Positions 1-64,000 of a stretch of 64,000 bases of DNA are shown here, one piece after another. Each line of letters opens with the position of its first letter. Within the stretch, counting starts at the first letter, position 1. The translations under genes were made by a program, and so were the position numbers. The DNA is taken from contig NZ_KB895376.1 of the NCBI RefSeq assembly GCF_000374825.1, positions 1 to 64,000 of the forward strand, given 5' to 3'. The notes below the pieces were generated by a model. That model saw nothing but the letters and a program-made list of their open reading frames with translations, ran no database searches and was not told where the DNA came from. The stretch is from Paenibacillus sanguinis 2301083 = DSM 16941. GTDB taxonomy: Bacteria; Bacillota; Bacilli; Paenibacillales; Paenibacillaceae.

Positions 1-2
1 TG

Positions 3-239
3 AAGGCCAGCATGAGCCGCAAAGGCAACTGTTATGATAATGCTTGTATAGAGTCTTTTCATAGCATTCTGAAGAAAGAGCTGATTTATTGCAAGCGATT
101 TAAGACCAAGCAACAAGCCTACGATGAAATCTACCGCTATCTTGAGTTTTTCTACAATCGCAAACGGATCCACGGTTCACTAGGCTATTTATCACCGGTT
201 CGTTTTGCTGCGCAGTTCAATAAGAGAAGAGTCGGTTAA
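3..239 (+). pseudogene. IS3-family transposase OrfB, C-terminal part cut by the window edge
   Basis: The frame is open to the left edge, so the start lies outside the window. The visible residues hold the end of the rve integrase core typical of IS3/IS150 transposases: SMSRKGNCYDNA, then ESFHSILKKEL with the catalytic Glu of the DDE triad, then a YNRKRIHGSLGYLSPV tail. This domain cuts and joins IS ends. Whether the whole gene is intact cannot be told from here. It is followed directly by an IS-like terminal sequence and then mutY. Confidence 0.9.
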
Positions 240-240
240 A

Positions 241-272
241 GAGTGTCCACTTTCTTGACAGAGGTCCAGATT
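241..272. mobile_element. Probable right terminal repeat of the IS3-family element
   Basis: A TGTCCACTTTCTTGACAG sequence begins just after the transposase stop codon. This is the position and style of the terminal inverted repeat of IS3-family elements. The partner end is outside the window, so the boundary is an estimate. Confidence 0.6.
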
Positions 273-279
273 TCCCTTT

Positions 280-345
280 AATTCGAGTTTCAGGCCTGAT
301 ATCAGCCAATTAGCATGACTATCTCCCGCTAAATTTATAAATCAT
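280..345. repeat. Degenerate copy of the TTAGCATGAGGATTTCC dispersed repeat family
   Basis: The stretch contains AATTAGCATGACTATCTCCC, close to the core motif found repeatedly in the gene-poor gaps at 3.2, 12, 17.3, 20.3 and 42 kb. It lies between the IS end and the mutY stop. Confidence 0.4.
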
Positions 346-373
346 AAGGTCTATTAAGCCAGGCCACCACTAG

Positions 374-1606
374 TTACTGAAAGTAACTGTTTAATATTTT
401 CAGGAATACATTAGGAAAAGCCAGCTTGTCCATGTCCTGCCGGGTAATCCAACGATATTCGCCCGTGCCATCAGTATTGGCAATGCCACCAGTATCGCCA
501 GCCGTCTCGTATTCGGCTGCACTCTCGGCAACGGCGGCCACTTGCACAAAGCCGCCAGCGCTGGCGCTGCTGAGCGAAGCCGCGTCCGACACGCCGCGGC
601 CTGCTGTAGCTCGGACCTCCGCCGCCGAGAACCGAAAAACGCGGAGGTTCCAATGGATGTGGCTGAACGTGTGCTCCGCGTTCATCATCGCCCCTTCCGG
701 CCTGGCGGGAAATCCCGCCCCGGCCAGTTCCGCGGCCAGGCGGTCCATCGCCGGGCCGTCCGGCAGTCCGGCGCCTTCGCCTGCTACGGCGCCGGCCGGG
801 ATATGCGGCAGCTCCCACATGCGTGCGAGCAGCCCCGTGTCCGGCCGCTGGCGCACAAGCACGCGCCCGGCCAGTTCGCCGCCGCCTTCCAAGACGGCGG
901 CAAGGCGGTACTCCGGTCGCGGCGACTTCGCTTTGCTCTTGACTGGCAGGCGCTCCTCCGCGCCCTCAAGCCGGCCGGTACAGCGGGCCATGACCGGACA
1001 GATCAGGCATTGCGGCGACTTGGGTGTGCAGATTAGCGCACCCAGCTCCATCAACGCCTGATTGAAGTCCGAGGCCCGCCCCTGCGGGATCAGCTCCGCG
1101 GCCAATTCCTCCATCAGGGTGCGCGTTCCCGTCTTCATGATATCCTCTTCAATCATGAAGTAACGCGACAGCACCCGCATGACATTGCCATCCACCGCCG
1201 GCTCCGGGCGGTTAAAGGCAATGCTCAGGATAGCCCCCGTCGTGTAGGGGCCAACCCCCTTCAAGGCGGATACCTCCACCTTGTTATCCGGCACGACCCC
1301 GCCGTGCCGTTCGACAACCTGCCTGGCCGCTGCTTGCAGATTGCGGGCCCGGGAGTAATAGCCGAGCCCTTCCCAGCACTTCAGCACATCCTCCTCCGGC
1401 GCCTCCGATAATGCCGTTACCGTCGGAAAACGCTCAATAAAGCGCTGGAAATACGGAATGACCGTATCCACCCGTGTCTGCTGAAGCATGATTTCCGAAA
1501 CCCATATATAATAGGGATCGCGGTGTCTGCGCCAAGGCAGATCCCGCTTCGCCCCTTCGTACCATATCAGCAATTCTGTACTAAAGAAAACCTTGCTCTC
1601 CTGCAT
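374..1606 (-). CDS. mutY: A/G-specific adenine DNA glycosylase MutY
   Basis: Removes adenine mispaired with 8-oxoguanine in base excision repair. Residues ~1-210 form the HhH-GPD fold: catalytic Glu38 in WVSEIMLQQT, the helix-hairpin-helix around LKGVGPYTTGA (115-124), catalytic Asp139 in AVDGNVMR, and a [4Fe-4S] cluster set C193-X6-C200-X2-C203-X5-C209. The C-terminal half is the NUDIX-like 8-oxoG recognition domain (RVLVRQRPDTGLLARMWELP, then HTFSHIHWNL). At 410 residues it is longer than the usual ~350-370, because of an Ala/Gly-rich stretch of roughly 50 residues after the HWNLRVF block; that part of the gene is visibly GC-rich. It lies 12 bp after acpS on the same strand, so the two are probably co-transcribed. 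Confidence 0.96.
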   Translation of the reverse strand: MQESKVFFSTELLIWYEGAKRDLPWRRHRDPYYIWVSEIMLQQTRVDTVIPYFQRFIERFPTVTALSEAPEEDVLKCWEGLGYYSRARNLQAAARQVVERHGGVVPDNKVEVSALKGVGPYTTGAILSIAFNRPEPAVDGNVMRVLSRYFMIEEDIMKTGTRTLMEELAAELIPQGRASDFNQALMELGALICTPKSPQCLICPVMARCTGRLEGAEERLPVKSKAKSPRPEYRLAAVLEGGGELAGRVLVRQRPDTGLLARMWELPHIPAGAVAGEGAGLPDGPAMDRLAAELAGAGFPARPEGAMMNAEHTFSHIHWNLRVFRFSAAEVRATAGRGVSDAASLSSASAGGFVQVAAVAESAAEYETAGDTGGIANTDGTGEYRWITRQDMDKLAFPNVFLKILNSYFQ

Positions 1607-1618
1607 CCCGCTCTCCTT

Positions 1619-2017
1619 CTATTCCACGCGTTCCACAACAGCAAATGCCGAAGCCAACTGCCGTTCATGCGTAATACTCAGATGTATGACACAGCGTCCG
1701 GTCCCCTGCTTGTCCAGCGCCAGGCGATCCCAGGCTGCTGCTGACAGCGTGACGGACGGACGGCCCGTTCGATCTGGCAATATCTCCATATCACCAAAGC
1801 CAAGAATACCGCCAATGCCACAGCCAAACGCTTTACTGAGCGCTTCCTTGGCCGCAAAGCGTCCCGCCAGAAATTCAGCAGGGCGAGCGACTTGTCCCGG
1901 CAGCTCCAGCTCGGCATGTGTTAAAATCCGTCGACGCAAACGTTCGCCTGCCGCTCGGTTCAGCATGCGCTGAATACGTTCAATTTCCACAACATCATGT
2001 CCTACTCCAAGAATCAA
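1619..2017 (-). CDS. acpS: Holo-[acyl-carrier-protein] synthase AcpS
   Basis: Transfers 4'-phosphopantetheine from CoA to a serine of acyl carrier protein, activating fatty acid synthesis. The 132 residues match the family length and show its two signatures: GHDVVEIERI at the N terminus (metal-binding Asp) and FLAGRFAAKEALSKAFG in the middle (catalytic Glu and Lys). The C-terminal SITHERQLASAFAVV block is also typical. First gene of a probable two-gene unit with mutY; in Bacillus acpS is also monocistronic or in small operons, so the pairing itself is not diagnostic. Confidence 0.95.
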   Translation of the reverse strand: MILGVGHDVVEIERIQRMLNRAAGERLRRRILTHAELELPGQVARPAEFLAGRFAAKEALSKAFGCGIGGILGFGDMEILPDRTGRPSVTLSAAAWDRLALDKQGTGRCVIHLSITHERQLASAFAVVERVE

Positions 2018-2193
2018 GGCAAATCCCCTCTTCCTTCTTCACCCGGCCCGGGCTTCTTCCTTGCAAGCCATTGCCATTTCCCATTGTAACAGGGAAAGAC
2101 CCCGGGCGCGAATATGTGATACAAAGAGCAAGCATGATCAAGAAACTGCCGCTATACTGGACTATACTAAGCTTAAAGTTAACTTAAACAAAT

Positions 2194-2243
2194 GTTCAAA
2201 AAGTCAAAACTTGTAATGAAAATGAAAAGATGACTTTCTGAAC
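2194..2243. repeat. Short MITE-like element, GTTCAAAAAGTC ends
   Basis: Inverted ends GTTCAAAAAGTC and GACTTTCTGAAC enclose about 26 bp, followed by TACCTCT as in other copies (58.1 kb). It sits between the divergent acpS and AraC-type genes. This is a reduced member of the family described at 33.7 and 58 kb. Confidence 0.6.
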
Positions 2244-2274
2244 TACCTCTCATTGACCGGTCTGGAGGAATGGC

Positions 2275-3177
2275 ATGAACCAACTCACTATCATTCAACA
2301 AAGTGTAGACTATATCGAAGCGCGGCTCGGCGAAGAGCTTACGTTAGCGGGGGTGGCCAAGGCTGCGGGATATTCGGATTATCATTTCCACCGTACCTTT
2401 CTATATTTCGTCGGGGACACGATGTCCTCCTATATCCGCAAGCGGAGACTCTCCAGAGCGGCCGAGCTATTAACCGGGTCTGAACTGAAAGTACTAGACA
2501 TCGCTTTGAGCTGTGGCTTCAGTTCCCACGAGGCCTTCACCCGGGCATTCCGTAAAATGTTCGGTAAATTACCGACCGAATGCCGCAAGCAAGGCCACCT
2601 GCCCTGCATTGTTTCCAAAGCCAATTTACTGCGCAACATAAACACCCCAATAAACTACGATCGGAGAGATTATGACATGCAATATCGTATCGAGTCATTG
2701 CCAGCCATGCACATTATGGGCTATTCCATGAAGACAACTACCGTTGAAGGGGAAAACAGCACAGAGATACCCGCCTTCTGGCAGCAATATATTCAGGAGC
2801 AATGGGGAAAAACCATACCAGGCAAGACAAATCCCAATGTCGAGTTAGGCATATGCACTACATTAAATGAGGACGGCTCCTTCCTCTATATCATCGGCTT
2901 TGAAGTCAGTGAATCGACCCCTGTTCCTAAGGGGTTGACCGAATACACTATTCCGGCGACGACATATGCCATCTTCACGACACCTCCGGCCAACCAGAGC
3001 GAATTTGTCGCTTCCATTCAGCAAACCTGGGATGATATCTTTACCAACTGGTTCCCTACATCAGGCTACGAGCAGGTAGCTGCTCCGGATTTTGAATGGT
3101 ACGACGAACGGAGCTGGCCGAAGGAAGGTAGACAAATCGACATCTATATTCCTGTTCAGCCTGTATCCAAATCATAA
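2275..3177 (+). CDS. AraC-family regulator with GyrI-like effector domain
   Basis: Residues ~8-105 carry two AraC-type helix-turn-helix motifs (LTLAGVAKAAGYSDYHFHRTF and LDIALSCGFSSHEAFTRAFRKMFG). Residues ~135-300 are a GyrI-like/BmrR C-terminal small-molecule domain (IESLPAMHIMGYSMKTTTV, ending in DIYIPV). Such Rob/SAV1846-type proteins usually respond to lipophilic or cationic compounds. An RBS GGAGGA lies 5 nt before the ATG. The gene is monocistronic and the next gene is on the other strand about 0.9 kb away, so the target is not evident. Ligand unknown. Confidence 0.9.
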   Translation: MNQLTIIQQSVDYIEARLGEELTLAGVAKAAGYSDYHFHRTFLYFVGDTMSSYIRKRRLSRAAELLTGSELKVLDIALSCGFSSHEAFTRAFRKMFGKLPTECRKQGHLPCIVSKANLLRNINTPINYDRRDYDMQYRIESLPAMHIMGYSMKTTTVEGENSTEIPAFWQQYIQEQWGKTIPGKTNPNVELGICTTLNEDGSFLYIIGFEVSESTPVPKGLTEYTIPATTYAIFTTPPANQSEFVASIQQTWDDIFTNWFPTSGYEQVAAPDFEWYDERSWPKEGRQIDIYIPVQPVSKS

Positions 3178-3179
3178 TA

Positions 3180-3212
3180 AAAACAGCAGCCGTCTCTATG
3201 GACTAAGCTGTT
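3180..3212 (+). terminator. Probable terminator of the AraC-type gene
   Basis: AAACAGC (3181 on) pairs with GCTGTTT near 3211 just after the stop codon; there is no clean T tract, so the call is weak. The 3' arm runs into a degenerate copy of the 97-bp hairpin module found at 11.9 and 20.5 kb. Confidence 0.35.
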
Positions 3213-3227
3213 TGCGGAAGGAAGGAC

Positions 3228-3460
3228 CTTTCTCAACAGTCTGAATTTCTCAAATTAGCGGGAAATTATCCATATAAAAATCGCTTTTAGAGTGATAAAA
3301 TAGTATTATAGGGAATTCCTCCATATAATCTGGACTAAAGCGCCGAAAAATGGCCTGAAGCACAGATTTATAGGGAGGTTTTCCAGTTATACCTCAAAAT
3401 CCAGCATTTTCGCATAGATTAGCGGGAGAATTTCCCACTAGTTGTGCATTTACACTCAGC
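3228..3460. repeat. Truncated, diverged copy of the TTAGC..GGATTTCC repeat cluster
   Basis: Begins with CTTTCTCAACAGTCTGA, identical to the right border of the 97-bp module at 12.0 kb, and continues with four motif-like units spaced about 45-60 bp apart (AAATTAGCGGGAAATTATCC, GGGAATTCCTCC, GGGAGGTTTTCC, GATTAGCGGGAGAATTTCCC). No reading frame is supported here. Confidence 0.6.
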
Positions 3461-3529
3461 TTACTTGTAACGACCCGGCCACAGCAAGTACAGATCTTGC
3501 AAAGGCACGAGCTTCTTCCGCTTCTTGAA

Positions 3530-3717
3530 TCTCATTTGGTCTCACTTAACCTTCACTTGACTCTCACTCGGCTATCACTTGGCTCCTTGACTCTCACTTG
3601 GCTCCTTAACTCTCACTCGACTCTCACTTGGCTATCTCTTAACTCTCACTTGACTCTCACTCAACTCTCACTTGGCTCCTTGACTCTCACTTAACTCTCA
3701 CTCGACTCTCACTTGTA
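3530..3717. repeat. Imperfect tandem repeat of a CT-rich ~12-mer (GACTCTCACTTG)
   Basis: About 190 bp of irregular tandem units such as GACTCTCACTTG, AACTCTCACTCG and GGCTCCTTGACTCTCACTT. The + strand is open through it, but the translation is only a shuffled L/T/S/W/H repeat with no convincing RBS. The unit length and lack of unique spacers exclude a CRISPR array. Best explained as slippage-grown satellite in an intergenic gap. Confidence 0.8.
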
Positions 3718-3789
3718 TGTTCTGTTATTCACCAGATATAAATTGACCTGTTACTCAATTTATTTTACTCCCCTCCAATGAGCTGTTAC

Positions 3790-3904
3790 ATAAGAAAAAC
3801 ATCTATTGATGTACTCTCTTTGAAGCCAGGCCACGTTAAGCGGCAATTTTTCTTGCGATTATAGAATTGTTCAGCTCCGCTGAAAGCTTACAAATTCTAT
3901 AATA
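3790..3904. repeat. 115-bp dispersed repeat, copy 1 (second copy at 53473-53587)
   Basis: Starts ATAAGAAAAACATCTATTGA, continues through CCACGTTAAGCGG and TTGCGATTATAGAATTGTTC and ends AAATTCTATAAT. The copy at 53.5 kb has the same orientation and length with only scattered substitutions. The inner ATTATAGAATT / AAATTCTATAAT arms are inverted repeats, so the 3' half can fold into a hairpin. Both copies lie immediately before a rho-independent terminator. Confidence 0.8.
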
Positions 3905-3905
3905 T

Positions 3906-3957
3906 TCAAAAAAAGCCAGTGTCAGGAATTTTTGATAACCTGCCTGCACTGGCTTCT
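3906..3957 (-). terminator. Rho-independent terminator of the GH2-GH43 unit
   Basis: Stem AAGCCAGTG / CACTGGCTT (3913-3921 with 3947-3955) followed, on the minus strand, by a TTTTTTTG tract. It lies about 150 bp after the GH43 stop codon. Confidence 0.8.
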
Positions 3958-4106
3958 TAATATGAAAATGTATTAAAATTCAATATTTCCAAATGGCCCA
4001 TCACCCCTCATGGGCGACAGTAGTTCCGCAGTTCATCCCGCCGACATCGGCCTCGGAACTGGTGAGCATTTCATCCTCCAATCATACCAAGTGCCCAACT
4101 CTCAGC

Positions 4107-5432
4107 TCATCTCGGCTTGATGTCAAAACAGTCTACTTCCCCATATCCCTCTCCCTTGGAGAAGCGAATGGTATTGGTGCCTGCTGTAAGGTGAATCGCA
4201 GCCGTCGACACTTCCCAGTTCTCCCAGCCCTTATGAGTAATGTAGAACGGACTGGCGGGAGCGGAATTAACGCTGAGCATCAGATGCGACCATGAGGCAC
4301 CAGCGGTACCGTTGGCCGTTCGGGCCAGCAATACATATTCACCCGCCACCGCAACCTCAATCTCGAACTGCACATAGCTTTCCGGCGTATCAATATGGCC
4401 TGCCTTTTGACCTCCGGAACCGTTTGGACTTCCCGAAGCATATGCCACACCGGCAAAGGTGCCATGTTCTCCCTCATACCTCACACGCGAGCCCTCGCCT
4501 GAAGGCAAGGCAACCGGTGCATTCGGATTTGCTGGCTCCCCCAGGTTCGGCGTACCATCAGCATGCCAGGTGAATTTCTGCAACCGCACCTCGCGATTCC
4601 AGCCTGCTCCCTGGTTTTTGGCGACATGATAGACAATCCAATCCTCTGTACCGTCAGGCGACTTCGTAAAAGAATGATGGCCCGGCCCGTACAATCCGTT
4701 GCCCGACTTGAAAATTGGCTGGCTGCGCTTGTGCCATGAAGTCGGATCAAGCAGATTTGCCGAGACATTGGCTGTCAACAAACCCAGACAATAATCATCC
4801 GTCCAACTGCCGCTAGCAGAGTACACCAGATAAATCCGGCTCCCGCGCACGACAACCTGCGGCCCTTCATTAATGAGTGGGGAATGATTGGTCTCCCACG
4901 CAAGGGTAGGGCGCGAGATTTCCACTCGTGCAGAATCGATGGTCCACGGGTTGCTCATATGAGCGATATATAATTGCTGACTGACATTAACATCCCCTTC
5001 CCAGCCGGACCAGATAAAATACAATTGTCCATTCACCTGTAATACCGTGCCATCGATGGCCCATTTATTGGTCGCATCGGTAATTTGCCCTTTATCCTGC
5101 CATGTGCCTTGCAACGGATCGGCGTTGGTATTCTCCAGGACGTACATACGATGATTGGCATTGTCCCCGTCATCCTTGGCATAATACGCATACCACGCCC
5201 CGTTAACATAGTGAAGCTCGGGCGCCCAAATATGTTGTCCTCCGGTTGGAATGGCCCGGGTCTGACCTGCATCCAGATCAGTCAAATGCCGGGATTTCCA
5301 AATCGTTACGTTATTGCCGGTCGTTTTGGTGAAATAGTAGTATCCGTCCGTGTGCTTATACACCCATGGGTCAGCTCCGTTCTGTAGCAGCACATTGTAA
5401 AAGTTTACGACTTTCGTCCCGGCTATTGCCAT
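4107..5432 (-). CDS. Glycoside hydrolase family 43 with C-terminal carbohydrate-binding module
   Basis: A retained-frame five-blade propeller hydrolase, probably an alpha-L-arabinofuranosidase or related pectin/xylan side-chain enzyme. The GH43 triad is visible: Asp21 (NGADPWV, base), Asp127 (WAIDGTV, pKa modulator) and Glu189 (INEGPQ, acid). Residues ~1-300 are the catalytic domain; ~315-441 are a CBM6/CBM35-like beta-sandwich (RYEGEHGTF, then AGEYVLLARTANG, ending DCFDIKPR). There is no signal peptide, so it should act inside the cell on imported oligosaccharides. It lies 26 bp after the GH2 gene with its own RBS (AAAGGCGGG), so the two form an operon. Exact substrate not determinable. Confidence 0.9.
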   Translation of the reverse strand: MAIAGTKVVNFYNVLLQNGADPWVYKHTDGYYYFTKTTGNNVTIWKSRHLTDLDAGQTRAIPTGGQHIWAPELHYVNGAWYAYYAKDDGDNANHRMYVLENTNADPLQGTWQDKGQITDATNKWAIDGTVLQVNGQLYFIWSGWEGDVNVSQQLYIAHMSNPWTIDSARVEISRPTLAWETNHSPLINEGPQVVVRGSRIYLVYSASGSWTDDYCLGLLTANVSANLLDPTSWHKRSQPIFKSGNGLYGPGHHSFTKSPDGTEDWIVYHVAKNQGAGWNREVRLQKFTWHADGTPNLGEPANPNAPVALPSGEGSRVRYEGEHGTFAGVAYASGSPNGSGGQKAGHIDTPESYVQFEIEVAVAGEYVLLARTANGTAGASWSHLMLSVNSAPASPFYITHKGWENWEVSTAAIHLTAGTNTIRFSKGEGYGEVDCFDIKPR

Positions 5433-5458
5433 TATCGCAATCCCGCCTTTCGCAAATG

Positions 5459-7237
5459 TTATGCTCCGGTCATGATCTTGCGAATATCCTCAAGCAGCGC
5501 CTTTGGCACCCGGTCATACGTCAGCAAGCCGTTGATTTCCTGCTCCACATCCGTCAATTGGGTATAGCAATAACCCTGAATGATCGGGGAAGAGAACATC
5601 GGGTCCACCACAGCCTTAAGCTTGCGAAGATAGTCTTCTTCATTGTCCGCGCCAGAATATCCCCAGCCCTCCCAATCACTTTTCTTGAAGGCAATGCCGC
5701 CAAATTCAGACACGAGGATGGGTTGACCCTGATAGGATGCTCCACCGACAAAGATTCGACGGTTCGCCGGCATGGCCTCGACTGCTGTTTCCGCAGCCCT
5801 GTATCGTTCCTCCAGCACTTCCTGGCGGCTCTCGTAATCGTGAATCGTGACCAGATCTGTAAGCATATGCTCCCACCCGTCGTTATATACGACCGGACGG
5901 GTCAGGTCCAGTGATTTCGTCAGATGATACATCGCCAACCCATGCTGCTGTTGACGCTGATCGATCTGCACATTTGGCACCCCCCAACTCTCGTTGAGCG
6001 GTACCCAAGCTACGATGCAAGGGTGGCTGTAATCCCGCTCCATAATCTCGATCCATTCCTTCGTAAAACGGCGAACATACTGTTCGGAATATTCATAAGC
6101 ATTCGCCGCCTCACTCCAGACCAGCAAGCCCAGCTTATCGCACCAATACAGAAATCTCGGATCCTCCGTCTTCTGATGCTTTCTGACACCATTGAAGCCC
6201 ATTTCCTTGGTCAGTTCCACATCGCGCTTGATGTCTCCATCCGCAGGAGCTGTCAGCAGCCCTTCCGGGAAGTACCCCTGGTCCAGTACAAGCCGCTGGT
6301 AATAAGGCCGGTTGTTCAAGGACCACTTGCCATTCTCAATCGACACCTTGCGCATGCCAAAATAACCGGACACCTCATCGATGAGCTCGCCCGCTTGCAC
6401 CAGGCTGTATTTTATGTCGTACAGGTTGGGATGCTCCGGGCTCCACAGCCGTCCATGTCCGTGATCAGTAAAGTCACTCAAGCCGATGGTGCGAGTCTGC
6501 TCAGCACGCTTTACCGCGTATTCATCCTCGGCCACTATCTCTCCCTGAAACGAAATCTGCACTCGCAATTTTAGGTTGGAATCGCCCCCGTTAGGCAAGC
6601 CTTCTATAAAAGTACGCAAACAAATTTCATTGTGATCAATATCCGGGGTAAGCATCACTTTGCTCAAATGAATGGCAGACACCGGCTCCAGCCAGACGCT
6701 TTGCCAGATCCCCGTCGTCCGTGTGTAGAAGATGCTGGCTGAATTCTCCAGCCAATACTGCTTGCCCCGTGGCAAGGTTACGTCTCGGCTGTAATCCTGC
6801 GCCCGCAGCACAATCGTATTGCTCCCGGCCTTCAGGAGCGGTGTAATATCTGCCTGAAAGGGAGTATGACCACCTTCATGGATTGCTGCCAATTGACCGT
6901 TCACCCACACTTTGGCCCCATAATCAACGGCTCCAAAATGCAGCACGGTTCGTTTGCCACTCCACTTCTCAGGGACCTCGAAGGAACGGCAGTACCATAC
7001 AATGTCATGGAAGGAAGGATCAGCTATACCGCTCAGCTTGCTTTGAAAGGTAAAGGGAACTGAAATTTTCTGTGTGAATGGAGCAGAGCCCCCCTCCAGA
7101 TACCAGCCTGCCTCCTCGCCTTCATCGGTATCGTCAAAATGAAAATCCCATTGTCCATTCAAGCATAACCAATCCTGACGCACAAATTGAGGCCTTGGAT
7201 ATTCTGTACGCAGGACTGTCACATCATTAGATTTCAT
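5459..7237 (-). CDS. Glycoside hydrolase family 2 (beta-galactosidase/beta-glucuronidase-like)
   Basis: Sugar-binding jelly roll at ~15-190 (VDYGAKVWVNGQ, GGHTPFQADIT), immunoglobulin-like domain at ~195-305, and TIM barrel with acid/base Glu in VPLNESWG (about residue 416) and nucleophile in LVSEFGG (about 511). It ends soon after the barrel and lacks extra C-terminal domains. Cytosolic: no signal peptide. Start choice: an upstream in-frame TTG at 7258 overlaps the only good RBS (GGAGTGG); that RBS is 6 nt from a GTG at 7243 and 12 nt from the ATG at 7237, so translation starts at one of these. Upstream is the N-terminal remnant of another GH2 gene that appears to lend it its promoter. Confidence 0.92.
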   Translation of the reverse strand: MKSNDVTVLRTEYPRPQFVRQDWLCLNGQWDFHFDDTDEGEEAGWYLEGGSAPFTQKISVPFTFQSKLSGIADPSFHDIVWYCRSFEVPEKWSGKRTVLHFGAVDYGAKVWVNGQLAAIHEGGHTPFQADITPLLKAGSNTIVLRAQDYSRDVTLPRGKQYWLENSASIFYTRTTGIWQSVWLEPVSAIHLSKVMLTPDIDHNEICLRTFIEGLPNGGDSNLKLRVQISFQGEIVAEDEYAVKRAEQTRTIGLSDFTDHGHGRLWSPEHPNLYDIKYSLVQAGELIDEVSGYFGMRKVSIENGKWSLNNRPYYQRLVLDQGYFPEGLLTAPADGDIKRDVELTKEMGFNGVRKHQKTEDPRFLYWCDKLGLLVWSEAANAYEYSEQYVRRFTKEWIEIMERDYSHPCIVAWVPLNESWGVPNVQIDQRQQQHGLAMYHLTKSLDLTRPVVYNDGWEHMLTDLVTIHDYESRQEVLEERYRAAETAVEAMPANRRIFVGGASYQGQPILVSEFGGIAFKKSDWEGWGYSGADNEEDYLRKLKAVVDPMFSSPIIQGYCYTQLTDVEQEINGLLTYDRVPKALLEDIRKIMTGA

Positions 7238-7289
7238 TGTCACTGTTATCCACTCCAATGCTTAGTTTATTTGGAATAGTAAAGCGCTT

Positions 7290-7411
7290 AGCCTTTGATC
7301 GAACCAGCGTCCCCCCTGTCAGCAAACCTGAAATCCCATTCCCCATTCAGATCAACCCAAGCCATCAAACTGCGGCCTTGGATAATCCTTGATATACGCT
7401 TCTGTTGTCAT
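7290..7411 (-). pseudogene. N-terminal remnant of a second GH2 gene
   Basis: Read on the minus strand from an ATG at 7411 with RBS AAGGAG, the first codons give MTTEAYIKDYPRPQFDGLG followed by a stop. One frame over, the text continues WVDLNGEWDFRFAD, then reaches a stop. These two pieces line up with the start of the intact GH2 protein (YPRPQF...W..LNGQWDFHFDD). So this is the first ~40 codons of a related gene, frameshifted and then lost. The remnant keeps a good promoter, and the intact GH2 gene follows about 50 bp later. Confidence 0.8.
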
Positions 7412-7473
7412 GTAGTCTCTAATCTCCTTCACAAAATAATTAATTAATTACAATTATTTCGTATTTAATTAAG

Positions 7474-7502
7474 ATACTACCCGTCGTCTATTTTATTGTC
7501 AA
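7474..7502 (-). promoter_or_regulatory. Sigma-A-type promoter of the GH2 remnant and GH2-GH43 unit
   Basis: TTGACA (7502-7497) and TAGTAT (7479-7474) are separated by 17 bp. Downstream, before the remnant's RBS, is an AT-rich palindromic stretch (AATAATTGTAATTAATTAATTATT-like, 7440-7465 region) that is a candidate operator for the neighbouring ArsR-type regulator. Confidence 0.75.
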
Positions 7503-7510
7503 CGCTTTCT
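7496..7510. promoter_or_regulatory. cre-like CcpA site over the -35 box
   Basis: TTGTCAACGCTTTCT matches the Bacillus cre consensus WTGNAANCGNWNNCW at all but one fixed position, and it overlaps the -35 hexamer. Repression of glycosidase genes by glucose through CcpA at such a position is established in Bacillus; its use here is inferred. Confidence 0.6.
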
Positions 7511-7534
7511 TTTATATTTATTGTTTCTTTACAT

Positions 7535-7590
7535 ACAAAAGAAGCCTTTCTTTATTCTTCGATTCAGAAGATAGAGAAGGCTTCCTTCTA
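7535..7590 (-). terminator. Terminator of the ArsR-type regulator gene
   Basis: GAAGCCTTTCT and AGAGAAGGCTTC (7541-7551 with 7573-7584) form a stem; the minus strand continues TTTTGTATG. It separates the regulator from the glycosidase promoter. Confidence 0.65.
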
Positions 7591-7630
7591 AGCTATTGAA
7601 GCTGGCAACCAGACTAGGCTGTCGCGGTCG

Positions 7631-8554
7631 TCAATCATACTCCAGTCGCATGATAATCCCTTGCGGGTAATCGCCAAACCCTTTGCCAAACAAGTTGAGT
7701 CCTCCCTGGTGCTTCGCATCAGGCTTGAGTCCAATTCGAAACGTAATGAACGGCTTGGTGTCCAAACGGAGGTCAAACAACGTGACATCCGAACACTTCT
7801 CCTTGTCAATCGTGCTGCGGTTCATATCAATGGACCATGTCTTAAGCAATCCGTGCTGGGTACTGTTGTCATACCACCACGAAGGGTTCAGCTTCCCCCT
7901 GTGATCCCCGAAATCACCGGGAGATATCCATGACCCGATCTCTACATCATTCACCCAAACGGTTATTTCAGAGGGCCAATCATTGTTGTAGTTGGGCGCT
8001 TCCGAGCACAATTCCAAGGAGAACTCCAACGAACGAAGCCTTGCCCCGTCAGGGAATTTACGCGGGAAGCGATATTCAATCCAACCTTTGCGAAGCCAGA
8101 TAAGCTCGGCACTTCGACTGTCAGGATGATAGAAGTTGTTCGGATCATCCTCCTGGAAGATGATTCCTGCCCCATTTGCCATGCCACAGGTCGGTACAAT
8201 ATCGAAATCGATAAAATTCCCGATGGGCATTTCAACTTCCTGCACCTTGCCACGATTGTGATCATACGCGCTCGGGTTCAAGATCATGTGCACATCGTCA
8301 AAATTGCGGCTGCATACCTTCATGGCTCCACGGGTTGCCGGTTGAAGTTCGGTGACGATCAATTCGGCATCCTCAAGCACCTTAACATTATTGGCCGCCG
8401 TAGAGACCGGGATATCAAGCTTCTCGGCAATTTCCAGCACATTCATATTGGGCTTGGCCAACAACAGCTTAATTATCCCGATTCGTGTATGCGTACTCAG
8501 CGCATGCGCTACCTTGACCAAGCGGTCAGGATCATTAATAGACAGTTCCAGCAT
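7631..8554 (-). CDS. ArsR-type winged-helix regulator with long C-terminal domain
   Basis: Residues ~8-75 are an ArsR-like winged helix (ALSTHTRIGIIKLLL, IPVSTAANNVKVLEDAELI). No metal-binding Cys/His cluster typical of ArsR/SmtB sensors is evident in it. The remaining ~230 residues are a beta-rich domain I do not recognise (many Trp/Pro, SAELIWLRKGWIEYRFPRKF, IGSWISPGDFGDHRGKLNP); its location beside two glycosidases suggests a carbohydrate-sensing role. It is the gene immediately before the GH2/GH43 unit, in the same direction but with a terminator and new promoter between them, so it probably controls that unit. A 14/15-bp inverted repeat lies upstream of it. Confidence 0.8.
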   Translation of the reverse strand: MLELSINDPDRLVKVAHALSTHTRIGIIKLLLAKPNMNVLEIAEKLDIPVSTAANNVKVLEDAELIVTELQPATRGAMKVCSRNFDDVHMILNPSAYDHNRGKVQEVEMPIGNFIDFDIVPTCGMANGAGIIFQEDDPNNFYHPDSRSAELIWLRKGWIEYRFPRKFPDGARLRSLEFSLELCSEAPNYNNDWPSEITVWVNDVEIGSWISPGDFGDHRGKLNPSWWYDNSTQHGLLKTWSIDMNRSTIDKEKCSDVTLFDLRLDTKPFITFRIGLKPDAKHQGGLNLFGKGFGDYPQGIIMRLEYD

Positions 8555-8588
8555 CTATTGTCCACCTACTTATCATCTTATAAAGGTT

Positions 8589-8656
8589 GTTTAAAAAGTC
8601 AGCTTTGGCACTGCGGAAGCATAAGCCTAGACGCTAAAAGTCTGTCTTTCTTGAAC
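8589..8656. repeat. Diverged MITE-like element (GTTTAAAAAGTC ends)
   Basis: GTTTAAAAAGTC at 8589 and GTCTTTCTTGAAC ending at 8656 are degenerate versions of the family ends; AAAGGTT precedes it, matching the AGAGGTW border of other copies. Confidence 0.5.
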
Positions 8657-8665
8657 TCACATTTA

Positions 8666-8713
8666 TTACAATAAAATAAGAATAAAACTTATAAAAATTT
8701 ATTTTTATTGTAA
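8666..8713. promoter_or_regulatory. Inverted repeat upstream of the ArsR-type regulator
   Basis: TTACAATAAAATAA (8666-8679) is nearly the reverse complement of TTATTTTTATTGTAA (8699-8713), spaced by 19 bp of A/T. The same ATTACAAT half-site occurs in the AT-rich stretch at the glycosidase promoter, so it may be an operator for autoregulation. Confidence 0.45.
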
Positions 8714-8751
8714 CAAAACAAGTTTGCCACATTTTTGTGGTGTGTTCACCT

Positions 8752-9561
8752 TTAAATGCCGGGAATTGGGTTGCGTTTATGCTCAGTACGTAAATAGAAA
8801 GATTCCAGGCGCTCCTTGACGGCCGGATCGATCTCTTTTCCTTCGAGATAGTCGCTGTTGTCATCATAGCTGATGCCCAGTTCTTTCTCGTCGGTCTGCC
8901 CTTCCCACAAGCCAGCGGACGGAGCCTTGTCCAGAATGCTTTGCGGTACACCCAGATAAGCGGCAAGCTGCCGAACCTGACGTTTGTTCAATGAACTGAG
9001 CGGCGTAATGTCAACCGCCCCATCGCCCCACTTCGTATAGAAGCCCGTAATCGCCTCGGAAGCGTGATCTGTACCGACCACGATTAGATTAAATTCAAAA
9101 GCCAATGCATATTGCACGACCATCCGCGTCCGCGCTTTAACATTGCCCTTGCCTTGGTGGCTGATGTGACGAGGCTTGCCGATTTTCTTGAAGCTATGCT
9201 CCACTTCCAGGGCAATCTCATTTACGGCCTCTTCAATATTGGTCTCTGCCGTATGCTCCAGACGGAAGGCCTTGGCTACCTCGTAGCTATGCTCAATATC
9301 CTCTTGTTGCCCATAGGGCTGGAATACCCCTAGCGTCATGTAAGGCTGGCCAGACTCTGAGGTCAGTTCATCCGTAGCTCGTTTGCATAATGCAGCAGCT
9401 ACTGCGCTATCAATGCCGCCGCTAATCGCAATCAGCAAACCTGTTGTGCGAGAGGATTTAACGTACTCTTTTAGAAAATTCACCCGTTTGCGGACTTCCT
9501 CCTCCACATCAATGACAGGCTTCACGCCCAGGCGTTCAATAATTTCCTGCTGTAAACTCAT
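8752..9561 (-). CDS. nadE: NH3-dependent NAD+ synthetase
   Basis: Makes NAD+ from deamido-NAD+, ATP and ammonia, the last step of NAD synthesis. The ATP-pyrophosphatase P-loop is LIAISGGIDSAVAAALC; further family blocks are KGNVKARTRMVVQYALA, VVGTDHASEAITGFYTKWGDGAVDITPLSSLNKRQVR and PSAGLWEGQTDE. No glutaminase domain is present, so it uses free ammonia like Bacillus NadE. The ATG at 9561 is preferred over the in-frame start 36 bp upstream because an RBS (GGAGGGG) lies 9 nt before it. No partner genes of the NAD pathway are adjacent. Confidence 0.95.
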   Translation of the reverse strand: MSLQQEIIERLGVKPVIDVEEEVRKRVNFLKEYVKSSRTTGLLIAISGGIDSAVAAALCKRATDELTSESGQPYMTLGVFQPYGQQEDIEHSYEVAKAFRLEHTAETNIEEAVNEIALEVEHSFKKIGKPRHISHQGKGNVKARTRMVVQYALAFEFNLIVVGTDHASEAITGFYTKWGDGAVDITPLSSLNKRQVRQLAAYLGVPQSILDKAPSAGLWEGQTDEKELGISYDDNSDYLEGKEIDPAVKERLESFYLRTEHKRNPIPGI

Positions 9562-9663
9562 CTCTCTCAACCCCTCCAAATTTTTATTTGCTTTCAAACA
9601 AATGCGCTTTCAAACAAATACGCTTGCAAAAAGTCAGGTTGGAATGACCTTTTTTAAAAAATG

Positions 9664-9710
9664 TAAAAAGCGCCCCGGACGTACCGGTAAGTTACCGTTA
9701 CTTCGGGGCG
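9664..9710 (-). terminator. Terminator of the bacilliredoxin gene
   Basis: CGCCCCG and CGGGGCG (9671-9677 with 9704-9710) enclose inner arms CGGTAA/TTACCG; the minus strand ends GCTTTTTACATTTTTT. Confidence 0.8.
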
Positions 9711-9739
9711 AACCTGGGCTCACCGTTTCAATCGCCGCC

Positions 9740-10174
9740 TTATCGGCAGAAGCGGTCAAATGCCCCGGTAAGTTCGGCAGCAATCTCCTCAGCCGAGCGG
9801 TCTTCAATTTGGTGGCGCTCGATGAAATGCACCAATTGTCCATCCTTCATTAAAGCAATAGATGGCGATGACGGAGGATACGGTGCAAAATATTCACGGG
9901 CCTTCGCTGTAGCTTCCTTGTCCTGCCCGGCAAATACGGTGAACAGATGGTCCGGCGTCAAATCATGGCCCAACGCCTTCGCAACGCCCGGACGGCATTG
10001 GCCTGCCGCACAACCGCACACCGAGTTGACGACAATCAGTGCCGTCCCTTCGGCCCCAGGCACCTTCTCCTCCACCTCTTCCGGCGTACGCAATTCCTGA
10101 ATACCCAATACCGTTAACTCATCTCTCATCGGTTGAACCATATCACGCATATATTGGTCAAATGACATCGACAT
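9740..10174 (-). CDS. Bacilliredoxin (BrxA/BrxB family, YphP/YqiW-like)
   Basis: Thioredoxin-fold protein that removes bacillithiol from S-bacillithiolated proteins in Bacillota. The family's CGC redox motif is Cys53-Gly-Cys55 in VVNSVCGCAAGQCRP, with a further Cys60. Length 144 matches B. subtilis BrxA/BrxB (144-145). The C-terminal FIERHQIEDRSAEEIAAEL is also characteristic. Monocistronic, with its own terminator. BrxA versus BrxB cannot be decided here. Its presence implies that the organism makes bacillithiol. Confidence 0.92.
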   Translation of the reverse strand: MSMSFDQYMRDMVQPMRDELTVLGIQELRTPEEVEEKVPGAEGTALIVVNSVCGCAAGQCRPGVAKALGHDLTPDHLFTVFAGQDKEATAKAREYFAPYPPSSPSIALMKDGQLVHFIERHQIEDRSAEEIAAELTGAFDRFCR

Positions 10175-10468
10175 TTTCCAATCACTCCTTAGGCATACTT
10201 AAATGACGTATAAGCCGCTTTAACAGCGTCTTTTGCCATATCAATTCAATTATACATTTCTAGCAACGGATAGCAACTCTGCCACCGATATGTAAGCTCT
10301 AACATTGAAGGAACGCATCATTTATCGCTATAATAGAAGCTTGCTGATTGAGCAATACATTAGGGAGCCGCGTTTCAACAAAACATCGCCCATAAGCGGG
10401 TAGTACAGATATTGCATAACACGATGCTTAAACGTGCCGAGCAAGGTACAAATAAAGGAGAGAAAAGG

Positions 10469-11737
10469 ATGAAAAAGGTCGACGTCATCGTTATTGGAGG
10501 GGGTCCCTCCGGTCTTATGGCTGCTATCGCGGCCGCAGAGCAAGGTGCAGACGTTGCGCTTCTGGACAAGGGGGATAAGTTGGGTCGGAAGCTGGGCATT
10601 TCCGGTGGCGGCCGTTGCAACGTAACCAATGCCAAGGAAATCGATGAGCTAATCACATATATTCCAGGGGGTGGACGGTTCTTGTATAGCGCCTTCTCTC
10701 TATTCAACAACCGGGACATTATTGCTTTCTTCGAGGGGCTGGGAATTGCCCTGAAGGAAGAGGATAACGGGAGAATGTTTCCCGTGTCCGATAAGGCCAA
10801 ATCCGTGGTCGATGCCTTGATTGGCAAGGCTCGTTCCCTAGGTGTCCATCTGCTTGTCCATCATCCTGTCAAGGAAATCCGCTACGGTGAGGGAAGAACT
10901 TTGGGTGTTGCCCTGGAAGGCGGCAAATTTATGGATGCTCGGGCCATCGTTGTCGCTACAGGAGGGAAATCTGTTCCGCATACCGGCTCTACCGGAGACG
11001 GTTATCCTTGGGCGCAGCAGGCTGGTCACACCATCACCGACCTGTATCCCACCGAGGTACCGATTATATCCCGCGAGCCGTTCATTCAGAGACGGGAGCT
11101 GCAGGGTCTATCCCTCCGGGATGTCCGCTTGTCCGTATTGAACCACAAGGGCAAGACCGTCGTAAGCCATAGGGGAGATATGCTATTCACTCATTTCGGC
11201 TTATCCGGCCCTATTGCCTTGCGTTGCAGCGGCTTTATTCGGAGCGTGAAGCAGAAAAATGGAGGACAAGATGTCACTATGAGTCTTGACCTGTTCCCGG
11301 ATCAGAGCCCTGACGAATTGGAGCAACACTTGAGGAGGCTGGCGGCGGATGACCCCAAGAAGGCACTCAAGAATGTCTTGAAAGGAACCCTGCCCGAGCG
11401 ACTGCTCCCCTTGCTGTTCGCCCGCGCCGGGCTTGCCCCAGAGACAACCTTCGAGCAATTGCCCAAGGGTCCGTGGCAAGCATTTATTGCGGAATTGAAG
11501 GCATTGAGCATCAAGGTATCCGGTACCCGTCCCTTTGAAGAAGCCTTCGTGACCGGAGGCGGTGTACATCTTAAGGAAATTGATCCTCGGACCATGGGCT
11601 CCAAGCTGATGGAAGGTCTGTATTTCTGCGGAGAGATTCTCGATATTCACGGCTATACGGGTGGATACAATATTACTGCCGCTTTCACCACCGGCTTTAC
11701 GGCCGGGCACCACGCAGGGCAAGCGGCCTTGAATTAA
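10469..11737 (+). CDS. HI0933/YhiN-type FAD-dependent oxidoreductase
   Basis: Flavoprotein of the BaiN/HI0933 family. The N-terminal Rossmann motif VIVIGGGPSGLMAAIAAAEQG binds FAD, followed by the family block GRKLGISGGGRCNVTNA; an ATGGKSVPHTGSTGDGY loop lies near 165-185 and the C-terminal FAD contact GEILDIHGYTGGYNITAAFTTG closes the fold. The biological substrate of most members is unknown; one clostridial relative (BaiN) reduces bile-acid intermediates. The ATG at 10469 (RBS AAAGGAG, 8 nt) is preferred over an upstream in-frame ATG at 10412. Monocistronic. Confidence 0.9.
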   Translation: MKKVDVIVIGGGPSGLMAAIAAAEQGADVALLDKGDKLGRKLGISGGGRCNVTNAKEIDELITYIPGGGRFLYSAFSLFNNRDIIAFFEGLGIALKEEDNGRMFPVSDKAKSVVDALIGKARSLGVHLLVHHPVKEIRYGEGRTLGVALEGGKFMDARAIVVATGGKSVPHTGSTGDGYPWAQQAGHTITDLYPTEVPIISREPFIQRRELQGLSLRDVRLSVLNHKGKTVVSHRGDMLFTHFGLSGPIALRCSGFIRSVKQKNGGQDVTMSLDLFPDQSPDELEQHLRRLAADDPKKALKNVLKGTLPERLLPLLFARAGLAPETTFEQLPKGPWQAFIAELKALSIKVSGTRPFEEAFVTGGGVHLKEIDPRTMGSKLMEGLYFCGEILDIHGYTGGYNITAAFTTGFTAGHHAGQAALN

Positions 11738-11821
11738 AAGCTTTCAGCAGCAACACAAGGATATTAAAAAAATTTCAAATAGAAGCATTTACTATCACGT
11801 TACGTGATACTATCTTATAAA

Positions 11822-12256
11822 CATTGCACGTACCCCAAGAATTCACTGAATACCGCTGGTTCCCAGGTTCTGTTCGGGGATTCCTCTTCTTAATTATAGG
11901 GAAAAACTTAGAATGTTGAGAAAGGGCGTAACGTAACATTTTTATGGAGAAAAACCCTTATGGGCTAAGGGCTCTTCTATCCGAAATGTACGGAAGACCA
12001 ACTTTCTCAACAGTCTGAAAAACTCCCGTTAAATGGCTCAAATCCGTCAGAAATCGAGATTTATATGGATTTCCTCATGCTAATCATTATGAAATGATTG
12101 ATTTTTGGAAAAAAACCCAAAATTAACATGATGATTTCCTGTTATATGTGATATTTAGTGAAATATAGGCGAATTAGCATGAGGATTTCCCGTTAGAGGT
12201 ATATTCGTTTTTTGCATTGCTCCCGAAGAATGGATCATGTCAACCTCTGGTTTTTG
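11822..12256. repeat. ~435-bp dispersed repeat, copy A (inverted partner at 20228-20660)
   Basis: Starts CATTGCACGTACCCCAAGAA and ends AACCTCTGGTTTTTG. The region at 20.2-20.7 kb is its reverse complement over both flanks with scattered substitutions. The right part contains three units of the TTAGCATGAGGATTTCC family (12072, 12122, 12171 areas). The central 97 bp (11915-12011) is bounded by GTTGAGAAAG / CTTTCTCAAC. No coding potential is supported. Confidence 0.85.
11915..12011. repeat. 97-bp hairpin module bounded by GTTGAGAAAG inverted ends
   Basis: The 10-bp ends are perfect inverted repeats and the interior is an imperfect palindrome with a CCCTTA/TAAGGG apex, so the whole unit can fold as one long hairpin. 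The 97-bp module in copy B (20470-20566) has the same orientation on the + strand although its surrounding flanks are inverted. Confidence 0.8.
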
Positions 12257-12350
12257 TTTTGATCCCCAAATAAAGCGGGATAGATTGAACGGCTTACTTA
12301 GCCGTAATATAGCTAGCAGAGAACGTCCAAACGGGCGCCCTCTTTCAGAT

Positions 12351-12400
12351 AAGCGGCTTTGGGAGTGGAGATTTCTCCATATACTCGAAGCCGCTTTTCT
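12351..12400. terminator. Terminator-like hairpin without an adjacent gene
   Basis: AAGCGGCTT (12351) pairs with AAGCCGCTT (12388-12396), with inner TGGAGA/TCTCCA arms, followed by TTCT. No gene ends nearby on the + strand, so it may be a leftover of a lost gene or an unrelated structured element. Confidence 0.45.
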
Positions 12401-12584
12401 ATATTCATAGGGGCCGGTCACCAAACAGTGACTGCTTGGTATAGCTGATGTTCTAAGGTTATATCACCGTCCGATCAGCAGTCCGATTTTTACTCCCTTA
12501 AAAAATCAGCAAATATTTACATTAAATAAACTGCAAATTGTGATAAATTATATTTTTTTTAATTCTGCGGTGCATTAAGATTAC

Positions 12585-12610
12585 AATAATTCCAACAAAG
12601 TTCAATTATT
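12585..12610. promoter_or_regulatory. Candidate MarR operator
   Basis: AATAATT (12585-12591) and AATTATT (12604-12610) form an inverted repeat just upstream of the marR-type start codon. MarR proteins commonly bind such palindromes in their own promoters; this one is short and only a candidate. Confidence 0.3.
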
Positions 12611-12632
12611 CACAAGTAAAATATAAGGCGGG

Positions 12633-13106
12633 ATGCACATGTTAAAAACCGAAGAACGCGGGACAGATTTATCCTTGCATTTGTACAGAGTCTTTGCCAA
12701 ATCCTTTAAGAGCGTTAACGAGCACGCGGTTACGGGAAGTAAAATACAAGGCTTTAATCCTACTGCATTTGCGGTACTGGAGGTTCTTTATTACAAGGGG
12801 TCCCAACCGATTCAGCAAATTGGCGCCAAGCTGCTTCTTCAGAGCGGCAACGTTACCTATGTCATCGATAAGCTGGAGGCGGCCGGTCTTTTGCACCGTA
12901 CCCCTTGCCCACGCGACCGCCGCGTCATCTACGCCGAGTTGACTCCGCAAGGACAAGAATTGATGAACCAGCTCTATCCGGAATTCTCCGCCCGCATCGA
13001 TCATGCGCTCAGTGGCCTGACCGATGAAGAGAAGCAAACGATGATCGAACTGCTGAAGAAGATGGGACGAGAGGCCGAGAAATTGGCTCCGCTTCTGCGG
13101 AAATAA
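12633..13106 (+). CDS. MarR-family transcriptional regulator
   Basis: 157 residues with the MarR winged helix: FNPTAFAVLEVLYYKG, QQIGAKLLLQSGNVTYVIDKLEAAGLLHR (recognition helix), the wing CPRDRRVIYAELTPQG, and a C-terminal dimerisation helix. The single Cys in the wing region (TPCPRDRR) could allow thiol-based sensing as in OhrR/DUF24-like relatives, but this is inference. A drug-exporter gene (13866-15389) lies nearby on the opposite strand, which is a typical MarR target, though two small genes lie between. Confidence 0.9.
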   Translation: MHMLKTEERGTDLSLHLYRVFAKSFKSVNEHAVTGSKIQGFNPTAFAVLEVLYYKGSQPIQQIGAKLLLQSGNVTYVIDKLEAAGLLHRTPCPRDRRVIYAELTPQGQELMNQLYPEFSARIDHALSGLTDEEKQTMIELLKKMGREAEKLAPLLRK

Positions 13107-13140
13107 ACTGACAGGCACTGATGTTTCACTGAAAAACACG

Positions 13141-13185
13141 GAGGCTGTTCCCCCTTCACTCTATAGTGATTGGGGGAACAGCCTC
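13141..13185. terminator. Bidirectional terminator between MarR and the 57-residue gene
   Basis: A perfect 14-bp stem, GAGGCTGTTCCCCC with GGGGGAACAGCCTC. On the minus strand it is followed by CGTGTTTTTC, on the plus strand by a weaker T-rich tail. Confidence 0.85.
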
Positions 13186-13193
13186 CTGTGCAT

Positions 13194-13367
13194 TTAGTGG
13201 GTAGGGTCCATATCTTTGCCCTTGTGGTGCTGATGAACATCTCGATGCCTGCGGTCATTAGCCTGCTGCTGCATTTGCTGCGCATCCAGTGCATTGACAG
13301 GATTACGGTCCAATTGCTCAGCAACATTCGTCAAGTTCTTATCTCTGCCCGACTTGCTTCTCGCCAT
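13194..13367 (-). CDS. Small hydrophilic protein, 57 residues, unknown
   Basis: An ATG at 13367 with RBS GAGGGG 8 nt upstream opens a 57-codon frame (begins MARSKSGRDKNLTNVAEQL, ends HHKGKDMDPTH). It is rich in Gln, Asn, Asp, Arg and His, with no hydrophobic segment and no Cys. It lies 16 bp after the 113-residue gene and just before a strong terminator, which supports it as a real gene. The composition resembles small spore proteins of Bacillota, but I recognise no family. Confidence 0.65.
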   Translation of the reverse strand: MARSKSGRDKNLTNVAEQLDRNPVNALDAQQMQQQANDRRHRDVHQHHKGKDMDPTH

Positions 13368-13383
13368 ATACATTCCCCTCGCT

Positions 13384-13725
13384 TTATGGATTGGTTAACG
13401 ATGCCAAGGCTTGTGCGCATTCATGAATATGCCGGACATAGTCTCCGGTCAGTTCCTGAATCTCCGTGCTGGTCTCTGCAACCGTACGGCCCTCCCGCTC
13501 TACATCTACTAACTCCACACGTACTTCACGCGGGTCCATGTAGGAGCACTGAAAATCAAAGGAATAGAATTGGCGCCCTGCGGCATTGATATGAATCCGC
13601 AAGCTATCCGGATCGGCAAGATCGGCCTGCACCTGCGCAGAATCTCCGGGATTCAAATACTCCGGAAGCTGAGTCTGCCAGGCATTGACCAACGTGGTTT
13701 GATCTATGTTGAGTTCTCTGCTCAT
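13384..13725 (-). CDS. Conserved-looking hypothetical protein, 113 residues
   Basis: Starts MSRELNIDQTTLVNAW with a strong RBS (AAAGGGGGG, 5 nt before ATG). Acidic, cytosolic, with alternating beta-strand pattern in the middle (QFYSFDFQCSYMDPREVRVELVDVE) and a C-terminal helix (ELTGDYVRHIHECAQAL). No catalytic motif visible and family not recognised. First gene of a two-gene unit with the 57-residue protein. Confidence 0.7.
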   Translation of the reverse strand: MSRELNIDQTTLVNAWQTQLPEYLNPGDSAQVQADLADPDSLRIHINAAGRQFYSFDFQCSYMDPREVRVELVDVEREGRTVAETSTEIQELTGDYVRHIHECAQALASLTNP

Positions 13726-13749
13726 GCTGTCCCCCCTTTCTACAGAGGT

Positions 13750-13811
13750 AATTCAAAAAATCGTCTTTTGCTCACGGAGTAACTTGAGAAACGGAATTCG
13801 ACTTTTTGAAG
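13750..13811. repeat. Reduced MITE-like element (ATTCAAAAAATCG...CGACTTTTTGAA)
   Basis: Imperfect inverted ends with an AGAGGTA border on the left, matching the family at 33.7 and 58 kb; the interior is shortened to ~36 bp. It lies between the 113-residue gene and the exporter gene. Confidence 0.55.
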
Positions 13812-13865
13812 CTGCATTTTAAGTTGTGGAGGAACAGCCTGTTTTATACCTCGTTAAAGCCTCGG

Positions 13866-15389
13866 TTATAAGTTGCGTTGCGCTACATCTGCGGAAGCAC
13901 GACTCTGCTCTTCGCCCGGTGCCCGATTACGCAGTCCCAATACACTGATTACCCCCAACACAGCAATAATGGCCATGACGATGAATAGGGTATGCAAGCT
14001 TTCCCCAAGCACATGCTTCAACTCGCTCCACAGCGCGGGCGGCAATAAATGGACCTTCTCCGGAGAGAGCAACTGATCGATATCATTCTGGGAGATCGGG
14101 GTTCCGTTAAAGGTTCTTCCCGCAGTCTGTGCAACGATATGAAGATTAATCAAGGTTCCGAAGACCGTTACCCCGATGGTTTGGCCTATCGATTTGACGA
14201 ACGAATTTAGGGCAGTAGACGCACCGCGTAGACTATAGCCTACCGAAGACTGGGCAATGATCGTAAAGACAGTAAACGAAAAGCCGAAGCCGATGCCGTA
14301 CAGAGCATTGCATAAAAGCATAATCCATACCGGCGTGCTCTCGCTCATCAAGGAAAGGCCTATAGCCCCCAGACTAATGATAACCATCCCGATCAACGAT
14401 GTATAGCGAGAACCGCGAGAAATCAGCCAACGGCTGCCCAGCACCGATCCCAGCGTCCAACCGATGGACATCGGTGCCAGCGCCAGCCCGGAAATCGTTG
14501 CATTCTGCCCGCGTACACCTTGAATCCAAAGCGGCAAATAGGAGGTTAACCCGATTAGCAGGGCGCTAGCCAGCAGACTGGCCAGGTTCGAGAAGGCGAT
14601 ATCGCGAATGCGGAACAGCTTAAGCGGAACGAGCGGCTCAGCGGCCCGCTTCTCGATAAAGAAGAACAGAATCAGGCAGCACACAGCTCCGCCCAGCAAG
14701 GCAAGCATGACCGGTGACGACCAGGCAAGCTGCTGTCCTCCCGTAGCCAATCCGATCAACAGAGCCGATATTCCCACCGTAAAGGTGATAGCTCCGGCGT
14801 AATCGATGCGTGCCTTGCGTTTCTCCATTTTTTCATGCAGAAAACGAATGATGAAGACCAGTGAGAGCAACCCGAACGGGATATTAAAATAAAAGACCCA
14901 GCGCCAATTCAGCGAGTCAACCACATAGCCCCCAAGGAGCGGTCCAATCAACGACGAAATGCCCCAAACGGAGCTGAGCCAGCCCTGAATTTTGGAGCGT
15001 TCTTCGATAGAGTAAATATCGCCGATAATCGTAAACGTCACCGGAATGAGGCCTCCCGCCCCAATACCCTGCAACGCGCGAAAGACAATGAGCTGCCCCA
15101 TACTATGAGCCGTTCCCGACAGGATCGATCCCGCCAGAAATAAGAGCGAGCTGATTACAAATACCGGCTTTCTGCCAAACAGGTCACTGATTTTACCAAA
15201 AACAGGCGTAGTGACGGCCATAGCCAATAAATAGGCGGTAAATACCCAGCCGAGTAGATGTGCACCACCCAAATCCCCCACAATACGCGGGCCAGCCGGA
15301 CCGATCACTGTACCTTCAATCGCGGCCAGGAATGTGGACAATAACAGTCCTATGAGTATGTAATTGCGTCTGAGTGTAACCTTTGCCAT
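13866..15389 (-). CDS. MFS multidrug exporter, DHA2 (14-TMS) family
   Basis: About 507 residues with 14 predicted membrane helices. Motif A of drug:H+ antiporters is GKISDLFGRKPVF, motif C-like GISSLIGPLLGG, and motif B-like RALQGIGAGGLIP. The central loop carries the two additional helices of the DHA2 family (related to EmrB, LfrA, Mdr). Expected to export hydrophobic or cationic compounds with proton influx. The ATG at 15389 (MAKVTLRRNYI) is favoured; a TTG two codons upstream is better spaced from the GGAAG RBS, and a GTG at 15422 is less likely. Substrate unknown; the MarR gene at 12.6 kb is a plausible regulator. Confidence 0.92.
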   Translation of the reverse strand: MAKVTLRRNYILIGLLLSTFLAAIEGTVIGPAGPRIVGDLGGAHLLGWVFTAYLLAMAVTTPVFGKISDLFGRKPVFVISSLLFLAGSILSGTAHSMGQLIVFRALQGIGAGGLIPVTFTIIGDIYSIEERSKIQGWLSSVWGISSLIGPLLGGYVVDSLNWRWVFYFNIPFGLLSLVFIIRFLHEKMEKRKARIDYAGAITFTVGISALLIGLATGGQQLAWSSPVMLALLGGAVCCLILFFFIEKRAAEPLVPLKLFRIRDIAFSNLASLLASALLIGLTSYLPLWIQGVRGQNATISGLALAPMSIGWTLGSVLGSRWLISRGSRYTSLIGMVIISLGAIGLSLMSESTPVWIMLLCNALYGIGFGFSFTVFTIIAQSSVGYSLRGASTALNSFVKSIGQTIGVTVFGTLINLHIVAQTAGRTFNGTPISQNDIDQLLSPEKVHLLPPALWSELKHVLGESLHTLFIVMAIIAVLGVISVLGLRNRAPGEEQSRASADVAQRNL

Positions 15390-15547
15390 AACCAAGCCTG
15401 ACTTCCTTTCCTCTTCCAACACGTGTCAATGATTCCATAAGCCTCAATTATAGAGGAAAGCGTGGAAAAAAGAAAGACAGACGGCTGGCAAAGCGCAGCC
15501 ATCATAAGCAGGCGGTCCGATGTTTCCATAAAACAAGCTAGCCAACC

Positions 15548-16120
15548 TCATCTCACTTCTGCCGAATAGTATTCTTGCTTAAGCAAAGAGCACATCAGCA
15601 GGTCAATGAATCGGCTACCCACTTGTTGATATTGGCGCAGCAGGCCTTCTTCCCTGAAGCCAAAGGCTTGCAGCAGCTTGCGCGAACCCTTGTTGCGGGG
15701 ATCAACCAAAGCCTCGATCCGGTTCAAGCCCATCGTCTCGTAGCCATAGGCGAGCAGCATGCGAATCGCCTCCGACATATAGCCGTGTCCCCAATATTCA
15801 CGCCCTAGATCATAGCCAATCTCACCGCGATAGGCGCCGGACAGCTCCCAGGCATTAAATCCGCAACTGCCGATGAGCTTGCGCTCCTCCTTCAGTTCAA
15901 TGCCAAAACGAAGCGCATCCTCGCTCTCGGCCAGGCTGTTAAGCAAGCTGATCATTTCCCAAGCCTCTTGAACAGAAGCAAAGGCCGGAACGTTCATATA
16001 CTTCGTGACCTCCGGATCACCCCAATAACGAAATAGGACCTCGGCATCCCTGCGCCCCATACGGCGCAAAAAAATTCGTTCTCCTTCCAACACGGGAATA
16101 TCTCCACCGCATTTGTACAC
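15548..16120 (-). CDS. GNAT acetyltransferase, RimJ/RimL type
   Basis: 190 residues with the Acetyltransf_3 pattern: ERIFLRRMGRRDAEVLFRYWGDPEVTKYM at the start, IGSCGFNAW (strand 4), GEIGYDLGREYWGHGYMSEAIRMLLAYGYE (acetyl-CoA binding beta4-alpha3), then NRIEALVDPRNKGSRKLLQAFGFREEG. Such enzymes acetylate N-terminal amines of ribosomal proteins or small molecules; the substrate here cannot be assigned. Monocistronic. Confidence 0.9.
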   Translation of the reverse strand: MYKCGGDIPVLEGERIFLRRMGRRDAEVLFRYWGDPEVTKYMNVPAFASVQEAWEMISLLNSLAESEDALRFGIELKEERKLIGSCGFNAWELSGAYRGEIGYDLGREYWGHGYMSEAIRMLLAYGYETMGLNRIEALVDPRNKGSRKLLQAFGFREEGLLRQYQQVGSRFIDLLMCSLLKQEYYSAEVR

Positions 16121-16179
16121 GATTGAATCCTCCTTTGTCTCAACAAATCAGCATGATCCTAGCTAATCACACTTGAGGC

Positions 16180-16404
16180 CTACGAGTCAAAGGAAGAAGC
16201 CTGCTTGCCCAACATTTGGCTTTGGGCCATCACGATATAACGATCCAGCCGTTGGCTTAATTCCAGCACTGTCCCGCTGCTAAAATTGTCGTCTTGCGTA
16301 GCTGCATTCATCAATTCTAGCCGCAAATGCTCGATGGTCGCTTTCAAATCATTGCTTACTTTTCTATTATTAAGGCGTGCGCCCCTTGAGGATTCAGGTA
16401 CCAT
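16180..16404 (-). CDS. Spo0E-like aspartyl-phosphate phosphatase
   Basis: About 74 residues with the Spo0E family pattern: an N-terminal helix IEHLRLELMNAA followed by VLELSQRLDRYI, matching the SQELD signature in which the Asp is needed for phosphatase activity. Members dephosphorylate Spo0A~P and delay sporulation. The ATG at 16404 follows RBS AAAGGTG by 6 nt, better than the GTG 9 bp upstream. A second relative lies at 41.1-41.3 kb. Confidence 0.8.
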   Translation of the reverse strand: MVPESSRGARLNNRKVSNDLKATIEHLRLELMNAATQDDNFSSGTVLELSQRLDRYIVMAQSQMLGKQASSFDS

Positions 16405-16533
16405 AAGAATCACCTTTCTTTAAAGCTTGACCTCATTTTACCGCATGATGCCAAAAAACATATTTTGCAAATTTGATAAAATTTAGCACACGATGTCGTA
16501 CTTTGCAAACAGATATTAACTTCGCAGTGGAAG

Positions 16534-16563
16534 TTGTCCCTCAGACCCAAACTTCATTATAAT
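16534..16563 (+). promoter_or_regulatory. Promoter of the free-Met-(R)-sulfoxide reductase gene
   Basis: TTGTCC (16534-16539), 18-bp spacer and TATAAT (16558-16563), about 60 bp before the start codon. Confidence 0.6.
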
Positions 16564-16621
16564 GAGGTGAGATGAGTCTCGCCTGGCTGTTGAGCAAAGG
16601 CGATCCAAGGAGGAAATATAC

Positions 16622-17116
16622 ATGTTTCAGGCAGACGCCGCCAATTCAGGCTCCCGTGTAGAGCAACAACAGGCAGCTTTGACGCAGCTAGAGGCGTTAA
16701 TCGCCGGTGAGAGCAGCATGATAGCCAACCTCGCCAATGCTGCTGCATTACTTAACTTCTATTTAACAGATATTAATTGGGTTGGCTTCTATTTGTACGA
16801 TGGCAAGGAGCTTGTTCTCGGTCCCTTCCAGGGCCTGCCCGCATGCATCCGTATCCCTCTGGGCAAGGGAGTTTGCGGAACAAGCGCGGAGCGCCGTGAA
16901 ACACTGCGCATCGAAGATGTTCATACCTTCCCAGGACACATTGCCTGCGACGCAGCCTCCAACAGCGAAATTGTCATACCACTGGTTAAGGAAAATCAGT
17001 TATTAGGTGTTCTGGATATTGACAGCCCGCTTAAAGGACGGTTTGACGCTGAAGATCAAGCCTTCCTGGAGCAGTTTGTTTCTATATTAACTGGGCAACT
17101 CCACGTATCCAATTAG
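16622..17116 (+). CDS. Free methionine-(R)-sulfoxide reductase (GAF domain, fRMsr)
   Basis: A single GAF domain of 164 residues. The family fingerprint is present: NWVGFYLYDGKELVLGPFQG, then Cys75 (LPACIRI), Cys85 in GKGVCGTSA, and Cys109 in HIACDAASNSEIV, followed by LLGVLDIDS. In fRMsr the Cys corresponding to Cys109 attacks the sulfoxide and the others resolve it with thioredoxin. Role: repair of free oxidised methionine. RBS AAGGAGG 8 nt before ATG. Length and cysteines fit the enzyme rather than a regulatory GAF protein. Confidence 0.93.
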   Translation: MFQADAANSGSRVEQQQAALTQLEALIAGESSMIANLANAAALLNFYLTDINWVGFYLYDGKELVLGPFQGLPACIRIPLGKGVCGTSAERRETLRIEDVHTFPGHIACDAASNSEIVIPLVKENQLLGVLDIDSPLKGRFDAEDQAFLEQFVSILTGQLHVSN

Positions 17117-17163
17117 CGAATAGCTAGCAAAGTTACCTGTTTAGCCTGGCAGCGGCCTATCTT

Positions 17164-17325
17164 CTATGCCGTTGCCTTTTCTATGTTAGAAAGCTGCTTG
17201 ATGCGTGCATACTTCGATTTATGGACCCTACAGGCTTCTCCCTCTTCATTTTCCTGCTTTAATCGGGCCAATAAGGCTACAACCTCCCAATAATGATCAT
17301 AAATCTTACATAAACCTGGCTTAAC
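17164..17325 (-). pseudogene. Possible 3' remnant of a lost gene
   Basis: On the minus strand a frame without internal stops reads KPGLCKIYDHYWEVVALLA, then a basic tail ending IKQLSNIEKATA and a TAG. The amino-acid composition looks protein-like (helical, charged), but no start codon or RBS exists: the 5' side runs straight into a dispersed-repeat unit (AATTAGCAGGAAATTCC, about 17325-17345). I do not recognise the family. The rest of the 373-bp gap before ltaS shows only a possible ltaS promoter. Confidence 0.35.
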
Positions 17326-17348
17326 GTGGAATTTCCTGCTAATTGAGT
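17325..17348. repeat. Single unit of the TTAGC..GAAATTCC dispersed family
   Basis: GGAATTTCCTGCTAATTG is the core motif in reverse; it directly abuts the coding remnant. Confidence 0.5.
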
Positions 17349-17490
17349 GAATTGAATTATTTTCTTCTTGTGTTCATTTCATGTATTATATTAGGAGCAT
17401 TAAAATTGTAAATCCAATGTAAACGCGCAAGGTGCTTCAAGCTGCCTGCACGTAATAGAGAACCATTTTGCGGAAAGGAAGGAACACGCC

Positions 17491-19365
17491 GTGCTACAAC
17501 TAAACCGCATTCGGCTTGCAAACATCAAGCCGTTTGTTTTTTTCTCCGCTATTATGACTTTGAAAATTTATCTCGTTTGGATTGCCATCTTTGACGGGGC
17601 TCCTCCCTGGGGACCACTGCTCAAGGAAATTCCGTTTGTCTGGGTTCTGTTCTGCCTGATTGAATGGTTCGCCTCCAAGCGGAAGATTGGGCTCTATCTG
17701 ACTGTAAATCTGATTGTTACCGCCGTATTCTTTGCGGCCATCATGTATCATAAATACTATGGGGTAATGGTAACCTACCATGCTCTGGAACAGGTCAACC
17801 AGGTTACGGCTGTGAAGAATAGCGTATTTTCGTTGCTGGCCCCTTACTATCTGCTCATTTTTCTGGATATCGTAATTATCAGCTTCTGGCTGTTCCGCAA
17901 GAAGGGCGCGGAGAAGCTCAAAATGTTGTTCAACTTGAAAAAAGGCAGCACCGGCGTTGTTGCCGTCATCTTTGGCATCTCGTTACTGGTCTGCATCTTT
18001 AACATCTGGCCGAACCGAGCTAGCATGAACGAGATCAAGAAGGCCGAGCAAATGGGGATTCTAAACTATGAAACCTACACGATCTTCTCGGGCAGCAAGA
18101 AGAAAGATTTAATTGATTCCAAGGAGATTACTCAAGCAAAAGTTAATCAATTGAAGGGAATCACCATTCCCGAAGATCCGAATTATTTTGGCGTTGCCAA
18201 GGGCAAAAACCTGATTATTATTCAATTGGAGTCGTTTCAGAACTTCCTAGTTGATTTAAAAGTGGATGGTCAGGAAATTACTCCTAATTTGAATCGTCTG
18301 GCGAAGGAGAATATCTACTTCAAGCATTTCTATCAAATGGTCGGGCAAGGAAATACATCTGACGCGGAGTTTGTGGTTAACACATCATTCTATATTCCGT
18401 ACAATGAAGCCGCTACGCAGAACTATCCAAACAAGGACTTGCCGAGCCTGCCGAAATTGCTGAGTGAGCAAGGCTATAGTACCGCGACCTTCCATACCAA
18501 TGTGGCTGATTTTTGGAACCGTGCCGAGCTCTACGATGCGATTGGCTTCGACAAGTATTATGATCAGCCATTTTTCGGAACCGAAGATACTGTTTTTTTC
18601 GGGCCATCAGATGAGGTGCTGTACAAGAAAACGGCTGATGTATTAAACAACATGCAGCAGAGCGGCCAGCCGTTCTACTCTCATGTTATTTCCATGACCG
18701 CGCATCATCCGTACACGATACCGCCAGAGAAGGACCGCATTGTGCTGTCAGAGCAGTATCAGGACAATATGGTTGGCGACTACCTGCGGGCTCAAAGCTA
18801 TGCAGATTATGCGCTGGGGAAATTTGTAGAAGATTTGCAGCAGAAGGGCATTTGGGACAACAGTGTTATTGTCATCTATGGCGATCATCTTGGCCTGCCG
18901 ATGTACTCGCTGGATAAGCAAGGCCTGGCACTGATGCAGGACATTTACGGACGCGAGTATACGTATAAGGATATGATCCACATCCCGCTTATTATAAGCG
19001 TTCCCGGAGTGGCCCCATCGGTTAAGGACAATGTAGGCGGTCAGGTGGATATTTTGCCGACAGTCGCTAACTTGCTGGGTATTCATCTGGACCAGCATTT
19101 ACACTTTGGAGAAGACCTGTTCAATCAAACCGAGTTTAACCTGCTCCCGCAGCGTTATTATCTGCCTTCCGGTTCTTTCCTGAATAATCAGGCCTTGTTC
19201 ATACCGGGGATTGGGTACAGCGATGGAACAGAGCATCCGCTAGAAACAACTGCGGCTCACCAATCACTGACGACCGAAGATGAATTCAATCGCGCTCTTG
19301 AATTGCTCCGGCTGTCAGATAGCTATGTACAGCAATTGCCCGATCGGGTTAAGCCCGAGGAGTAA
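17491..19365 (+). CDS. ltaS: Lipoteichoic acid synthase (LtaS-type sulfatase-fold membrane enzyme)
   Basis: Polymerises glycerol phosphate from phosphatidylglycerol onto a glycolipid anchor on the outer face of the membrane. Five membrane helices in residues ~12-175, then an extracellular sulfatase-fold domain: metal ligand Glu247 in IIIQLESFQNF, catalytic Thr289 in GQGNTSDAEF, then FHTNVADFWNR, YSHVISMTAHHPY and VIVIYGDHLG with further metal ligands. At 624 residues it matches B. subtilis LtaS paralogues (LtaS, YfnI, YqgS, YvgJ); which one is unclear. Start codon GTG with RBS AAGGAAGG. Monocistronic, ending at a bidirectional hairpin. Confidence 0.93.
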   Translation: MLQLNRIRLANIKPFVFFSAIMTLKIYLVWIAIFDGAPPWGPLLKEIPFVWVLFCLIEWFASKRKIGLYLTVNLIVTAVFFAAIMYHKYYGVMVTYHALEQVNQVTAVKNSVFSLLAPYYLLIFLDIVIISFWLFRKKGAEKLKMLFNLKKGSTGVVAVIFGISLLVCIFNIWPNRASMNEIKKAEQMGILNYETYTIFSGSKKKDLIDSKEITQAKVNQLKGITIPEDPNYFGVAKGKNLIIIQLESFQNFLVDLKVDGQEITPNLNRLAKENIYFKHFYQMVGQGNTSDAEFVVNTSFYIPYNEAATQNYPNKDLPSLPKLLSEQGYSTATFHTNVADFWNRAELYDAIGFDKYYDQPFFGTEDTVFFGPSDEVLYKKTADVLNNMQQSGQPFYSHVISMTAHHPYTIPPEKDRIVLSEQYQDNMVGDYLRAQSYADYALGKFVEDLQQKGIWDNSVIVIYGDHLGLPMYSLDKQGLALMQDIYGREYTYKDMIHIPLIISVPGVAPSVKDNVGGQVDILPTVANLLGIHLDQHLHFGEDLFNQTEFNLLPQRYYLPSGSFLNNQALFIPGIGYSDGTEHPLETTAAHQSLTTEDEFNRALELLRLSDSYVQQLPDRVKPEE

Positions 19366-19384
19366 CTGAACCCTATAAAAGAAA

Positions 19385-19420
19385 CCTCCAACCACGTCAG
19401 GTGTGATTGGAGGTGTATCC
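19385..19420. terminator. Bidirectional terminator between ltaS and the PepSY gene
   Basis: CCTCCAACCAC pairs with GTGTGATTGGAGG (19385-19413). On the minus strand it is followed by TTTCTTTTAT. Confidence 0.75.
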
Positions 19421-20089
19421 TTAATCTCGATCGTCGTCATCATCGTCGTCGTCATAGCGATCGTCATCGTAACGGTCATCATCATGATCGTCGTAGTCGT
19501 CATCATCGTAGTCATCATCATCGTCATGATCAATATCCAGCACCTTGCCGGTAGCCGCGGATAGTTCAACCTCGGCATAACCATACGCCGTTTTCAGCGT
19601 CACCTGATATTCCTTATGTCCATCATCCCAATCGGTCTCTACGCGAAGGACTTCGCCCTTCACTGCCTGCTGTGCCAATTTGGCTGCCTGCTGCTTCGTA
19701 ATTGCTTTGTTTGCCTTGTTAGCTGCTGGTGCGGCTGGCTTGGAAGCTGCGCCTTTGCCATTTCCAACCGCCGGAGCAGCCGTTGGACGACGATCATCGT
19801 CATCATCATCTTCTTGAACCTTCAGCACCTTACCGGTCACAGCCTCAACATGCACGTCCACTTCACGCCGGCTATCCTTCCGATCGATTTCCACATCATA
19901 ATAGACCACACTGCGCTTGCGCTCCAGGTCAATGTCCGTCACCTTGCCCGGCGCTTCCGCAAGTGCAATCTGCTTCGCCTTCGCCTTGCCGATGTAGGCG
20001 GTCGCCGCCTCCGCGCCCACTACTGCGCTCGTGCCTGCCAACGCAACCACCAGTCCAACTCCAAGCATCCATGATTTCTTGTTTCTCAT
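19421..20089 (-). CDS. Secreted protein with two PepSY domains and an Asp-rich tail
   Basis: Signal peptide at residues 1-~29 (MRNKKSWMLGVGLVVALAG...AEAA). Two PepSY repeats follow: ~33-93 (AKQIALAEAPGKVTDIDLER...VTGKVLKVQED) and ~129-188 (ITKQQAAKLAQQAVKGEVL...ATGKVLDID), separated by an Ala/Pro/Lys linker. The last ~35 residues are almost only Asp with Tyr, Arg and His, encoded by a GTCATC-rich tandem repeat that could change length by slippage. Such a tail should bind cations at the cell surface. PepSY domains are often inhibitory or sensory partners of extracellular enzymes. A second PepSY gene and a two-component system lie 0.6-3.6 kb upstream on the same strand. Confidence 0.88.
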   Translation of the reverse strand: MRNKKSWMLGVGLVVALAGTSAVVGAEAATAYIGKAKAKQIALAEAPGKVTDIDLERKRSVVYYDVEIDRKDSRREVDVHVEAVTGKVLKVQEDDDDDDRRPTAAPAVGNGKGAASKPAAPAANKANKAITKQQAAKLAQQAVKGEVLRVETDWDDGHKEYQVTLKTAYGYAEVELSAATGKVLDIDHDDDDDYDDDDYDDHDDDRYDDDRYDDDDDDDDRD

Positions 20090-20227
20090 GCGTATCCATC
20101 TCCTTCATTTCTTCTTGTTCATTCTCTTCCTGAACCGGATATCCTCGGTACGCTTCCTACTTTACCCGGCTAATCTAAGAGAACCATTACAAGAAGATTA
20201 GAATTTGATGATAAAAAAAGAATCAAA

Positions 20228-20660
20228 CAAAAATCAGAGGTTGACATGATCCATTCGGGAGCAAATCAAAAACGAATATACCTCTAACGGGAAATCCTCA
20301 TGCTAATTCGCCTGTATTTCACCAAATATGACATATAACAGGAAATCATCATGTTAATTTCGGGCTTTTCCCAAAAAATCGACCATTTCATAATGATTAG
20401 CAGGAGGAAATCCATATAAATCCCCGATTTCTGGCGGATTTGAGCCATTTAACAGGAGTTTTTCAGACTGTTGAGAAAGGGCGTAACGTACCATTTCTAT
20501 GGAGAAGAACCCTTATAGGCTAAGGGCTCTTCTATGCGAGATGTACGGAAAACCAACTTTCTCAACAAGCTGAGTTTTTCCCTATTAATAAGAAGAGGAA
20601 TCCCCGAATAGAACCTGGGAACCAGCGGGCATTCAGCGAATTCTTGGGATACGTGCAATG
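20228..20660. repeat. ~433-bp dispersed repeat, copy B (inverted partner of 11822-12256)
   Basis: Reads as the reverse complement of copy A over both flanks: AAATCAGAGGTTGACATGATCC on the left matches the right end of copy A, and CGTATCCCAAGAATTCG (reversed) matches its left end. The central 97-bp module (20470-20566) is instead in the same orientation as in copy A. It fills most of the 640-bp gap between the two PepSY genes. Confidence 0.85.
20470..20566. repeat. 97-bp hairpin module, second copy, flipped relative to its flanks
   Basis: Bounded by GTTGAGAAAG and CTTTCTCAAC, and nearly identical on the + strand to 11915-12011. Because the surrounding 90- and 240-bp flanks are inverted between the two loci, this module has been turned around once in one of them. 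Confidence 0.8.
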
Positions 20661-20729
20661 CGTCTCATAAGTCTTGCTAACGATCAACCGCTAATTTTTA
20701 GTTTGAGCCAAATAACTTATTCACATTTT

Positions 20730-21488
20730 TTATTCGGAATCATCGTCATGGTCGTCGTCGTTATCCTCATCATGATCATCATCCCAGGTGACAGAAATGA
20801 CCTTTCCGGAAGCAGCATTCAACTGCACCTCAGCCTCACGGCCATCCGCAGTCTCAATCTCGATCAGATAATAACGCAGTCCCTCGTCCTCTTCTCTGTC
20901 GATATCCTTGACCCGTCCCGGCACCGACTTCAATGCCAGTCCTGCGGCCTCCTTCTCCGAAATCACCCCGTTTTGATCCAGCGCGGGTGTCCCTTCCCCC
21001 CCTGAGCCTTCCCCTCCACCTTTCCCGCCAGGGGGCTTAGGGTTCGGCTGCGTGGGCAGCGCCGTTCCAGGGGGTTCCTTGCCAGGTTGCCCGCCGGGAG
21101 CAGACGGATCGGAAGGAACGGAGGGAGGGCCTGACAGATCATCCTTGCCAGGAACATTGCCCTCCAAATCATTGCCGCCAGTCGGCGGCTGCTGGGCATA
21201 TTCCTCCAGCCGCCGAATTTCCGCAATATCCCCGCTGGCTCTTCGTACCATCAGTTCATACAAGCCGCGCTCCGTTTTCAGAAACACCACGAAATGATCG
21301 CCTTGCGAACGACTATCCACGATGCTTCCTCTGTAGCTATTCAGCACCCTTTGCTCGGCTTCGGCAAGCGTGAGCCCGGGATCGCGATCTGTGCTATACA
21401 CCATCCCTGCCACCACGGCGATGAACAGCAGCCCGCCGGCCAGAGCGAGAGCCGCCAGTCGGCTTCGCTTCCCCGTGAATATATGCAT
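20730..21488 (-). CDS. Membrane-anchored PepSY-domain protein with acidic tail
   Basis: One N-terminal membrane segment (residues ~10-30, LAALALAGGLLFIAVVAGMVY), then an outside part: a PepSY-like region (TLAEAEQRVLNSYRGSIVDSRS...VRRASGDIAEIRRLEEY), a Pro/Gly-rich low-complexity linker of ~80 residues, a second PepSY (ISEKEAAGLALKSVPGRVKDIDREE...NAASGKVISV) and a short Asp/Glu/His tail. The gene lies 29 bp after the histidine kinase gene and so is the third member of the RR-HK-PepSY operon. It may report on an envelope signal to the kinase or be the main output; inferred from context only. Confidence 0.85.
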   Translation of the reverse strand: MHIFTGKRSRLAALALAGGLLFIAVVAGMVYSTDRDPGLTLAEAEQRVLNSYRGSIVDSRSQGDHFVVFLKTERGLYELMVRRASGDIAEIRRLEEYAQQPPTGGNDLEGNVPGKDDLSGPPSVPSDPSAPGGQPGKEPPGTALPTQPNPKPPGGKGGGEGSGGEGTPALDQNGVISEKEAAGLALKSVPGRVKDIDREEDEGLRYYLIEIETADGREAEVQLNAASGKVISVTWDDDHDEDNDDDHDDDSE

Positions 21489-21517
21489 GCCCTCTCCTCC
21501 TGTCTGTCACAGGGTAA

Positions 21518-22984
21518 TCATAAACCCTGCTGCTCATCCTCTCCAGCGTTCGCCAGCCAGATCATCGCCTTCGTGCCCGCTCCAAGTGTACTTTCCAATT
21601 CAAGCCGCGCGCCCATCGCTTCACATAGCTCCTTGCCCAGCGACAGACCAAGCCCCGTGCCTCCGGGGCCCTCTTGCTCCCTGCTTCGCGCTTTATCTAC
21701 CCGGTAGAACCGTTCAAACACATGGGGAAGATCCTCCGGCGGAATCCCCTCCCCCTGATCCTTGACCGCAAGGAATGGACGGCTTTGCCGGCTTCCGACC
21801 CATAGCTCAATATTCCCTTGGCTATACTTGCGTGCGTTATCCAGCAGGATAAACAGCACCTGCTTCAGCATATCCGGGTCTGCCGAGGCCACAAGGTCCT
21901 GTGTAATCGGCGCATTGTCAGCGGCAGTATCATCAGCGGCAGCGTCATCTGCCGGAACCAATGCAGCAGCAGGTGCAGGATCCAGGCTGGTTAACACCGC
22001 TACTTCGCGGCGATGCACCTGGGAGAACATAGCGGCAATTCCCTTGGTGAATTCAACCAGATGAACCGGCTGCATATCCGCCTGCCATTCCCGCCGGGAG
22101 GTCGCCAGCAGCAGCAACTGCTCCGTCATGGTCTTCATCCGCACGGCCTCCGAATGGATCGCCTCCACAGACTCCTCCAGCAGGTCGGGTCGCTCGGCTC
22201 CCCGCCGCTTCAGCAGACTGGCATAGCTCTCAATGATCGTCAGCGGCGTCTTCAATTCATGCGAAGCATTAGACACGAACTGCTCCTGGCGGACAAAGCT
22301 CTCCTCCAGCAGCCCGATCATCTCGTTGAACGTATCGCCCATCTCCGCCAGCTCATCCCGGGATTTGCCCGTCTGCTTCAACCTGGCAAACTCACCGCTG
22401 CGAATAATGCTGCGCATCGTGCTTGTCATGCTGGCAATCGGCCGCATCACCAGCCGACCCAGAATCCCGCTGGAGATAACCACAGGCACAAGCACGGCCG
22501 CGGATACACTAATAAGCACCAGGCGCAGAATACGTAAAAGCTCCGTCAGCTCGGCCAGGCTGGACATCATCTGGACATTGGCCACCGCCCCGCTCGGGCC
22601 AATCACCGGAAGCGAAACGAAGCCGTACCGCTCCCCGTTGACTGCCACTTGCTCCAGCCTGCGCTCAATATAGAAGGCCTGCTCCTGGCGTCCCAGCTCC
22701 AGTTGATTGGCGGAAGCGACCAAAGCGCTGCCTTCTCCGGACGCCTCCACCCACCGAAGCGTTCCGTTCAGCGGCACATAAGCCCGCAGCAGCCCATTGA
22801 GCGCCACCTGACCTTCCGCCATGCGCAGCGCCTCGGCGGCCTGCTCGGTTTCGGCCAATAGCTGGCTCAGCTCCCGGTCCATCATCAGCCTGTGAAATAG
22901 CGTGTATACCGTCACATTGGCCGTCAGCAGGAGGATGGCAAACAACACCGATGAATATAAATGGATCTTACTCCCCAGCTTCAT
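21518..22984 (-). CDS. Sensor histidine kinase (HAMP, HisKA, HATPase)
   Basis: Two membrane helices (about 8-30 and 153-176) enclose a ~120-residue outside sensor region; then HAMP (~177-230), phosphoacceptor His242 in SNASHELKTPLTIIESYAS, N box Asn383 (LLDNARKYSQ), G1 DQGEGIP, F box VFERFYRVDKARSR and G2 GGTGLGLSLG. Between the dimerisation and ATP domains lies an unusual Ala/Asp-rich insertion (~338-366, PAPAAALVPADDAAADDTA...). It overlaps the response regulator gene by 4 bp (ATGA), so the two are translationally coupled. Order RR-HK-PepSY suggests an envelope-stress type system. Confidence 0.93.
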   Translation of the reverse strand: MKLGSKIHLYSSVLFAILLLTANVTVYTLFHRLMMDRELSQLLAETEQAAEALRMAEGQVALNGLLRAYVPLNGTLRWVEASGEGSALVASANQLELGRQEQAFYIERRLEQVAVNGERYGFVSLPVIGPSGAVANVQMMSSLAELTELLRILRLVLISVSAAVLVPVVISSGILGRLVMRPIASMTSTMRSIIRSGEFARLKQTGKSRDELAEMGDTFNEMIGLLEESFVRQEQFVSNASHELKTPLTIIESYASLLKRRGAERPDLLEESVEAIHSEAVRMKTMTEQLLLLATSRREWQADMQPVHLVEFTKGIAAMFSQVHRREVAVLTSLDPAPAAALVPADDAAADDTAADNAPITQDLVASADPDMLKQVLFILLDNARKYSQGNIELWVGSRQSRPFLAVKDQGEGIPPEDLPHVFERFYRVDKARSREQEGPGGTGLGLSLGKELCEAMGARLELESTLGAGTKAMIWLANAGEDEQQGL

Positions 22985-23694
22985 GTTGCATCCCGGAGCA
23001 CGTAGCCCACGCCCCTGACGGTATGAATCAATTCCGGGGAAAAGCCTTCATCCACCTTTTTGCGGACATAGCGAATATATACATCCACCACATTGGTGTT
23101 TCCGGTATATTCAAATCCCCACACCTGGTTAAGCAATTGCTCCCTGCTCAGAACCAGCCGCTTGTGACGCAGAAGCATCGCCAGCAGATCGAACTCCCGC
23201 TGGGTTAGCACAATCTCGCGGCCTCCCCGCTCCACCTGCCGGGCCGCCTCATTAAGACGCAAATCGGCGGCGCAAAGCCACTCATCAGGATCAGGCTGCC
23301 CCTCCGCCTGAGCGCCGTTAGTTGCCGGGGTTTTGCGAAGCAGGACGCGGATGCGGGCCAGCAGCTCTTCCATGTCGAAGGGCTTGGTGACATAATCATT
23401 GGCTCCCAGATCAAGTCCGGTCACTTTGTCTGCAACCGAGCCTTTGGCCGTCAGCATGATAATCGGCGTATCGGTATCGACCGCTCTGATGCGCTGTAAT
23501 AAGTCAATACCGCTAATGCCGGGCAGCATGACGTCCAGCAGCACCAGCGCGATGCCGCCCGCCTTGTACGCGGCCCAGCCCTCCACGCCATCGGGGGCCA
23601 GGCTGACTCCATAGCCTTCACTCTCCAATTCAATTTGCAGAAGTCGGGCAATCTTGCGCTCATCCTCCACAACCAGTATCGTGGTCTCACTCAC
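22981..23694 (-). CDS. OmpR/PhoB-family response regulator
   Basis: Receiver domain residues 1-~120 with acidic pocket Glu10/Asp11, phosphoacceptor Asp54 (LVLLDVMLPG), Thr (MLTAKG) and Lys (DYVTKPF). DNA-binding winged helix ~140-237 (LTQREFDLLAMLLRHKRLVLSREQLLNQVWG, NVVDVYIRYVRKKVD, IHTVRGVGYVLRDAT). Partner of the kinase it overlaps. Likely targets are its own operon and the neighbouring secreted PepSY gene; no binding site was identified. Confidence 0.95.
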   Translation of the reverse strand: MSETTILVVEDERKIARLLQIELESEGYGVSLAPDGVEGWAAYKAGGIALVLLDVMLPGISGIDLLQRIRAVDTDTPIIMLTAKGSVADKVTGLDLGANDYVTKPFDMEELLARIRVLLRKTPATNGAQAEGQPDPDEWLCAADLRLNEAARQVERGGREIVLTQREFDLLAMLLRHKRLVLSREQLLNQVWGFEYTGNTNVVDVYIRYVRKKVDEGFSPELIHTVRGVGYVLRDAT

Positions 23695-23730
23695 CCTGTT
23701 CCCACCTCCTGCTACTTGTTCACCACGCTT

Positions 23731-24789
23731 CTAGTGTCTTCTTTCTTTCCGTCCAAAAGTACGCAGCAGCGTGTCCGCTATTTCTTCGATAAAGTCCTTC
23801 ATTTCTAATTGATTGAGCCATGCTTCCGGGATGACTGCCATCCCGTCCCGCGCTCCCAGCAAATTGCCGCAGATGGCCCCGGTTGAATCGCTATCTCCGT
23901 TATGGTTGACAGACACGACTAAGGCCTGCGTAAATCCCTCTTCCCGTAAAGCGGAATATAGAGCAATAGCTAAGGCTTCCTCGGCAATCCAGCCTTCGCC
24001 CAGACGGGTGATGGCTTCTTCAGCAGCCAAGCTGCTATCCGCCAGCTCCATCGCCTGCTCCATAGCCGTCAACGTTTCTTCGCTATGCGGCCATTTGGTC
24101 AGCTCCTGCATGGCAGAGCTTGCACTTCCCTCCATGGTGTTACCGTTCGACAATTCGGCAATCATCAAGGCCAAGGCTCCCGCCGCCAAATAGCCGGTAG
24201 GATGCCCATGCGTCAATGCCGCTACTTCACATCCTGTACGAAACGCATATTCCGGATCATTATACAAAAATAACCCTACCGGAGCCACCCGCATCACTCC
24301 GCCACAGCCCTTGCTGTCGTTAAGCGGTTCTTCCATCGTCCCTACCTTGCCGCTTTCCAGAGCCGAAAGGCAGGTGAGCCCCGGCGCCCGGCGAGCGAAC
24401 AGTTCTTCCACATCCAAAATCCAGCGTCTTGCCGCATTACCCAATCCCCTCTCAGGACGCAGCCATTGCTCATGATCCAGGTGCCCTGTCTGTGTATACA
24501 GCCATCTTAAATAGGCCGGATATACCCCGCTGCCGACAAAGGAACCAATTCCCCGTTCACTGCACCGTTCATACCCCCGCACGATCCCGTCCGCCGTAAA
24601 CAACATCATCTGCGTATCGTCGGACACCAGTGCTTTCCTGGTATATTTGTCCAAGGTTAAATTTGTAATTCCCTCCGGGCCATATTGCGCCTTAATTTGC
24701 TCCAGGCTCATAAATTCTACAGGATAACCCAGAGCATCCCCGATAGCCCCGCCCAACAAGCAAGCCCTGAACCGTTCATCGTTCTTCAC
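23731..24789 (-). CDS. ADP-ribosylglycohydrolase family protein
   Basis: 352 residues with the DraG/ARH metal-binding motifs: GGAIGDALGYPVEF (~13-26), SDDTQMMLFTADG (~56-68) and the C-terminal NHNGDSDSTGAICGNLLGA (~296-314), which together bind two Mg2+/Mn2+. These enzymes remove ADP-ribose from proteins or cleave ADP-ribosylated small molecules. No ADP-ribosyltransferase or toxin gene is adjacent, so the substrate is unknown. It sits 36 bp upstream of the two-component operon on the same strand. Confidence 0.93.
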   Translation of the reverse strand: MKNDERFRACLLGGAIGDALGYPVEFMSLEQIKAQYGPEGITNLTLDKYTRKALVSDDTQMMLFTADGIVRGYERCSERGIGSFVGSGVYPAYLRWLYTQTGHLDHEQWLRPERGLGNAARRWILDVEELFARRAPGLTCLSALESGKVGTMEEPLNDSKGCGGVMRVAPVGLFLYNDPEYAFRTGCEVAALTHGHPTGYLAAGALALMIAELSNGNTMEGSASSAMQELTKWPHSEETLTAMEQAMELADSSLAAEEAITRLGEGWIAEEALAIALYSALREEGFTQALVVSVNHNGDSDSTGAICGNLLGARDGMAVIPEAWLNQLEMKDFIEEIADTLLRTFGRKERRH

Positions 24790-24989
24790 TCTGCATCCCC
24801 TCCCCGCTTAAAGTAACACAATATATTGATCATGCAATTGTACTAATCTTCATTAAGAACGTCTTCATTAAGAACGCGGTCTTGCTCTGCGATGCGACGG
24901 ATTACTCTGCAAGGTAGCTACACGAATGGATCTCCGTTATACCCAGCTATATCAAGGTTTTTTTGGAAATTTAGGCTGCGAAAGTTGAG

Positions 24990-25805
24990 TTATTTATCCT
25001 TTTTGCTGACCCGGATTTGAATTTGCGTCAGAAATTCTTCCTCCAGCAGCGTATCTCTATTATCCACCTCATAGATTTCAAAGGGATTTCCCAGCACTTG
25101 CAGACTATTTTCCTCAATATGCCTGAGAGCTTCCAGCAGTCTGTCCGCGCTCTGTTGATACCCCCCGCGGTAATACACAGATAAATAATCTCCTTCAGGA
25201 AGTACGAAGTCATAATCCTGCTCCTCAGGGGACAGGATAAAAAACACCGAATCAAACACCACGGGCCTGCCTGAAGCAAGCTCATCAACACAAACAGAGG
25301 CCCCATAGAGCTGGTTCCCAAAATCAGGGATCTTGTACTCGTGCTTGGCATGCAGTTTTTTTACGGCGAAATCCATTTCTTCATCTCTTGTAATCTTTAC
25401 ATTGAAACGCAAGCAAGGGCGGACAGGCAGCTTCTCAACTTTGAACATCCCCGTACTGACCTTTGCTGCAGCAGATAACACCTGGATTCTTTCCTGAATT
25501 CGCTGCTTCCTTTGTTGCAGCTTCCTGATTTGCGCCTGGATCAGCCGCTGCTCCTCATGCAAAAGCGTCAAAGACTTATCCAGACACTGATCATCGAGAT
25601 AATCCTTGATTTGCTGCATAGAAAAGTCGAGCATGCGCAGATCGCGAATAATATTCAGCTTATAGATATCATTCAAACCATAGATACGATAATTGCTGGC
25701 ATTTCGACGCGGTTCTAATATACCCAACTCTTCATAGTAACGCAAAGAATCTACACCAATGCCATATAGCTTCGAGATTTCACTTATTTTATAATAGTCT
25801 CTCAT
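24990..25805 (-). CDS. MerR-family regulator with BmrR-like ligand domain
   Basis: Residues ~5-75 are the MerR winged helix (YKISEISKLYGIGVDSLRYYEELGILEPRRN, YRIYGLNDIYKLNIIRDLRMLDFSMQQIKDYL), followed by a coiled-coil dimerisation helix (~78-115) and a GyrI-like/BmrR C-terminal domain (~125-265). BmrR-type proteins sense lipophilic cations and activate export or modification genes. It is divergent from an acetyltransferase gene, and the shared gap holds a textbook MerR promoter pointing at that gene. The arrangement recalls BltR-BltD of B. subtilis but no transporter is present. Confidence 0.92.
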   Translation of the reverse strand: MRDYYKISEISKLYGIGVDSLRYYEELGILEPRRNASNYRIYGLNDIYKLNIIRDLRMLDFSMQQIKDYLDDQCLDKSLTLLHEEQRLIQAQIRKLQQRKQRIQERIQVLSAAAKVSTGMFKVEKLPVRPCLRFNVKITRDEEMDFAVKKLHAKHEYKIPDFGNQLYGASVCVDELASGRPVVFDSVFFILSPEEQDYDFVLPEGDYLSVYYRGGYQQSADRLLEALRHIEENSLQVLGNPFEIYEVDNRDTLLEEEFLTQIQIRVSKKDK

Positions 25806-25844
25806 TGACCCTGCTCCTCAACAAATTCAACTCATGATCCTCAC

Positions 25845-25875
25845 TTGACTCTAGTATTGTACCAGAGTTTAGAGT
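25845..25875 (+). promoter_or_regulatory. MerR-type promoter (19-bp spacer) with palindromic operator
   Basis: TTGACT (25845-25850) and TAGAGT (25870-25875) are 19 bp apart, the stretched spacing that MerR proteins correct by DNA distortion. The spacer region carries ACTCT-A-GTA-TTG-TAC-C-AGAGT (25848-25868), a palindrome perfect except at one pair of positions. It drives the acetyltransferase gene and lies ~43 bp from the MerR gene's start. Confidence 0.8.
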
Positions 25876-25925
25876 GGCTTATACAGGTCAACAATTCAAA
25901 ACACCGATGTTAAGGAGTGAGGAAG

Positions 25926-26432
25926 TTGATTCAACTGAAGAACTTTGATCAGGTATACAGCATCATGGAGAAGTCCTTTCCTGTTACAGAATTCCGGACC
26001 TATTCAGATCAGAAAAAACTGCTAGCGAATCAGAATTATCAGATATTAACCGAAACCAATACAAATAACGAGGTCATCGCTTTACTCTGCAGCTGGGAAT
26101 TTGATTTTTTTAGATATATTGAGAATTTGGCCGTCTCCCCGACGATTCGCGGCAAGGGCATCGGGAATCAATTAATGAGGCGTTACATGGAGCAATCCGA
26201 ACTGCCGATCATTCTGGAGGTCGAACCTCTGGAGACGGAGCTGCAGCGGAAGCGGGTTCAATTCTACGAGCGGCTTGGTTTTCACCTCAATAGTTATGAT
26301 CATATCCAGCCTCCCCTACGGCCAGGCAATCCGCTATTGCATTTGAAGATCATGAGTTACCCGGAGCTTTTGACCGACCTGCAATATGAAAAGATGAACA
26401 AGGTTCTGCTTGAGCAGGTTTACAATAGCTGA
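25926..26432 (+). CDS. GNAT-family N-acetyltransferase under MerR control
   Basis: About 168 residues with the acetyl-CoA site IENLAVSPTIRGKGIGNQLMRRYME (R/QxxGxG/A = RGKGIG) and a C-terminal VQFYERLGFHLN. Residues 1-60 resemble the substrate half of small-molecule GNATs. TTG at 25926 is preferred: it follows RBS AAGGAG by 8 nt, while the upstream GTG overlaps the RBS. By analogy with BltD it may acetylate a polyamine or a toxic amine, but this is inferred only from its regulator. Confidence 0.88.
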   Translation: MIQLKNFDQVYSIMEKSFPVTEFRTYSDQKKLLANQNYQILTETNTNNEVIALLCSWEFDFFRYIENLAVSPTIRGKGIGNQLMRRYMEQSELPIILEVEPLETELQRKRVQFYERLGFHLNSYDHIQPPLRPGNPLLHLKIMSYPELLTDLQYEKMNKVLLEQVYNS

Positions 26433-26480
26433 CCCGGAGCTACATTAAAGACTCAGGAAGCGGTGTATAGCACTCCACTC

Positions 26481-26516
26481 ATCGGAATCAGGCTGTCCCA
26501 CAGCCTGATCACCGAT
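26481..26516. terminator. Hairpin between convergent acetyltransferase and ABC genes
   Basis: ATCGG..CAGGCTGT pairs with ACAGCCTG..CCGAT. The stem is strong but no T tract follows on either strand, so termination is inferred from its position between convergent genes. Confidence 0.5.
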
Positions 26517-26548
26517 AGAATTGGGGGATTTATAGCAATTTGTAGTCT

Positions 26549-27823
26549 CTACATTTTGTAAGCCTTCATCGCTTTGCGCAGCTCCTTGAAGGTTGGACGC
26601 TTTCCATAGAGCAGAACGCCTGTGCGATAAATCTTCGCGGATAACCACCCGAAGGCGAGAATGGCAATAACCAATATGACTAACGACAAGACAATTTCCC
26701 AGATCGGCGGTGTGCCGAGGCCCACCCTCACAATCATGGACACCGGTGAGACGAACGGAATATAAGAGCTCACCTTCATCAATAGGGAATTGGGCATACT
26801 GAGGCTAAAGATACCGATGTAGAAGGCCGCCAGAGTCAGCATGGTGATGGGCATAATCGCCTGTCCCAATTCCTCTGTACGGCTGACCAGCGAGCCAATA
26901 GCCGCAAACAACGTCGCATATAAGAAGTAGCCAAGTATATAGAAAATGAATCCCAGGATGAGTACCTCGATTTGAATGTCGGATACATCCAGGTTAAAGT
27001 CTGCCAAGACCAACCGATTGTAAGGCAGCGCGATGTTCAGTGCAATGACCCCGGCGAAGATACCGATTTGCAGCAGTCCAATATAGAACATCCCGATGAT
27101 TTTCCCGAACATCTGGGCTAGTGGAGACACACTGGTAATGAGGATTTCCATAATTCGCGAGCTCTTCTCCGCAGTCACCTCAGCCGAAATCATATTCCCT
27201 GTCATCGTGATCGTCATGAAGAACAGAATAATCAGCACGTAAACGAGTACGTAATTGAATTCCCCGGCCTTCTCCCCCTCTGCTTGCGCCGCGCTTGTAG
27301 AGACTTGAGCTACACCAAGCTGTACGGGAGCATTCAAGGCAGCGAGCTGCTTCTCGCTGAGCATCCCCCTGGTCAAGTACTCGGTCTTGACATTTTGCAG
27401 GGCGGCTTGCAGTGTCGCCTGGAGACCTGGGCTAATCGTGCCGGATTTTGAAGTGTAGGTGATCGCCGGGAAGCTGTCCTCAGTACCTTGAGCAAACATA
27501 AGGTAGCCATCGATTTCCCCGGATTGAACTGCTTGATGAAGCATCGTCTCATCGGCTGCCTCGTAAGGGAGCAGCTTGTAGTCCTGCGCAGACTGCTTCT
27601 CTAGATAGACTTGCAATGACTTCGCCAGCTCCGCTTGTTCGTTATAAACGAGGCCTATCTGCTGCGGCGCTGTCTCTCCAGCATGGGTAAAGCGGTCGAT
27701 AAAATAGGGTACGTGCAGACCAACCGATACCAGCAAAGCCAACACCAGCGTAGTAATCACAAAGGACTTCGTCTTCACTTTGTTCATGAATGTAAAGGCA
27801 ATCACTGTACCCATTTTATGCAT
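26549..27823 (-). CDS. ABC-2 type permease (NatB/YhaP-like)
   Basis: Six membrane helices: one near residue 20-42, a large outside loop (~45-190), then five helices at ~195-405. The pattern and the NMISAEVTAEKSSRIMEILITSVSPLAQMFGKIIG block match NatB/YhaP-type exporters (Na+ or peptide efflux). The ATG used lies 9 nt after RBS GAGGTGG; the coding start overlaps the end of the ATPase gene by a few codons, showing translational coupling. Substrate not determinable. Confidence 0.9.
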   Translation of the reverse strand: MHKMGTVIAFTFMNKVKTKSFVITTLVLALLVSVGLHVPYFIDRFTHAGETAPQQIGLVYNEQAELAKSLQVYLEKQSAQDYKLLPYEAADETMLHQAVQSGEIDGYLMFAQGTEDSFPAITYTSKSGTISPGLQATLQAALQNVKTEYLTRGMLSEKQLAALNAPVQLGVAQVSTSAAQAEGEKAGEFNYVLVYVLIILFFMTITMTGNMISAEVTAEKSSRIMEILITSVSPLAQMFGKIIGMFYIGLLQIGIFAGVIALNIALPYNRLVLADFNLDVSDIQIEVLILGFIFYILGYFLYATLFAAIGSLVSRTEELGQAIMPITMLTLAAFYIGIFSLSMPNSLLMKVSSYIPFVSPVSMIVRVGLGTPPIWEIVLSLVILVIAILAFGWLSAKIYRTGVLLYGKRPTFKELRKAMKAYKM

Positions 27824-28721
27824 TCGACTCACCCACCTCTTTGATAAAGATTTGATTCAGGGTTGGCTCTTTAATTTCAAAGTGCTCAACTACACTAACA
27901 TCCATCGCTTTGCGCAAAATCTCCTGGGCGGCTAAAGCCTGGGTTATCCGAATGACGTATCCCCGTTCACTTCGTTCCACCTGCCGCACACCGCTAATTT
28001 CTTGTAATCCCGTGACCTCTCCAGCCGTATGCAATAAAACCTCTTCACGCGGGTAACGCTTCTTGATCTCCTTCAGGTTGCCTTGCAGCACCGTTTGTGA
28101 GCGATGCAGAATTGTAATGTTTTGGCACAATTCCTCCACATGCTCCATGCGGTGGGTGGAGAACAGAATGCTCGTTCCCTGATCCCGCAGCTCCTTAACC
28201 GTCTCCTTCAATAATTCCACGTTGACCGGGTCCAGCCCGCTGAACGCTTCATCCATAATGACCAGCTTCGGCTTGTGCACGATGGCAGCAATAAAGCCCA
28301 TTTTCTGCTGATTCCCCTTGGACAACTCTTCAATTTTCTGATTGTAATATTCCGGAACGTCAAAGCGATCCAGCCAGTATTTCAGATTTATAGCGGCTTC
28401 CGCTGCATTCATCCCGCGCAGACGGGCCAGATATATAATCTGATCACTCACCTTCACCTTAGGATATAACCCCCGTTCCTCGGGTAGATATCCCATGAGA
28501 GATTGAAGCTCCTTGCTGTAAGGCTTGCCATGATAAGTGATTTGCCCTCCGTCCGGATAGATCAAGCCGAGCACCATGCGCATGGTTGTCGTTTTGCCCG
28601 CGCCATTGGCCCCCAGAAGACCGTAAATTTCTCCCTCTTCAACCTGTAGTGAAATTGGACTTACCGCCGTCTTATCCCCAAATTGCTTCATGACCTGATT
28701 CAGCACTAACGGATGTGTCAT
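27816..28721 (-). CDS. ABC transporter ATP-binding protein (NatA/YhaQ-like)
   Basis: Walker A GANGAGKT (~37-44), signature LSKGNQQKMGF (~133-143; a Lys replaces the usual second Gly neighbour as in NatA-type proteins), Walker B LVIMDEAFSGLDP (~153-165), H loop STHRMEHVEELC. A C-terminal ~70-residue domain (VLQGNLKEIKKRYPREEVLL) is typical for the NatA group. The ATG at 28721 has RBS GGGAGAGGGAG; the reading frame open further upstream (to 28814) has no RBS and is not part of the protein. Confidence 0.93.
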   Translation of the reverse strand: MTHPLVLNQVMKQFGDKTAVSPISLQVEEGEIYGLLGANGAGKTTTMRMVLGLIYPDGGQITYHGKPYSKELQSLMGYLPEERGLYPKVKVSDQIIYLARLRGMNAAEAAINLKYWLDRFDVPEYYNQKIEELSKGNQQKMGFIAAIVHKPKLVIMDEAFSGLDPVNVELLKETVKELRDQGTSILFSTHRMEHVEELCQNITILHRSQTVLQGNLKEIKKRYPREEVLLHTAGEVTGLQEISGVRQVERSERGYVIRITQALAAQEILRKAMDVSVVEHFEIKEPTLNQIFIKEVGESNA

Positions 28722-28987
28722 GCTCCCTCTCCCTCCCTGTCCCTTATTAATTAATCTAATAAACAAGCTACCGCTTCTCCAACAAGTCCAACAGGCGGAT
28801 AAGCTGGCAGCCACAATTCCAATTGCTCTCTCTGATTCATGAAGTTCTGTTCCTCTCCTTCTCTGCTCTTATGTTATACACTTTGCTTCAGAATGATTTC
28901 AAGCCCGGGACATTCCTCCAGAGAAGTATAAAAAAAACGATACAAAGGTATACCCTTCATATCGCCATTTTTCATTAAATCAAATCA

Positions 28988-29452
28988 TTACATACCAAGA
29001 ATAACTTCCCAGACCGGCTTTGTGTGGCCACCCGGATAGAGCAAATACAGCAGCACATATACGGCTACACCCGTGATTGCTGTCAAGAACCAGATTACCG
29101 AGGTAACCCTGCCCCATTTGCGGTGCTTTGCGTATTTGGCTTTAAAGCCAAGCACCAGTGTCGTAATACCAAAAACAGCCGCGACCGTCGCGAGAATAAT
29201 GTGGAAGATCAGGAAGGTCTGATAATAGCCCTTCAAGCTATCCGGTCCGCCCCATGAAGTATTGCCGATAAATACTGTTCGTGACATGTAAATGATGAAG
29301 AATAGCAACGCAGCAACAGCCGCGCCAATCATCGTCTTCTTGTGCGCTTCCCGCTTCCCCTTGATAATCAGCCACCATCCGATGGCTACCAGCACGGCAC
29401 TAATTACAATAAAAGCAGTGCTGATGGTCGGGAACAATAAAAATATATCCAA
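28988..29452 (-). CDS. ctaM: DUF420 membrane protein, CtaM/YozB-like oxidase assembly factor
   Basis: 154 residues with four membrane helices and conserved His residues (LIFHIILATVAAVFG, KHRKWGR). It is the last gene of the cytochrome oxidase cluster, 240 bp after ctaG. CtaM (YozB) proteins are required for maturation of aa3-type terminal oxidases in Bacillus and Staphylococcus; the name is given from family plus context. A short repeat lies in the gap before it. Confidence 0.85.
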   Translation of the reverse strand: MDIFLLFPTISTAFIVISAVLVAIGWWLIIKGKREAHKKTMIGAAVAALLFFIIYMSRTVFIGNTSWGGPDSLKGYYQTFLIFHIILATVAAVFGITTLVLGFKAKYAKHRKWGRVTSVIWFLTAITGVAVYVLLYLLYPGGHTKPVWEVILGM

Positions 29453-29507
29453 GTTTCTTCCTCCTAAACGGTGATTTTCTTATATTTAGATCAGTTAGAC
29501 AAGTGAT

Positions 29508-29650
29508 TTACGCAAAGAAGCAGACGAGAAAATGTTCTTACGATCGCTGTTGCTCATGGATTTCTCTTATCTAATAGATTCTTATGCGGTTGAAATCCAC
29601 TCACAAAGGCGAACGCTCCGCTTCTTCAGAATCATTTTTCTCGCTTGCTT
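29508..29650. repeat. Dispersed repeat, related to 60732-60835
   Basis: TTACGCAAAGAAGCAGACG, then GAGAAAATG...CGATCGCTGTTGCTCA... and CTTGCTTATTCAGCCTATTCTTT resemble, in the same order, TTACGCAAAGAGACAGACG, GAGAAAATA...CCGTCGCTGCCCCTCA and CAGCTTGCCTATTCTTT at 60.7 kb. Two diverged copies of one element; no frame supported. Confidence 0.5.
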
Positions 29651-29692
29651 ATTCAGCCTATTCTTTAGTCCAACTAATTATAGACTTAAGCC

Positions 29693-30598
29693 TCAAATGA
29701 AAGAACGAGGCGGTATTTCTTCTTCCGCAGACTCATGGTTCTCCTGCTTATACCACTGAACGAAGACGTAGGCCAGCATCGAAGCGAAGATGATCTCCTG
29801 AATGAACTTCATCAGGATGCCTCCCACCTGCTGGTCAACATCGGGCGGCAAATAGCCAAAGAACTCCGGTCCTCCAAACTCGCTAAGCAGCTTGGAAGGG
29901 TCGCCGGACACACAATATCCCATCGCCCGCGACCAGATTGCAGGATCACTGTAGGTAGCGTACAAGGGCTCCTTAGCAAAGATAATCAAACCGCAGGCTG
30001 GCGTCAAGAGGACCATATTCAGAAAGATAAAGCCCAGCTTCTTGAGTCCCTGCACTCCCGCCTTCTCAGGCAATGGGGAAGCCAGTGTCCACCACATCAG
30101 CAGCGCTGCTATGAACAAGACGATATAGTACAGGCGATGCACCCCGAAATGCAACATTACATAGTCATGCACTATCGGAAGATGGTAGAACGAGAATAGC
30201 CCGTTGAACACCACCGCAGCAACCACAGGGTGAATCATAAACCGCAGCTTCCTTAGCGGGGTATCCCGGAGAAAGCCGACCACTCGTCTCCATACCCAGG
30301 GTGGCAGTCCAAACATTAGCAACGGAGGAGCAACCAGATAAGACAAAGCCATGCTGATCATATGAAAGCTGAACATGATATGACCAAGCAGCTCTACTGG
30401 ACCACCCTGGGCCATGTAAAGCAAGAAAAGTCCCAGAACAAACAACACTTTCCGGAAGGTCGGTGTCGCCTCTCCCGATCCCCATCTTTCTGAGCCCGGG
30501 CCAATCAGTACAATATATCCCCCGAGCAATAGCAAAATGACAGCCAGAAATACCGGACTCCATACATCGGCAAATTTAAAATATTCCAAGCCAAGCAC
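29693..30598 (-). CDS. ctaG: Cytochrome c oxidase assembly factor CtaG
   Basis: About 301 residues with seven membrane helices; family blocks MAQGGPVELLGHIMFSFHMISMALSYLVAPPLLMFGLP and TPACGLIIFAKEPLYATY. Caa3_CtaG proteins are needed for copper insertion into or assembly of caa3 oxidase. Start: the ATG at 30604 touches the RBS AAAGGAGG, so a GTG two codons later (30598), 7 nt from it, is more likely. It follows ctaF after a hairpin at 30663-30738. Confidence 0.92.
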   Translation of the reverse strand: MLGLEYFKFADVWSPVFLAVILLLLGGYIVLIGPGSERWGSGEATPTFRKVLFVLGLFLLYMAQGGPVELLGHIMFSFHMISMALSYLVAPPLLMFGLPPWVWRRVVGFLRDTPLRKLRFMIHPVVAAVVFNGLFSFYHLPIVHDYVMLHFGVHRLYYIVLFIAALLMWWTLASPLPEKAGVQGLKKLGFIFLNMVLLTPACGLIIFAKEPLYATYSDPAIWSRAMGYCVSGDPSKLLSEFGGPEFFGYLPPDVDQQVGGILMKFIQEIIFASMLAYVFVQWYKQENHESAEEEIPPRSFI

Positions 30599-30662
30599 GT
30601 TCATCCCTCCTTTCCTGCCGATGTTAGTTCTGTCCAAATTGTGAACAAGTCCCTAATAACAG

Positions 30663-30738
30663 ACAAAAACGGTGACAGCATCCCTCTAAAAAGGGGTTCA
30701 ACAAGAACCCGACTATTAAGGAATGGTACCGTTTTTGC
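30663..30738. terminator. Hairpin between ctaF and ctaG
   Basis: Outer arms CAAAAACGGT / ACCGTTTTTG and an inner GGGTTC-aacaa-GAACCC hairpin followed on the minus strand by CCTTTTTAG. It can end transcription after ctaF at least partly, leaving ctaG and ctaM at a lower level. Confidence 0.6.
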
Positions 30739-30773
30739 AGAAATCATTTTCCGCTGAAATTATATTACTACAT

Positions 30774-31097
30774 CTACCACCACATCCAATACAAGGCGGC
30801 AATAATGGCCAGGAAGGCAACGAAGAAACCACCGGCCATAAAGATAATCGGGATCATATGCCCCTTATCCTTCATGTGCATCCAGTAACCAAGTTGGACC
30901 AAAACTTGCAATACTGCCATCACCAGCAGCAAGATCACGGTGAAGGCCACATTCACTCCGCCGGCGGCTACAGCCGCAAATGCGATCAGCGTCAGGACGA
31001 TCGAGAAAATAAAAGCAATGACATGCTTCTCAGGTCCTTCATGTCGCCGGCGCTGCTTCACTATCGGTGCACGTCCTTCCGATTCCTGATTGACCAT
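30774..31097 (-). CDS. ctaF: Cytochrome c oxidase subunit IV (CtaF)
   Basis: 107 residues, three membrane helices, with the COX4_pro/CtaF signature in LQVLVQLGYWMHMKDKGHMIP. Small structural subunit of the caa3 oxidase, transcribed directly after ctaE (gap of 3 bp). Confidence 0.93.
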   Translation of the reverse strand: MVNQESEGRAPIVKQRRRHEGPEKHVIAFIFSIVLTLIAFAAVAAGGVNVAFTVILLLVMAVLQVLVQLGYWMHMKDKGHMIPIIFMAGGFFVAFLAIIAALYWMWW

Positions 31098-31100
31098 AGG

Positions 31101-31727
31101 CTAGACCACCCTTCCGAGCAGATAAACAACCGTAAAGATGAACACCCATACCACGTCAATAAAGTGCCAGTACATCGCTGCCACATAAATCTTCGGCGCG
31201 GTAACCACGGTGAGCCCCTTCTTTAACAATTGCCCGATCAGCAGCGCAATCCAAACGATTCCGAACAATACATGCGCCCCGTGAAAACCAACGAGCGTAT
31301 AGAACGCCGAGCTAAAGGCGCTCGTTGTCATGCCGTATCCTTTGTGTATTACGTATTCAGCGAATTCATAAATCTCCATGCCCAGAAAGCCCAGGCCCAG
31401 CACAACTGTCGCACCAAGCCAAACGGCCAGCTTCCTCTTGTCTCCCCGGTGCATCGCCTGAATGGCAAATACGCTCATTAAGCTGCTGACTAAGAGAATA
31501 AAGGTCATGGCCGCAGTCAGGGGCAAGTGAAACAGCTCCTTGGCGGAGGGACCGTCTGCAACTTGATTGCGCAAGGTCAGGAAGGTGGCAAACAAGGTTC
31601 CGAACAATACCGCCTCACCGCCAAGAAACAACCAGAAGGCCAATATTTTATTGCGCCCTTCCAGCGTGGCCTTCTCCGGTTCCAACGGAAGTGTCTCCGC
31701 TGCGTTTAGCGTTTGTGGCGTCGTCAT
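31101..31727 (-). CDS. ctaE: Cytochrome c oxidase subunit III (CtaE)
   Basis: 208 residues, five membrane helices in the short bacterial form. Family blocks FWLFLGGEAVLFGTLFATFL, GFLGMEIYEFAEYV, FYTLVGFHGAHVLFGIVWI and YWHFIDVVWVFIFTVVYL. Overlaps the end of ctaD by 4 bp, so coupled to it. Confidence 0.96.
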   Translation of the reverse strand: MTTPQTLNAAETLPLEPEKATLEGRNKILAFWLFLGGEAVLFGTLFATFLTLRNQVADGPSAKELFHLPLTAAMTFILLVSSLMSVFAIQAMHRGDKRKLAVWLGATVVLGLGFLGMEIYEFAEYVIHKGYGMTTSAFSSAFYTLVGFHGAHVLFGIVWIALLIGQLLKKGLTVVTAPKIYVAAMYWHFIDVVWVFIFTVVYLLGRVV

Positions 31728-33613
31728 GCTTTGACCTCCTTCCCGTTCAGTTCCTCTGGCTCAATATGCCAGCCCGGGTCATCATTCAAGGAACGAAGCA
31801 ACATCGAAATGAACGTAATCCCCAGACCGATGCCGACAACAATGTATTTGTTGAAGAGAAAATTAATCAGGCCATGGCCAAAATCATCATTTGTGAACAT
31901 AAAGCCCAACCCCGCTATAAACAAGCCTACGGACATGATGAACGGCAAAATGGTTGGTGATGGCATGTGAATTGGCCCTACAGGCTCAGCCGGCATCATC
32001 TCGCGATTGCCAGCCACCTTCTCTTTCCAGAAAGCATCGATACCACGCACCAGCGGAATTTGCTTGAAGTTGTACTCTTCCGGCGGCGACGGTATAGCCC
32101 ATTCCAGTGTACGTCCATCCTCCCAGGCATCCGCAGCCGCATCCTGCGGCCGCTTGGCCGTAATTGCCGCATTGACCAGGAATATAATCACGCCAACGCC
32201 CATCAGGAATGCACCAATGGTGCTGATCAGGTTCATCAGGTCAAAGCCCTGATTCGGCAAATACGTAAATACGCGTCGCTGCATCCCGATCAAACCAAGG
32301 AAATGCTGAATGAAGAAGGTCATATGGAAGCCGATGATAAAGGTCCAAAATTCCCATTTGCCTAATCTCTCGTCCAGCACACGACCGAACATCTTTGGCC
32401 ACCAGTAATGCAGGCCAGCAAACAAGCCCAATACCAAGCCCCCGACAATAACGTAGTGAAAATGCGCCACTACAAAATAAGTATCATGGTATTGGTAGTC
32501 GGCAGGCGCTGAGGCCAACATCACGCCTGTCACTCCGCCCATCACAAAGGTCGGGATAAACCCGGAAGCAAACAGGTTAGCTGTGGTAAAGCGAATTTGT
32601 CCTCCCCACATCGTAAAAAGCCAGTTAAAAATCTTAATCCCGGTCGGTACGGCGATCAACATGGTGGCAATGGAGAACAAGGCATTGGCAACCGGTCCCA
32701 TCCCCGTGGTGAACATATGATGCGCCCAGACCATGAAGCCAAGGAATGCAATCAGGATGGTAGCGAACACCATGGAGCTATACCCGAACAACCGCTTGCG
32801 GGAAAAGGTGCTGACTACCTCGGAAATCATACCAAAGGCCGGCAAAATCAGAATATAAACCTCGGGATGACCGAATATCCAGAAAATATGCTGCCAGAGA
32901 ATCGGATTCCCGCCATTCGCGACGTCAAAAAAATTGGCGTCCAGAATCCGGTCGAATGTCAATAACACGAGACCTACGGTAATCGCCGGGAAAGCGAACA
33001 GGATCATCGCGGACGTCACAAAGGTGGTCCAGGTGAACATCGGCATACGCATGAAGGACATGCCCGGAGCTCGCATTGTAATGATTGTCGCCAGGAAGTT
33101 AATCCCGCCGATCAGCGTACCCAGGCCAGCGATTTGCAGACCAATCGTATAGAAATCAACCCCATGCGTCGTGCTGTATTCTGTGCTTGATAGCGGAGTG
33201 TAGGCGGTCCAGCCTGCATCCGGCGCTCCACCCATAATCCAGCTCAGGTTCAGCAGCAGTCCGCCGAAGAGGAAGGTCCAGAACCCCAGCGAGTTAAGGA
33301 ATGGAAACGCCACATCACGCGCGCCGATCTGGAGCGGAATAACAGCATTCATCAATGCAAAAATAATGGGCATGACACCCAGGAAAATCATCGTAGTCCC
33401 ATGCATCGTAATGAGTTCGTTAAATTGCTGCGCGGTTACAAAATCATTCATTGGCTTGGCAAGCTGAATACGAATTAGTAAGGCCTCAATACCGCCGATG
33501 CCAAAGAAGAAGCCGCCAGCCAGCAAATACAAAACGGCGATTTTCTTATGGTCGACTGTCGTCAACCAATCCATCAACCCCTTGTGCCGCTTGACAGTGT
33601 GGGCGTGAGCCAA
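31724..33613 (-). CDS. ctaD: Cytochrome c oxidase subunit I (CtaD), caa3 type
   Basis: 629 residues. Catalytic subunit reducing O2 and pumping protons. Ligand motifs: heme a His in ITMHGTTMIF; CuB His and cross-linked Tyr in FGHPEVYILILP; CuB His pair WAHHMFTTG; heme a3 and a His in VAHFHYVIVGG. The C-terminal ~150 residues include two extra helices as in Bacillus CtaD. The start is a TTG at 33613, 7-8 nt after a perfect AAAGGAGGT; the frame is open for 103 more codons upstream but these read through a dispersed repeat and are not protein. Confidence 0.97.
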   Translation of the reverse strand: MAHAHTVKRHKGLMDWLTTVDHKKIAVLYLLAGGFFFGIGGIEALLIRIQLAKPMNDFVTAQQFNELITMHGTTMIFLGVMPIIFALMNAVIPLQIGARDVAFPFLNSLGFWTFLFGGLLLNLSWIMGGAPDAGWTAYTPLSSTEYSTTHGVDFYTIGLQIAGLGTLIGGINFLATIITMRAPGMSFMRMPMFTWTTFVTSAMILFAFPAITVGLVLLTFDRILDANFFDVANGGNPILWQHIFWIFGHPEVYILILPAFGMISEVVSTFSRKRLFGYSSMVFATILIAFLGFMVWAHHMFTTGMGPVANALFSIATMLIAVPTGIKIFNWLFTMWGGQIRFTTANLFASGFIPTFVMGGVTGVMLASAPADYQYHDTYFVVAHFHYVIVGGLVLGLFAGLHYWWPKMFGRVLDERLGKWEFWTFIIGFHMTFFIQHFLGLIGMQRRVFTYLPNQGFDLMNLISTIGAFLMGVGVIIFLVNAAITAKRPQDAAADAWEDGRTLEWAIPSPPEEYNFKQIPLVRGIDAFWKEKVAGNREMMPAEPVGPIHMPSPTILPFIMSVGLFIAGLGFMFTNDDFGHGLINFLFNKYIVVGIGLGITFISMLLRSLNDDPGWHIEPEELNGKEVKA

Positions 33614-33647
33614 GGTTTGTACCTCCTTTAAATTCCTATCCATCCGG

Positions 33648-33687
33648 TTCGTTCTGGGAAGACGATTTTTTGAACAACCTCTAGTAG
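33648..33687. repeat. 40-bp direct repeat, first copy (end of a MITE-like element)
   Basis: TTCGTTCTGGGAAGACGATT...CCTCTAGTAG is repeated exactly at 33834-33873. It is the right end of a second, otherwise lost element in tandem with the full copy. Confidence 0.85.
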
Positions 33688-33694
33688 AGTACAA

Positions 33695-33861
33695 GTTCAA
33701 AAAGTCGGGTTTACAGGACCGAGAAGGTTGGATGAAGCTAGGGACTGAGTAGCGGAGCGTAGACAGATCTACGTGAGCAACGGAAGGCCCGGCTGAATTC
33801 AAGATTCGATGTCGAATACACTTCTCGAACAGCTTCGTTCTGGGAAGACGATTTTTTGAAC
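33695..33861. mobile_element. MITE-like element, 167 bp, between ctaC and ctaD
   Basis: Terminal inverted repeats GTTCAAAAAGTCG and CGATTTTTTGAAC; interior without a frame, including GGACCGAGAAGGTTG and GGCCCGGCTGAATTCAAG, which recur at 57976-58094. The right border continues AACCTCTAGTAG, and the TAG within it is the stop codon of ctaC. Because the ends are U-rich and self-complementary in RNA, it could also affect ctaC-ctaD transcription. Confidence 0.75.
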
Positions 33862-33866
33862 AACCT

Positions 33867-34925
33867 CTAGTAGGATAAGGTGCTGTTCGCCAGATACTCG
33901 GCAATCGCCTCAATCTCGCCATCAGTCAGCCCCAGGTCCTCTTTGGGGCTTGGCATCTTGTTGCCCGGCTTCACCTTCTGCGGGTCGGTCAGCCACTCTA
34001 CCAGATTGTCCTTGACCGGCTTTCCGTTAATTGGATTGCCTGAAGCCTCGGCGTTATGTAGAATACTCGCCACCGTCTCTCGATTGCCAATCCCCGTAAG
34101 GTTAGGTCCAAGCGGCCCTCCCTGATCGCCAACTGCGTGGCAGCTCAAGCATTGCGCCTTGAACACTTCTGCCAGCGCCGGATCTTCAATCGTCTGGACC
34201 GGAGCCTTCATCGACTCAATCCAACGGTCGAACGACTCCTGACTTACAGCCTTGACCTTGAACTCCATGAAGGCATGGGAAGTCCCGCACAATTCGGCGC
34301 ATTTGCCCAGGAATACCCCTTCATGGTCTGCTTCCAGCCAAGCTTTATTGATCGTTCCATCCGTGTTGGTATCCGTCTTGCCACCCAGCGAAGGAACCCA
34401 GAACGAGTGCAGCACATCGGCTGTCTTCAGCTCAAGGGCAATCTTCTTCCCCGTTGGAATAATCAAATCCTGAGCTGTTGTAATCCCGTATTCCGGGTAA
34501 GCAAATTCCCACCAATACAAATGCGAGGTCACCTTAACCTTAACCGCATTGGCATCCTTGGAATAATCCTCTCCAAAGGCAAAAACCTTCTGTACCGTAG
34601 CTACCGCCAGAATCAGAACCAGTACCAGCGGAATCGCCGTCCAGAGGATCTCCAGCTTATGACTGCCCTCAACCTGCTTGGGAATCTCCGTCTCCCCAGG
34701 CTTGCGGCGGAATTTGATCCACACATAGGCAGCGATGCCGAACACCACGAGCATCACGGCTATCATGATGGTAATCGACAGCATAATCAGCCCGAATTGG
34801 CCTTCCGCCACAGGCCCTTGCGGCCTTAGCACAGACAGGTCTTCACGGCCGCATGCGGACAGGATGAGCGATAGCATGGCAAACAAGGGTAATAGCCGCC
34901 TTACAGCCTTCCACGATTTCATCAT
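33867..34925 (-). CDS. ctaC: Cytochrome c oxidase subunit II with heme c domain (CtaC)
   Basis: 352 residues. Lipoprotein signal with lipobox LSAC25; two membrane helices (the signal and ~40-70, ~90-112); CuA domain with EFAYPEYG, then GKCAELCGTSHAFM holding the two CuA cysteines and His; a C-terminal cytochrome c domain with heme-binding CLSCH (residues ~265-270) and distal Met in GNKMPSPKEDLG. It takes electrons from cytochrome c or directly feeds CuA, hence caa3 type. First gene of the cta cluster. The last codon and TAG stop lie in the border of the MITE-like element. Confidence 0.96.
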   Translation of the reverse strand: MMKSWKAVRRLLPLFAMLSLILSACGREDLSVLRPQGPVAEGQFGLIMLSITIMIAVMLVVFGIAAYVWIKFRRKPGETEIPKQVEGSHKLEILWTAIPLVLVLILAVATVQKVFAFGEDYSKDANAVKVKVTSHLYWWEFAYPEYGITTAQDLIIPTGKKIALELKTADVLHSFWVPSLGGKTDTNTDGTINKAWLEADHEGVFLGKCAELCGTSHAFMEFKVKAVSQESFDRWIESMKAPVQTIEDPALAEVFKAQCLSCHAVGDQGGPLGPNLTGIGNRETVASILHNAEASGNPINGKPVKDNLVEWLTDPQKVKPGNKMPSPKEDLGLTDGEIEAIAEYLANSTLSY

Positions 34926-35047
34926 GATCTACCCCACTTCTTCCGTTTTCTTCCGTTTCATTTCATCATTTCTGCCACATACCATTTAGAAATTGCAATT
35001 AATACCACGAAAAGCATGTTTGTGTCAATTATAATGATCACCTATTA

Positions 35048-35076
35048 AATATATGATCGAACCCCTTTTTTGTCAA
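35048..35076 (-). promoter_or_regulatory. Promoter of the cta operon
   Basis: TTGACA (35076-35071), 17-bp spacer and TATATT (35053-35048), 120 bp before ctaC. The rest of the 365-bp gap is AT-rich and without a frame. Confidence 0.7.
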
Positions 35077-35135
35077 TGATTCAACATTGGTTTCCAAAAT
35101 TATGAAAACCAAAAAAATCCGTATTCCACAAGGTT

Positions 35136-35150
35136 TTGTTAGCGTTTTCT
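35136..35150. promoter_or_regulatory. cre-like CcpA site upstream of the cta promoter
   Basis: TTGTTAGCGTTTTCT fits WTGNAANCGNWNNCW with one mismatch. The B. subtilis cta genes are known CcpA targets. The site lies ~60 bp upstream of the -35 box, so its effect is uncertain. Confidence 0.4.
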
Positions 35151-35265
35151 ATTTTTGAATTTGTGTTTGAAAGGGCTATCAAAAACAGACGAATTTAGAC
35201 TATGCAGCCAGGCTACAGCTTAAGCCCGTTTTTGACATTTTTCTAAACTTTTCGACATCAAGACG

Positions 35266-35293
35266 TAAAAAAAAAGAGAGGTTGCCCCTCTCT
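35266..35293 (-). terminator. Terminator of map
   Basis: AGAGAGG / CCTCTCT stem followed on the minus strand by a run of nine or more T. It begins at the map stop codon. Confidence 0.9.
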
Positions 35294-36047
35294 ACTCTAC
35301 AACAGATAAAACTAACGGCCCATCTTCCGTAATAGCCAGCGTATGCTCATAATGTGCACCGAGACTTCCATCCGCTGTCCGAATGGTCCAGCCATCATCT
35401 TCCCATAGAACTGCACCGGTCTCACCACCTGTAAATATAGGCTCAATGGTGATTACCATGCCTGGCTGCAAGGTAATCCCTGTGTGCGGCCGACCGAAGT
35501 TCGGCACATCCGGCGCTTCATGCATAACTCGGCCAATGCCATGCCCAATCAGGGCCTTCACGATACCGATCTTGGATGCCTTGGCTACTCGCTGCACCGC
35601 ATAACCAATGTCGCCGATTTTATGCCCCGGCACAGCCTGAGCAATACCTGCCAGCAGAGCTTGCTCCGTTACCGTCAGCAGATTCTCCGCGGCCTCGCTA
35701 ACCTCTCCGATCCGATACGACCAACCTGAATCCGCCAGCCAGCCCTTTTTGTTCACCACGATGTCAATCGTCACGATATCTCCTGCTTCCAGCTTGCGTG
35801 TCCCGGGAAAACCGTGGCATACCACATCGTTCACCGAAGCACAGGTCGCATAAGGGAACCCGTGATACCCCTTCTGCTCCGGAGTCGCCCCGCGCTTAGC
35901 GAGGAACGACTCCACAAACGCATCGATCTCCATCGTGGTGATTCCAGGTCCGATCAGACTGGCAATGCCTTGGTGGCATTCCGCAAGAATGTTACCTGCC
36001 TCACGAATTCGGGCAATCTCATCTTTTGTTTTTAAACGCACCTTCAC
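35292..36047 (-). CDS. map: Methionine aminopeptidase, type I
   Basis: Removes N-terminal Met from new proteins. 251 residues with the pita-bread fold and all metal ligands: Asp95 (IVTIDIVV), Asp106 (GWLADSGWSY), His169 (IGHGIGRVMHE), Glu202 (VITIEPIF) and Glu234 (AHYEHTLAIT); His78 (VCHGFP) binds substrate. It stands alone, away from the secY-adk-map-infA ribosomal cluster where the housekeeping copy sits in Bacillota, so it may be a second isozyme like B. subtilis YflG. The start has its own RBS. Confidence 0.95.
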   Translation of the reverse strand: MKVRLKTKDEIARIREAGNILAECHQGIASLIGPGITTMEIDAFVESFLAKRGATPEQKGYHGFPYATCASVNDVVCHGFPGTRKLEAGDIVTIDIVVNKKGWLADSGWSYRIGEVSEAAENLLTVTEQALLAGIAQAVPGHKIGDIGYAVQRVAKASKIGIVKALIGHGIGRVMHEAPDVPNFGRPHTGITLQPGMVITIEPIFTGGETGAVLWEDDGWTIRTADGSLGAHYEHTLAITEDGPLVLSVVE

Positions 36048-36113
36048 GTTCCTTTGTCTCCCTTCCCATACTCCACTTTTGCCTTTGTCCGGTTCAAGAC
36101 GGCTTGGCCCTAG

Positions 36114-36155
36114 ACAAAAAAACGTCCCGGACGCATCACCTACGCGCCGGAACGA
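36114..36155 (-). terminator. Terminator of the 62-residue gene
   Basis: GTCCCGGACGC pairs with GCGCCGGAAC (36124-36134 with 36144-36153), followed on the minus strand by a TTTTTTT run. Confidence 0.8.
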
Positions 36156-36178
36156 TCATATACTTGCCTATTAATCCA

Positions 36179-36367
36179 TCAAGAAACGGAGGAATTCATT
36201 TTTCCCATTTCATGCTCTACCAGGTGAGTCAATTCCTCCTCATAGCCGCCCATAATACGATATTTACGAACATATTCTTTCACGAACTTCTTCGGATCTT
36301 TAGGTTTAAAGATTCGGGTCATTTCCCGTAAACTTTCTTTTACTTCATCATGACCTTTCGTTGCCAT
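36179..36367 (-). CDS. Small hypothetical protein, 62 residues
   Basis: Basic, helical, cytosolic (MATKGHDEVKESLREMTRIF..., VKEYVRKYRIMGG, LTHLVEHEM). RBS GGGAGGG before ATG and a clean terminator behind it support expression. Family not recognised. The 372-bp gap upstream of it shows no further frame or clear regulatory site beyond general AT-rich sequence. Confidence 0.65.
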   Translation of the reverse strand: MATKGHDEVKESLREMTRIFKPKDPKKFVKEYVRKYRIMGGYEEELTHLVEHEMGKMNSSVS

Positions 36368-36740
36368 AACTCTTTCCCTCCCAGAACGTTTAAGGTAAAT
36401 GCTCCGATTTCGTGACGCCGAAAAGTGTTTGGTGAAATTCTTGAAGTCGTGCCGGCTATTCAGTTGTGAAAAAACCTCCTATTGCTTATTGTAGCATATT
36501 CAGAAACAGGTTTCAGCTTTCTTTCAAACATACATTTATGCAAGCGTTTTTTTCATTGTACGCAAATTCCTCTCAAAAAATGCAGAAACTCCGCAAGCTC
36601 ACAGCTCACGGAGTTCATGCCAAGCTCCTGATCTATATACGATTGCTGCCGATCGCGGCCAAGCGGTTCTTTCAAGGGAAGGCTCGTCATATAGTGGGTG
36701 ATGAAGACATCCTTTTTCCAGAAAGAAGGTTGGTTGGCCC

Positions 36741-37079
36741 ATGTCCCCATTCAAATCATCTACTGGTTTATACGAGAACGTCGCTGGCTTCTTGTGTTAT
36801 TTGTTCGCCTTTGTTGGCGGCGTCATCTTTCTCGTACTGGAGAAGCGCAGCCGCTTCGTCCTGTTCCATGCTCTGCAATCGGTCATGCTGTTCGGCGGGC
36901 TAATGCTGGCACATGCCCTTTCCGGCTTCTTGCCCGTGATCGGCGTGGTCGTCAGCATGCTGCTCACACTATTGGGCGTAACCCTTTGGGTTGTGCTCAT
37001 GCTGGCAACTCTACAGGGTAAATGGCTAAAGCTGCCCTGGATCGGTGAACTGGCCGAGAAGCAGCTTCATCGGATGTAG
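36741..37079 (+). CDS. DUF4870-type small membrane protein
   Basis: 112 residues, three membrane helices (~15-35, ~42-62, ~65-92) and the DUF4870/Tic20-like blocks ENVAGFLCYLFAFVGGVIFLVLEKRSRFVLFHALQS. Function of the family is unknown. RBS AAGAAGG precedes ATG. Monocistronic, convergent with pbuX. Confidence 0.85.
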   Translation: MSPFKSSTGLYENVAGFLCYLFAFVGGVIFLVLEKRSRFVLFHALQSVMLFGGLMLAHALSGFLPVIGVVVSMLLTLLGVTLWVVLMLATLQGKWLKLPWIGELAEKQLHRM

Positions 37080-37118
37080 CCCAAGCCGATGCTTGACCTA
37101 AGGTTACAGGCCCTTAGC

Positions 37119-38519
37119 TCAGCTACCGACTTGTCCCGATTCCATCGTCAAGGTGTCCGGCGCTGCATCTTGCTTTGCCGCCCCATCCGTTTTCGCGGAT
37201 GTATTGCCATTGCCATTGCCCTTTAGCCCATTAAACAGCAAATTCATAACAATAGCGGTAAAGCTGCCCGCCACAATGCCATTATCAAGCAAAATGCGCA
37301 GCCCCGCCGGCAAACGGTCAAAGATTTCAGGCAAGACGGTAACGCCCAGCCCCATCCCTACGGAGCAAGCGATAATCAGCAAATTTTCATGCCGGTTCAA
37401 ATCCACTTGATCGCCCAGCATACGGATGCCCGAGGACAAGACAAGCCCAAACAAGGCTATCATCGCTCCCCCTAGCACCGATGTCGGTACGAGCTGTGTC
37501 AAAGCGGCGATCTTCGGTACGAAGCCGATCAGCACCAGAAGTCCCCCGGCAACAAAGATGACATCGCGCGTTTTCACCCGGCTCATTTGCACCAGGCCCA
37601 CATTCTGGGAATAAGTCGTATACGGGAAGGAATTGAAAATTCCACCCAGGATAATAGCCAAGCCTTCCGCCCGGTAACCACGGGTCAAGTCCCTGGAGGT
37701 CAGGTCTTTGCCCACGATCTTGCCCAGCGCCATAAATACGCCAGTGGATTCCGCTACGCTGACAATCGCCACAAGGATCATCGTCAAAATCGCAGAAACA
37801 TGGAACGTCGGCTTGCCGAAGTAGAAGGGCTGTACCGCATGGAACCAGCCTGCTTCCTTCAGCGGTGTCAGGTCTACTTGTCCCGCGAAAGCAGCGACGA
37901 GCGTACCTGCAAGCAACCCAAGCAGTACAGAGACAGAGCGCAGAAACCCGGTGGCAAAACGATTCATGAGTATGATAAACAGCAGCACACCAAAGCCTAA
38001 TGTCAGGTTAAACGGGCTGCCAAATTCAGGATTCACTCCTGGATTGCCACCGCCCAAGTCAGAAATGGCTACCGGAATCAACGTGACGCCAATGATCGTG
38101 ACGACTGATCCGGTGACCACCGGTGGGAATAATGCAATTAATTTGCCAAATAGACCGGCAAACACAAGCACGAATAGACCGGAGGCAATAATGGCCCCAT
38201 AAATAGCGGATACCCCTGCCCCATCCTCTAACCCGATAGCAATCATCGGCGATACCGCCTGGAACGCACAGCCGAGCATGACCGGAAGGCCTATCCCGAA
38301 GAAGCGGTTCCCCCAAACCTGCAGCAAGGTAGCAACACCACAAGCCAGCAAGTCAATAGCAATCAGATATGTCATTTGCTGATGGGTAAAGTCCAGCGCG
38401 CCCCCTACAATCAGTGGCACAATCACAGCACCGGCATACATAGCCAGGACATGCTGCAAGCCTAGCGACAACGTCTTGAATGGATGACGGTGTCTTTGAA
38501 ATACTCGTTCTTGTTCCAT
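37119..38519 (-). CDS. pbuX: Xanthine/uric acid permease, nucleobase:cation symporter-2 family
   Basis: About 466 residues with 14 membrane segments of the NAT/NCS2 fold. NAT signature QNVGLVQMSRVKTRD, and the substrate motif around VAESTGVFMALGKIVG. It follows xpt (72-bp gap) in the order of the B. subtilis xpt-pbuX operon, so it probably imports xanthine and is under the guanine riboswitch. The ATG at 38519 (MEQERVFQRHRHPF) is preferred over the TTG three codons upstream. The gap before it contains a MITE-like end. Confidence 0.92.
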   Translation of the reverse strand: MEQERVFQRHRHPFKTLSLGLQHVLAMYAGAVIVPLIVGGALDFTHQQMTYLIAIDLLACGVATLLQVWGNRFFGIGLPVMLGCAFQAVSPMIAIGLEDGAGVSAIYGAIIASGLFVLVFAGLFGKLIALFPPVVTGSVVTIIGVTLIPVAISDLGGGNPGVNPEFGSPFNLTLGFGVLLFIILMNRFATGFLRSVSVLLGLLAGTLVAAFAGQVDLTPLKEAGWFHAVQPFYFGKPTFHVSAILTMILVAIVSVAESTGVFMALGKIVGKDLTSRDLTRGYRAEGLAIILGGIFNSFPYTTYSQNVGLVQMSRVKTRDVIFVAGGLLVLIGFVPKIAALTQLVPTSVLGGAMIALFGLVLSSGIRMLGDQVDLNRHENLLIIACSVGMGLGVTVLPEIFDRLPAGLRILLDNGIVAGSFTAIVMNLLFNGLKGNGNGNTSAKTDGAAKQDAAPDTLTMESGQVGS

Positions 38520-38568
38520 GTAAATCAAGTTCCTCCCCGGTGAACCCGTAATTTATATTTATAGTGTG

Positions 38569-38600
38569 GTTCAAAAAGTCGAGTTTTCAGGACCAAATGC
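38569..38600. repeat. MITE-like end fragment between xpt and pbuX
   Basis: GTTCAAAAAGTCGAG followed by TTTTCAGGACCAAATGC, the same end sequence as seen reversed at 46.5 kb. It abuts the xpt stop codon. Confidence 0.55.
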
Positions 38601-39224
<624 letters not shown>

Positions 39225-39267
39225 TCAGGTCTTGTTCAACCCATGCCAAAACACAAAACGCAAAACG

Positions 39268-39300
39268 CAAAAAAGCCCATTCCCTAAATCGGAAATGGAC
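39268..39300 (-). terminator. Riboswitch-controlled terminator before xpt
   Basis: CCATTTCC-gattta-GGGAATGG stem followed by GCTTTTTTG on the minus strand, between the aptamer and xpt. Confidence 0.85.
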
Positions 39301-39387
39301 ATGCGGACAGAAACCCTATTCATCACTAGAGACAACCGAAAAAACAGACGTCAACTACGCCCTCCGGCCCCCAAGCAGTTCCATAGC

Positions 39388-39460
39388 GTTCCCCGTAGTC
39401 CGATCATTCCGGTGATCAGGTAGAGACATGCAAGCCCATTCTTGCACTTATACGAGAAAG
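39388..39460 (-). ncRNA. Purine (guanine/xanthine-type) riboswitch aptamer
   Basis: On the minus strand P1 is formed by TTCTCGTA and TACGGGGAA. Between them lie the family's conserved junction and loop elements: TATAAG, the P2 hairpin GGGCTTGCATG with TCTCTACC, and ACCGGAATGATCGGACTACG. The pyrimidine that pairs with the ligand is C in GACTACG, as in guanine/xanthine responders (adenine responders have U). Ligand binding should free the terminator stem and stop transcription of xpt-pbuX. Confidence 0.92.
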
Positions 39461-39551
39461 AGGTGGTTCAAGAAAGAACCTTACTTAGTACACAATGTTA
39501 GATAGTATAACGCAAATGTGCACGGGAATGGAAGAGGAATCTCAGCGCCAG

Positions 39552-39857
39552 CTATAGAGGTCCAGGATTTTTCGGTAGTAAATGGGTCAGGATGGATTTC
39601 AACTCCCCATCCTCCTTGTACGTGGTTTGGCCTGTGTCCAAACGACGCACACGGATTTCTTCATAATCCGCACCGGGCTGCGTTGGCTTGAAGATCAGGT
39701 TCTCCCTGTCTTGAAGCTGCAATTGATAGCCCATGTCTGCGAACATTTGCAGAAGATCGCTTTCTTCCGGCATCTCGCCCTCATCAATGAAGATCAATCC
39801 ACGCAGCTCCTTGATTCCCTCTTTATGTACAACATCAAAATGTACGATACATTCCAT
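39552..39857 (-). CDS. Hypothetical protein, ~101 residues
   Basis: Begins MECIVHFDVVHKEGIKELRG at the ATG preceded by GGGAGCG; the frame is open 22 codons further but without RBS. Acidic, alpha/beta pattern, no Cys pair or signal. Family not recognised. A strong GC-rich hairpin (CAGCCGCCGG/CCGGCGGCTG, 39927-39955) lies upstream and probably ends the transcript of the preceding gene. Confidence 0.65.
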   Translation of the reverse strand: MECIVHFDVVHKEGIKELRGLIFIDEGEMPEESDLLQMFADMGYQLQLQDRENLIFKPTQPGADYEEIRVRRLDTGQTTYKEDGELKSILTHLLPKNPGPL

Positions 39858-40045
39858 GTGACTCACGCTCCCGAAAATGATAGTTATGCGGCATTTAGCT
39901 TCCCCTGCCGTCTTCATAAGCATACAGCCGCCGGAGCAGAACCCCGGCGGCTGCGTACTTACTATATACTACGGACATCCCCGCCGCTTGGGCGGTTTAT
40001 TTTATTACAACAACGTGAACTTTTCTATTTACCATCAAGCTAGCC

Positions 40046-40082
40046 AGGCGTCGATGGGTTAGCGTAACCCCGTCGCTAGCTA
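40046..40082. terminator. Hairpin after the zinc-ribbon gene
   Basis: CTAGC..CGTCGATGGGTTA pairs imperfectly with TAACCCCGTCG..CTAG around a GCG loop; it covers the stop codon of the zinc-ribbon gene. No long T tract. Confidence 0.4.
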
Positions 40083-40916
40083 GATTTGCTCTGAGCCACA
40101 GTGGGGACACCATTTGGTCCCCTTGACCAGAATCGAGCCGCAGATTTGGCATTTGGTTGTAGCCACCCGAGTCTGAGCCTGCTCTTGGGCAGCTTCCTCT
40201 TTTTGCGCTGCCGCTTCCGCCGTTTCGGTCCACTTGCGGATTCGCAGGTCCAGTTCATCCTGCCGCTTACGCTCCCGTTCGAGGTTGCGTTGCAAGCGTT
40301 CCTCCTCTTCAGGATCAACTGTTGGCGGCTTGGACTCAGGCTCCTGTTGCGGTTCGCCATACTCGCTTTTTTCCTCCTGCAAGGCAGCCGCAAGCAACTG
40401 CTCCAGCTTACCATCCAGCTTCAATTCACCTGCCTGGGATTCGGCAGTCGACGTGAACGCCCCTTCTTCCAGCAAGGAGTGAACCGTCTGAGCCGTCGAA
40501 GAGCTTGCTGCCGCTTCCCTGGCGGGTGAATCAGTATGCTGCTCTGTTGCTGCCGCTTTGGCCTTCAACAGCTTATGTCCACAGTATTGGCAGAACAAGG
40601 CGTCTTCGGCCACACTCCGCCCACAAGCGCCGCATAGCCGTTCATTCTTCAACTCGGCTACCTTCATACGGATTTCATCCCGTTCCTCGGTCAGCAAATC
40701 GCAGGTTTTAGCCAGATCAAGCATTTCCTTATCCGCTTCGGACATATCCTTTTTGCGGTAAGCCTCGTAGAAGACCTCACCCATTTTTTGAAAGTATAAT
40801 CCAAGTTCACGTTCGATATTTGAAATTTGCGTATTTAGCTTCCCGATCTCTACGACATTTTGCGCACGATCAGTCACCTTGCCCGCCCCATCTTTCAGCC
40901 GTTGTAAAATATTCAT
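40080..40916 (-). CDS. Coiled-coil protein with two zinc ribbons
   Basis: 278 residues. Helical coiled coil at ~15-90, first zinc ribbon CGACG...CQYCG (~95-113), a low-complexity Ala/Ser/Glu segment, a charged helix (~200-250, EEEERLQRNLERERKRQDEL) and a second ribbon CQICG...CPHCG at the C terminus. No membrane segment. Such proteins are common and uncharacterised in Paenibacillus-like genomes; they may scaffold protein complexes. Function unknown. Confidence 0.8.
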   Translation of the reverse strand: MNILQRLKDGAGKVTDRAQNVVEIGKLNTQISNIERELGLYFQKMGEVFYEAYRKKDMSEADKEMLDLAKTCDLLTEERDEIRMKVAELKNERLCGACGRSVAEDALFCQYCGHKLLKAKAAATEQHTDSPAREAAASSSTAQTVHSLLEEGAFTSTAESQAGELKLDGKLEQLLAAALQEEKSEYGEPQQEPESKPPTVDPEEEERLQRNLERERKRQDELDLRIRKWTETAEAAAQKEEAAQEQAQTRVATTKCQICGSILVKGTKWCPHCGSEQI

Positions 40917-41108
40917 GAGATGACTCCTCCCCGCGAAATATTCATTATCATACCAGATTTCATGCTGCTATGAAAACCGACTTCCGACTCAGGGCGCGGC
41001 TTCCACCCTTTGGAAATGAATTGGATATCAATCCCATATGTATTTTACGACATGAATAAGCACACGATTAACGGCTTTTTATGGGGGGGGGGGCTACTAA
41101 TTCAAATT

Positions 41109-41276
41109 TTAATTTTGTTCAGGATTTTTACTATCTTTTAACTGCTCCAGGTAATACCTGTTCAATAATTGGTCCAGCTCTTTTGACTTTTTCAGTACCT
41201 GAGAAGCGGAAATCCCGTACTTTTGAGCCAGCTTATGCATCTCCAGACGCTTCTTCTCAATCGGCGATTTCTTCAT
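41109..41276 (-). CDS. Spo0E-like phosphatase, 55 residues
   Basis: An ATG at 41276 opens 55 codons. IEKKRLEMHKLAQKYG is followed by VLKKSKELDQLLNRYY, which fits the Spo0E pattern: two helices with an S-x-ELD-x-L-I/L-x-x-Y signature and its essential Asp. A GGAG RBS lies upstream, though spaced rather far (about 13 nt). The overlapping + strand frame (41081-41320) has no such pattern. Second Spo0E-like gene in the window; target presumably Spo0A~P. Confidence 0.75.
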   Translation of the reverse strand: MKKSPIEKKRLEMHKLAQKYGISASQVLKKSKELDQLLNRYYLEQLKDSKNPEQN

Positions 41277-41472
41277 GCTGTGTCTTTCTCCTCTCTTCCT
41301 CCCTCCTTATATTAGTATAGGTTGCCAAAAACAAGGAAAAAATAAAAAAACGACCTCATGGCGAGATTCGTTTCTTCTATCGTTGCATCGTTAGCCAGCT
41401 GCCCGCCTTCACCATGAGACATGGGTTGAATAGCAACTGGTGGTACAGGGCTACTAACATGAAATGTGACTT

Positions 41473-41930
41473 TTATGAAGTCTTGCTTGAATCATAGTAT
41501 TTATCAATATCCAGTGGCTGGCTGATCTCGGCGCGAAACCATTTGTAATGGCTAATCGCTAAACGCTCGGAGTGTTGTTTTATCTCATTTTGAACGACAC
41601 ACCGATATAGCGGAATTGCATCTACTTTGCGGCCAACCTTATACAATTCCTCCGCCATTTCGAACACAGCTGCTACATATTGAGGTTCTTCCATAAGTTG
41701 GTTCAATATATCAGCAACCATATCCAACCTTTGCAGGTCAAGACAACGCAATAGCAAAACTTTTACACGTCGCCAATGAGGCTGCTCTCTGAAGCATTCT
41801 TCGACATACTCCGAATATAACATCCCTCTGGATACCTAAGCACTTTAGCTATATCATCCAACAATTTGACAGGAATAGGCTTGGTGAAACGATTTAAGCT
41901 GCTGCTTAACAACCCCCGATTGACAGCCAT
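41473..41930 (-). pseudogene. Truncated, frameshifted XRE/TPR-type regulator
   Basis: The 3' part (41473-41823) encodes MLYSEYVEECFREQPHWRRVKV...ISHYKWFRAEI, the TPR-like body of a regulator family common in Paenibacillus-like genomes. Upstream, one frame over, MAVNRGLLSSSLNRF...VKLLDDIAKVLRYPEG is the second half of an XRE helix-turn-helix. The two join at RYPEG|MLYSEYVEECF by adding one base at ~41824. The first half of the HTH is missing and repeat units of the TTAGC family follow at once. So it is a decayed gene. Confidence 0.75.
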
Positions 41931-41959
41931 CAGTCTTGATTAATAATAGTAGAGGTTAA

Positions 41960-42120
41960 ACACTTGGAGGCTATACTAGGGGGAAATGCTCCAGTTTATT
42001 TGACTGAAAATTGACTTTTCTGGTTGAATCAGCTAAATTAGCTGGAGGTTTTCCGTCTAAATGGAAAATTGTAGGTGATTATGCGAAATTAACATGAGGA
42101 ATTCCATTACGGTCCTAACA
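41960..42120. repeat. Cluster of TTAGC..GGATTTCC repeat units
   Basis: AAATTAGCTGGAGGTTTTCC (near 42030) and AAATTAACATGAGGAATTCC (near 42087), plus a weaker GGGGGAAATGCTCC unit, spaced ~55 bp. It fills the gap between the XRE pseudogene and the GC-rich gene. Confidence 0.6.
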
Positions 42121-42209
42121 GGAGGCCGACAGTGTTGGTCTAAATCTAAAGTGCGGGCTGCGGAGCGACGCCGCGCAGGCCACCAAGGCCACCAAGGCCC
42201 AAGCCGCGA

Positions 42210-43232
42210 TCACCGCGGCTTGGTGCGCAGCGGGGCGGCGAGCTCCTCCGCCCGCTGCATGACCTGACCGGCGACCAGCGAAAGACCGGTCGCCGCCCCC
42301 CGCACGCCGGGCAGCATCGCGGCCCACGGCGCCGGGTCCGGGCCCTGCGGCTCACCCGCAGCCGCAGGCTCCGCCGGTCCGAGTTCCACGTGAATATCGT
42401 GGAACTCGGGCGCGGGCTCATGCAGCCGGCCTTGCTCGGCTGCTTCGGCCAGGCGCTCGGCCAGCGTTTGGCCAAGCGGCCCTGCCGCAGGGCGCCGCTC
42501 GCTCGTGCGCGGGCCCGCAGCCCGGCGCAACGCGGCCTCGGCGTCCGCCAGCGGTGCAGCCGCAGCCCACGCCGCCCAGACGGCGGCGAGCAGCGCTTCG
42601 CGCGTCCAGCCGAGCAGCCGCAGGCGCTCGTCCGCGCCGCTAGCCCAAGCGGCGGCTACGGCCGCTTGGGCCGGGGCGACCCAGGCGCAACACGGGTCGC
42701 TGCAAGAGCACCGCGCGTTGCCGCTCCAGCCGGGTTGCTGAACCGCAGGAACGGCCTCGCTCCGGTTATGGGTAGCGCGGACAGCCTTGGAGGCGACGTT
42801 ATCTCCAGCTGCCACCCGTTCGCTCCCAGGCCCAATGGCCTTAACACCGGCAGTCCCTGGGGCCTCCGTTTTAGCTATGCCCTTGCCAGCATGAAAGCTC
42901 TTGGCATGGAGGCTCTCATCCTGACTGGCATCCTCCATCTCCTTCAGCCAGGGCACATGCTCTGGCAATAGCGGCAACAAGGCAACGGCGCCTTGCTCCA
43001 CCAAATTCGCAATCCGTTCAGGCTGCTGCTGGAGCTGCTCTACGACTTCTTTCCGTGTCCTCTCTAGCCATGAGTTGACCGGGATCAGCACCGTATGTTC
43101 CACCGCCGCAGTTACCTTTAACCCACCCTCGTCAAGTCGAATGCGGCCCAGCAATTCCTTGGATTGCTGCTCAAATCCCGTTTTTTCAGGCTGCTGTCCC
43201 TTTTCCGGCTTATCTGTATCACCAGTGCTCAT
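42210..43232 (-). CDS. SWIM-finger-like protein paired with SNF2 helicase (YwqB-like), degenerate
   Basis: Residues 1-~110 resemble the N-terminal part of YwqB-type proteins (QRLK...VNSWLERTRKEVVEQLQQQPERIANL). A remnant of the SWIM zinc finger, CSCSDPCCAW, stands where CxC...CxH is expected, with Trp in place of the last His. It is followed by an Ala/Trp/Leu-rich region (GWTREALLAAVWAAWAAA) and a disordered Ala/Pro tail. The gene overlaps the SNF2 gene by 4 bp, as ywqB-ywqA do. The 42.1-42.8 kb part is strikingly GC-rich compared with its neighbours. Probably an accessory protein of the helicase; zinc binding doubtful. Confidence 0.6.
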   Translation of the reverse strand: MSTGDTDKPEKGQQPEKTGFEQQSKELLGRIRLDEGGLKVTAAVEHTVLIPVNSWLERTRKEVVEQLQQQPERIANLVEQGAVALLPLLPEHVPWLKEMEDASQDESLHAKSFHAGKGIAKTEAPGTAGVKAIGPGSERVAAGDNVASKAVRATHNRSEAVPAVQQPGWSGNARCSCSDPCCAWVAPAQAAVAAAWASGADERLRLLGWTREALLAAVWAAWAAAAPLADAEAALRRAAGPRTSERRPAAGPLGQTLAERLAEAAEQGRLHEPAPEFHDIHVELGPAEPAAAGEPQGPDPAPWAAMLPGVRGAATGLSLVAGQVMQRAEELAAPLRTKPR

Positions 43233-46200
43233 AGGTAACCTCCTCCCGGCTCGCCAAAGCTTCCCTCTTGCAGCATAATCAAGCTTTGCAATTCTTCATC
43301 GTTCATTTCTGTCAGCCATTGCTCACCTGAGCCGACCACTTGCTCGGATAGCGATTTTTTCCGTTCAATTAGTTCGTCGATGCGCTCTTCCAATGTTCCC
43401 TGACAGATCAGCTTATGAACCTCCACATTTTTGCGCTGACCGATGCGAAATACCCGGTCTGTCGCCTGATTCTCCACCGCCGGGTTCCACCACCGATCAT
43501 AATGGACGACATGATTGGCACGGGTCAGGTTCAGACCTACCCCTCCAGCCTTCAAGGACAGTACAAAAATCGGAGAACCCTTCCCCTCTTGAAAGGCCCG
43601 AACCATCTCATCCCGCTCTGCCTTGGGCACACCACCATGCAGAAAAAATGGCCGCTGTCCATATTGCTCCGTCAAACGCTCTTGCAGCAGTTCCCCCATT
43701 CGTACATATTGCGTGAAGATCAGCACCGCCTCCCCACTGTCCATAATCAGGTCCAATAGTTCCTCCAGGCGCTCCAACTTCCCGGAACGTCCCGGAACCG
43801 CCGACTCGGACATCTGTATAGACCCTCTTGCCAACACAGGATGGTTGCAGATTTGCTTCAAGCGAGTCAGCGATGACAGGACCAGGCCTTTGCGGGCGAT
43901 GCCCTCATGCTCGCCAAGCCGGTTCATGAGTTCATCCGTCACCAAGCGGTAAAGCCGAGCCTGCTCCGTCGTCAATGTGCAATAGGATTTTAACTCAATC
44001 TTCTCCGGCAAATCCTTGCGAATATCCGGATCACTCTTTAGCCGGCGCAGCAAAAATGGGGCTACCAGTTGACGCAGCTTCTGCAATTCATCGTTTGGCT
44101 GCTCTGCACCCGAGGCAAACCGGGAGCGGAAAGAGGCCTGTGTCCCCAAATACCCCGGGTTCAGGAATTGAAAGATAGACCACAATTCACCCAATCGATT
44201 CTCCACCGGAGTCCCCGTCATCGCGATGCGGTGAGGCGCATTAAGCTTCATGACACTTTGCGCCTGCTTGGTGCCATAATTTTTAATATATTGCGCTTCG
44301 TCCAGAACAACCGTGCTCCACTCTACCGAACGCAGTTCTTTTGCATCGCGGCCAGCCAACTGATAGGTCGTAAGCAGAACATCGCCGTCGGCATACTCTT
44401 GTTCAAATCGCTCTCCCCGGTGACGACCGCTCCCATGATGCACATACAAACGCAGCGCTGGCGCAAACCTGGCAATCTCACGCTGCCAGTTGCCAAGCAG
44501 TGAAGTTGGACAGATAATCAAGCTTTTCCCCGAATTATTATTCACATGGTCCAGCAATACGGTAATAACCTGAATAGTCTTGCCAAGCCCCATGTCATCG
44601 GCCAACAACGCACCGAAGCCCAAATCCCGCATCGTTGAGAGCCATTGATATCCACGCACCTGATAAGGCCGCAGCGTACCGTTTAGTCCTTGTGGCACAG
44701 GTCTGGGCTGTAGATGCCGCAAGGCTGAGCCGGAGACAAATGCCGATAACAGGCCCGAGGTCTCCACCTCTTCGATGTTTACACCCTCGAACTGTATACT
44801 TCCTTCACCCGTAGACAAGTGCATAAGATCGCGGAACAAGAGCGTACCTTCTTCACGGCGCTTCATAAATTTTAATACCTGACGAATCTCCTTGACGTCT
44901 ACCTCGATCCATTCCCCGCGAAAAAAAACAAGCGGGTGCTTCGCCGCCGCAAGCTCCGCCAGTTCCTCCCGGCTTATAGTCCGGCCTCCAAGAATCGCTT
45001 CAGCCTCAAAGTTGACAAGCTGCTCGATCCCCAGCTTGGGAGTTCCCTCTGTCGAAGCCTCTTTCGAGCTTGCCCAGCCCTCAGCTTTAATGCGGACCCC
45101 TGTGGACCGCCGTCCCTCCCGCGTCCATTTGGAGGGCATTTGTATAGTAACCCCATGCTTACGCAGCACGGAAACGGATTTGCCTAAGAAACGGTAAATC
45201 ACCTCAGGCCCGAGGATTAACTCCTCTGGCCGCCACATCTTCATGACATCCGCCAATTCACTGGATAGACTGGCAGCTTTACTTAGCCGAAGCAGCAAGG
45301 TCTCCTGAACATTGCGGTACAACACACCATGAATGTGCATGTCTGAGGCAGGATAGCTCCAGATCAGCCCTGCTGGCAGCAGCACAGAAGCTTCTTCCAC
45401 CCCTTCGCCCCAAATACTTAATCTCCAACCCGACGTCCGTGACAGGCTTGAATCCCCCGCCTCATTATCCTTCGGAACACCGCTATCATCTTCTATGAAG
45501 ACTGGCTCCAATCGAAGACAAAGCCGCAGACTGTCTGTGCGTTCACCCAAGGTCTTCACATCTGCCTTCTCAGCTTTTGGCCGCATCCCTCCAGCCTCAG
45601 ACACCTCTTGGGTCAACCCGGCCAGCTCCGCTGTACTCGCTTGAATATCCGGGGGGTGCCCTCCGGTTAACAAGCTGTTCCACCACAATTCGGCTAGCGG
45701 CGAAAACCCCCGACGATAATCGGCACGCGCAGGGTTAAGCTTTCTTCCTAAATCCCGCACCGCTCCCCGTGCTTCATGATCGATCATCGCTGTCATGAAA
45801 TGATGCAAAATCGCCATCTGCCGCTCCTCCAGCGAACTACCTTCCTCAGCGGGCAGGCTTTGTACCGCCGCAAGGCAGACGGGTGGCATGGAGCCGGCCA
45901 AAAGCCGGAACCGTTCTTCATCCTTCGGCTCGGTAAGCAACGGCCCCCAGACGGCTTGCACCTGTCCTTGCGCTCCCCTGCGCCGCGCCCCGGAAATGGG
46001 TGAGGGACGCACCGAAGGCGCGATACGTCCCCGGATGAGCAACTCAAGCACGAACCGGGCCGCCTTGCTCCAATAGCGCATTTCCACCCCAGGCTTGAAG
46101 CCTCTCTGCTCCCAAGCTGATTCATCCCAGTTAAGCAGCAGCTGCCAGGTCTTATCAACCGGCAGCGTTAAGCCCTCCAGCGTACGGCCAATCAAGCTGC

Positions 46201-46414
46201 GGCGTTCCCTTGTCTTGGAGGACTTTCGCAGAGTAGCGTAAGGGAACCGAATCTCAGCCAGCCGCAACACAGCATGTTGAAACGGCCGATCCCCGGATTC
46301 AAGCTCCACACCCCTCAGCAATGCGGTCCATGCATCTACTTTGGACTCCGATAATTCCCCGGAGAAGCAGAACAGCACCTCCCCGAGCCAAATTCCATAC
46401 AGGCGTTGATTCAT
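43229..46414 (-). CDS. SNF2-family DNA translocase/helicase (YwqA-like)
   Basis: About 1061 residues. The first ~550 hold the bacterial SNF2-associated region (VLLPAGLIWSYPASDMHIHG and VNFEAEAILGGRTISREELAEL). Helicase core: motif I LLADDMGLGKTIQV (~600), motif II VVLDEAQYIKN (~705), motif III MTGTPVENRLGELWSIFQFL, motif IV-VI QYVRMGELLQ, FVLSLKAGGVGLNLTRANHVVHYDRWWNPAVENQATDRVFRIGQ. Uses ATP to move along DNA or remodel protein-DNA complexes; role in bacteria unclear. ATG at 46414 has RBS GGGAGAT. Confidence 0.93.
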   Translation of the reverse strand: MNQRLYGIWLGEVLFCFSGELSESKVDAWTALLRGVELESGDRPFQHAVLRLAEIRFPYATLRKSSKTRERRSLIGRTLEGLTLPVDKTWQLLLNWDESAWEQRGFKPGVEMRYWSKAARFVLELLIRGRIAPSVRPSPISGARRRGAQGQVQAVWGPLLTEPKDEERFRLLAGSMPPVCLAAVQSLPAEEGSSLEERQMAILHHFMTAMIDHEARGAVRDLGRKLNPARADYRRGFSPLAELWWNSLLTGGHPPDIQASTAELAGLTQEVSEAGGMRPKAEKADVKTLGERTDSLRLCLRLEPVFIEDDSGVPKDNEAGDSSLSRTSGWRLSIWGEGVEEASVLLPAGLIWSYPASDMHIHGVLYRNVQETLLLRLSKAASLSSELADVMKMWRPEELILGPEVIYRFLGKSVSVLRKHGVTIQMPSKWTREGRRSTGVRIKAEGWASSKEASTEGTPKLGIEQLVNFEAEAILGGRTISREELAELAAAKHPLVFFRGEWIEVDVKEIRQVLKFMKRREEGTLLFRDLMHLSTGEGSIQFEGVNIEEVETSGLLSAFVSGSALRHLQPRPVPQGLNGTLRPYQVRGYQWLSTMRDLGFGALLADDMGLGKTIQVITVLLDHVNNNSGKSLIICPTSLLGNWQREIARFAPALRLYVHHGSGRHRGERFEQEYADGDVLLTTYQLAGRDAKELRSVEWSTVVLDEAQYIKNYGTKQAQSVMKLNAPHRIAMTGTPVENRLGELWSIFQFLNPGYLGTQASFRSRFASGAEQPNDELQKLRQLVAPFLLRRLKSDPDIRKDLPEKIELKSYCTLTTEQARLYRLVTDELMNRLGEHEGIARKGLVLSSLTRLKQICNHPVLARGSIQMSESAVPGRSGKLERLEELLDLIMDSGEAVLIFTQYVRMGELLQERLTEQYGQRPFFLHGGVPKAERDEMVRAFQEGKGSPIFVLSLKAGGVGLNLTRANHVVHYDRWWNPAVENQATDRVFRIGQRKNVEVHKLICQGTLEERIDELIERKKSLSEQVVGSGEQWLTEMNDEELQSLIMLQEGSFGEPGGGYL

Positions 46415-46534
46415 GATGATCTCCCGTCGATTCCTAATTCCATCCTTATTTATTACCCGCAACGTACGATCCGCTCCTCAGTCTCAGCTCCACTCAACTA
46501 AAACGTTAAAAAAAACGTCCAGCGGAAGCACAAG

Positions 46535-46564
46535 ACTTGGTCCTGAAAACGCGAATTTTTGAAC
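46535..46564. repeat. MITE-like end fragment (reverse orientation)
   Basis: TTGGTCCTGAAAACGCGAATTTTTGAAC is split here as TTGGTCCTGAAAAC and GCGAATTTTTGAAC; it is the reverse complement of the end next to xpt. Confidence 0.5.
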
Positions 46565-46615
46565 ATATGCTTATAGTTTATACGAAAAACGAACCATATA
46601 AAACCGAAAAGAGAA

Positions 46616-46652
46616 GAGGGTTTCGGACGAATGCACGCCGAACCCCTCCATA
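46616..46652 (-). terminator. Terminator of ridA
   Basis: GAGGGTTTCGG and CCGAACCCCTC (46616-46626 with 46638-46648); T-rich on the minus strand. Confidence 0.75.
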
Positions 46653-46701
46653 CTATGCAATAACGATTTTGTTTGGGAGCAGAGTGAATAAATGAGACTT
46701 C

Positions 46702-47082
46702 TTAAGATCTCAAGGCAATAACTTCAATTTCGACCAGACCGTCCTTAGGCAGACGAGCCACCTCGACTGCGCTGCGTGCGGGATAAGGTGCTGTGAAGAA
46801 CGTGCCATACACCTCATTTACTTTGGCAAAATCGTTCATGTCTTTCAGAAATACCGTCGTTTTAATAACCTTATCCAGACCGCTGCCGGCAGCTTCCAAC
46901 ACAGCAGCCACATTACGCAGCGCTTGGGCGGCTTGCGCTTCGACACCGTCTGCCAGTTCTCCCGTCTCCGGCACCAGACCCAGTTGTCCGGAGGTGAAAA
47001 CTAAATCACCTAGCCCGATCCCTTGCGAATAGGGACCAATTGCCCCCGGCGCTGCTGTCGTCGATATCACTTGTTTCTCCAT
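46702..47082 (-). CDS. ridA: RidA family enamine/imine deaminase
   Basis: 126 residues, the normal length. Hydrolyses 2-aminoacrylate and related enamines released by PLP enzymes. Key blocks: AAPGAIGPYSQGI, VFTSGQLGLVPETGEL, QAAQALRNVAAVLEAAGSGLDKVIKTTVFLKDMNDFAKVNEVY and PARSAVEVARLPKDGLVEIEVIAL, whose Arg binds the carboxylate and Glu is catalytic. The ATG at 47082 (MEKQVISTT) is preferred because the first ATG abuts its RBS. Confidence 0.95.
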   Translation of the reverse strand: MEKQVISTTAAPGAIGPYSQGIGLGDLVFTSGQLGLVPETGELADGVEAQAAQALRNVAAVLEAAGSGLDKVIKTTVFLKDMNDFAKVNEVYGTFFTAPYPARSAVEVARLPKDGLVEIEVIALRS

Positions 47083-47145
47083 TTTCCTCATCCCTTCTTA
47101 ACTTTACTTCTAACATTGTAGCGATAATCACCCCGCAAGAGCAAC

Positions 47146-48570
47146 TTAATCCGTGTGATCAGGGCATATCTTCCCGGGCCTTAACGGCAGGTAGAAAGCA
47201 AATGAGCTGCCTTCTCCCTCCGTGCTGTCCATATCGATGAAGCCGCCGAGCAGTCTGGCCAAATTGCTGCTGATGGACAATCCCAGGCCTGTTCCGCCGA
47301 ATTTACGGCTAATCGAGCCATCGGCCTGCTGAAACGCCTCGAACACTGCCTCCTGCATGTCCTTCGACACGCCGATTCCGGTATCGGTGACAACGAAGGC
47401 AAGCCATTCGCCGGGATGCGGAATCTCCTCGCTCTCAGCACGGCGGATATCAAGCTGTACGTGGCCCTCTTGAGTAAATTTGAAGGCATTAGACAATAGG
47501 TTGCGCAAGATTTGATTAATGCGCTGTGCGTCACTTATGATCGTATTGGGCAGCCCCTGCTCCAGATTAATCACAAATTGGATATTCTTCTGCTGGGCAA
47601 TGTGTTCAAAATGCATCTGCATCCAGTCCGGCAACTCGGCAAGCACAACCTCCTCCTCGACAACCTCCAGTCGACCGGCTTCTACCTTGGATAAATCGAG
47701 CACATCATTTACAATTTGCAGCAAATCATGACCGGACTTATGGATGAGCCGTCCGTATTCCGGAATATCCTCGTCTGCCTCGTCGCTCTCTGAGATAATT
47801 TCCGCCAGGTTAATGATGCTGTTCAGCGGAGTTCTTAGCTCATGGGACATATTTGCCAAAAATTCAGATTTGTATCTGGAAGCCTGAGCCAATTGCTTAG
47901 CCCGATCCTCCAAAACAATTTTAGCCTTATGCAGCTCATCTGTTTGCTTGCGAAGTAATTCATTTGCGTATTTAAGCTCCAGATTCTGCCGATGCCCTAA
48001 CTGAAAATCGCGTAGAATCAAGGCAAACAGTATGCTAAGAAAAATGCCCAGAGGTAAAGTTACCGGCATAATCTCCAGCATATACTTGCTGAACGGAATG
48101 ACGCCAAACCAGGCAAGATTCACATGGTTAACAATGTTAATAATTAAGATTGTAACCAGACCCTTGACAAAGAACCGGTAATTGGTTCGCTTCATCCAGA
48201 TACTTAGCCCTGCCCCGACAAAACCCAAAATGGTGAGATTAACCAGACCAACGACTGCAGCCTCACTCACGCCAAAGCTCAAACGGGCCATCCCAATGCC
48301 CACGCCAATCAGAATGACAGTGGCTGGTTGGGCATACACGAAGGTGGCGATGATTAACGGCACATACCGCAAATCAAATAGCACATCATCCTTCAGGCGG
48401 AAGCCAAACTTCATACAAACCCATCCCGATACGATAATCAACAGCACCGATAAAATATAAATCATGCGTGGCGAGGTTCTACGAAGCCCATACTTATATA
48501 GGATATTAGCCAGATATGTGACGGTAACCAGCATACCCAAGTTAAGTAAAAATGTATTTCCAAGTCCCAT
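47146..48570 (-). CDS. Orphan membrane histidine kinase with 5TMR-LYT sensor
   Basis: About 474 residues. Residues ~1-200 form five or six membrane helices of the 5TM-5TMR_LYT type (ILSVLLIIVSGWVCMKFGFRLKDDVLFDLRYVPLIIA). A coiled coil (~205-250) leads to the HisKA box FLANMSHELRTPLNSIINLAE, and a HATPase domain (LRNLLSNAFKFTQEG, VVTDTGIGV, GGTGLGLSISSNLARLLGG). No response regulator is adjacent. The ATG at 48570 (RBS GGGGGTGA) is used; the 37 further codons upstream are not hydrophobic and lack an RBS. Confidence 0.9.
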   Translation of the reverse strand: MGLGNTFLLNLGMLVTVTYLANILYKYGLRRTSPRMIYILSVLLIIVSGWVCMKFGFRLKDDVLFDLRYVPLIIATFVYAQPATVILIGVGIGMARLSFGVSEAAVVGLVNLTILGFVGAGLSIWMKRTNYRFFVKGLVTILIINIVNHVNLAWFGVIPFSKYMLEIMPVTLPLGIFLSILFALILRDFQLGHRQNLELKYANELLRKQTDELHKAKIVLEDRAKQLAQASRYKSEFLANMSHELRTPLNSIINLAEIISESDEADEDIPEYGRLIHKSGHDLLQIVNDVLDLSKVEAGRLEVVEEEVVLAELPDWMQMHFEHIAQQKNIQFVINLEQGLPNTIISDAQRINQILRNLLSNAFKFTQEGHVQLDIRRAESEEIPHPGEWLAFVVTDTGIGVSKDMQEAVFEAFQQADGSISRKFGGTGLGLSISSNLARLLGGFIDMDSTEGEGSSFAFYLPLRPGKICPDHTD

Positions 48571-48791
48571 CAAGTCACCCCCAAAATTAATTTCATGGCC
48601 AAGTTGCCATAATCCTGCCGCTGATCCGAAGTTGCTCATTCCTCGCTTTTGACAGCAATGCTTCCAGTATGCCATATCCAAGCTTTCTAAAAAATAAATA
48701 TTTTAAATATTAAGCAACCGTTTGCACGTTCTATATCCCTTACGGGGCATGGGTTTGCTCGATTCAGGGCGTTGAGCTATGTCACAACTAA

Positions 48792-48807
48792 TGTGATTCA
48801 TTTCACA
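48792..48807. promoter_or_regulatory. Fnr-type box TGTGATTCATTTCACA
   Basis: A perfect TGTGA-N6-TCACA, the Fnr recognition sequence of Bacillus, extended to TAATGTGA-N6-TCACATTA (48789-48810). Its centre (48799.5) lies ~41.5 bp before the start point expected from the extended -10 at 48826-48834, the classical activator position for this family. Confidence 0.75.
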
Positions 48808-48825
48808 TTATCGCTTTTTTTTATA

Positions 48826-48834
48826 TGCTAAAAT
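48826..48834 (+). promoter_or_regulatory. Extended -10 promoter of the pplA-ndh2 unit
   Basis: TGC-TAAAAT (48826-48834) without a good -35 hexamer, as expected for an activator-dependent promoter. Confidence 0.6.
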
Positions 48835-48931
48835 TCCCTCGACAAACGATTTTCAAACTGCTCAATTCCTTTGCAGCAGGCCACTTTTAGCCCTTGCCCG
48901 TTTTGACTTTATGTAGTTAAATAAGGAAGTT

Positions 48932-48955
48932 ATTAAAATGTCTTCACATTTTAAT
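48932..48955. promoter_or_regulatory. Perfect 10-bp-arm palindrome in the pplA leader
   Basis: ATTAAAATGT-cttc-ACATTTTAAT, between the promoter and the RBS. It could be a second operator or an mRNA-stabilising hairpin; it matches no consensus I know. Confidence 0.55.
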
Positions 48956-48986
48956 ATATATAATTCATTCACTGGAGGTCTCTATC

Positions 48987-49886
48987 ATGAAAAAAGCTTC
49001 AATCATTCTTAGCAGCGCTCTGCTGTTAGGTTTGTTGGCAGGCTGTGGTTCGAGCAATGGCGCTGATACAACAGAGCCGGCGAGCAATACGCCTGCTGCT
49101 AATGAAACCCCTGCAAGCAATAGCACGAACAGTGCTGAAGCCGGCAGCTACCAGGACGGCGTCTACTATGCCCAAGGTGAAGCCGATGCAAAAACAGGCT
49201 GGCAATACTATGTTACTCTCACAGTTTCTGGAGGAAAGATTACAGAAGCAAATTGGAATGCTATTAATGCAACAGTTCCCGTGGATAAAGTAACCTACTC
49301 CAAGGAAGGCAAATACGGCATGAAAGCTGGCGGTGCTGCCTCCGAATGGCATGAACAAGCCGAGAAAGCGGAACAATATCTGATAGAAAAGCAAGACCCT
49401 AAAGATATTACCCTAAATGAAGAAGGTAAAACAGATGCTATCGCTGGCGTATCTGTTCATGTGAATGAATTCTTCACACTGGCTGACCAAGCCTTGGCTG
49501 CTGGCCCGGTTGATTCAGTAAAGTACAAAGATGGTACTTATCATGAAGAAGGCGCTGAGTTTGATCCGCAATCCGGCTGGAAAGAAACTGTGGATGTTGT
49601 TGTAGCTGCCGGCAAAATTGTAAAAGTTAACTTCAGTGGTGTGAATGAAAAAGGTGAAGACAAAAAGCAAGCCTCGATCGACGGCAACTATGGCATGAAA
49701 GCTGGCGGTGCTGCCTCCGAGTGGCATGAAGAAGCTGCCCTTGCTGAAGCCTACCTGGTGGAAAATCAAGATCCTGCGGCAGTAGCTTTCAATGAAGAAG
49801 GCAAAACCGATGCAATCGCTGGAGCAACTATCAGCCTACAATCTTATTTCGAGCTTGTTGGCAAAGCGCTTGAACAAGCCAAATAA
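48987..49886 (+). CDS. pplA: PplA-like lipoprotein with two FMN-binding domains
   Basis: Lipoprotein signal with lipobox LLAGC20, then a Thr/Ser/Ala/Asn-rich spacer (21-52) and two homologous FMN-binding domains: ~55-172 and ~178-298. Both contain YGMKAGGAASEWHE and EEGKTDAIAG, so they arose by duplication. Flavinylation sites for ApbE-type transferases (D-x-x-(S/A)-G-A-T/S) are DAIAGVS (Ser156) and DAIAGAT (Thr281). Expected on the outside of the membrane as an electron carrier in extracellular electron transfer, as shown for Listeria PplA. RBS TGGAGGT, 7 nt. ndh2 follows by 43 bp. Confidence 0.88.
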   Translation: MKKASIILSSALLLGLLAGCGSSNGADTTEPASNTPAANETPASNSTNSAEAGSYQDGVYYAQGEADAKTGWQYYVTLTVSGGKITEANWNAINATVPVDKVTYSKEGKYGMKAGGAASEWHEQAEKAEQYLIEKQDPKDITLNEEGKTDAIAGVSVHVNEFFTLADQALAAGPVDSVKYKDGTYHEEGAEFDPQSGWKETVDVVVAAGKIVKVNFSGVNEKGEDKKQASIDGNYGMKAGGAASEWHEEAALAEAYLVENQDPAAVAFNEEGKTDAIAGATISLQSYFELVGKALEQAK

Positions 49887-49929
49887 TATATATTCCCTAA
49901 TGAACTTAAATTAAGAAGAGGTGAGTCTC

Positions 49930-51810
49930 TTGAAGAAGATCGTAGTTTTGGGCGGTGGTTACGGTGGTGTTGTCACTTCCAAACACCTGGCCAAACTGTT
50001 AAAAAAAGATAAAGATGTGGAGATCCAGTTGATCGACCGCAACCCGTACCATACGCTTTTGACCGAGTTGCACGAAGTCGCAGCGAACCGGGCTCCTGAA
50101 GATTCTGTCAAAATCGAGCTTAAGAAAATTTTTGCTGGTCAAAAAGTTGATGTTGTTCTGGACTCCATCGACAATATCGACTTCAATGCCAAGGAGCTTC
50201 GTTCAGAGCAGCATACCTACAAGTATGATTACCTGGTTATCGGCTCGGGCTGTAAGCCTACCTTCTTTGGTATTCCAGGTGCTGAAGAGCATGCGTTGAC
50301 CCTGTGGTCCTATGAAGACGCCGTTCGCTTGAAAGAGCAAGTTCGCCGTATGTTTAGCGAAGCGGCTAAAGTAAATAATCCGGCTAAACGCCGTAAAATG
50401 CTTTCCTTTGTTGTCGTTGGCGCCGGCTTTACCGGTGTGGAATTGGTTGGGGAACTGGCTGAATTCCGGGACGAGCTGTGCAAAGAATTCTTCATCGATC
50501 CAAGCGAGGTTCGTCTGGTCGTTGCCGATATGGCTCCGAAGATCCTGCCGATCCTGCCTGATAAGTTGATTGAAAAAGCAGCGAAACGTCTGCGCAAAAT
50601 GAACGTAGAAATTGTAACGAGTGCGAAAATCACAGGCGTTACACCATCCAGCGTCCAATTGGGCGAAGGGCAAGAGCTTGAAGCGAATACCATCGTTTGG
50701 ACAGCCGGTGTTGAAGGCTCTGAACTGGTTGGCAAGCTTGATGTTAAGCAAGAAGGCCGTAAACGGATCGTCACCAATGACAAGCTGCAAAGCGTTGATC
50801 ATGAAGACGTATATATCGTTGGCGACAACATCTTCTTTATTCCTGAAGGCGAAACACGTCCGGTGCCGCAAATGGTGGAAAATGCCGAGCAAGCCGGACC
50901 GCTTATCGCTCATAATATTCATGCTGATATTCACGGCAAGCCGAAGAAATCCTACAAGCCTGGGTTCCATGGCACAATGGTATGTATCGGTAGCCGTTAC
51001 GGCGTAGCCAACGTGGGCTTGCCAAACAAAATGTTCATGTTGACCGGCTTCATGGCCATGCTCAGCAAGCACATGATTAACATGTATTATCTCTTTACCG
51101 TAGCTGGCTTTGCTAAAGTCTGGACTTACATGATGCATGAGTTCTTCCATGTAAATAACCGCAGAAGCTTCCTTGGTGGTCATTTCTCCAAGCGTTCACC
51201 AAACTTCTGGCTGTTGCCGCTTCGTCTCTTTGTTGGTTACAAATGGCTTGAGGAAGGGATCGACAAATTGCCTAAAATCCTTAAAGACCCTTCCAACATT
51301 TTCTTGATTCCGGCTGCTCCTCATGCAGCAGATGCAGTCTCCGCTGCCAGTGAAGCTGCTGGTGCCGTTACTGAAACGGTTGATGCTCAAGCTGCTGCTT
51401 CTGCAGTGGAAAGCGCATCGACAGCAGTCACTGCGTTGCCGGTGCCTGGATTTATCAAGTCGATGGTTAATGGCGTTATGGATATTTTCTTCTACACACC
51501 AGATGGTGGTTATACCGCCTTGGCTACTGTCTTCCAATTCTTTATGGTGTTCGCGGAAATTGCGATTGGCCTGATGTTGATCGCTGGTCTCTTTACAGCC
51601 GTAGCTTCTGCAGCTACAGTCGCACTGGGCGTCATGATCTGGTCTTCCAGCATGGCATCGACCGAGATGCTATGGTATATGACTGCAGGCATCGCCTTGA
51701 TCGGCGGTTCGGGCAGCATGTTTGGTCTGGATTACTATGTTCTTCCTTGGCTCAAGAAACAATGGAAACGAATCCCGTTTGTACGAAGATGGTATTTATA
51801 CACGGAGTAG
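49930..51810 (+). CDS. ndh2: Type II NADH dehydrogenase with C-terminal membrane domain (Ndh2-like)
   Basis: About 626 residues. FAD-binding KKIVVLGGGYGGVVTSKHLA, NADH-binding SFVVVGAGFTGVELVGELAEF (~162-182), FAD contact VYIVGDNIFF (~298), QNAEQ-like quinone region MVENAEQAGPLIA. Beyond ~430 normal NDH-2 residues, a membrane helix (LLPLRLFVGYKWLEEGIDKL), an Ala/Val/Ser-rich linker (~465-508) and three helices (~535-605) follow, as in the EET-specific Ndh2 of Listeria. Probably passes electrons from NADH to a demethylmenaquinone. Start TTG at 49930 (RBS AGGTGA); a GTG at 49921 overlaps the RBS. Confidence 0.9.
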   Translation: MKKIVVLGGGYGGVVTSKHLAKLLKKDKDVEIQLIDRNPYHTLLTELHEVAANRAPEDSVKIELKKIFAGQKVDVVLDSIDNIDFNAKELRSEQHTYKYDYLVIGSGCKPTFFGIPGAEEHALTLWSYEDAVRLKEQVRRMFSEAAKVNNPAKRRKMLSFVVVGAGFTGVELVGELAEFRDELCKEFFIDPSEVRLVVADMAPKILPILPDKLIEKAAKRLRKMNVEIVTSAKITGVTPSSVQLGEGQELEANTIVWTAGVEGSELVGKLDVKQEGRKRIVTNDKLQSVDHEDVYIVGDNIFFIPEGETRPVPQMVENAEQAGPLIAHNIHADIHGKPKKSYKPGFHGTMVCIGSRYGVANVGLPNKMFMLTGFMAMLSKHMINMYYLFTVAGFAKVWTYMMHEFFHVNNRRSFLGGHFSKRSPNFWLLPLRLFVGYKWLEEGIDKLPKILKDPSNIFLIPAAPHAADAVSAASEAAGAVTETVDAQAAASAVESASTAVTALPVPGFIKSMVNGVMDIFFYTPDGGYTALATVFQFFMVFAEIAIGLMLIAGLFTAVASAATVALGVMIWSSSMASTEMLWYMTAGIALIGGSGSMFGLDYYVLPWLKKQWKRIPFVRRWYLYTE

Positions 51811-51845
51811 ACAGTCACCTTTGCTCTTGAGAGCTTGAAACCCGG

Positions 51846-51886
51846 AGTAATGTGCGCCAGGGGCGCACATTACTTTCCTTTTTCTA
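51846..51886 (+). terminator. Terminator after ndh2
   Basis: 13-bp stem AGTAATGTGCGCC / GGCGCACATTACT with a 3-nt loop and TTTCCTTTTTC tail. Confidence 0.9.
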
Positions 51887-51948
51887 TTCCTGCCGAAATC
51901 GGTGCTGGAGCCCCTGCAAGCCTACCTGCTTTTAAGGAGTGTGTCCTT

Positions 51949-52401
51949 ATGAATCATCATCTCATCCAAGATGCTTATCGCTTATTGCAGGGCGAATGTT
52001 CGCCCGAGGCCGGCATTATTGTAGATTTACCTGCCCTGGAGGCAGCACCTATGGCGATACTTCTGGAGCAATACGATATGAATGCGGAACGACAATGCCG
52101 CTTGCTTACCATTTACATTGCAATCAAGCTCGCTTTGCAGCGCCATAGGGATTGTGAGCATCTTGCCGCTGGCGAGGAGCTAACCCGCAGGGTGTTGGAC
52201 GGCGACTACCTATACAGCTTTTACGTAGAGCTTTGCCTCAAATGGGAGGAATACGATTTGCTCTCTCATCTGGCTCCCGTTATCAAACAAATTCAAATCA
52301 AACGTGCAGAAGGCCGCCCCGAGGACGAGCGGCTGCTTAAGGGCTGGGAGTTATTCCTGCGACTTGAGCATAACCGCAGTACCGCCAGTCAGGCCATTTA
52401 G
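51949..52401 (+). CDS. Small protein resembling HepS-type subunit of a polyprenyl synthase
   Basis: 150 residues, all-helical, cytosolic. LLTIYIAIKLALQRHRDCEHL and the block TRRVLDGDYLYSFYVELCLKWEEYDLLSHLA look like the (Q/R)-L-x-VL-x-GDY-L/Y-S-x-x-Y motif of heptaprenyl diphosphate synthase component I (HepS), but this protein is shorter than the usual ~250. It lies 92 bp before the polyprenyl synthase gene, as hepS precedes hepT. ATG with RBS TAAGGAG, 9 nt; the frame further upstream includes the terminator and is not coding. Assignment is tentative. Confidence 0.65.
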   Translation: MNHHLIQDAYRLLQGECSPEAGIIVDLPALEAAPMAILLEQYDMNAERQCRLLTIYIAIKLALQRHRDCEHLAAGEELTRRVLDGDYLYSFYVELCLKWEEYDLLSHLAPVIKQIQIKRAEGRPEDERLLKGWELFLRLEHNRSTASQAI

Positions 52402-52492
52402 CCAATGTCTTGCCTGTGAAGCGAGCCAGGCCTTCGCAGCTTGGCTCGCTTTTGTTGTGAGAGGCCGCTTATATTTTCAAGGAGGAGACGCC

Positions 52493-53476
52493 ATGAGGAG
52501 ACTTGAAGAAGCGCTGAATATCCCATTGAACACCGTAGACCGCGAGATTGAGAATATGGTCAAATTTGACCGGGATGTCCCCCGCTCTTCTCAGCTTGCC
52601 AAGAGCATCATGGAATTAATTCGGTCTGGCGGCAAGCGAGTTCGCCCCTTGATGGTTATCGTGGGTAGCCGGTTTGGGCCTGTCTCCGACCCGCAGAAGG
52701 TATGGCGGCTGGCCGCTGCGGCTGAATTTATTCATGCTGCTTCGTTAATTCATGATGACATCATTGATGACTCGCCGCTACGGCGCGGCCAGAAGGCTAT
52801 GCATGTCAAGCTTGGTGTTAGCGAAGCCTTGCATATCGGCAACTATATGTCGGCCCGAGTGATCGAGCTGATCTCCGCCTATTCTGCGGAGCGGGAACGC
52901 TTTGCTTACCAGTTCTCTTCTCTGGCAACAACAAGGCTTTGCCTGGGGGAATACCAGCAGTTATCCCACCTGTACGACTACGACGTGACCATAGAGCAAT
53001 ATTTGGAGAAATCCAAAAATAAAACAGCGCAGCTCATGGCAACCTGCCTGCAAATCGGAGCTCAGGCTACCGGAGCCGATACTGTCACTTCTGACCTGCT
53101 CTATTCCTTTGGGGAGAAGCTGGGCATGGCCTTCCAGATCCGCGATGACCTGCTCGACTTTACGCAATCGGTACAGAAGCTGGGCAAGCCTGCCGGTGGC
53201 GATCTGCGCGGAGGCCAGGTTACCCTTCCCGTCCTGTTTGCCTTGCGCGATGAAAGCCTGGCAAGTCAGATCAGAGCGATATCAGCGGATAGTTCCGCCG
53301 CCCAAGTAGATGAAGTCGTTGCAGCCATCCGGGCTAGCGATGCACTTCAGCAAACGGAAGCGCTAAGTCAGCAATATCTGCACGAAGCGCAAGAAATTAT
53401 TCATCAGCTCAATGATTATCCCTCCCACCAGGACCTGCAAGCTCTGCTGGATTACCTGGGTGGACGGGAGAAATAA
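52493..53476 (+). CDS. Polyprenyl diphosphate synthase (HepT/DmkB-like)
   Basis: 327 residues. Trans-prenyl transferase making the isoprenoid tail of menaquinone. FARM motif DDIID (88-92) in LIHDDIIDDSPLRRGQ and SARM DDLLD (218-222) in MAFQIRDDLLDFTQ; GGKRVRPLM at 47-55 binds isopentenyl diphosphate. The residues before the FARM are small (AASL), which allows a long chain. RBS AAGGAGG before ATG 52493. The stop codon TAA is the first part of the 115-bp dispersed repeat. Beside ndh2 and across from a UbiA gene, it corresponds to DmkB of the Listeria EET locus, or it is the sole menaquinone-tail enzyme. Confidence 0.88.
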   Translation: MRRLEEALNIPLNTVDREIENMVKFDRDVPRSSQLAKSIMELIRSGGKRVRPLMVIVGSRFGPVSDPQKVWRLAAAAEFIHAASLIHDDIIDDSPLRRGQKAMHVKLGVSEALHIGNYMSARVIELISAYSAERERFAYQFSSLATTRLCLGEYQQLSHLYDYDVTIEQYLEKSKNKTAQLMATCLQIGAQATGADTVTSDLLYSFGEKLGMAFQIRDDLLDFTQSVQKLGKPAGGDLRGGQVTLPVLFALRDESLASQIRAISADSSAAQVDEVVAAIRASDALQQTEALSQQYLHEAQEIIHQLNDYPSHQDLQALLDYLGGREK

Positions 53477-53587
53477 GAAAAAGCATCTATTGATGTACGA
53501 TCTTTGAAGCCAGACCACGTTAAGCGGTAGTTTTTCTTGCGATTATAGAATTGTTCAGCTCCACTGAAAACTTATAAATTCTATAAT
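53473..53587. repeat. 115-bp dispersed repeat, copy 2
   Basis: Same orientation and length as 3790-3904. It begins at the stop codon of the polyprenyl synthase gene and ends before a terminator. Confidence 0.8.
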
Positions 53588-53601
53588 CTTAAGATAAAAA
53601 C

Positions 53602-53642
53602 AAAGGCGATGCCGGGATATGAACTCCCTTGGCATCGCCTTT
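53602..53642. terminator. Bidirectional terminator between convergent prenyl genes
   Basis: AAAGGCGATGCC / GGCATCGCCTTT 12-bp stem; on the minus strand followed by TTTGTTTTTA. Confidence 0.9.
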
Positions 53643-53660
53643 AACTATTGGATACAGCAA

Positions 53661-54533
53661 TCACTTCAACATAAAATCTCCGAGAGTAAACAGCAATATC
53701 ACCATGCTGATTACCTGATTCAAATTGTAAGAGGCCACGTTCATCCGCTTACGGTTTGCGGGCTTGATGATCTTGTGCTCGGTCAATAGAAGGAGAATAG
53801 ATAGAGCAATTCCTGCCATGTACATCCACCCGAGCTGTCGAATCGGAATCAGAGCAATCAAGAGCAGCACCATAATCAAATGCAGCCCGGCGGCAATACG
53901 CAAGCCATTCTTAAGACCAAAGGCGCTGGGGATCGACCAGAGGCCGTGACTACGGTCGAAATCGATGTCCTGCGTTCCGTAAATAATATCAAACCCGGCA
54001 ATCCACAGCATGACAATGGTGCCCAGAATAAACGGTGTGAAGGCGAATTGCCCCGTCACCGCGAACCAAGCCCCGATGGGAGCGGAAGCGATGGTAAAGC
54101 CCAAATACAGATGGCTTAAGTACGTAAACCGCTTGGTATACGAGTAGGAGGAGATCAGGAAGATCGCCACCGGCGATAAAATCAGGCAAAGCCAGTTGAG
54201 CATACCCGCAGCAAAAATAAAGATGGCATAATTGATCACAACGAACACAAGAACCTCACGGGATTCCAACAGCTTTCGCGGTAAATGGCGGTGGGCTGTC
54301 CGCGGATTCTGCTCATCAAAGACACGGTCGACTACACGGTTGAATGCGTTGGCTCCATTCCGTGCACCAATCAGAGCGATCAGTCCCCAGAACATAACTC
54401 TCCAGGAGGGTATCCCTTCCGCAGCCCATACCATGGAAATGATGGCAAATGGCAAGGAAAACAACGTATGTGAAAACATGACCAGCTCGCTGTACAGCCT
54501 TATTTTAGTACCGATTTTTCTGGCAACTTCCAT
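53661..54533 (-). CDS. UbiA-family prenyltransferase (MqnP/DmkA-like)
   Basis: About 290 residues, eight or nine membrane helices. First Asp-rich motif NGANAFNRVVDRVFDEQNPRT, followed by AHRHLP; second GFDIIYGTQDIDFDRSHGLWSIP. It attaches a polyprenyl chain to an aromatic acid for (demethyl)menaquinone. The sequence looks more like the UbiA/MqnP group than MenA. It may be the futalosine-route enzyme of the cell or the EET-specific DmkA counterpart; its place at the end of the run with eetAB-ecf favours the latter. RBS AAAGGAG, 13 nt before ATG. Confidence 0.85.
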   Translation of the reverse strand: MEVARKIGTKIRLYSELVMFSHTLFSLPFAIISMVWAAEGIPSWRVMFWGLIALIGARNGANAFNRVVDRVFDEQNPRTAHRHLPRKLLESREVLVFVVINYAIFIFAAGMLNWLCLILSPVAIFLISSYSYTKRFTYLSHLYLGFTIASAPIGAWFAVTGQFAFTPFILGTIVMLWIAGFDIIYGTQDIDFDRSHGLWSIPSAFGLKNGLRIAAGLHLIMVLLLIALIPIRQLGWMYMAGIALSILLLLTEHKIIKPANRKRMNVASYNLNQVISMVILLFTLGDFMLK

Positions 54534-54569
54534 GATTAAGTACACACTCCTTTAATACATAGGCCTGAG

Positions 54570-55853
54570 TCAGGCCAATTCTCCCAGCACAGCTTCCAGA
54601 GCTTCCAGCATCCCGTGCACATCCTCCTCCGTAATGACCAGTGGAGGCTGGAAGGCAAGCACATTACGATCCACACCGTTCTTCCCGATAATAAACCCGT
54701 GTTGCAGCATGCCTTCAAGCACATCATCCGTAAGTCTTGCCGCTGCATCAGGGTCATTGGCACGTAGTTCTGCGCCGAGCATCAGACCTTCTCCCCGCAC
54801 CTCGGATACAGACGCCGGGAACCGTGCGGCAAGCTGCTCCAGGCCCGCTCGCAGCAGGCTTCCTAACCGCTCGGCCCGCTCGGGCAAATGATGTGCCTCA
54901 ATATAGTCCAGCACCGCCAGCGCGGTAATACAGGATACAGGATTCCCTCCGAATGTGGACGCCGACGGGCGGTTAAAGCTGGCGGCAAGCTCATCGGTCG
55001 TGGCAAACCCCGCAATCGGAATTCCGCTGCCAAGCGCCTTTGCCATAGTTAAAATATCCGGCGTTACCTGGTAACGATCCATAGCAAACATCCGCCCTGT
55101 CCGACCGAAGCCGGTCTGTATCTCATCAGCAATCAACAACACCCCATATTGCTTTAACAGCCGCTTCACTTCAGCGAAATACCAATCCGGCGGCGTCACG
55201 ATCCCGGCATTGCCCTGAATCGGCTCCACGATCATGGCAGCGATGGTGTCCCCCTTCGCCGCCAGAACGCTCTTCAACGCTGCGATAGAGCGGTGCCCCG
55301 CTTCATCGGCGCTCATACCCGGCTCATAAGGCCGCGGGATGAAGGTCACATCGCTGTCCTGCGCAAGCTCCGGGTCTGTACGCCACATCTTCAGGCCGGT
55401 GACGCTCATCGTCAGGTAAGTCCGGCCATGCAGCCCCTGCTCCAGCGCCAGAAAGCCCCTGCGGCCCGTATGAAGACGGGCCAGCAGCAACGCCCCCTCA
55501 TTCGCTTCCGAGCCGCTGTTGACAAAGAAGGTGCGGCTGAGACCGCCTGGCAGCACCTTGGCCAGCCGCTCCGCCAGGTCCACGTTGGGCTGTGTCAAAT
55601 AGATCGTACACGTATGCTGCAACGTTCGTAGCTGCTCCGCCGTGCGCTCCGCAATCTCCGGGTTACAGTGCCCGCTGGCAACCACGGATACACCGGCGAA
55701 GAAATCGGTGTACCGCTTGCCATCGTGACCATACAAGTATTGCATGGACCCCTTTACCAGTTGCGGCGGGTTCCGGTAAAAATGACTGGTGCATGGATAG
55801 AAAAATTGTTTACGCTTCTCCAAAATACCGTCCGGTCCGATATAGCTCTGCAT
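54570..55853 (-). CDS. Class III PLP aminotransferase (AGXT2/4-aminobutyrate-like)
   Basis: 427 residues. PLP site: Asp243 in LLIADEIQTGFGRTG and Lys272 in ILTMAKALGSGIPI; VNSGSEANEGALLLAR (~111-126) binds phosphate, HGRTYLTMSVTG follows. Family members use omega-amino donors (4-aminobutyrate, ornithine, beta-alanine) or alanine-glyoxylate; this one cannot be pinned down. It lies 36 bp upstream of the UbiA gene and 55 bp after the U32 gene on the same strand. Confidence 0.9.
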   Translation of the reverse strand: MQSYIGPDGILEKRKQFFYPCTSHFYRNPPQLVKGSMQYLYGHDGKRYTDFFAGVSVVASGHCNPEIAERTAEQLRTLQHTCTIYLTQPNVDLAERLAKVLPGGLSRTFFVNSGSEANEGALLLARLHTGRRGFLALEQGLHGRTYLTMSVTGLKMWRTDPELAQDSDVTFIPRPYEPGMSADEAGHRSIAALKSVLAAKGDTIAAMIVEPIQGNAGIVTPPDWYFAEVKRLLKQYGVLLIADEIQTGFGRTGRMFAMDRYQVTPDILTMAKALGSGIPIAGFATTDELAASFNRPSASTFGGNPVSCITALAVLDYIEAHHLPERAERLGSLLRAGLEQLAARFPASVSEVRGEGLMLGAELRANDPDAAARLTDDVLEGMLQHGFIIGKNGVDRNVLAFQPPLVITEEDVHGMLEALEAVLGELA

Positions 55854-55908
55854 GTTCTACGCTTCCCTTCTCCATTGTTTACTTGCCATACTCCACTCTT
55901 TGGGCTTC

Positions 55909-57936
55909 TTAATGAAGCGCCGGGGCGCTCTCCACTTCCTCCGTCGCGGCCTCTGCCCCTGGTCCGGCCATGCCGCTGGCACGCCCACCATCAAATTGTA
56001 GCGCGCCTAACGTATAGCCGGCATAAACTGGTGCAAGCTCCGCAAAAAACTTGGCAGATGCCGCAGGATCAGCCAATGCGGCCTTATAGGCACGCACGAT
56101 CGCGCCAAGCTGCTCCGGGCGATAGGTCGCTCCCTCGATACGGAACACGGACAAGCCAGCGTCCAGAAGCTCCTTAACGGCTGGCATCAGGCAAAGCTCC
56201 TTGGCCATCATGAGATGATTCCGGCCGTGAACGTCACGGTACACCGGATTCTCGCCTTTATCGGTCATAAGCACCAGAACATGGTTATCTACATAATGGT
56301 TATCTTCTTCCCCAATAGACTGGAAGGCCTCGGCATTTTCATATAAATCATGCTCCATATACATCAGAGCTGGTGAACCATGGACAATAACCTCCAAGGG
56401 GTCCTGCGCATGTGCCAACAAGTCCGTCAGATCCTTCAGCGGCAGCTCCATCGATGCGGTCAAACGGGTAACTCCAAGTTCACGGTAAAATGCCGCAGAG
56501 AGCTGATTGTATACGTTCAGGTTGTAGTCTCCAATCAGTGGATACCCTTTGCCGGCAAATTTACGAATGGCCCCCAAATTGGTAACCATCAAGCCATCAA
56601 TGGGCAACCTTTCTCCGGACAATAAGCCATCATAAATTTCAAAATGCAGCTCAGTCATCATACGCGGAAGGCACAATACCAGCCTGGCAGCACCCTTTAT
56701 AGAAGCCAGAGACTTGATGTCCTCCTTGGTAAATGGACGGTCCGGTTCATATACATCACCAGAGAGATAGATATAGTCTGCGCCCGCCTCCAGAGCGGCT
56801 TTCGCCTGCGAGAAATTATTCACATGCACAGACACTCCTGGTTCCATAACGCTCTTGCCAAGGCCGTCTGGCTTCTTCTCTTTTCCCACGGAAGCCAACG
56901 CTTCACGGATTGCGCCCACCCGCTTCTCGCCAAGCTCCCGCTCAGCGGTCGGTGTGCTGAACACTTTGCCAGTGCTGTAAAATTTCCCGGTTCCCTCATA
57001 ACGACGGTTAATATTCGATAATCCCGGACGACCAAAGGCGTAGCCCGTGGAGAAATCACGCTTGCGATTTTCATACAACAGCTTGGTATCCCGGCTGCGC
57101 TCAAAACCAACAGGGTCATCGATATAACGATCGATGGCATCTCCATAAGCCTGAACGAGCATAAGAACAAACTCTGCGTCACGCATCCGTCCTTCAATCT
57201 TGAAGGAGGTAATCCCTCCATGAATCAATTCGGGGATATGCTCATACATAAACATGTCTTTTACAGCCAGCGGATATTCAGCAGGATATACGTAGCCATC
57301 CTTCTTGACCCGGTAATCCCAGCGGCATGGCTTGAGACATTTGCCCCGATTGCTGCTCATGCCAAATACCATGGAACTAAAATAGCAGTTAGCCCCATGC
57401 ACCGAACACATATCACCATGAACGAAATACTCAAGCTCCATACCGGTTGCTTGTTGAAGATACCTTGTAGTCATCAGATCCATTTCCCGTGAAGTGACCA
57501 CCCGTGTAACACCCAATTCTTGCAGCGCACGAACCATTTCTACATTATGCACGTTCATCATGACCGAGGAATGCACCTTAATGCCAAGTCCCATTTCCCG
57601 AATCAAGGACAAGACGGCAAAATCCTGCACGATAATGGCATCCGGGCCTGCCGAATCCAGGAACTGCAGGTAGGCTCTTGCCTCATCCAGCTCGCCTTCG
57701 CCCAGCAGGTTGTTGACGGTGACATATACCTTTTTCCCCAAGCCATGAGCGATCCGGACCGCATCCGTAATCTCCTCCAGGGTAAAATTATAACCCTTGC
57801 GCATCAACCGCATATTCAGACTGGGTCCACCAAGATAGACGGCGTCACAGTTCGCTTCAATTACTTTTTTGAAAATTTCAAATGTCCCCACAGGTGCAAG
57901 CAGTTCTACTTCTTTACCGTTAAAATAACGTGCCAC
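55909..57936 (-). CDS. Double-domain peptidase U32 family protein (DUF3656-type)
   Basis: About 675 residues. N-terminal U32 TIM-barrel domain (VELLAPVGTFEIFKKVIEANCDAVYLGG, KVYVTVNNLL, VHSSVMMNVHN) with a [4Fe-4S] cysteine set in MCSVHGANC...GKCLKPC (C177, C184, C200, C204) and IEGRMRDAEFV; a second U32-like half from ~370 (FSQAKAALEAGADYIYLSGDVYEPD, GDYNLNVYNQLSAAF). Relatives hydroxylate tRNA (TrhP, YrrN/YrrO) or ubiquinone without O2 (UbiU/UbiV). Start GTG at 57936, RBS GAGGAGG 8 nt before. A MITE-like element separates it from ecfT. Confidence 0.9.
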   Translation of the reverse strand: MARYFNGKEVELLAPVGTFEIFKKVIEANCDAVYLGGPSLNMRLMRKGYNFTLEEITDAVRIAHGLGKKVYVTVNNLLGEGELDEARAYLQFLDSAGPDAIIVQDFAVLSLIREMGLGIKVHSSVMMNVHNVEMVRALQELGVTRVVTSREMDLMTTRYLQQATGMELEYFVHGDMCSVHGANCYFSSMVFGMSSNRGKCLKPCRWDYRVKKDGYVYPAEYPLAVKDMFMYEHIPELIHGGITSFKIEGRMRDAEFVLMLVQAYGDAIDRYIDDPVGFERSRDTKLLYENRKRDFSTGYAFGRPGLSNINRRYEGTGKFYSTGKVFSTPTAERELGEKRVGAIREALASVGKEKKPDGLGKSVMEPGVSVHVNNFSQAKAALEAGADYIYLSGDVYEPDRPFTKEDIKSLASIKGAARLVLCLPRMMTELHFEIYDGLLSGERLPIDGLMVTNLGAIRKFAGKGYPLIGDYNLNVYNQLSAAFYRELGVTRLTASMELPLKDLTDLLAHAQDPLEVIVHGSPALMYMEHDLYENAEAFQSIGEEDNHYVDNHVLVLMTDKGENPVYRDVHGRNHLMMAKELCLMPAVKELLDAGLSVFRIEGATYRPEQLGAIVRAYKAALADPAASAKFFAELAPVYAGYTLGALQFDGGRASGMAGPGAEAATEEVESAPALH

Positions 57937-57975
57937 AGTTGTCTCCTCCTCACAGAAATCCCTCTTAAAATGCGG

Positions 57976-58094
57976 GTTCAAAAAGTCGGGTTTGTAGGAC
58001 CGAGAAGGTTGAATGAAGGCCCGGCTGAATTCAAGATTCGATGTCGAATTTACTCCTCGAACAACTCCGCCCTGGGAAGACGACTTTTTTGAAC
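57976..58094. mobile_element. MITE-like element, 119 bp, between ecfT and the U32 gene
   Basis: Ends GTTCAAAAAGTCG and CGACTTTTTTGAAC; interior matches the element at 33695-33861 except for about 45 bp missing from the middle. The right border continues TACCTCTA. Confidence 0.75.
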
Positions 58095-58131
58095 TACCTC
58101 TAAAAAGAGTTTCTTCTCAGTCTACTTCTTG

Positions 58132-58932
58132 CTATTTCCAATGATATACCACACTCGCTACGGCCAATAAAATATAGGAGACCACGAACCACGTATCCCG
58201 TCGCCTCCATGCCAGATAATGATACTCTGAGCGCGCTGCGCCAACGATGTAACCACGCGATTCCATCGATAATACCAACTCCTCCGCGCGGCGGAACGCA
58301 CTGACCGTGACCGGTACCAGCAGCGATACCAGCATCCGTCCCTTCTCCTTCCAGGGAAGCTCCTTTAAGTCGGCTCCCCGGGCGGCTTGAGCCTTCACAA
58401 TCTTCTGCGTCTCATCGAGAATGGTTGGAATGAAGCGCAAAGCGATGCTCATCATCAGCGTGAGACGGTCCGCGGATATACCAATCAGGCGCAGCGGCTT
58501 AAGTACGCCGTTCATCCCCTGATTCAACAGCCCGGGCGTAGTGGTGAACGTTAGTATTGCGGTAAATGAGACCAGCATCCCCATCCGCAAGGCGGCAATT
58601 CCTCCGCTGCTCACACCAGCCTGATACAGCGTCCACGAGCCGATTTGCCAGAGGGGAGGACCCTCCTTAACAGCCAGGCATTGCACGATAAATATGAACA
58701 CCATCAAGGTCCATAACGGCTTTACCGCTTTCAAATAGTATTTGAGGGGAATCCGGGTGGATAACATATAGGCTAGCGAAAATACCACGATCCCAGCCAA
58801 AGCAATCCAAGAGTCTACGGCTACAATCGCGACAAGATACAGGACCATGCCGGTCAGCTTGGCCCGCGGATCAACGCCATGGACCCATGAGCCCGTATCA
58901 ATGCTGCGGCCAAACAACAGCTTGTTGCGCAT
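58132..58932 (-). CDS. ecfT: ECF transporter membrane subunit EcfT
   Basis: About 266 residues, five or six membrane helices. The two coupling motifs that touch the ATPases are ARG (184-186, KAQAARGADLKE) and SRG (225-227, SMESRGYIVG). The start at 58932 (MRNKLLFGRS) has RBS GGAGAGGGGG and overlaps the ecfA2 stop. With ecfA1 and ecfA2 it forms an energizing module. In the Listeria EET locus an EcfT-like protein (FmnA) takes part in flavin export. Confidence 0.93.
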   Translation of the reverse strand: MRNKLLFGRSIDTGSWVHGVDPRAKLTGMVLYLVAIVAVDSWIALAGIVVFSLAYMLSTRIPLKYYLKAVKPLWTLMVFIFIVQCLAVKEGPPLWQIGSWTLYQAGVSSGGIAALRMGMLVSFTAILTFTTTPGLLNQGMNGVLKPLRLIGISADRLTLMMSIALRFIPTILDETQKIVKAQAARGADLKELPWKEKGRMLVSLLVPVTVSAFRRAEELVLSMESRGYIVGAARSEYHYLAWRRRDTWFVVSYILLAVASVVYHWK

Positions 58933-58933
58933 A

Positions 58934-59869
58934 TTAGCCGTCCCCCTCTCCGGAAGGCTCAAGCTGCGGCGAGGCAGCTTCCTTAGAGAGCGGCGAGGCA
59001 GCGGCCTTCATAGCTTGGGCAGGCAAGGCAGCCAGACGCTCCGCCAGCGACTCTGCGGTCAAGCAGGGTTCCTCCTCTTCCAGCCCGTAATGCGTGGCCA
59101 CGGCATTCCAATAGCGAATACAGTCAGGGATGGCCAGACCGGAGGCTTCCAATCGTTCTGCTTCCTGCACAAGTTCTTTAACACTTCCCTGGAACAATTT
59201 ATGTCCATCCTCCATCACAATCCACTGATCGGCATAGGGCAGGATTTCTTCCATACGGTGTGTGACTACCAGCACCGTCTTTCCCTCCTCACGATGCAAG
59301 CGCGACAGCATACTGGCTAGCTCTGCCCGGCTCTGCGGGTCCAGCGTTGCCGCCGGCTCATCCAGAGCAATGATATCCGGCTCCATTGCGAGCACTGAAG
59401 CAATCGCCACCTTGCGCATCTGTCCCCCGCTTAAATGAAATGGATTTCGCGGAAGAAATGAGTCATCAAGGCCAACCAGAGATAGCGCTCTACGGGTACG
59501 CCCTCTCGCTTCATCCAGAGTACAGCCGAAATTCAGCGGACCAAAGCAAATATCCTTCTCCACCGTATCCTCGAACAGCTGCTGTTCGGGGAACTGAAAT
59601 ACCAGACCAACCCGGCGCCGCAGCTCTCGCAGCGGTGGTGTTTTATCTCCTGCCTCCATAGTGACATCAAGCACCCGAAGCTTGCCCTCTGTCGGCTTTA
59701 AAATTCCGTTAAAGTGCTGCATCAGCGTTGACTTACCCGATCCAGACGCGCCGGCAATTCCGGCGAACACCCCGGTCTCCAGATGCAAGCTGATTTGCTC
59801 CAACGCACTATTTCTCCACAGGCTGTGCGCATCATAAGCAAAGCTGACCTGTTCAAAATCAATGGACAT
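58934..59869 (-). CDS. ecfA2: ECF transporter ATPase EcfA2
   Basis: 311 residues. Walker A GASGSGKST (40-48), Q loop VFQFPEQQLFEDTVEKDICFGPLN, signature LSGGQMRK (146-153), Walker B IIALDEPAATLDP (167-178), H loop VVTHRMEEI. The C-terminal ~60 residues are an acidic/Ala-rich extension. 15 bp after ecfA1. Confidence 0.93.
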   Translation of the reverse strand: MSIDFEQVSFAYDAHSLWRNSALEQISLHLETGVFAGIAGASGSGKSTLMQHFNGILKPTEGKLRVLDVTMEAGDKTPPLRELRRRVGLVFQFPEQQLFEDTVEKDICFGPLNFGCTLDEARGRTRRALSLVGLDDSFLPRNPFHLSGGQMRKVAIASVLAMEPDIIALDEPAATLDPQSRAELASMLSRLHREEGKTVLVVTHRMEEILPYADQWIVMEDGHKLFQGSVKELVQEAERLEASGLAIPDCIRYWNAVATHYGLEEEEPCLTAESLAERLAALPAQAMKAAASPLSKEAASPQLEPSGEGDG

Positions 59870-59884
59870 TTTCTGAGCCCTCCC

Positions 59885-60691
59885 TTATCGCCGCTCTAAC
59901 TCAAGCTCTTCCGGGAGCTCCAGTCCACGTTTTCTTATAGCATGCCGCAGTCTGACACGATAAGGTGTAACCAAACGGCAAGAATCCAGCAAAGCTCCAT
60001 CCTCAAACAGCTCTGCAGGCGACAGGTCAGCGACTACACGGCCTTCTCCGAGCACGATGGCCCGGTCTGAAGCAAGAATCTCATCTGCATCATGTGTGAT
60101 AGAGACCATCGTATACTGTCCACTGCCCTGCATATCTTGCAGAATAGCGAGCAGTTCTCCGCGAGCCTTCTCGTCCAGCATAGAAGAGGCCTCATCAAAT
60201 ATAATGATGCCTGGCTCCATCGCCAATATCGAAGCGACGGCCACCCGCTGCTTTTGCCCGCCGGAAAGATCCGCAGGATGCTTGGACAACAGATGGCCGA
60301 TTTGCATTTTTTTCGCATATTCCCGTACACGCTCCACCATCTGCTCACGCGGCAAGCAGCGGCCTTCCAGTCCAAAGGCTATATCCTCCTCAACCGTGGC
60401 TCCGATAAATTGATTGTCCGGATTTTGGAATACCATGCCAATTCGCGGACGCAACATTGCAACCGTGCCTCGGTCCAGCTTCGTGCCCTCCACCCGAATT
60501 TCTCCGTCATTCACAGCAAGCAAGCCGCCAAGCAACTTGGCCAAGGTCGATTTCCCGCAGCCGTTAGGACCCACTAGCGACACCCAGCTTCCCGAAGGGA
60601 TTTCGAGCGTAATTTCGTGAAGCACAGGATGGGCCGGATGATAGGCAAAAGACACTCGCTGCAATTCGTACGCCAGTCTGTTTTCACTCAT
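59885..60691 (-). CDS. ecfA1: ECF transporter ATPase EcfA1
   Basis: 268 residues. Walker A GPNGCGKST (41-49), VFQNPDNQFIGATVEEDIAFGLEG (Q loop and the ECF-type NQF element), LSGGQKQR (142-149), Walker B IIIFDEASSMLDE with Ser in place of the usual Pro/Ala, H loop SITHDADEI. Pairs with EcfA2 as in EcfA1A2T modules. A diverged repeat lies in the 140-bp gap before it. Confidence 0.94.
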   Translation of the reverse strand: MSENRLAYELQRVSFAYHPAHPVLHEITLEIPSGSWVSLVGPNGCGKSTLAKLLGGLLAVNDGEIRVEGTKLDRGTVAMLRPRIGMVFQNPDNQFIGATVEEDIAFGLEGRCLPREQMVERVREYAKKMQIGHLLSKHPADLSGGQKQRVAVASILAMEPGIIIFDEASSMLDEKARGELLAILQDMQGSGQYTMVSITHDADEILASDRAIVLGEGRVVADLSPAELFEDGALLDSCRLVTPYRVRLRHAIRKRGLELPEELELERR

Positions 60692-60731
60692 GATTTTCTC
60701 TCCCCTCGGTATGCTATTTGCAGTTCATAAT

Positions 60732-60835
60732 TACGCAAAGAGACAGACGAGAAAATAAGCTTGCCGTCGCTGCCCCTCACGAGTTTCTTGTATTGATCAA
60801 ATTTTATGGCATCGTGCTTCGTTCAGCTTGCCTAT
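60732..60835. repeat. Dispersed repeat, related to 29508-29650
   Basis: TTACGCAAAGAGACAGACGA and following blocks align with the element in the ctaG-ctaM gap. Its right end runs into the stop region of eetB. Confidence 0.5.
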
Positions 60836-61386
60836 TCTTTTTCAGCAAGAAAGCTTTCAAACAGCTCCAGCTTGGATAGAGCCGGGATCAAGTATCTGAC
60901 CGCAATCCCGACCGCGATGCCTGTCAACACGCCCATAATCAGAAGCATTGGCAGGTAGTAAAAAATGTTGGAGGTGCGGAAGTAAAAAGCCGCAGTGGTG
61001 AGCTGCCCCACATTGTGCGCAATTCCGCCGACGATGCTGATTCCGATGACGCTCAGCTTTTTCCGGCCTATAGCAAGCAGGAACCACATGGCCGCAAAGC
61101 TGAATAACGCACCCATAATACTAAATAAAAAACTGGAGAAAGTTCCGAATATAAATGCCGTTAACAATGTCTTCAACAACACCATCATCAGCGAATCTTT
61201 CGCTCGCAGGAAGTACAGGCAGGTTAGGACCATAATATTAGCCAAGCCAAGCTTGGCTCCTGGCACGCCCATATTAATAGGAATCGCAGCCTCAATCAGG
61301 CTAAGTACGACAGAAACGGCGGCGAAAATCGCAATAATGACCGTTCTCTTCAACATCAGATTGGATTGCTCATTTAACGATCGCAT
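60832..61386 (-). CDS. eetB: EetB-like Gx transporter family protein
   Basis: 184 residues, five or six membrane helices, with the PF07456 block VPGAKLGLANIMVLTCLYFLRAKDSLMMVLLKTLLTAFIFG and GGIAHNVGQL. This family is distantly related to S components of ECF transporters. It overlaps eetA by 17 bp (RBS GGAGGAG inside eetA) and is 140 bp upstream of ecfA1, so it may be the substrate subunit of that transporter. In Listeria, eetB lies in the EET locus and is needed for, or linked to, the electron transfer. Confidence 0.88.
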   Translation of the reverse strand: MRSLNEQSNLMLKRTVIIAIFAAVSVVLSLIEAAIPINMGVPGAKLGLANIMVLTCLYFLRAKDSLMMVLLKTLLTAFIFGTFSSFLFSIMGALFSFAAMWFLLAIGRKKLSVIGISIVGGIAHNVGQLTTAAFYFRTSNIFYYLPMLLIMGVLTGIAVGIAVRYLIPALSKLELFESFLAEKE

Positions 61387-61762
61387 CTACATCGTCTCCT
61401 CCTCCGGTAGCCACTACTTCAACCATCAATTTGTGAGGAAGGCATACGATGGTCCCCCCGTTCCGATCAATAAATCCAAAGGTTAAGCACACCTTATCCG
61501 GACAATCGGCATCAATCATTTCAATCCCGTAGTCGTGCACCTTGAGCTGGTTGTAGCCAAACTCCGTTTCAATATCAATCGTCTGTTCTTCTCCGGTTAA
61601 AGCCACGGTCTTGAACAGCTTCCCGTCAACCGTAATTCTGGCGACTCGTTCCTCATTGTTGTGATTGTTTTCACTTGTGCTATTACCGAGCCATCTTGGC
61701 ACCAAAAAAACCAAGGCGACCGCCACAATTAATCCGATTAGCAGGATATCTCCGCGTTTCAT
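61370..61762 (-). CDS. eetA: EetA-like NusG domain II protein
   Basis: 130 residues. One N-terminal membrane helix (ILLIGLIVAVALVFLVP), then an outside NusG-II (PF07009) beta domain: ITVDGKLFKTVALTGEEQTIDIETEFG, DADCPDKVC, IVCLPHKLMVEVV. The conserved cysteines CPDKVC and VCLP are present. Pairs with EetB in the Listeria EET locus. First gene of the minus-strand run reaching to the UbiA gene. RBS GGGAG 6 nt before ATG. Confidence 0.9.
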   Translation of the reverse strand: MKRGDILLIGLIVAVALVFLVPRWLGNSTSENNHNNEERVARITVDGKLFKTVALTGEEQTIDIETEFGYNQLKVHDYGIEMIDADCPDKVCLTFGFIDRNGGTIVCLPHKLMVEVVATGGGDDVDAIVK

Positions 61763-61794
61763 GGCAAACTCCCTTATAGTCCGTTATAGTCTGT

Positions 61795-61833
61795 GTTCAA
61801 AAAATCAGGTCTTTAGTACCAGAGCTTTTGAAC
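61795..61833. repeat. Minimal MITE-like element upstream of eetA
   Basis: GTTCAAAAAATCAG and CTTTTGAAC (39 bp in total) with AACCTCTTA as right border; internal CTTTAGTACC recalls the GTTTACAGGACC of full copies. Confidence 0.55.
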
Positions 61834-61877
61834 AACCTCTTATATTTTAAATATGTAAATCTTAGATTAACCTATTA

Positions 61878-61895
61878 TACATGGTCTTTCATGTA
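61878..61895. promoter_or_regulatory. Palindrome TACATG-N6-CATGTA at the eetA promoter
   Basis: Perfect 6-bp arms. It overlaps a TATAAT-like -10 (minus strand, 61874-61880 area) about 115 bp before eetA, so it is a candidate operator. Confidence 0.4.
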
Positions 61896-62119
61896 CTTAA
61901 GTGTGATTTATGTCTCTTTGTATTATGCTTTCTTTGCTTTTCACAAAATCATCACCCAGCAAGGTATATATTGGTACGATATCACGTTATTTTAGCGCTT
62001 GTTTGCGGGAAGTGCAAGCAAGCATAGTTGCAATTTCTTCAAAATGAAGTATACTAGATAATGAATTGTTAAAAACCCGCTTGATTGTTCCTCAAAAGAT
62101 TATAACTCTCCTTATACCG

Positions 62120-62390
62120 TTTCGGTATGAAAATTCCTATTTGAATGACCCAATAAAAGTAAGAATTTTATGGTTTTCTGATTCAAACTGGCGCGGTCAT
62201 CGGAGCCGCAAGGACAAATGAGAGGTAGGGCTTTTGTTGTTTTAGAAATAAGCTATTCGTTAGTTGTAGTCTAAGCAGGAACACCGGGGTGTCTTTCCAC
62301 GTGTACAGGAAGACCTACGTAACAATACAAAGCAGTAAAATGAAGAAGGAAATCGCTTAGACCTAACTCCAAGTGATTTCCTTCTTTTTT
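62120..62390 (+). ncRNA. Candidate structured non-coding RNA with intrinsic terminator
   Basis: A 640-bp gap without a gene holds sequence with several local pairings: TTTGAAT (62132) with ATTCAAA (62182), GCGG/CCGC around TCATCGGAG, ACACC-GG-GGTGT, CTTTCC/AGGAAG, and GTCTAAGC (62269-62276) complementary to GCTTAGAC (62355-62362) in the loop of the final terminator. The end is a clear rho-independent terminator. No open frame, and I could not match it to a known riboswitch, 6S, SRP, RNase P, T-box or c-di-GMP consensus. The region before it (61763-62119) is AT-rich with only the small elements listed. Confidence 0.45.
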
Positions 62391-62397
62391 CCTTTTA
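62342..62397 (+). terminator. Strong rho-independent terminator of the candidate RNA
   Basis: GAAGAAGGAAATC pairs with GATTTCCTTCTT over 12 bp, inner CTT/AAG, followed by TTTTTTCC. It points away from the convergent MerR gene, whose transcript it may also end. Confidence 0.9.
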
Positions 62398-62405
62398 TGG
62401 GAAAA

Positions 62406-62816
62406 TCAAGGATTTTTGTGTTCCTGCATAAATTTCAGCGGATCATAACCAGCTTCTGGAGCATTCAGATACGAATCATAGAAAGCAATCTTCAAATCAA
62501 CAAGATTCAAGTTTTTTTTGAAATCCTCGATTTGCCGCTGGATGCTCTTGCGATGGTTATTCAACAGTTGCCTCCGTGCAGAAGCAGTGTCCGGACCTTG
62601 CATGACTAAATCCATATATTCCTTGATGTTCTTGACCGGCATTCCCGAATTTTTCAGACAACAGATCAGCTTGAGAACCTCCAGATCGGTTTCACTAAAT
62701 GTCCGGTTTCCGGTACTGTTTCGATTAATAAAGGGCAGCAGCCCTTCCTTGTCATAATAGCGAATGGTATGGGCTGAAATGTTACAGGCCTCAGCAACCT
62801 CGTGAATCGTATACAT
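62406..62816 (-). CDS. MerR-family regulator
   Basis: About 136 residues. Winged helix YTIHEVAEACNISAHTIRYYDKEGLLPFINRN and RTFSETDLEVLKLICCLKNSGMPVKNIKEYMDL, then a dimerisation helix (QLLNNHRKSIQRQIEDFKKNLNLVDLKIAFYD). No metal-binding Cys cluster at the C terminus; resembles AdhR/NmlR-type or YraB-like regulators of electrophile response. ATG at 62816 with RBS AAGGAGA. Divergent from the SDR gene, whose promoter has the MerR spacing. Confidence 0.92.
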   Translation of the reverse strand: MYTIHEVAEACNISAHTIRYYDKEGLLPFINRNSTGNRTFSETDLEVLKLICCLKNSGMPVKNIKEYMDLVMQGPDTASARRQLLNNHRKSIQRQIEDFKKNLNLVDLKIAFYDSYLNAPEAGYDPLKFMQEHKNP

Positions 62817-62853
62817 GATCAATGTCTCCTTGTGAAAAGGTGAATACATTTGG

Positions 62854-62884
62854 TTGACTTAGACAGAACTCGAAATGCTACCCT
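62854..62884 (+). promoter_or_regulatory. MerR-type promoter of the SDR gene (19-bp spacer)
   Basis: TTGACT (62854-62859) and TACCCT (62879-62884), 19 bp apart, with an imperfect dyad CTTAGACAGAACTCGAAATG across the spacer. This resembles AdhR/NmlR-type sites (CTTGACTT...GAACTC...). Confidence 0.7.
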
Positions 62885-62971
62885 TAGTATAAAGCACACC
62901 CATGGACCGCTCAAGGTTCTTCATGTAGGGGATGCATTTTAACACTATGTAGATGATAAGGAGAATGAAGA

Positions 62972-63910
62972 ATGTCCAAAAGGATGAAGCGAGATTGGAC
63001 TGCCTTGGACATTCCCTCTCAAACGGACGTCACGGTTGTGATTACCGGGACCGGGGGAATTGGGTATGAGACAGCTTTGGAGATGACTCGTGCAGGAGCA
63101 GAGGTCATTATGGCTGGTCGAAACGAAAAAAAAGGGACAGAAGCGATAAAAAGGATTGGCCATCTGATTCCTGGCGGGACGATTCGCTTCGAGAAACTTG
63201 ATTTGGCAGATCTTGCATCTGTTACAGCCTTTAGTGCACGGATGAGGACTCAACTTAAAAGTGTCGATCTATTGATTAACAATGCAGCCGTCATGAGCCC
63301 ACCCCGGCGTAAGTCAACAAAGGATGGGTTCGAGTTGCAATGGGGTACTAATTATCTTGGACATTTTGCACTAACCGCACAATTGCTCCCCCTCTTGATC
63401 AAAGCGAGCCAACCTCGAGTTGTTACATTGAGCAGCATAGCCCATCGTTCAGGCACGCTCCATTTTGATGATTTGCAATCCGAACGCCAGTACAAACCTA
63501 TGGAAGCCTATGCTCAGTCCAAGCTGGCCTGTCTGATGTTTGCGCTGGAGCTACAACGCAGGAGTAGTGCCGCTGGCTGGGGGATCAAGAGTATGGCAGC
63601 ACATCCGGGTCTCTCAAGAACTGAACTAATCCCCAACGGATCTGGCAAAAATAGCCTGGCAGGGTTAGTCCGCCGCTTGTTTGGTCCGATCTTTTTCCAG
63701 CCGGCTAGTCATGGAGCCTGGCCATCTCTTTTTGCCGCAACGGCGAAAGAAGCAACAGGAGGCACCTATTATGGTCCTTCCAGATTGAACGAGCTTAGAG
63801 GGTATCCTGCGGTTGCCAAAATAGCGCCGCAAGCCCTAGATAGCAAGAACGCCGCAAGGCTCTGGGAGGAGTCTGAAAGGTTGACGCAAGTGAATTTTTC
63901 TTCGTTGTAA
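62972..63910 (+). CDS. Short-chain dehydrogenase/reductase
   Basis: 312 residues of the retinol-dehydrogenase-like SDR group. Cofactor loop TGTGGIG (TGxxxGIG), MAGRNEKKG suggests NADP(H), NNAAVM, catalytic Ser in VVTLSSIAHRSG and Tyr/Lys in AYAQSKLACLMF. RBS AAGGAG upstream. Under the MerR-type promoter described, so it may reduce a reactive carbonyl. Substrate unknown. Confidence 0.92.
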   Translation: MSKRMKRDWTALDIPSQTDVTVVITGTGGIGYETALEMTRAGAEVIMAGRNEKKGTEAIKRIGHLIPGGTIRFEKLDLADLASVTAFSARMRTQLKSVDLLINNAAVMSPPRRKSTKDGFELQWGTNYLGHFALTAQLLPLLIKASQPRVVTLSSIAHRSGTLHFDDLQSERQYKPMEAYAQSKLACLMFALELQRRSSAAGWGIKSMAAHPGLSRTELIPNGSGKNSLAGLVRRLFGPIFFQPASHGAWPSLFAATAKEATGGTYYGPSRLNELRGYPAVAKIAPQALDSKNAARLWEESERLTQVNFSSL

Positions 63911-63943
63911 TCAGCAAATCCTCGGGTATGTCGCTTCAAGCGC

Positions 63944-63966
63944 TAAGCCCCAATCGGGCTTAATTC
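63944..63966 (+). terminator. Weak terminator after the SDR gene
   Basis: AAGCCC-caatc-GGGCTT followed by AATTC. The last 40 bases (a GGCAT..ATGCC hairpin) contain nothing else recognisable. Confidence 0.45.
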
Positions 63967-64000
63967 GGAGCAGGCATGGCCTGAATAGCCAATGCCGGTT

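Follow-up and report, generated by a model that had tools for sequence, protein, structure and literature searches.

Flavin-based extracellular electron transfer (EET) has so far been explained by demethylmenaquinone derived from DHNA. The lineage studied here is apparently unable to make DHNA and keeps an EET locus. Which quinone would such a locus use, and which of its genes would supply it? The locus lies in the window, that is, the whole stretch of 64,000 nucleotides analysed. We consider it fairly probable that it represents the Paenibacillaceae version of the locus for flavin-based electron export and that it includes a (demethyl)menaquinone branch of its own, fed by the futalosine pathway. 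This branch looks as if it belonged to another vitamin K pathway than the one in Listeria.

Gene content of the two convergent arms

The original prediction described two convergent EET-type units. Gene order and strands agree with this and recur in 30 same-genus loci: pplA-ndh2-hepS-hepT on the plus strand converges with ubiA-aminotransferase-U32-ecfT-ecfA2-ecfA1-eetB-eetA on the minus strand. The named genes are all open reading frames, with the following coordinates and family matches:

48792..48807, no strand: TGTGA-N6-TCACA palindrome upstream of pplA (exact-site search)
48987..49886, plus: PplA-like lipoprotein with two FMN_bind domains and lipobox LLAGC (profile matches, motifs)
49921..51810, plus: Ndh2-like type II NADH dehydrogenase (Pyr_redox_2) with a C-terminal extension (profile matches)
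51844..51876, plus: terminator-like hairpin 3' of ndh2, 15 pairs, T-rich tail
51949..52401, plus: short HepS-like subunit (weak profile match)
52493..53476, plus: HepT-like polyprenyl diphosphate synthase in the DmkB position (TIGR02748, 267 bits, below the cut-off of 456.55)
53602..53642, no strand: hairpin AAAGGCGATGCC...GGCATCGCCTTT where the two arms converge (identified by eye)
53661..54545, minus: UbiA prenyltransferase, MqnP (futalosine) side of the family (profile matches, tree)
54570..55853, minus: class III aminotransferase, PLP lysine K272 (profile matches, alignment)
55909..57981, minus: U32 protein with N-terminal CX6CX15CX3C (C192, C199, C215, C219) (profile, alignment)
58132..58962, minus: EcfT (CbiQ; FmnA-like ECF-T) (profile matches)
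58934..59869, minus: EcfA2 ATPase (family match)
59885..60691, minus: EcfA1 ATPase (family match)
60832..61386, minus: EetB (PF07456), predicted substrate subunit of a FAD exporter (homology)
61370..61762, minus: EetA (PF07009 NusG_II domain) (profile match)

The palindrome, which we take to be a Crp/Fnr-type box or a Rex-like site, is the sole exact TGTGA-N6-TCACA site in the window. Among 80 named loci, which hold 43 such sites in 1.639 Mb, it was found upstream of pplA in 15/46 and upstream of eetA in 0/74; 10 of 28 same-genus loci have the exact palindrome before pplA and 18 do not. The hairpin at 53602..53642 is a possible candidate for a bidirectional terminator, and it is not among the sites of a terminator-like scan of the region. 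Since that scan gave 14 sites against 13.5 in shuffles, it is weak evidence for the hairpin after ndh2.

Pfam scores the second FMN_bind domain of the window PplA alone; domain 1 was recognised from the repeated motif (DAIAGVS in domain 1, DAIAGAT in domain 2). The protein reaches 77.1 bits with NCBIfam NF041941 (cut-off 325), and an unlinked PplA-like lipoprotein on contig C27 is closer, at 217.5 bits, also under the cut-off; by these scores the homologue in the window is the more divergent of the two. The unlinked protein carries DAVAGAT and DVIAGAT. The two window motifs are of the flavinylation type, for which D-x-x-[ST]-G-A-[ST] served as the reference; Val and Ser variants predominate in relatives. 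Such variants lowered flavinylation with other ApbEs, but did not abolish it, as described in PMC12052999. Judged by family match and gene position, Ndh2 with its C-terminal extension adjoins pplA, as expected of a Listeria-type EET locus; residues 533-608 of the extension have weak DoxD-like similarity. The HepS-like frame matches PF07307 at E=0.081 and, by profile comparison, the HepS encoded elsewhere in the genome at E=1.1e-4 (probability 56%).

The profile check proposed for EetA and EetB gave 101.7 bits for PF07009 and 147.2 bits for PF07456. According to the Listeria exporter study (PMC9973259), EetB is itself the FAD-binding ECF substrate subunit (ECF-S) of the exporter. The original prediction noted that ApbE/FmnB and RibU are absent from the window, which is true of the window. 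Its view of RibU as a missing part is, however, to be dropped, because the EetB-ECF set of Listeria exports with EetB as its ECF-S, and RibU is not expected; the RibU-type S-component PF12822 had no match in the genome at E 0.001. The genome search that it proposed for ApbE found an ApbE lipoprotein, unlinked, at G000:C14:57919-58764 (291 bits), so that the absence of ApbE, named beforehand as evidence against an EET role, does not apply. ApbE adjoins eetA in 37/80 named loci and 8/30 same-genus loci. The Listeria-type flavin-based EET set thus stands in outline, but not with RibU as a missing part or ubiA as DmkA.

The genome also encodes six lipoprotein-like proteins with FMN_bind and FAD_binding_2 domains and motifs like DxxSGA[ST]. 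Together with the second PplA-like lipoprotein and its flavinylation-type motifs, they would fit a reading in which the main clients of the exporter and of ApbE are flavinylated reductases at the surface that act on soluble acceptors, not minerals. This reading is compatible with the one we prefer, yet as the main role we regard it as rather doubtful: all six proteins are encoded outside the window, and in L. plantarum removal of ndh2 or pplA impairs ferrihydrite reduction, pplA being required only conditionally (as reported in PMC8837199).

The proposed quinone branch and the source of its naphthoquinone

The original prediction read ubiA as DmkA. Listeria DmkA is presumably of the MenA type; the locus UbiA is of the TIGR01475 type, and no MenA-type DmkA is found within the window locus, so that the family rules out this assignment. 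A MenA-type prenyltransferase gene (L013) sits elsewhere in the genome, at C1:388013-388951. The window UbiA matches TIGR01475 and MqnP models but stays below the cut-offs of all three curated MqnP models (275.6 of 430, 231.7 of 420 and 221.9 of 375 bits), so its substrate is not fixed by them; the housekeeping UbiA of the same genome is likewise below the MqnP cut-off (341.3 of 430 bits). Both Asp motifs are present in 78/78 named relatives.

The futalosine genes MqnC (487.9 bits, cut-off 428.1) and MqnE (447.3 bits, cut-off 434.55) are present in the genome, and one cluster holds a PF02621 MqnA/MqnD-type protein, a UbiX-like protein, UbiA, MenG, HepS and HepT. Profile searches for MenB gave no match in this genome and none over cut-off across the 36 same-genus genomes. 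Since MqnA/C/E-type genes are present without a MenB match, the cell is not expected to produce DHNA, from which the EET quinone is usually derived. No futalosine gene is linked to ubiA at the window locus. In three relatives, a TIGR03701 futalosine decarboxylase lies between the aminotransferase gene and ubiA (L133, 660.9 bits; L134, same place as L186, 565.6 bits; L209, 580.5 bits; cut-off 495.9).

These observations bear on another reading, in which the EET quinone is DHNA-derived demethylmenaquinone, the unlinked MenA-type enzyme is the true DmkA acting on DHNA scavenged from neighbouring organisms, as lactic acid bacteria do, and the window ubiA acts otherwise. The MenA-type gene is confined to genomes with ndh2 (25/31 against 0/5 in the genus; Fisher p=0.0012, kinship uncorrected). 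All 27 genomes with the gene have ndh2, including G040 and G056 outside the genus, and in G040 (locus L078) it adjoins pplA. The dmkA of Paenibacillus sp. Cedars is described as lying elsewhere in the genome (PMC10373932), and EET of L. plantarum is reported to run on exogenous DHNA (PMC8837199). Since the MenA-type prenyltransferase tracks the locus, a DHNA-based quinone from outside is possible. However, the MenA-type gene is missing in six ndh2-bearing genomes of the genus (G006, G009, G011, G018, G025, G027) and its copy in G031 has two stops, whereas the window-type UbiA is missing among the ndh2 genomes of the genus only in G027. With DHNA synthesis not expected, we judge this reading unlikely and prefer a futalosine-fed branch.

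The U32 protein and the aminotransferase probably belong to the quinone branch, as tailoring or support steps. The window U32 has the four conserved cysteines by which, at the sequence level, the U32 Fe-S hydroxylase family is recognised; its second U32 half is without the four-cysteine motif. Of 82 U32 frames scanned, the 8 without the motif are mis-extracted frames of 2-43 residues. Neither the curated UbiU nor the curated UbiV model was passed (136 of 440 and 69.7 of 275 bits), and the search against solved structures gave no useful match for the U32. A role as the only tRNA/rRNA hydroxylase of the genome is unlikely, because two U32 frames on contig C12, a pair for which 'TrhP-like' would be our own label, and one on C5 are present besides; the latter, a double-U32 frame of 903 residues, is 34% identical to E. 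coli RlhA over 528 residues. The PLP lysine of the aminotransferase is kept in 79/80 alignment rows, with a gap in the remaining row. Among solved structures the phospholyase 5g4i scores best; many class III families score alike, so the function cannot be read from structures.

Linkage of the proposed quinone branch to electron transfer

The original prediction regarded the U32 and aminotransferase genes as interleaved and foreign to the known set; they are present, but they are not incidental, since the two genes and ubiA are conserved together as a trio. In the 30 same-genus loci, which were read in stretches of up to 20 kb, ndh2, hepS and hepT are each present in 30/30, pplA in 28/30 (not detected in L073 and L075), and ubiA, aminotransferase and U32 in 29/30, the exception, L059, being a short contig stretch. 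EcfT was found in 27/30, eetB in 22/30 and eetA in 16/30, for which early stretch ends and divergence are both possible causes. Other genera also have the minus-strand part. The trio is present in 20/20 loci of other genera, 18 of them with ecf-eetBA, and, with a four-cysteine U32, in 78/80 named loci. Both sets were retrieved by a U32 query, so that U32 is bound to be present in them, and kinship among the genomes means that the counts are not independent.

Within the genus, the window-type UbiA is present in 30/31 genomes with ndh2 and 0/5 without it. G027, the sole exception, is represented by a short contig piece of a genome that is 85% complete. The window-type UbiA shares 41-44% identity with the genus's housekeeping UbiAs, and the locus UbiAs group apart from them in the tree. 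A second UbiA of G040 is placed as sister on a long branch, an unsafe placement, and no quinone-making or EET neighbours were recognised by eye around the second UbiAs of G040 and G058. Among the relatives analysed, three genomes of other genera have ndh2, namely G039, G040 and G056, and all three are without the window-type UbiA. G039 has MenB and no UbiA of this family, which fits the proposed branch.

Could the trio be a passenger operon beside the exporter, with UbiA a redundant housekeeping menaquinone enzyme? Five loci, L136, L194, L200 (same place as L135), L208 and L212, have it with no EET genes nearby, the trio-only species including P. lautus, P. faecalis, P. campinasensis and Paenibacillus sp. 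598K, and two EET loci of other families, L077 and L078, have no trio (a third, L076, ends early). These loci, with the three genomes above, indicate that EET does not require the trio or its UbiA. Against a passenger role, a distinct housekeeping UbiA is kept in 36/36 same-genus genomes, the window-type UbiA is absent in 5/5 genomes without ndh2, a co-absence that is partly trivial because the two genes are linked, and ecfT accompanies the named loci in 76/80 cases and several genera. We therefore hold a passenger role to be very improbable and keep to a quinone branch tied to electron export.

A proposed pathway and its relation to known systems

The gene families, their conserved linkage, the MqnA/C/E-type genes without a MenB match and the ubiA-adjacent decarboxylase of three relatives were observed directly; we infer all activities, the UbiA substrate and the direction of electron flow. 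Membrane-bound Ndh2 would oxidise NADH and reduce a dedicated naphthoquinone pool. This pool would hand electrons to FMN attached covalently to PplA, the surface lipoprotein, from where they would reach flavinylated reductases or acceptors outside the cell. FAD would be exported by EetB-EcfT-EcfA1A2 and used by the unlinked ApbE lipoprotein to flavinylate PplA. HepS-HepT would make the prenyl chain, the MqnP-type UbiA would join it to 1,4-dihydroxy-6-naphthoate, the acid of the futalosine pathway, and MqnL would decarboxylate the product. A decidedly unlikely extension is that the product is a futalosine-derived prenylnaphthoquinone, hydroxylated by the U32 protein without O2 and perhaps aminated by the aminotransferase, forming a low-potential EET pool apart from respiratory menaquinone. 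With a flavin exporter next to a U32 protein and a prenyltransferase of the futalosine side, the locus provides a genetic handle on whether EET needs a quinone pool of its own and on the identity of that quinone. It also links a conserved U32 subfamily that is still uncharacterised to a quinone context, like UbiU/UbiV in ubiquinone synthesis.

The Listeria monocytogenes locus, as described in PMC10373932, comprises PplA, Ndh2, DmkA, DmkB, FmnA, FmnB, EetA and EetB. Common to both are Ndh2, a two-domain FMN_bind lipoprotein, a polyprenyl synthase, a prenyltransferase, ECF-T, EetB, EetA and a genomic ApbE. Unlike in Listeria, there are two convergent arms here, ApbE is unlinked, EcfA1A2 are in the operon, the prenyltransferase is of the MqnP side, U32 and aminotransferase genes are added, and PplA reaches 77 of 325 bits with NF041941. 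Paenibacillus sp. Cedars has a similar set, with 7/8 EET homologues and ecfA1A2T sharing one operon, and is reported to reduce iron minerals; the section that describes the operon mentions neither ubiA nor U32, nor an aminotransferase or a link to futalosine (PMC10373932). With the EetB-FmnA-EcfAA' FAD exporter (PMC9973259) the locus shares an eetB that adjoins eetA and has ecfT and a pair of ecfA genes as neighbours, but here the four subunits lie in one operon with a putative quinone branch. With the futalosine menaquinone tail (UbiA/MqnP, UbiX, MqnL) the locus shares the UbiA family TIGR01475 and, in three relatives, the adjacent TIGR03701; it differs in having a second, divergent UbiA copy tied to EET, with U32 and aminotransferase. 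UbiU/UbiV, TrhP and RlhA share CX6CX15CX3C with the window U32 (as given in PMC6747719). It is 28-35% identical to them, mostly in the N-terminal half, has an extra U32 half without the Cys motif and, like UbiUV, stands in a quinone operon.

Layout and control of the two arms

The original prediction placed an extracellular electron transfer (EET) gene set in two facing arms. This was borne out, the gene families matching:

48987-61762, both strands: two convergent units
plus strand: lipoprotein with two FMN_bind domains (PplA), Ndh2-like NADH dehydrogenase with a C-terminal extension, short HepS-like ORF, HepT-like synthase
minus strand: eetA, eetB, ecfA1, ecfA2, ecfT, U32 protein, class III aminotransferase, UbiA prenyltransferase
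53602-53642, between the two arms: symmetrical hairpin, read by eye

All functions given for the locus are predicted ones. A terminator-like hairpin is located directly 3' of ndh2, so that hepS-hepT may form a separate or weaker transcription unit.

The sole exact TGTGA-N6-TCACA palindrome of the window, which matches a Crp/Fnr-type (or Rex) consensus, is located at 48792, 195 bases upstream of pplA. Relatives were compared in 30 same-genus loci and in 80 "named loci", which are U32-selected as the best 80 of 434 U32 matches. The palindrome precedes pplA in 15/46 named loci (background, 43 sites in 1.639 Mb over all 80 loci), in 10/28 same-genus loci and in three loci of three other families (L076, L077 and L078); it was found upstream of eetA in none of 74 named loci. 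For some members of the group it is plausible that a Crp/Fnr-type (or Rex) regulator controls the electron arm. A membrane histidine kinase gene (47146-48681, minus strand) is divergent from pplA and lies beside the locus in many, not all, relatives. Upstream of eetA there is an Rfam match to the BsrC small RNA (62163-62250, minus strand; 77 bits, gathering score 38).

Flavin side

ApbE and RibU, absent from the window according to the original prediction, were sought in the rest of the genome (36 contigs, 99.99% complete). A single ApbE with a lipobox-like start was found on contig C14, adjoining a CueP gene, and a profile search of the genome found no RibU-type PF12822 protein. The predicted EET reading stands in outline, but not RibU as a needed part: in Listeria, FAD is bound by EetB and leaves the cell through a complex of EetB, FmnA (ECF-T) and ECF ATPases, while RibU imports flavins, so RibU would not be required for export (PMC9973259). 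The same paper reports no EET defect on eetA deletion in Listeria. ApbE adjoins eetA in 37/80 named loci, in L078 and in 8/30 same-genus loci, in one of which (L072) eetA itself was undetected.

The window lipoprotein has the lipobox LLAGC and the motifs DAIAGVS and DAIAGAT. The flavinylation motif is D-x-x-[ST]-G-A-[ST], and Ala-to-Val and Thr-to-Ser changes reduce flavinylation with the ApbEs assayed in that study (PMC12052999). The motif detected first in each of 49 named pplA frames has serine as its last residue in 45 cases and valine before that residue in all 49; 8 frames yielded a single motif. Contig C27 encodes a second PplA-like lipoprotein (L008, 1087-1992) with two FMN_bind domains and two GAT motifs. 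It scores 217.5 bits against the NCBIfam PplA model, versus 77.1 bits for the window protein, both below the cut-off of 325. The window "PplA" is thus a divergent partner and not the closest PplA relative. Genes for ribosomal proteins and a CysH-like protein lie near the C27 gene (the names are ours). Six lipoprotein-like proteins with FMN_bind and FAD_binding_2 domains (about 580-663 residues; C1, C5 and C13, L002-L007) are candidate flavinylated surface reductases.

Quinone side

MqnC and MqnE score above the NCBIfam cut-offs, and a cluster on contig C4 encodes a PF02621 protein (MqnA/MqnD family, 226 bits), a UbiX-like flavoprotein, UbiA, MenG (over cut-off), HepS and HepT. By these matches the genome has putative futalosine-route genes. 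MenB had no match in this genome and none over cut-off in the 36 same-genus genomes, with one weak relative in G001, so this lineage is not expected to make DHNA, from which Listeria derives its demethylmenaquinone.

The genome has four UbiA-family genes: the haem O synthase CtaB (over cut-off), a housekeeping MqnP-type gene, the locus gene and a MenA-type DHNA prenyltransferase gene far from the locus (L013; G000:C1:388013-388951). The locus UbiA scores 282.5 bits against TIGR01475 (cut-off 180.8); the PRK12886 and MqnP models are nearest to it, yet it scores under their cut-offs. Both Asp motifs are kept in all 78 named relatives. A UbiD-family gene lies between the aminotransferase gene and ubiA in genome G112 (L133), Paenibacillus radicibacter (L134, identical to L186) and Brevibacillus laterosporus (L209), and passes TIGR03701 (menaquinone, futalosine, decarboxylase) with 660.9, 565.6 and 580.5 bits, respectively, against 495.9. 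The strongest hint of a futalosine-branch role for the locus UbiA comes from this neighbour.

The N-terminal half of the U32 protein has C192-X6-C199-X15-C215-X3-C219, invariant in 12 aligned sequences; the four-Cys motif is present in all 74 properly extracted frames (of 82). The same pattern is reported across U32 families and linked, from studies of UbiU and UbiV, to a [4Fe-4S] cluster (PMC6747719). These two proteins act in O2-independent hydroxylation of ubiquinone precursors, with prephenate discussed as oxygen donor (PMC10470549). Over this half the best local match is E. coli RlhA (35% identity), followed by TrhP (29%) and UbiU (28%). The PLP lysine of the aminotransferase is kept in 79/80 aligned rows, the remaining row having a gap; structure comparison with solved relatives did not reveal the substrate.

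Distribution among relatives and known systems

The relatives set comprised 59 genomes including our own, 36 of the same genus and 23 outside. Within the genus, ndh2 is present in 31/36 genomes. Locus-type UbiA (74-100% identity) is present in 30 of these 31, the exception being G027 (85% complete, short contig), and in 0/5 without ndh2; housekeeping UbiA is present in all 36. Since ubiA is linked to ndh2, this co-occurrence is partly trivial. More telling is that of the unlinked MenA-type gene, present in 25/31 same-genus genomes with ndh2 (one copy broken by two stops) and 0/5 without. Outside the genus it occurs only in G040 and G056, both with ndh2, so that in the whole set it is never found without ndh2. 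This confinement indicates that the MenA-type gene is likewise EET-related, although six locus-bearing same-genus genomes lack it. Outside the genus, ndh2 is present in 3/23 genomes (G039, G040 and G056) and locus-type UbiA in none of the three: in G039 there is MenB and the UbiA family of the locus is missing, and G040 instead has a MenA-type gene beside pplA. The lack of locus-type UbiA in these three EET genomes of other families counts slightly against a flavin EET locus with its own futalosine-fed quinone branch and slightly for two rival explanations; we still regard the former reading as fairly probable.

The ubiA-aminotransferase-U32 trio follows hepT in 29/30 same-genus loci, the exception (L059) being an incomplete stretch. 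In 296 genomes of the order, strong U32 matches (E at most 1e-150, at least 62% identity) were found in 83, from 8/48 genera. All 20 loci taken from other genera (20 of 63 such) have the trio, and 18 also have ecf-eetBA. The best 80 of 434 matches are nearly all from Paenibacillus, with Fontibacillus, Saccharibacillus, two Brevibacillus, one "Bacillus sp." and one other Paenibacillaceae; they have the trio in 78, ecfT in 76, eetA and eetB in 74, and pplA or ndh2 in 61. The two without the full trio (L144 and L177) end at contig edges. The closest named relative among these 80 is Paenibacillus senegalimassiliensis (Ndh2 98%, U32 92%). Four named loci have the trio without EET neighbours. Such trios were seen at L135, L136, L194, L200, L208 and L212 (P. 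lautus, L135/L200; P. faecalis; P. campinasensis; Paenibacillus sp. 598K; one further genome).

Paenibacillus sp. Cedars, which reduces iron minerals, is described as carrying seven of the eight EET genes in a single operon with ecfA1A2T, dmkA lying elsewhere (PMC10373932). The eetB-ECF linkage as such is already known: 291 genomes were counted in which eetB adjoins ECF-T genes, and 796 in which it adjoins ECF-A (PMC9973259). At least one paper mentions both futalosine and EET; searches of the main texts of open-licence papers found neither the futalosine link nor the trio. What is new is the quinone side: a conserved, putatively futalosine-side prenyltransferase that, along with U32 and the aminotransferase, is linked to a predicted flavin exporter.
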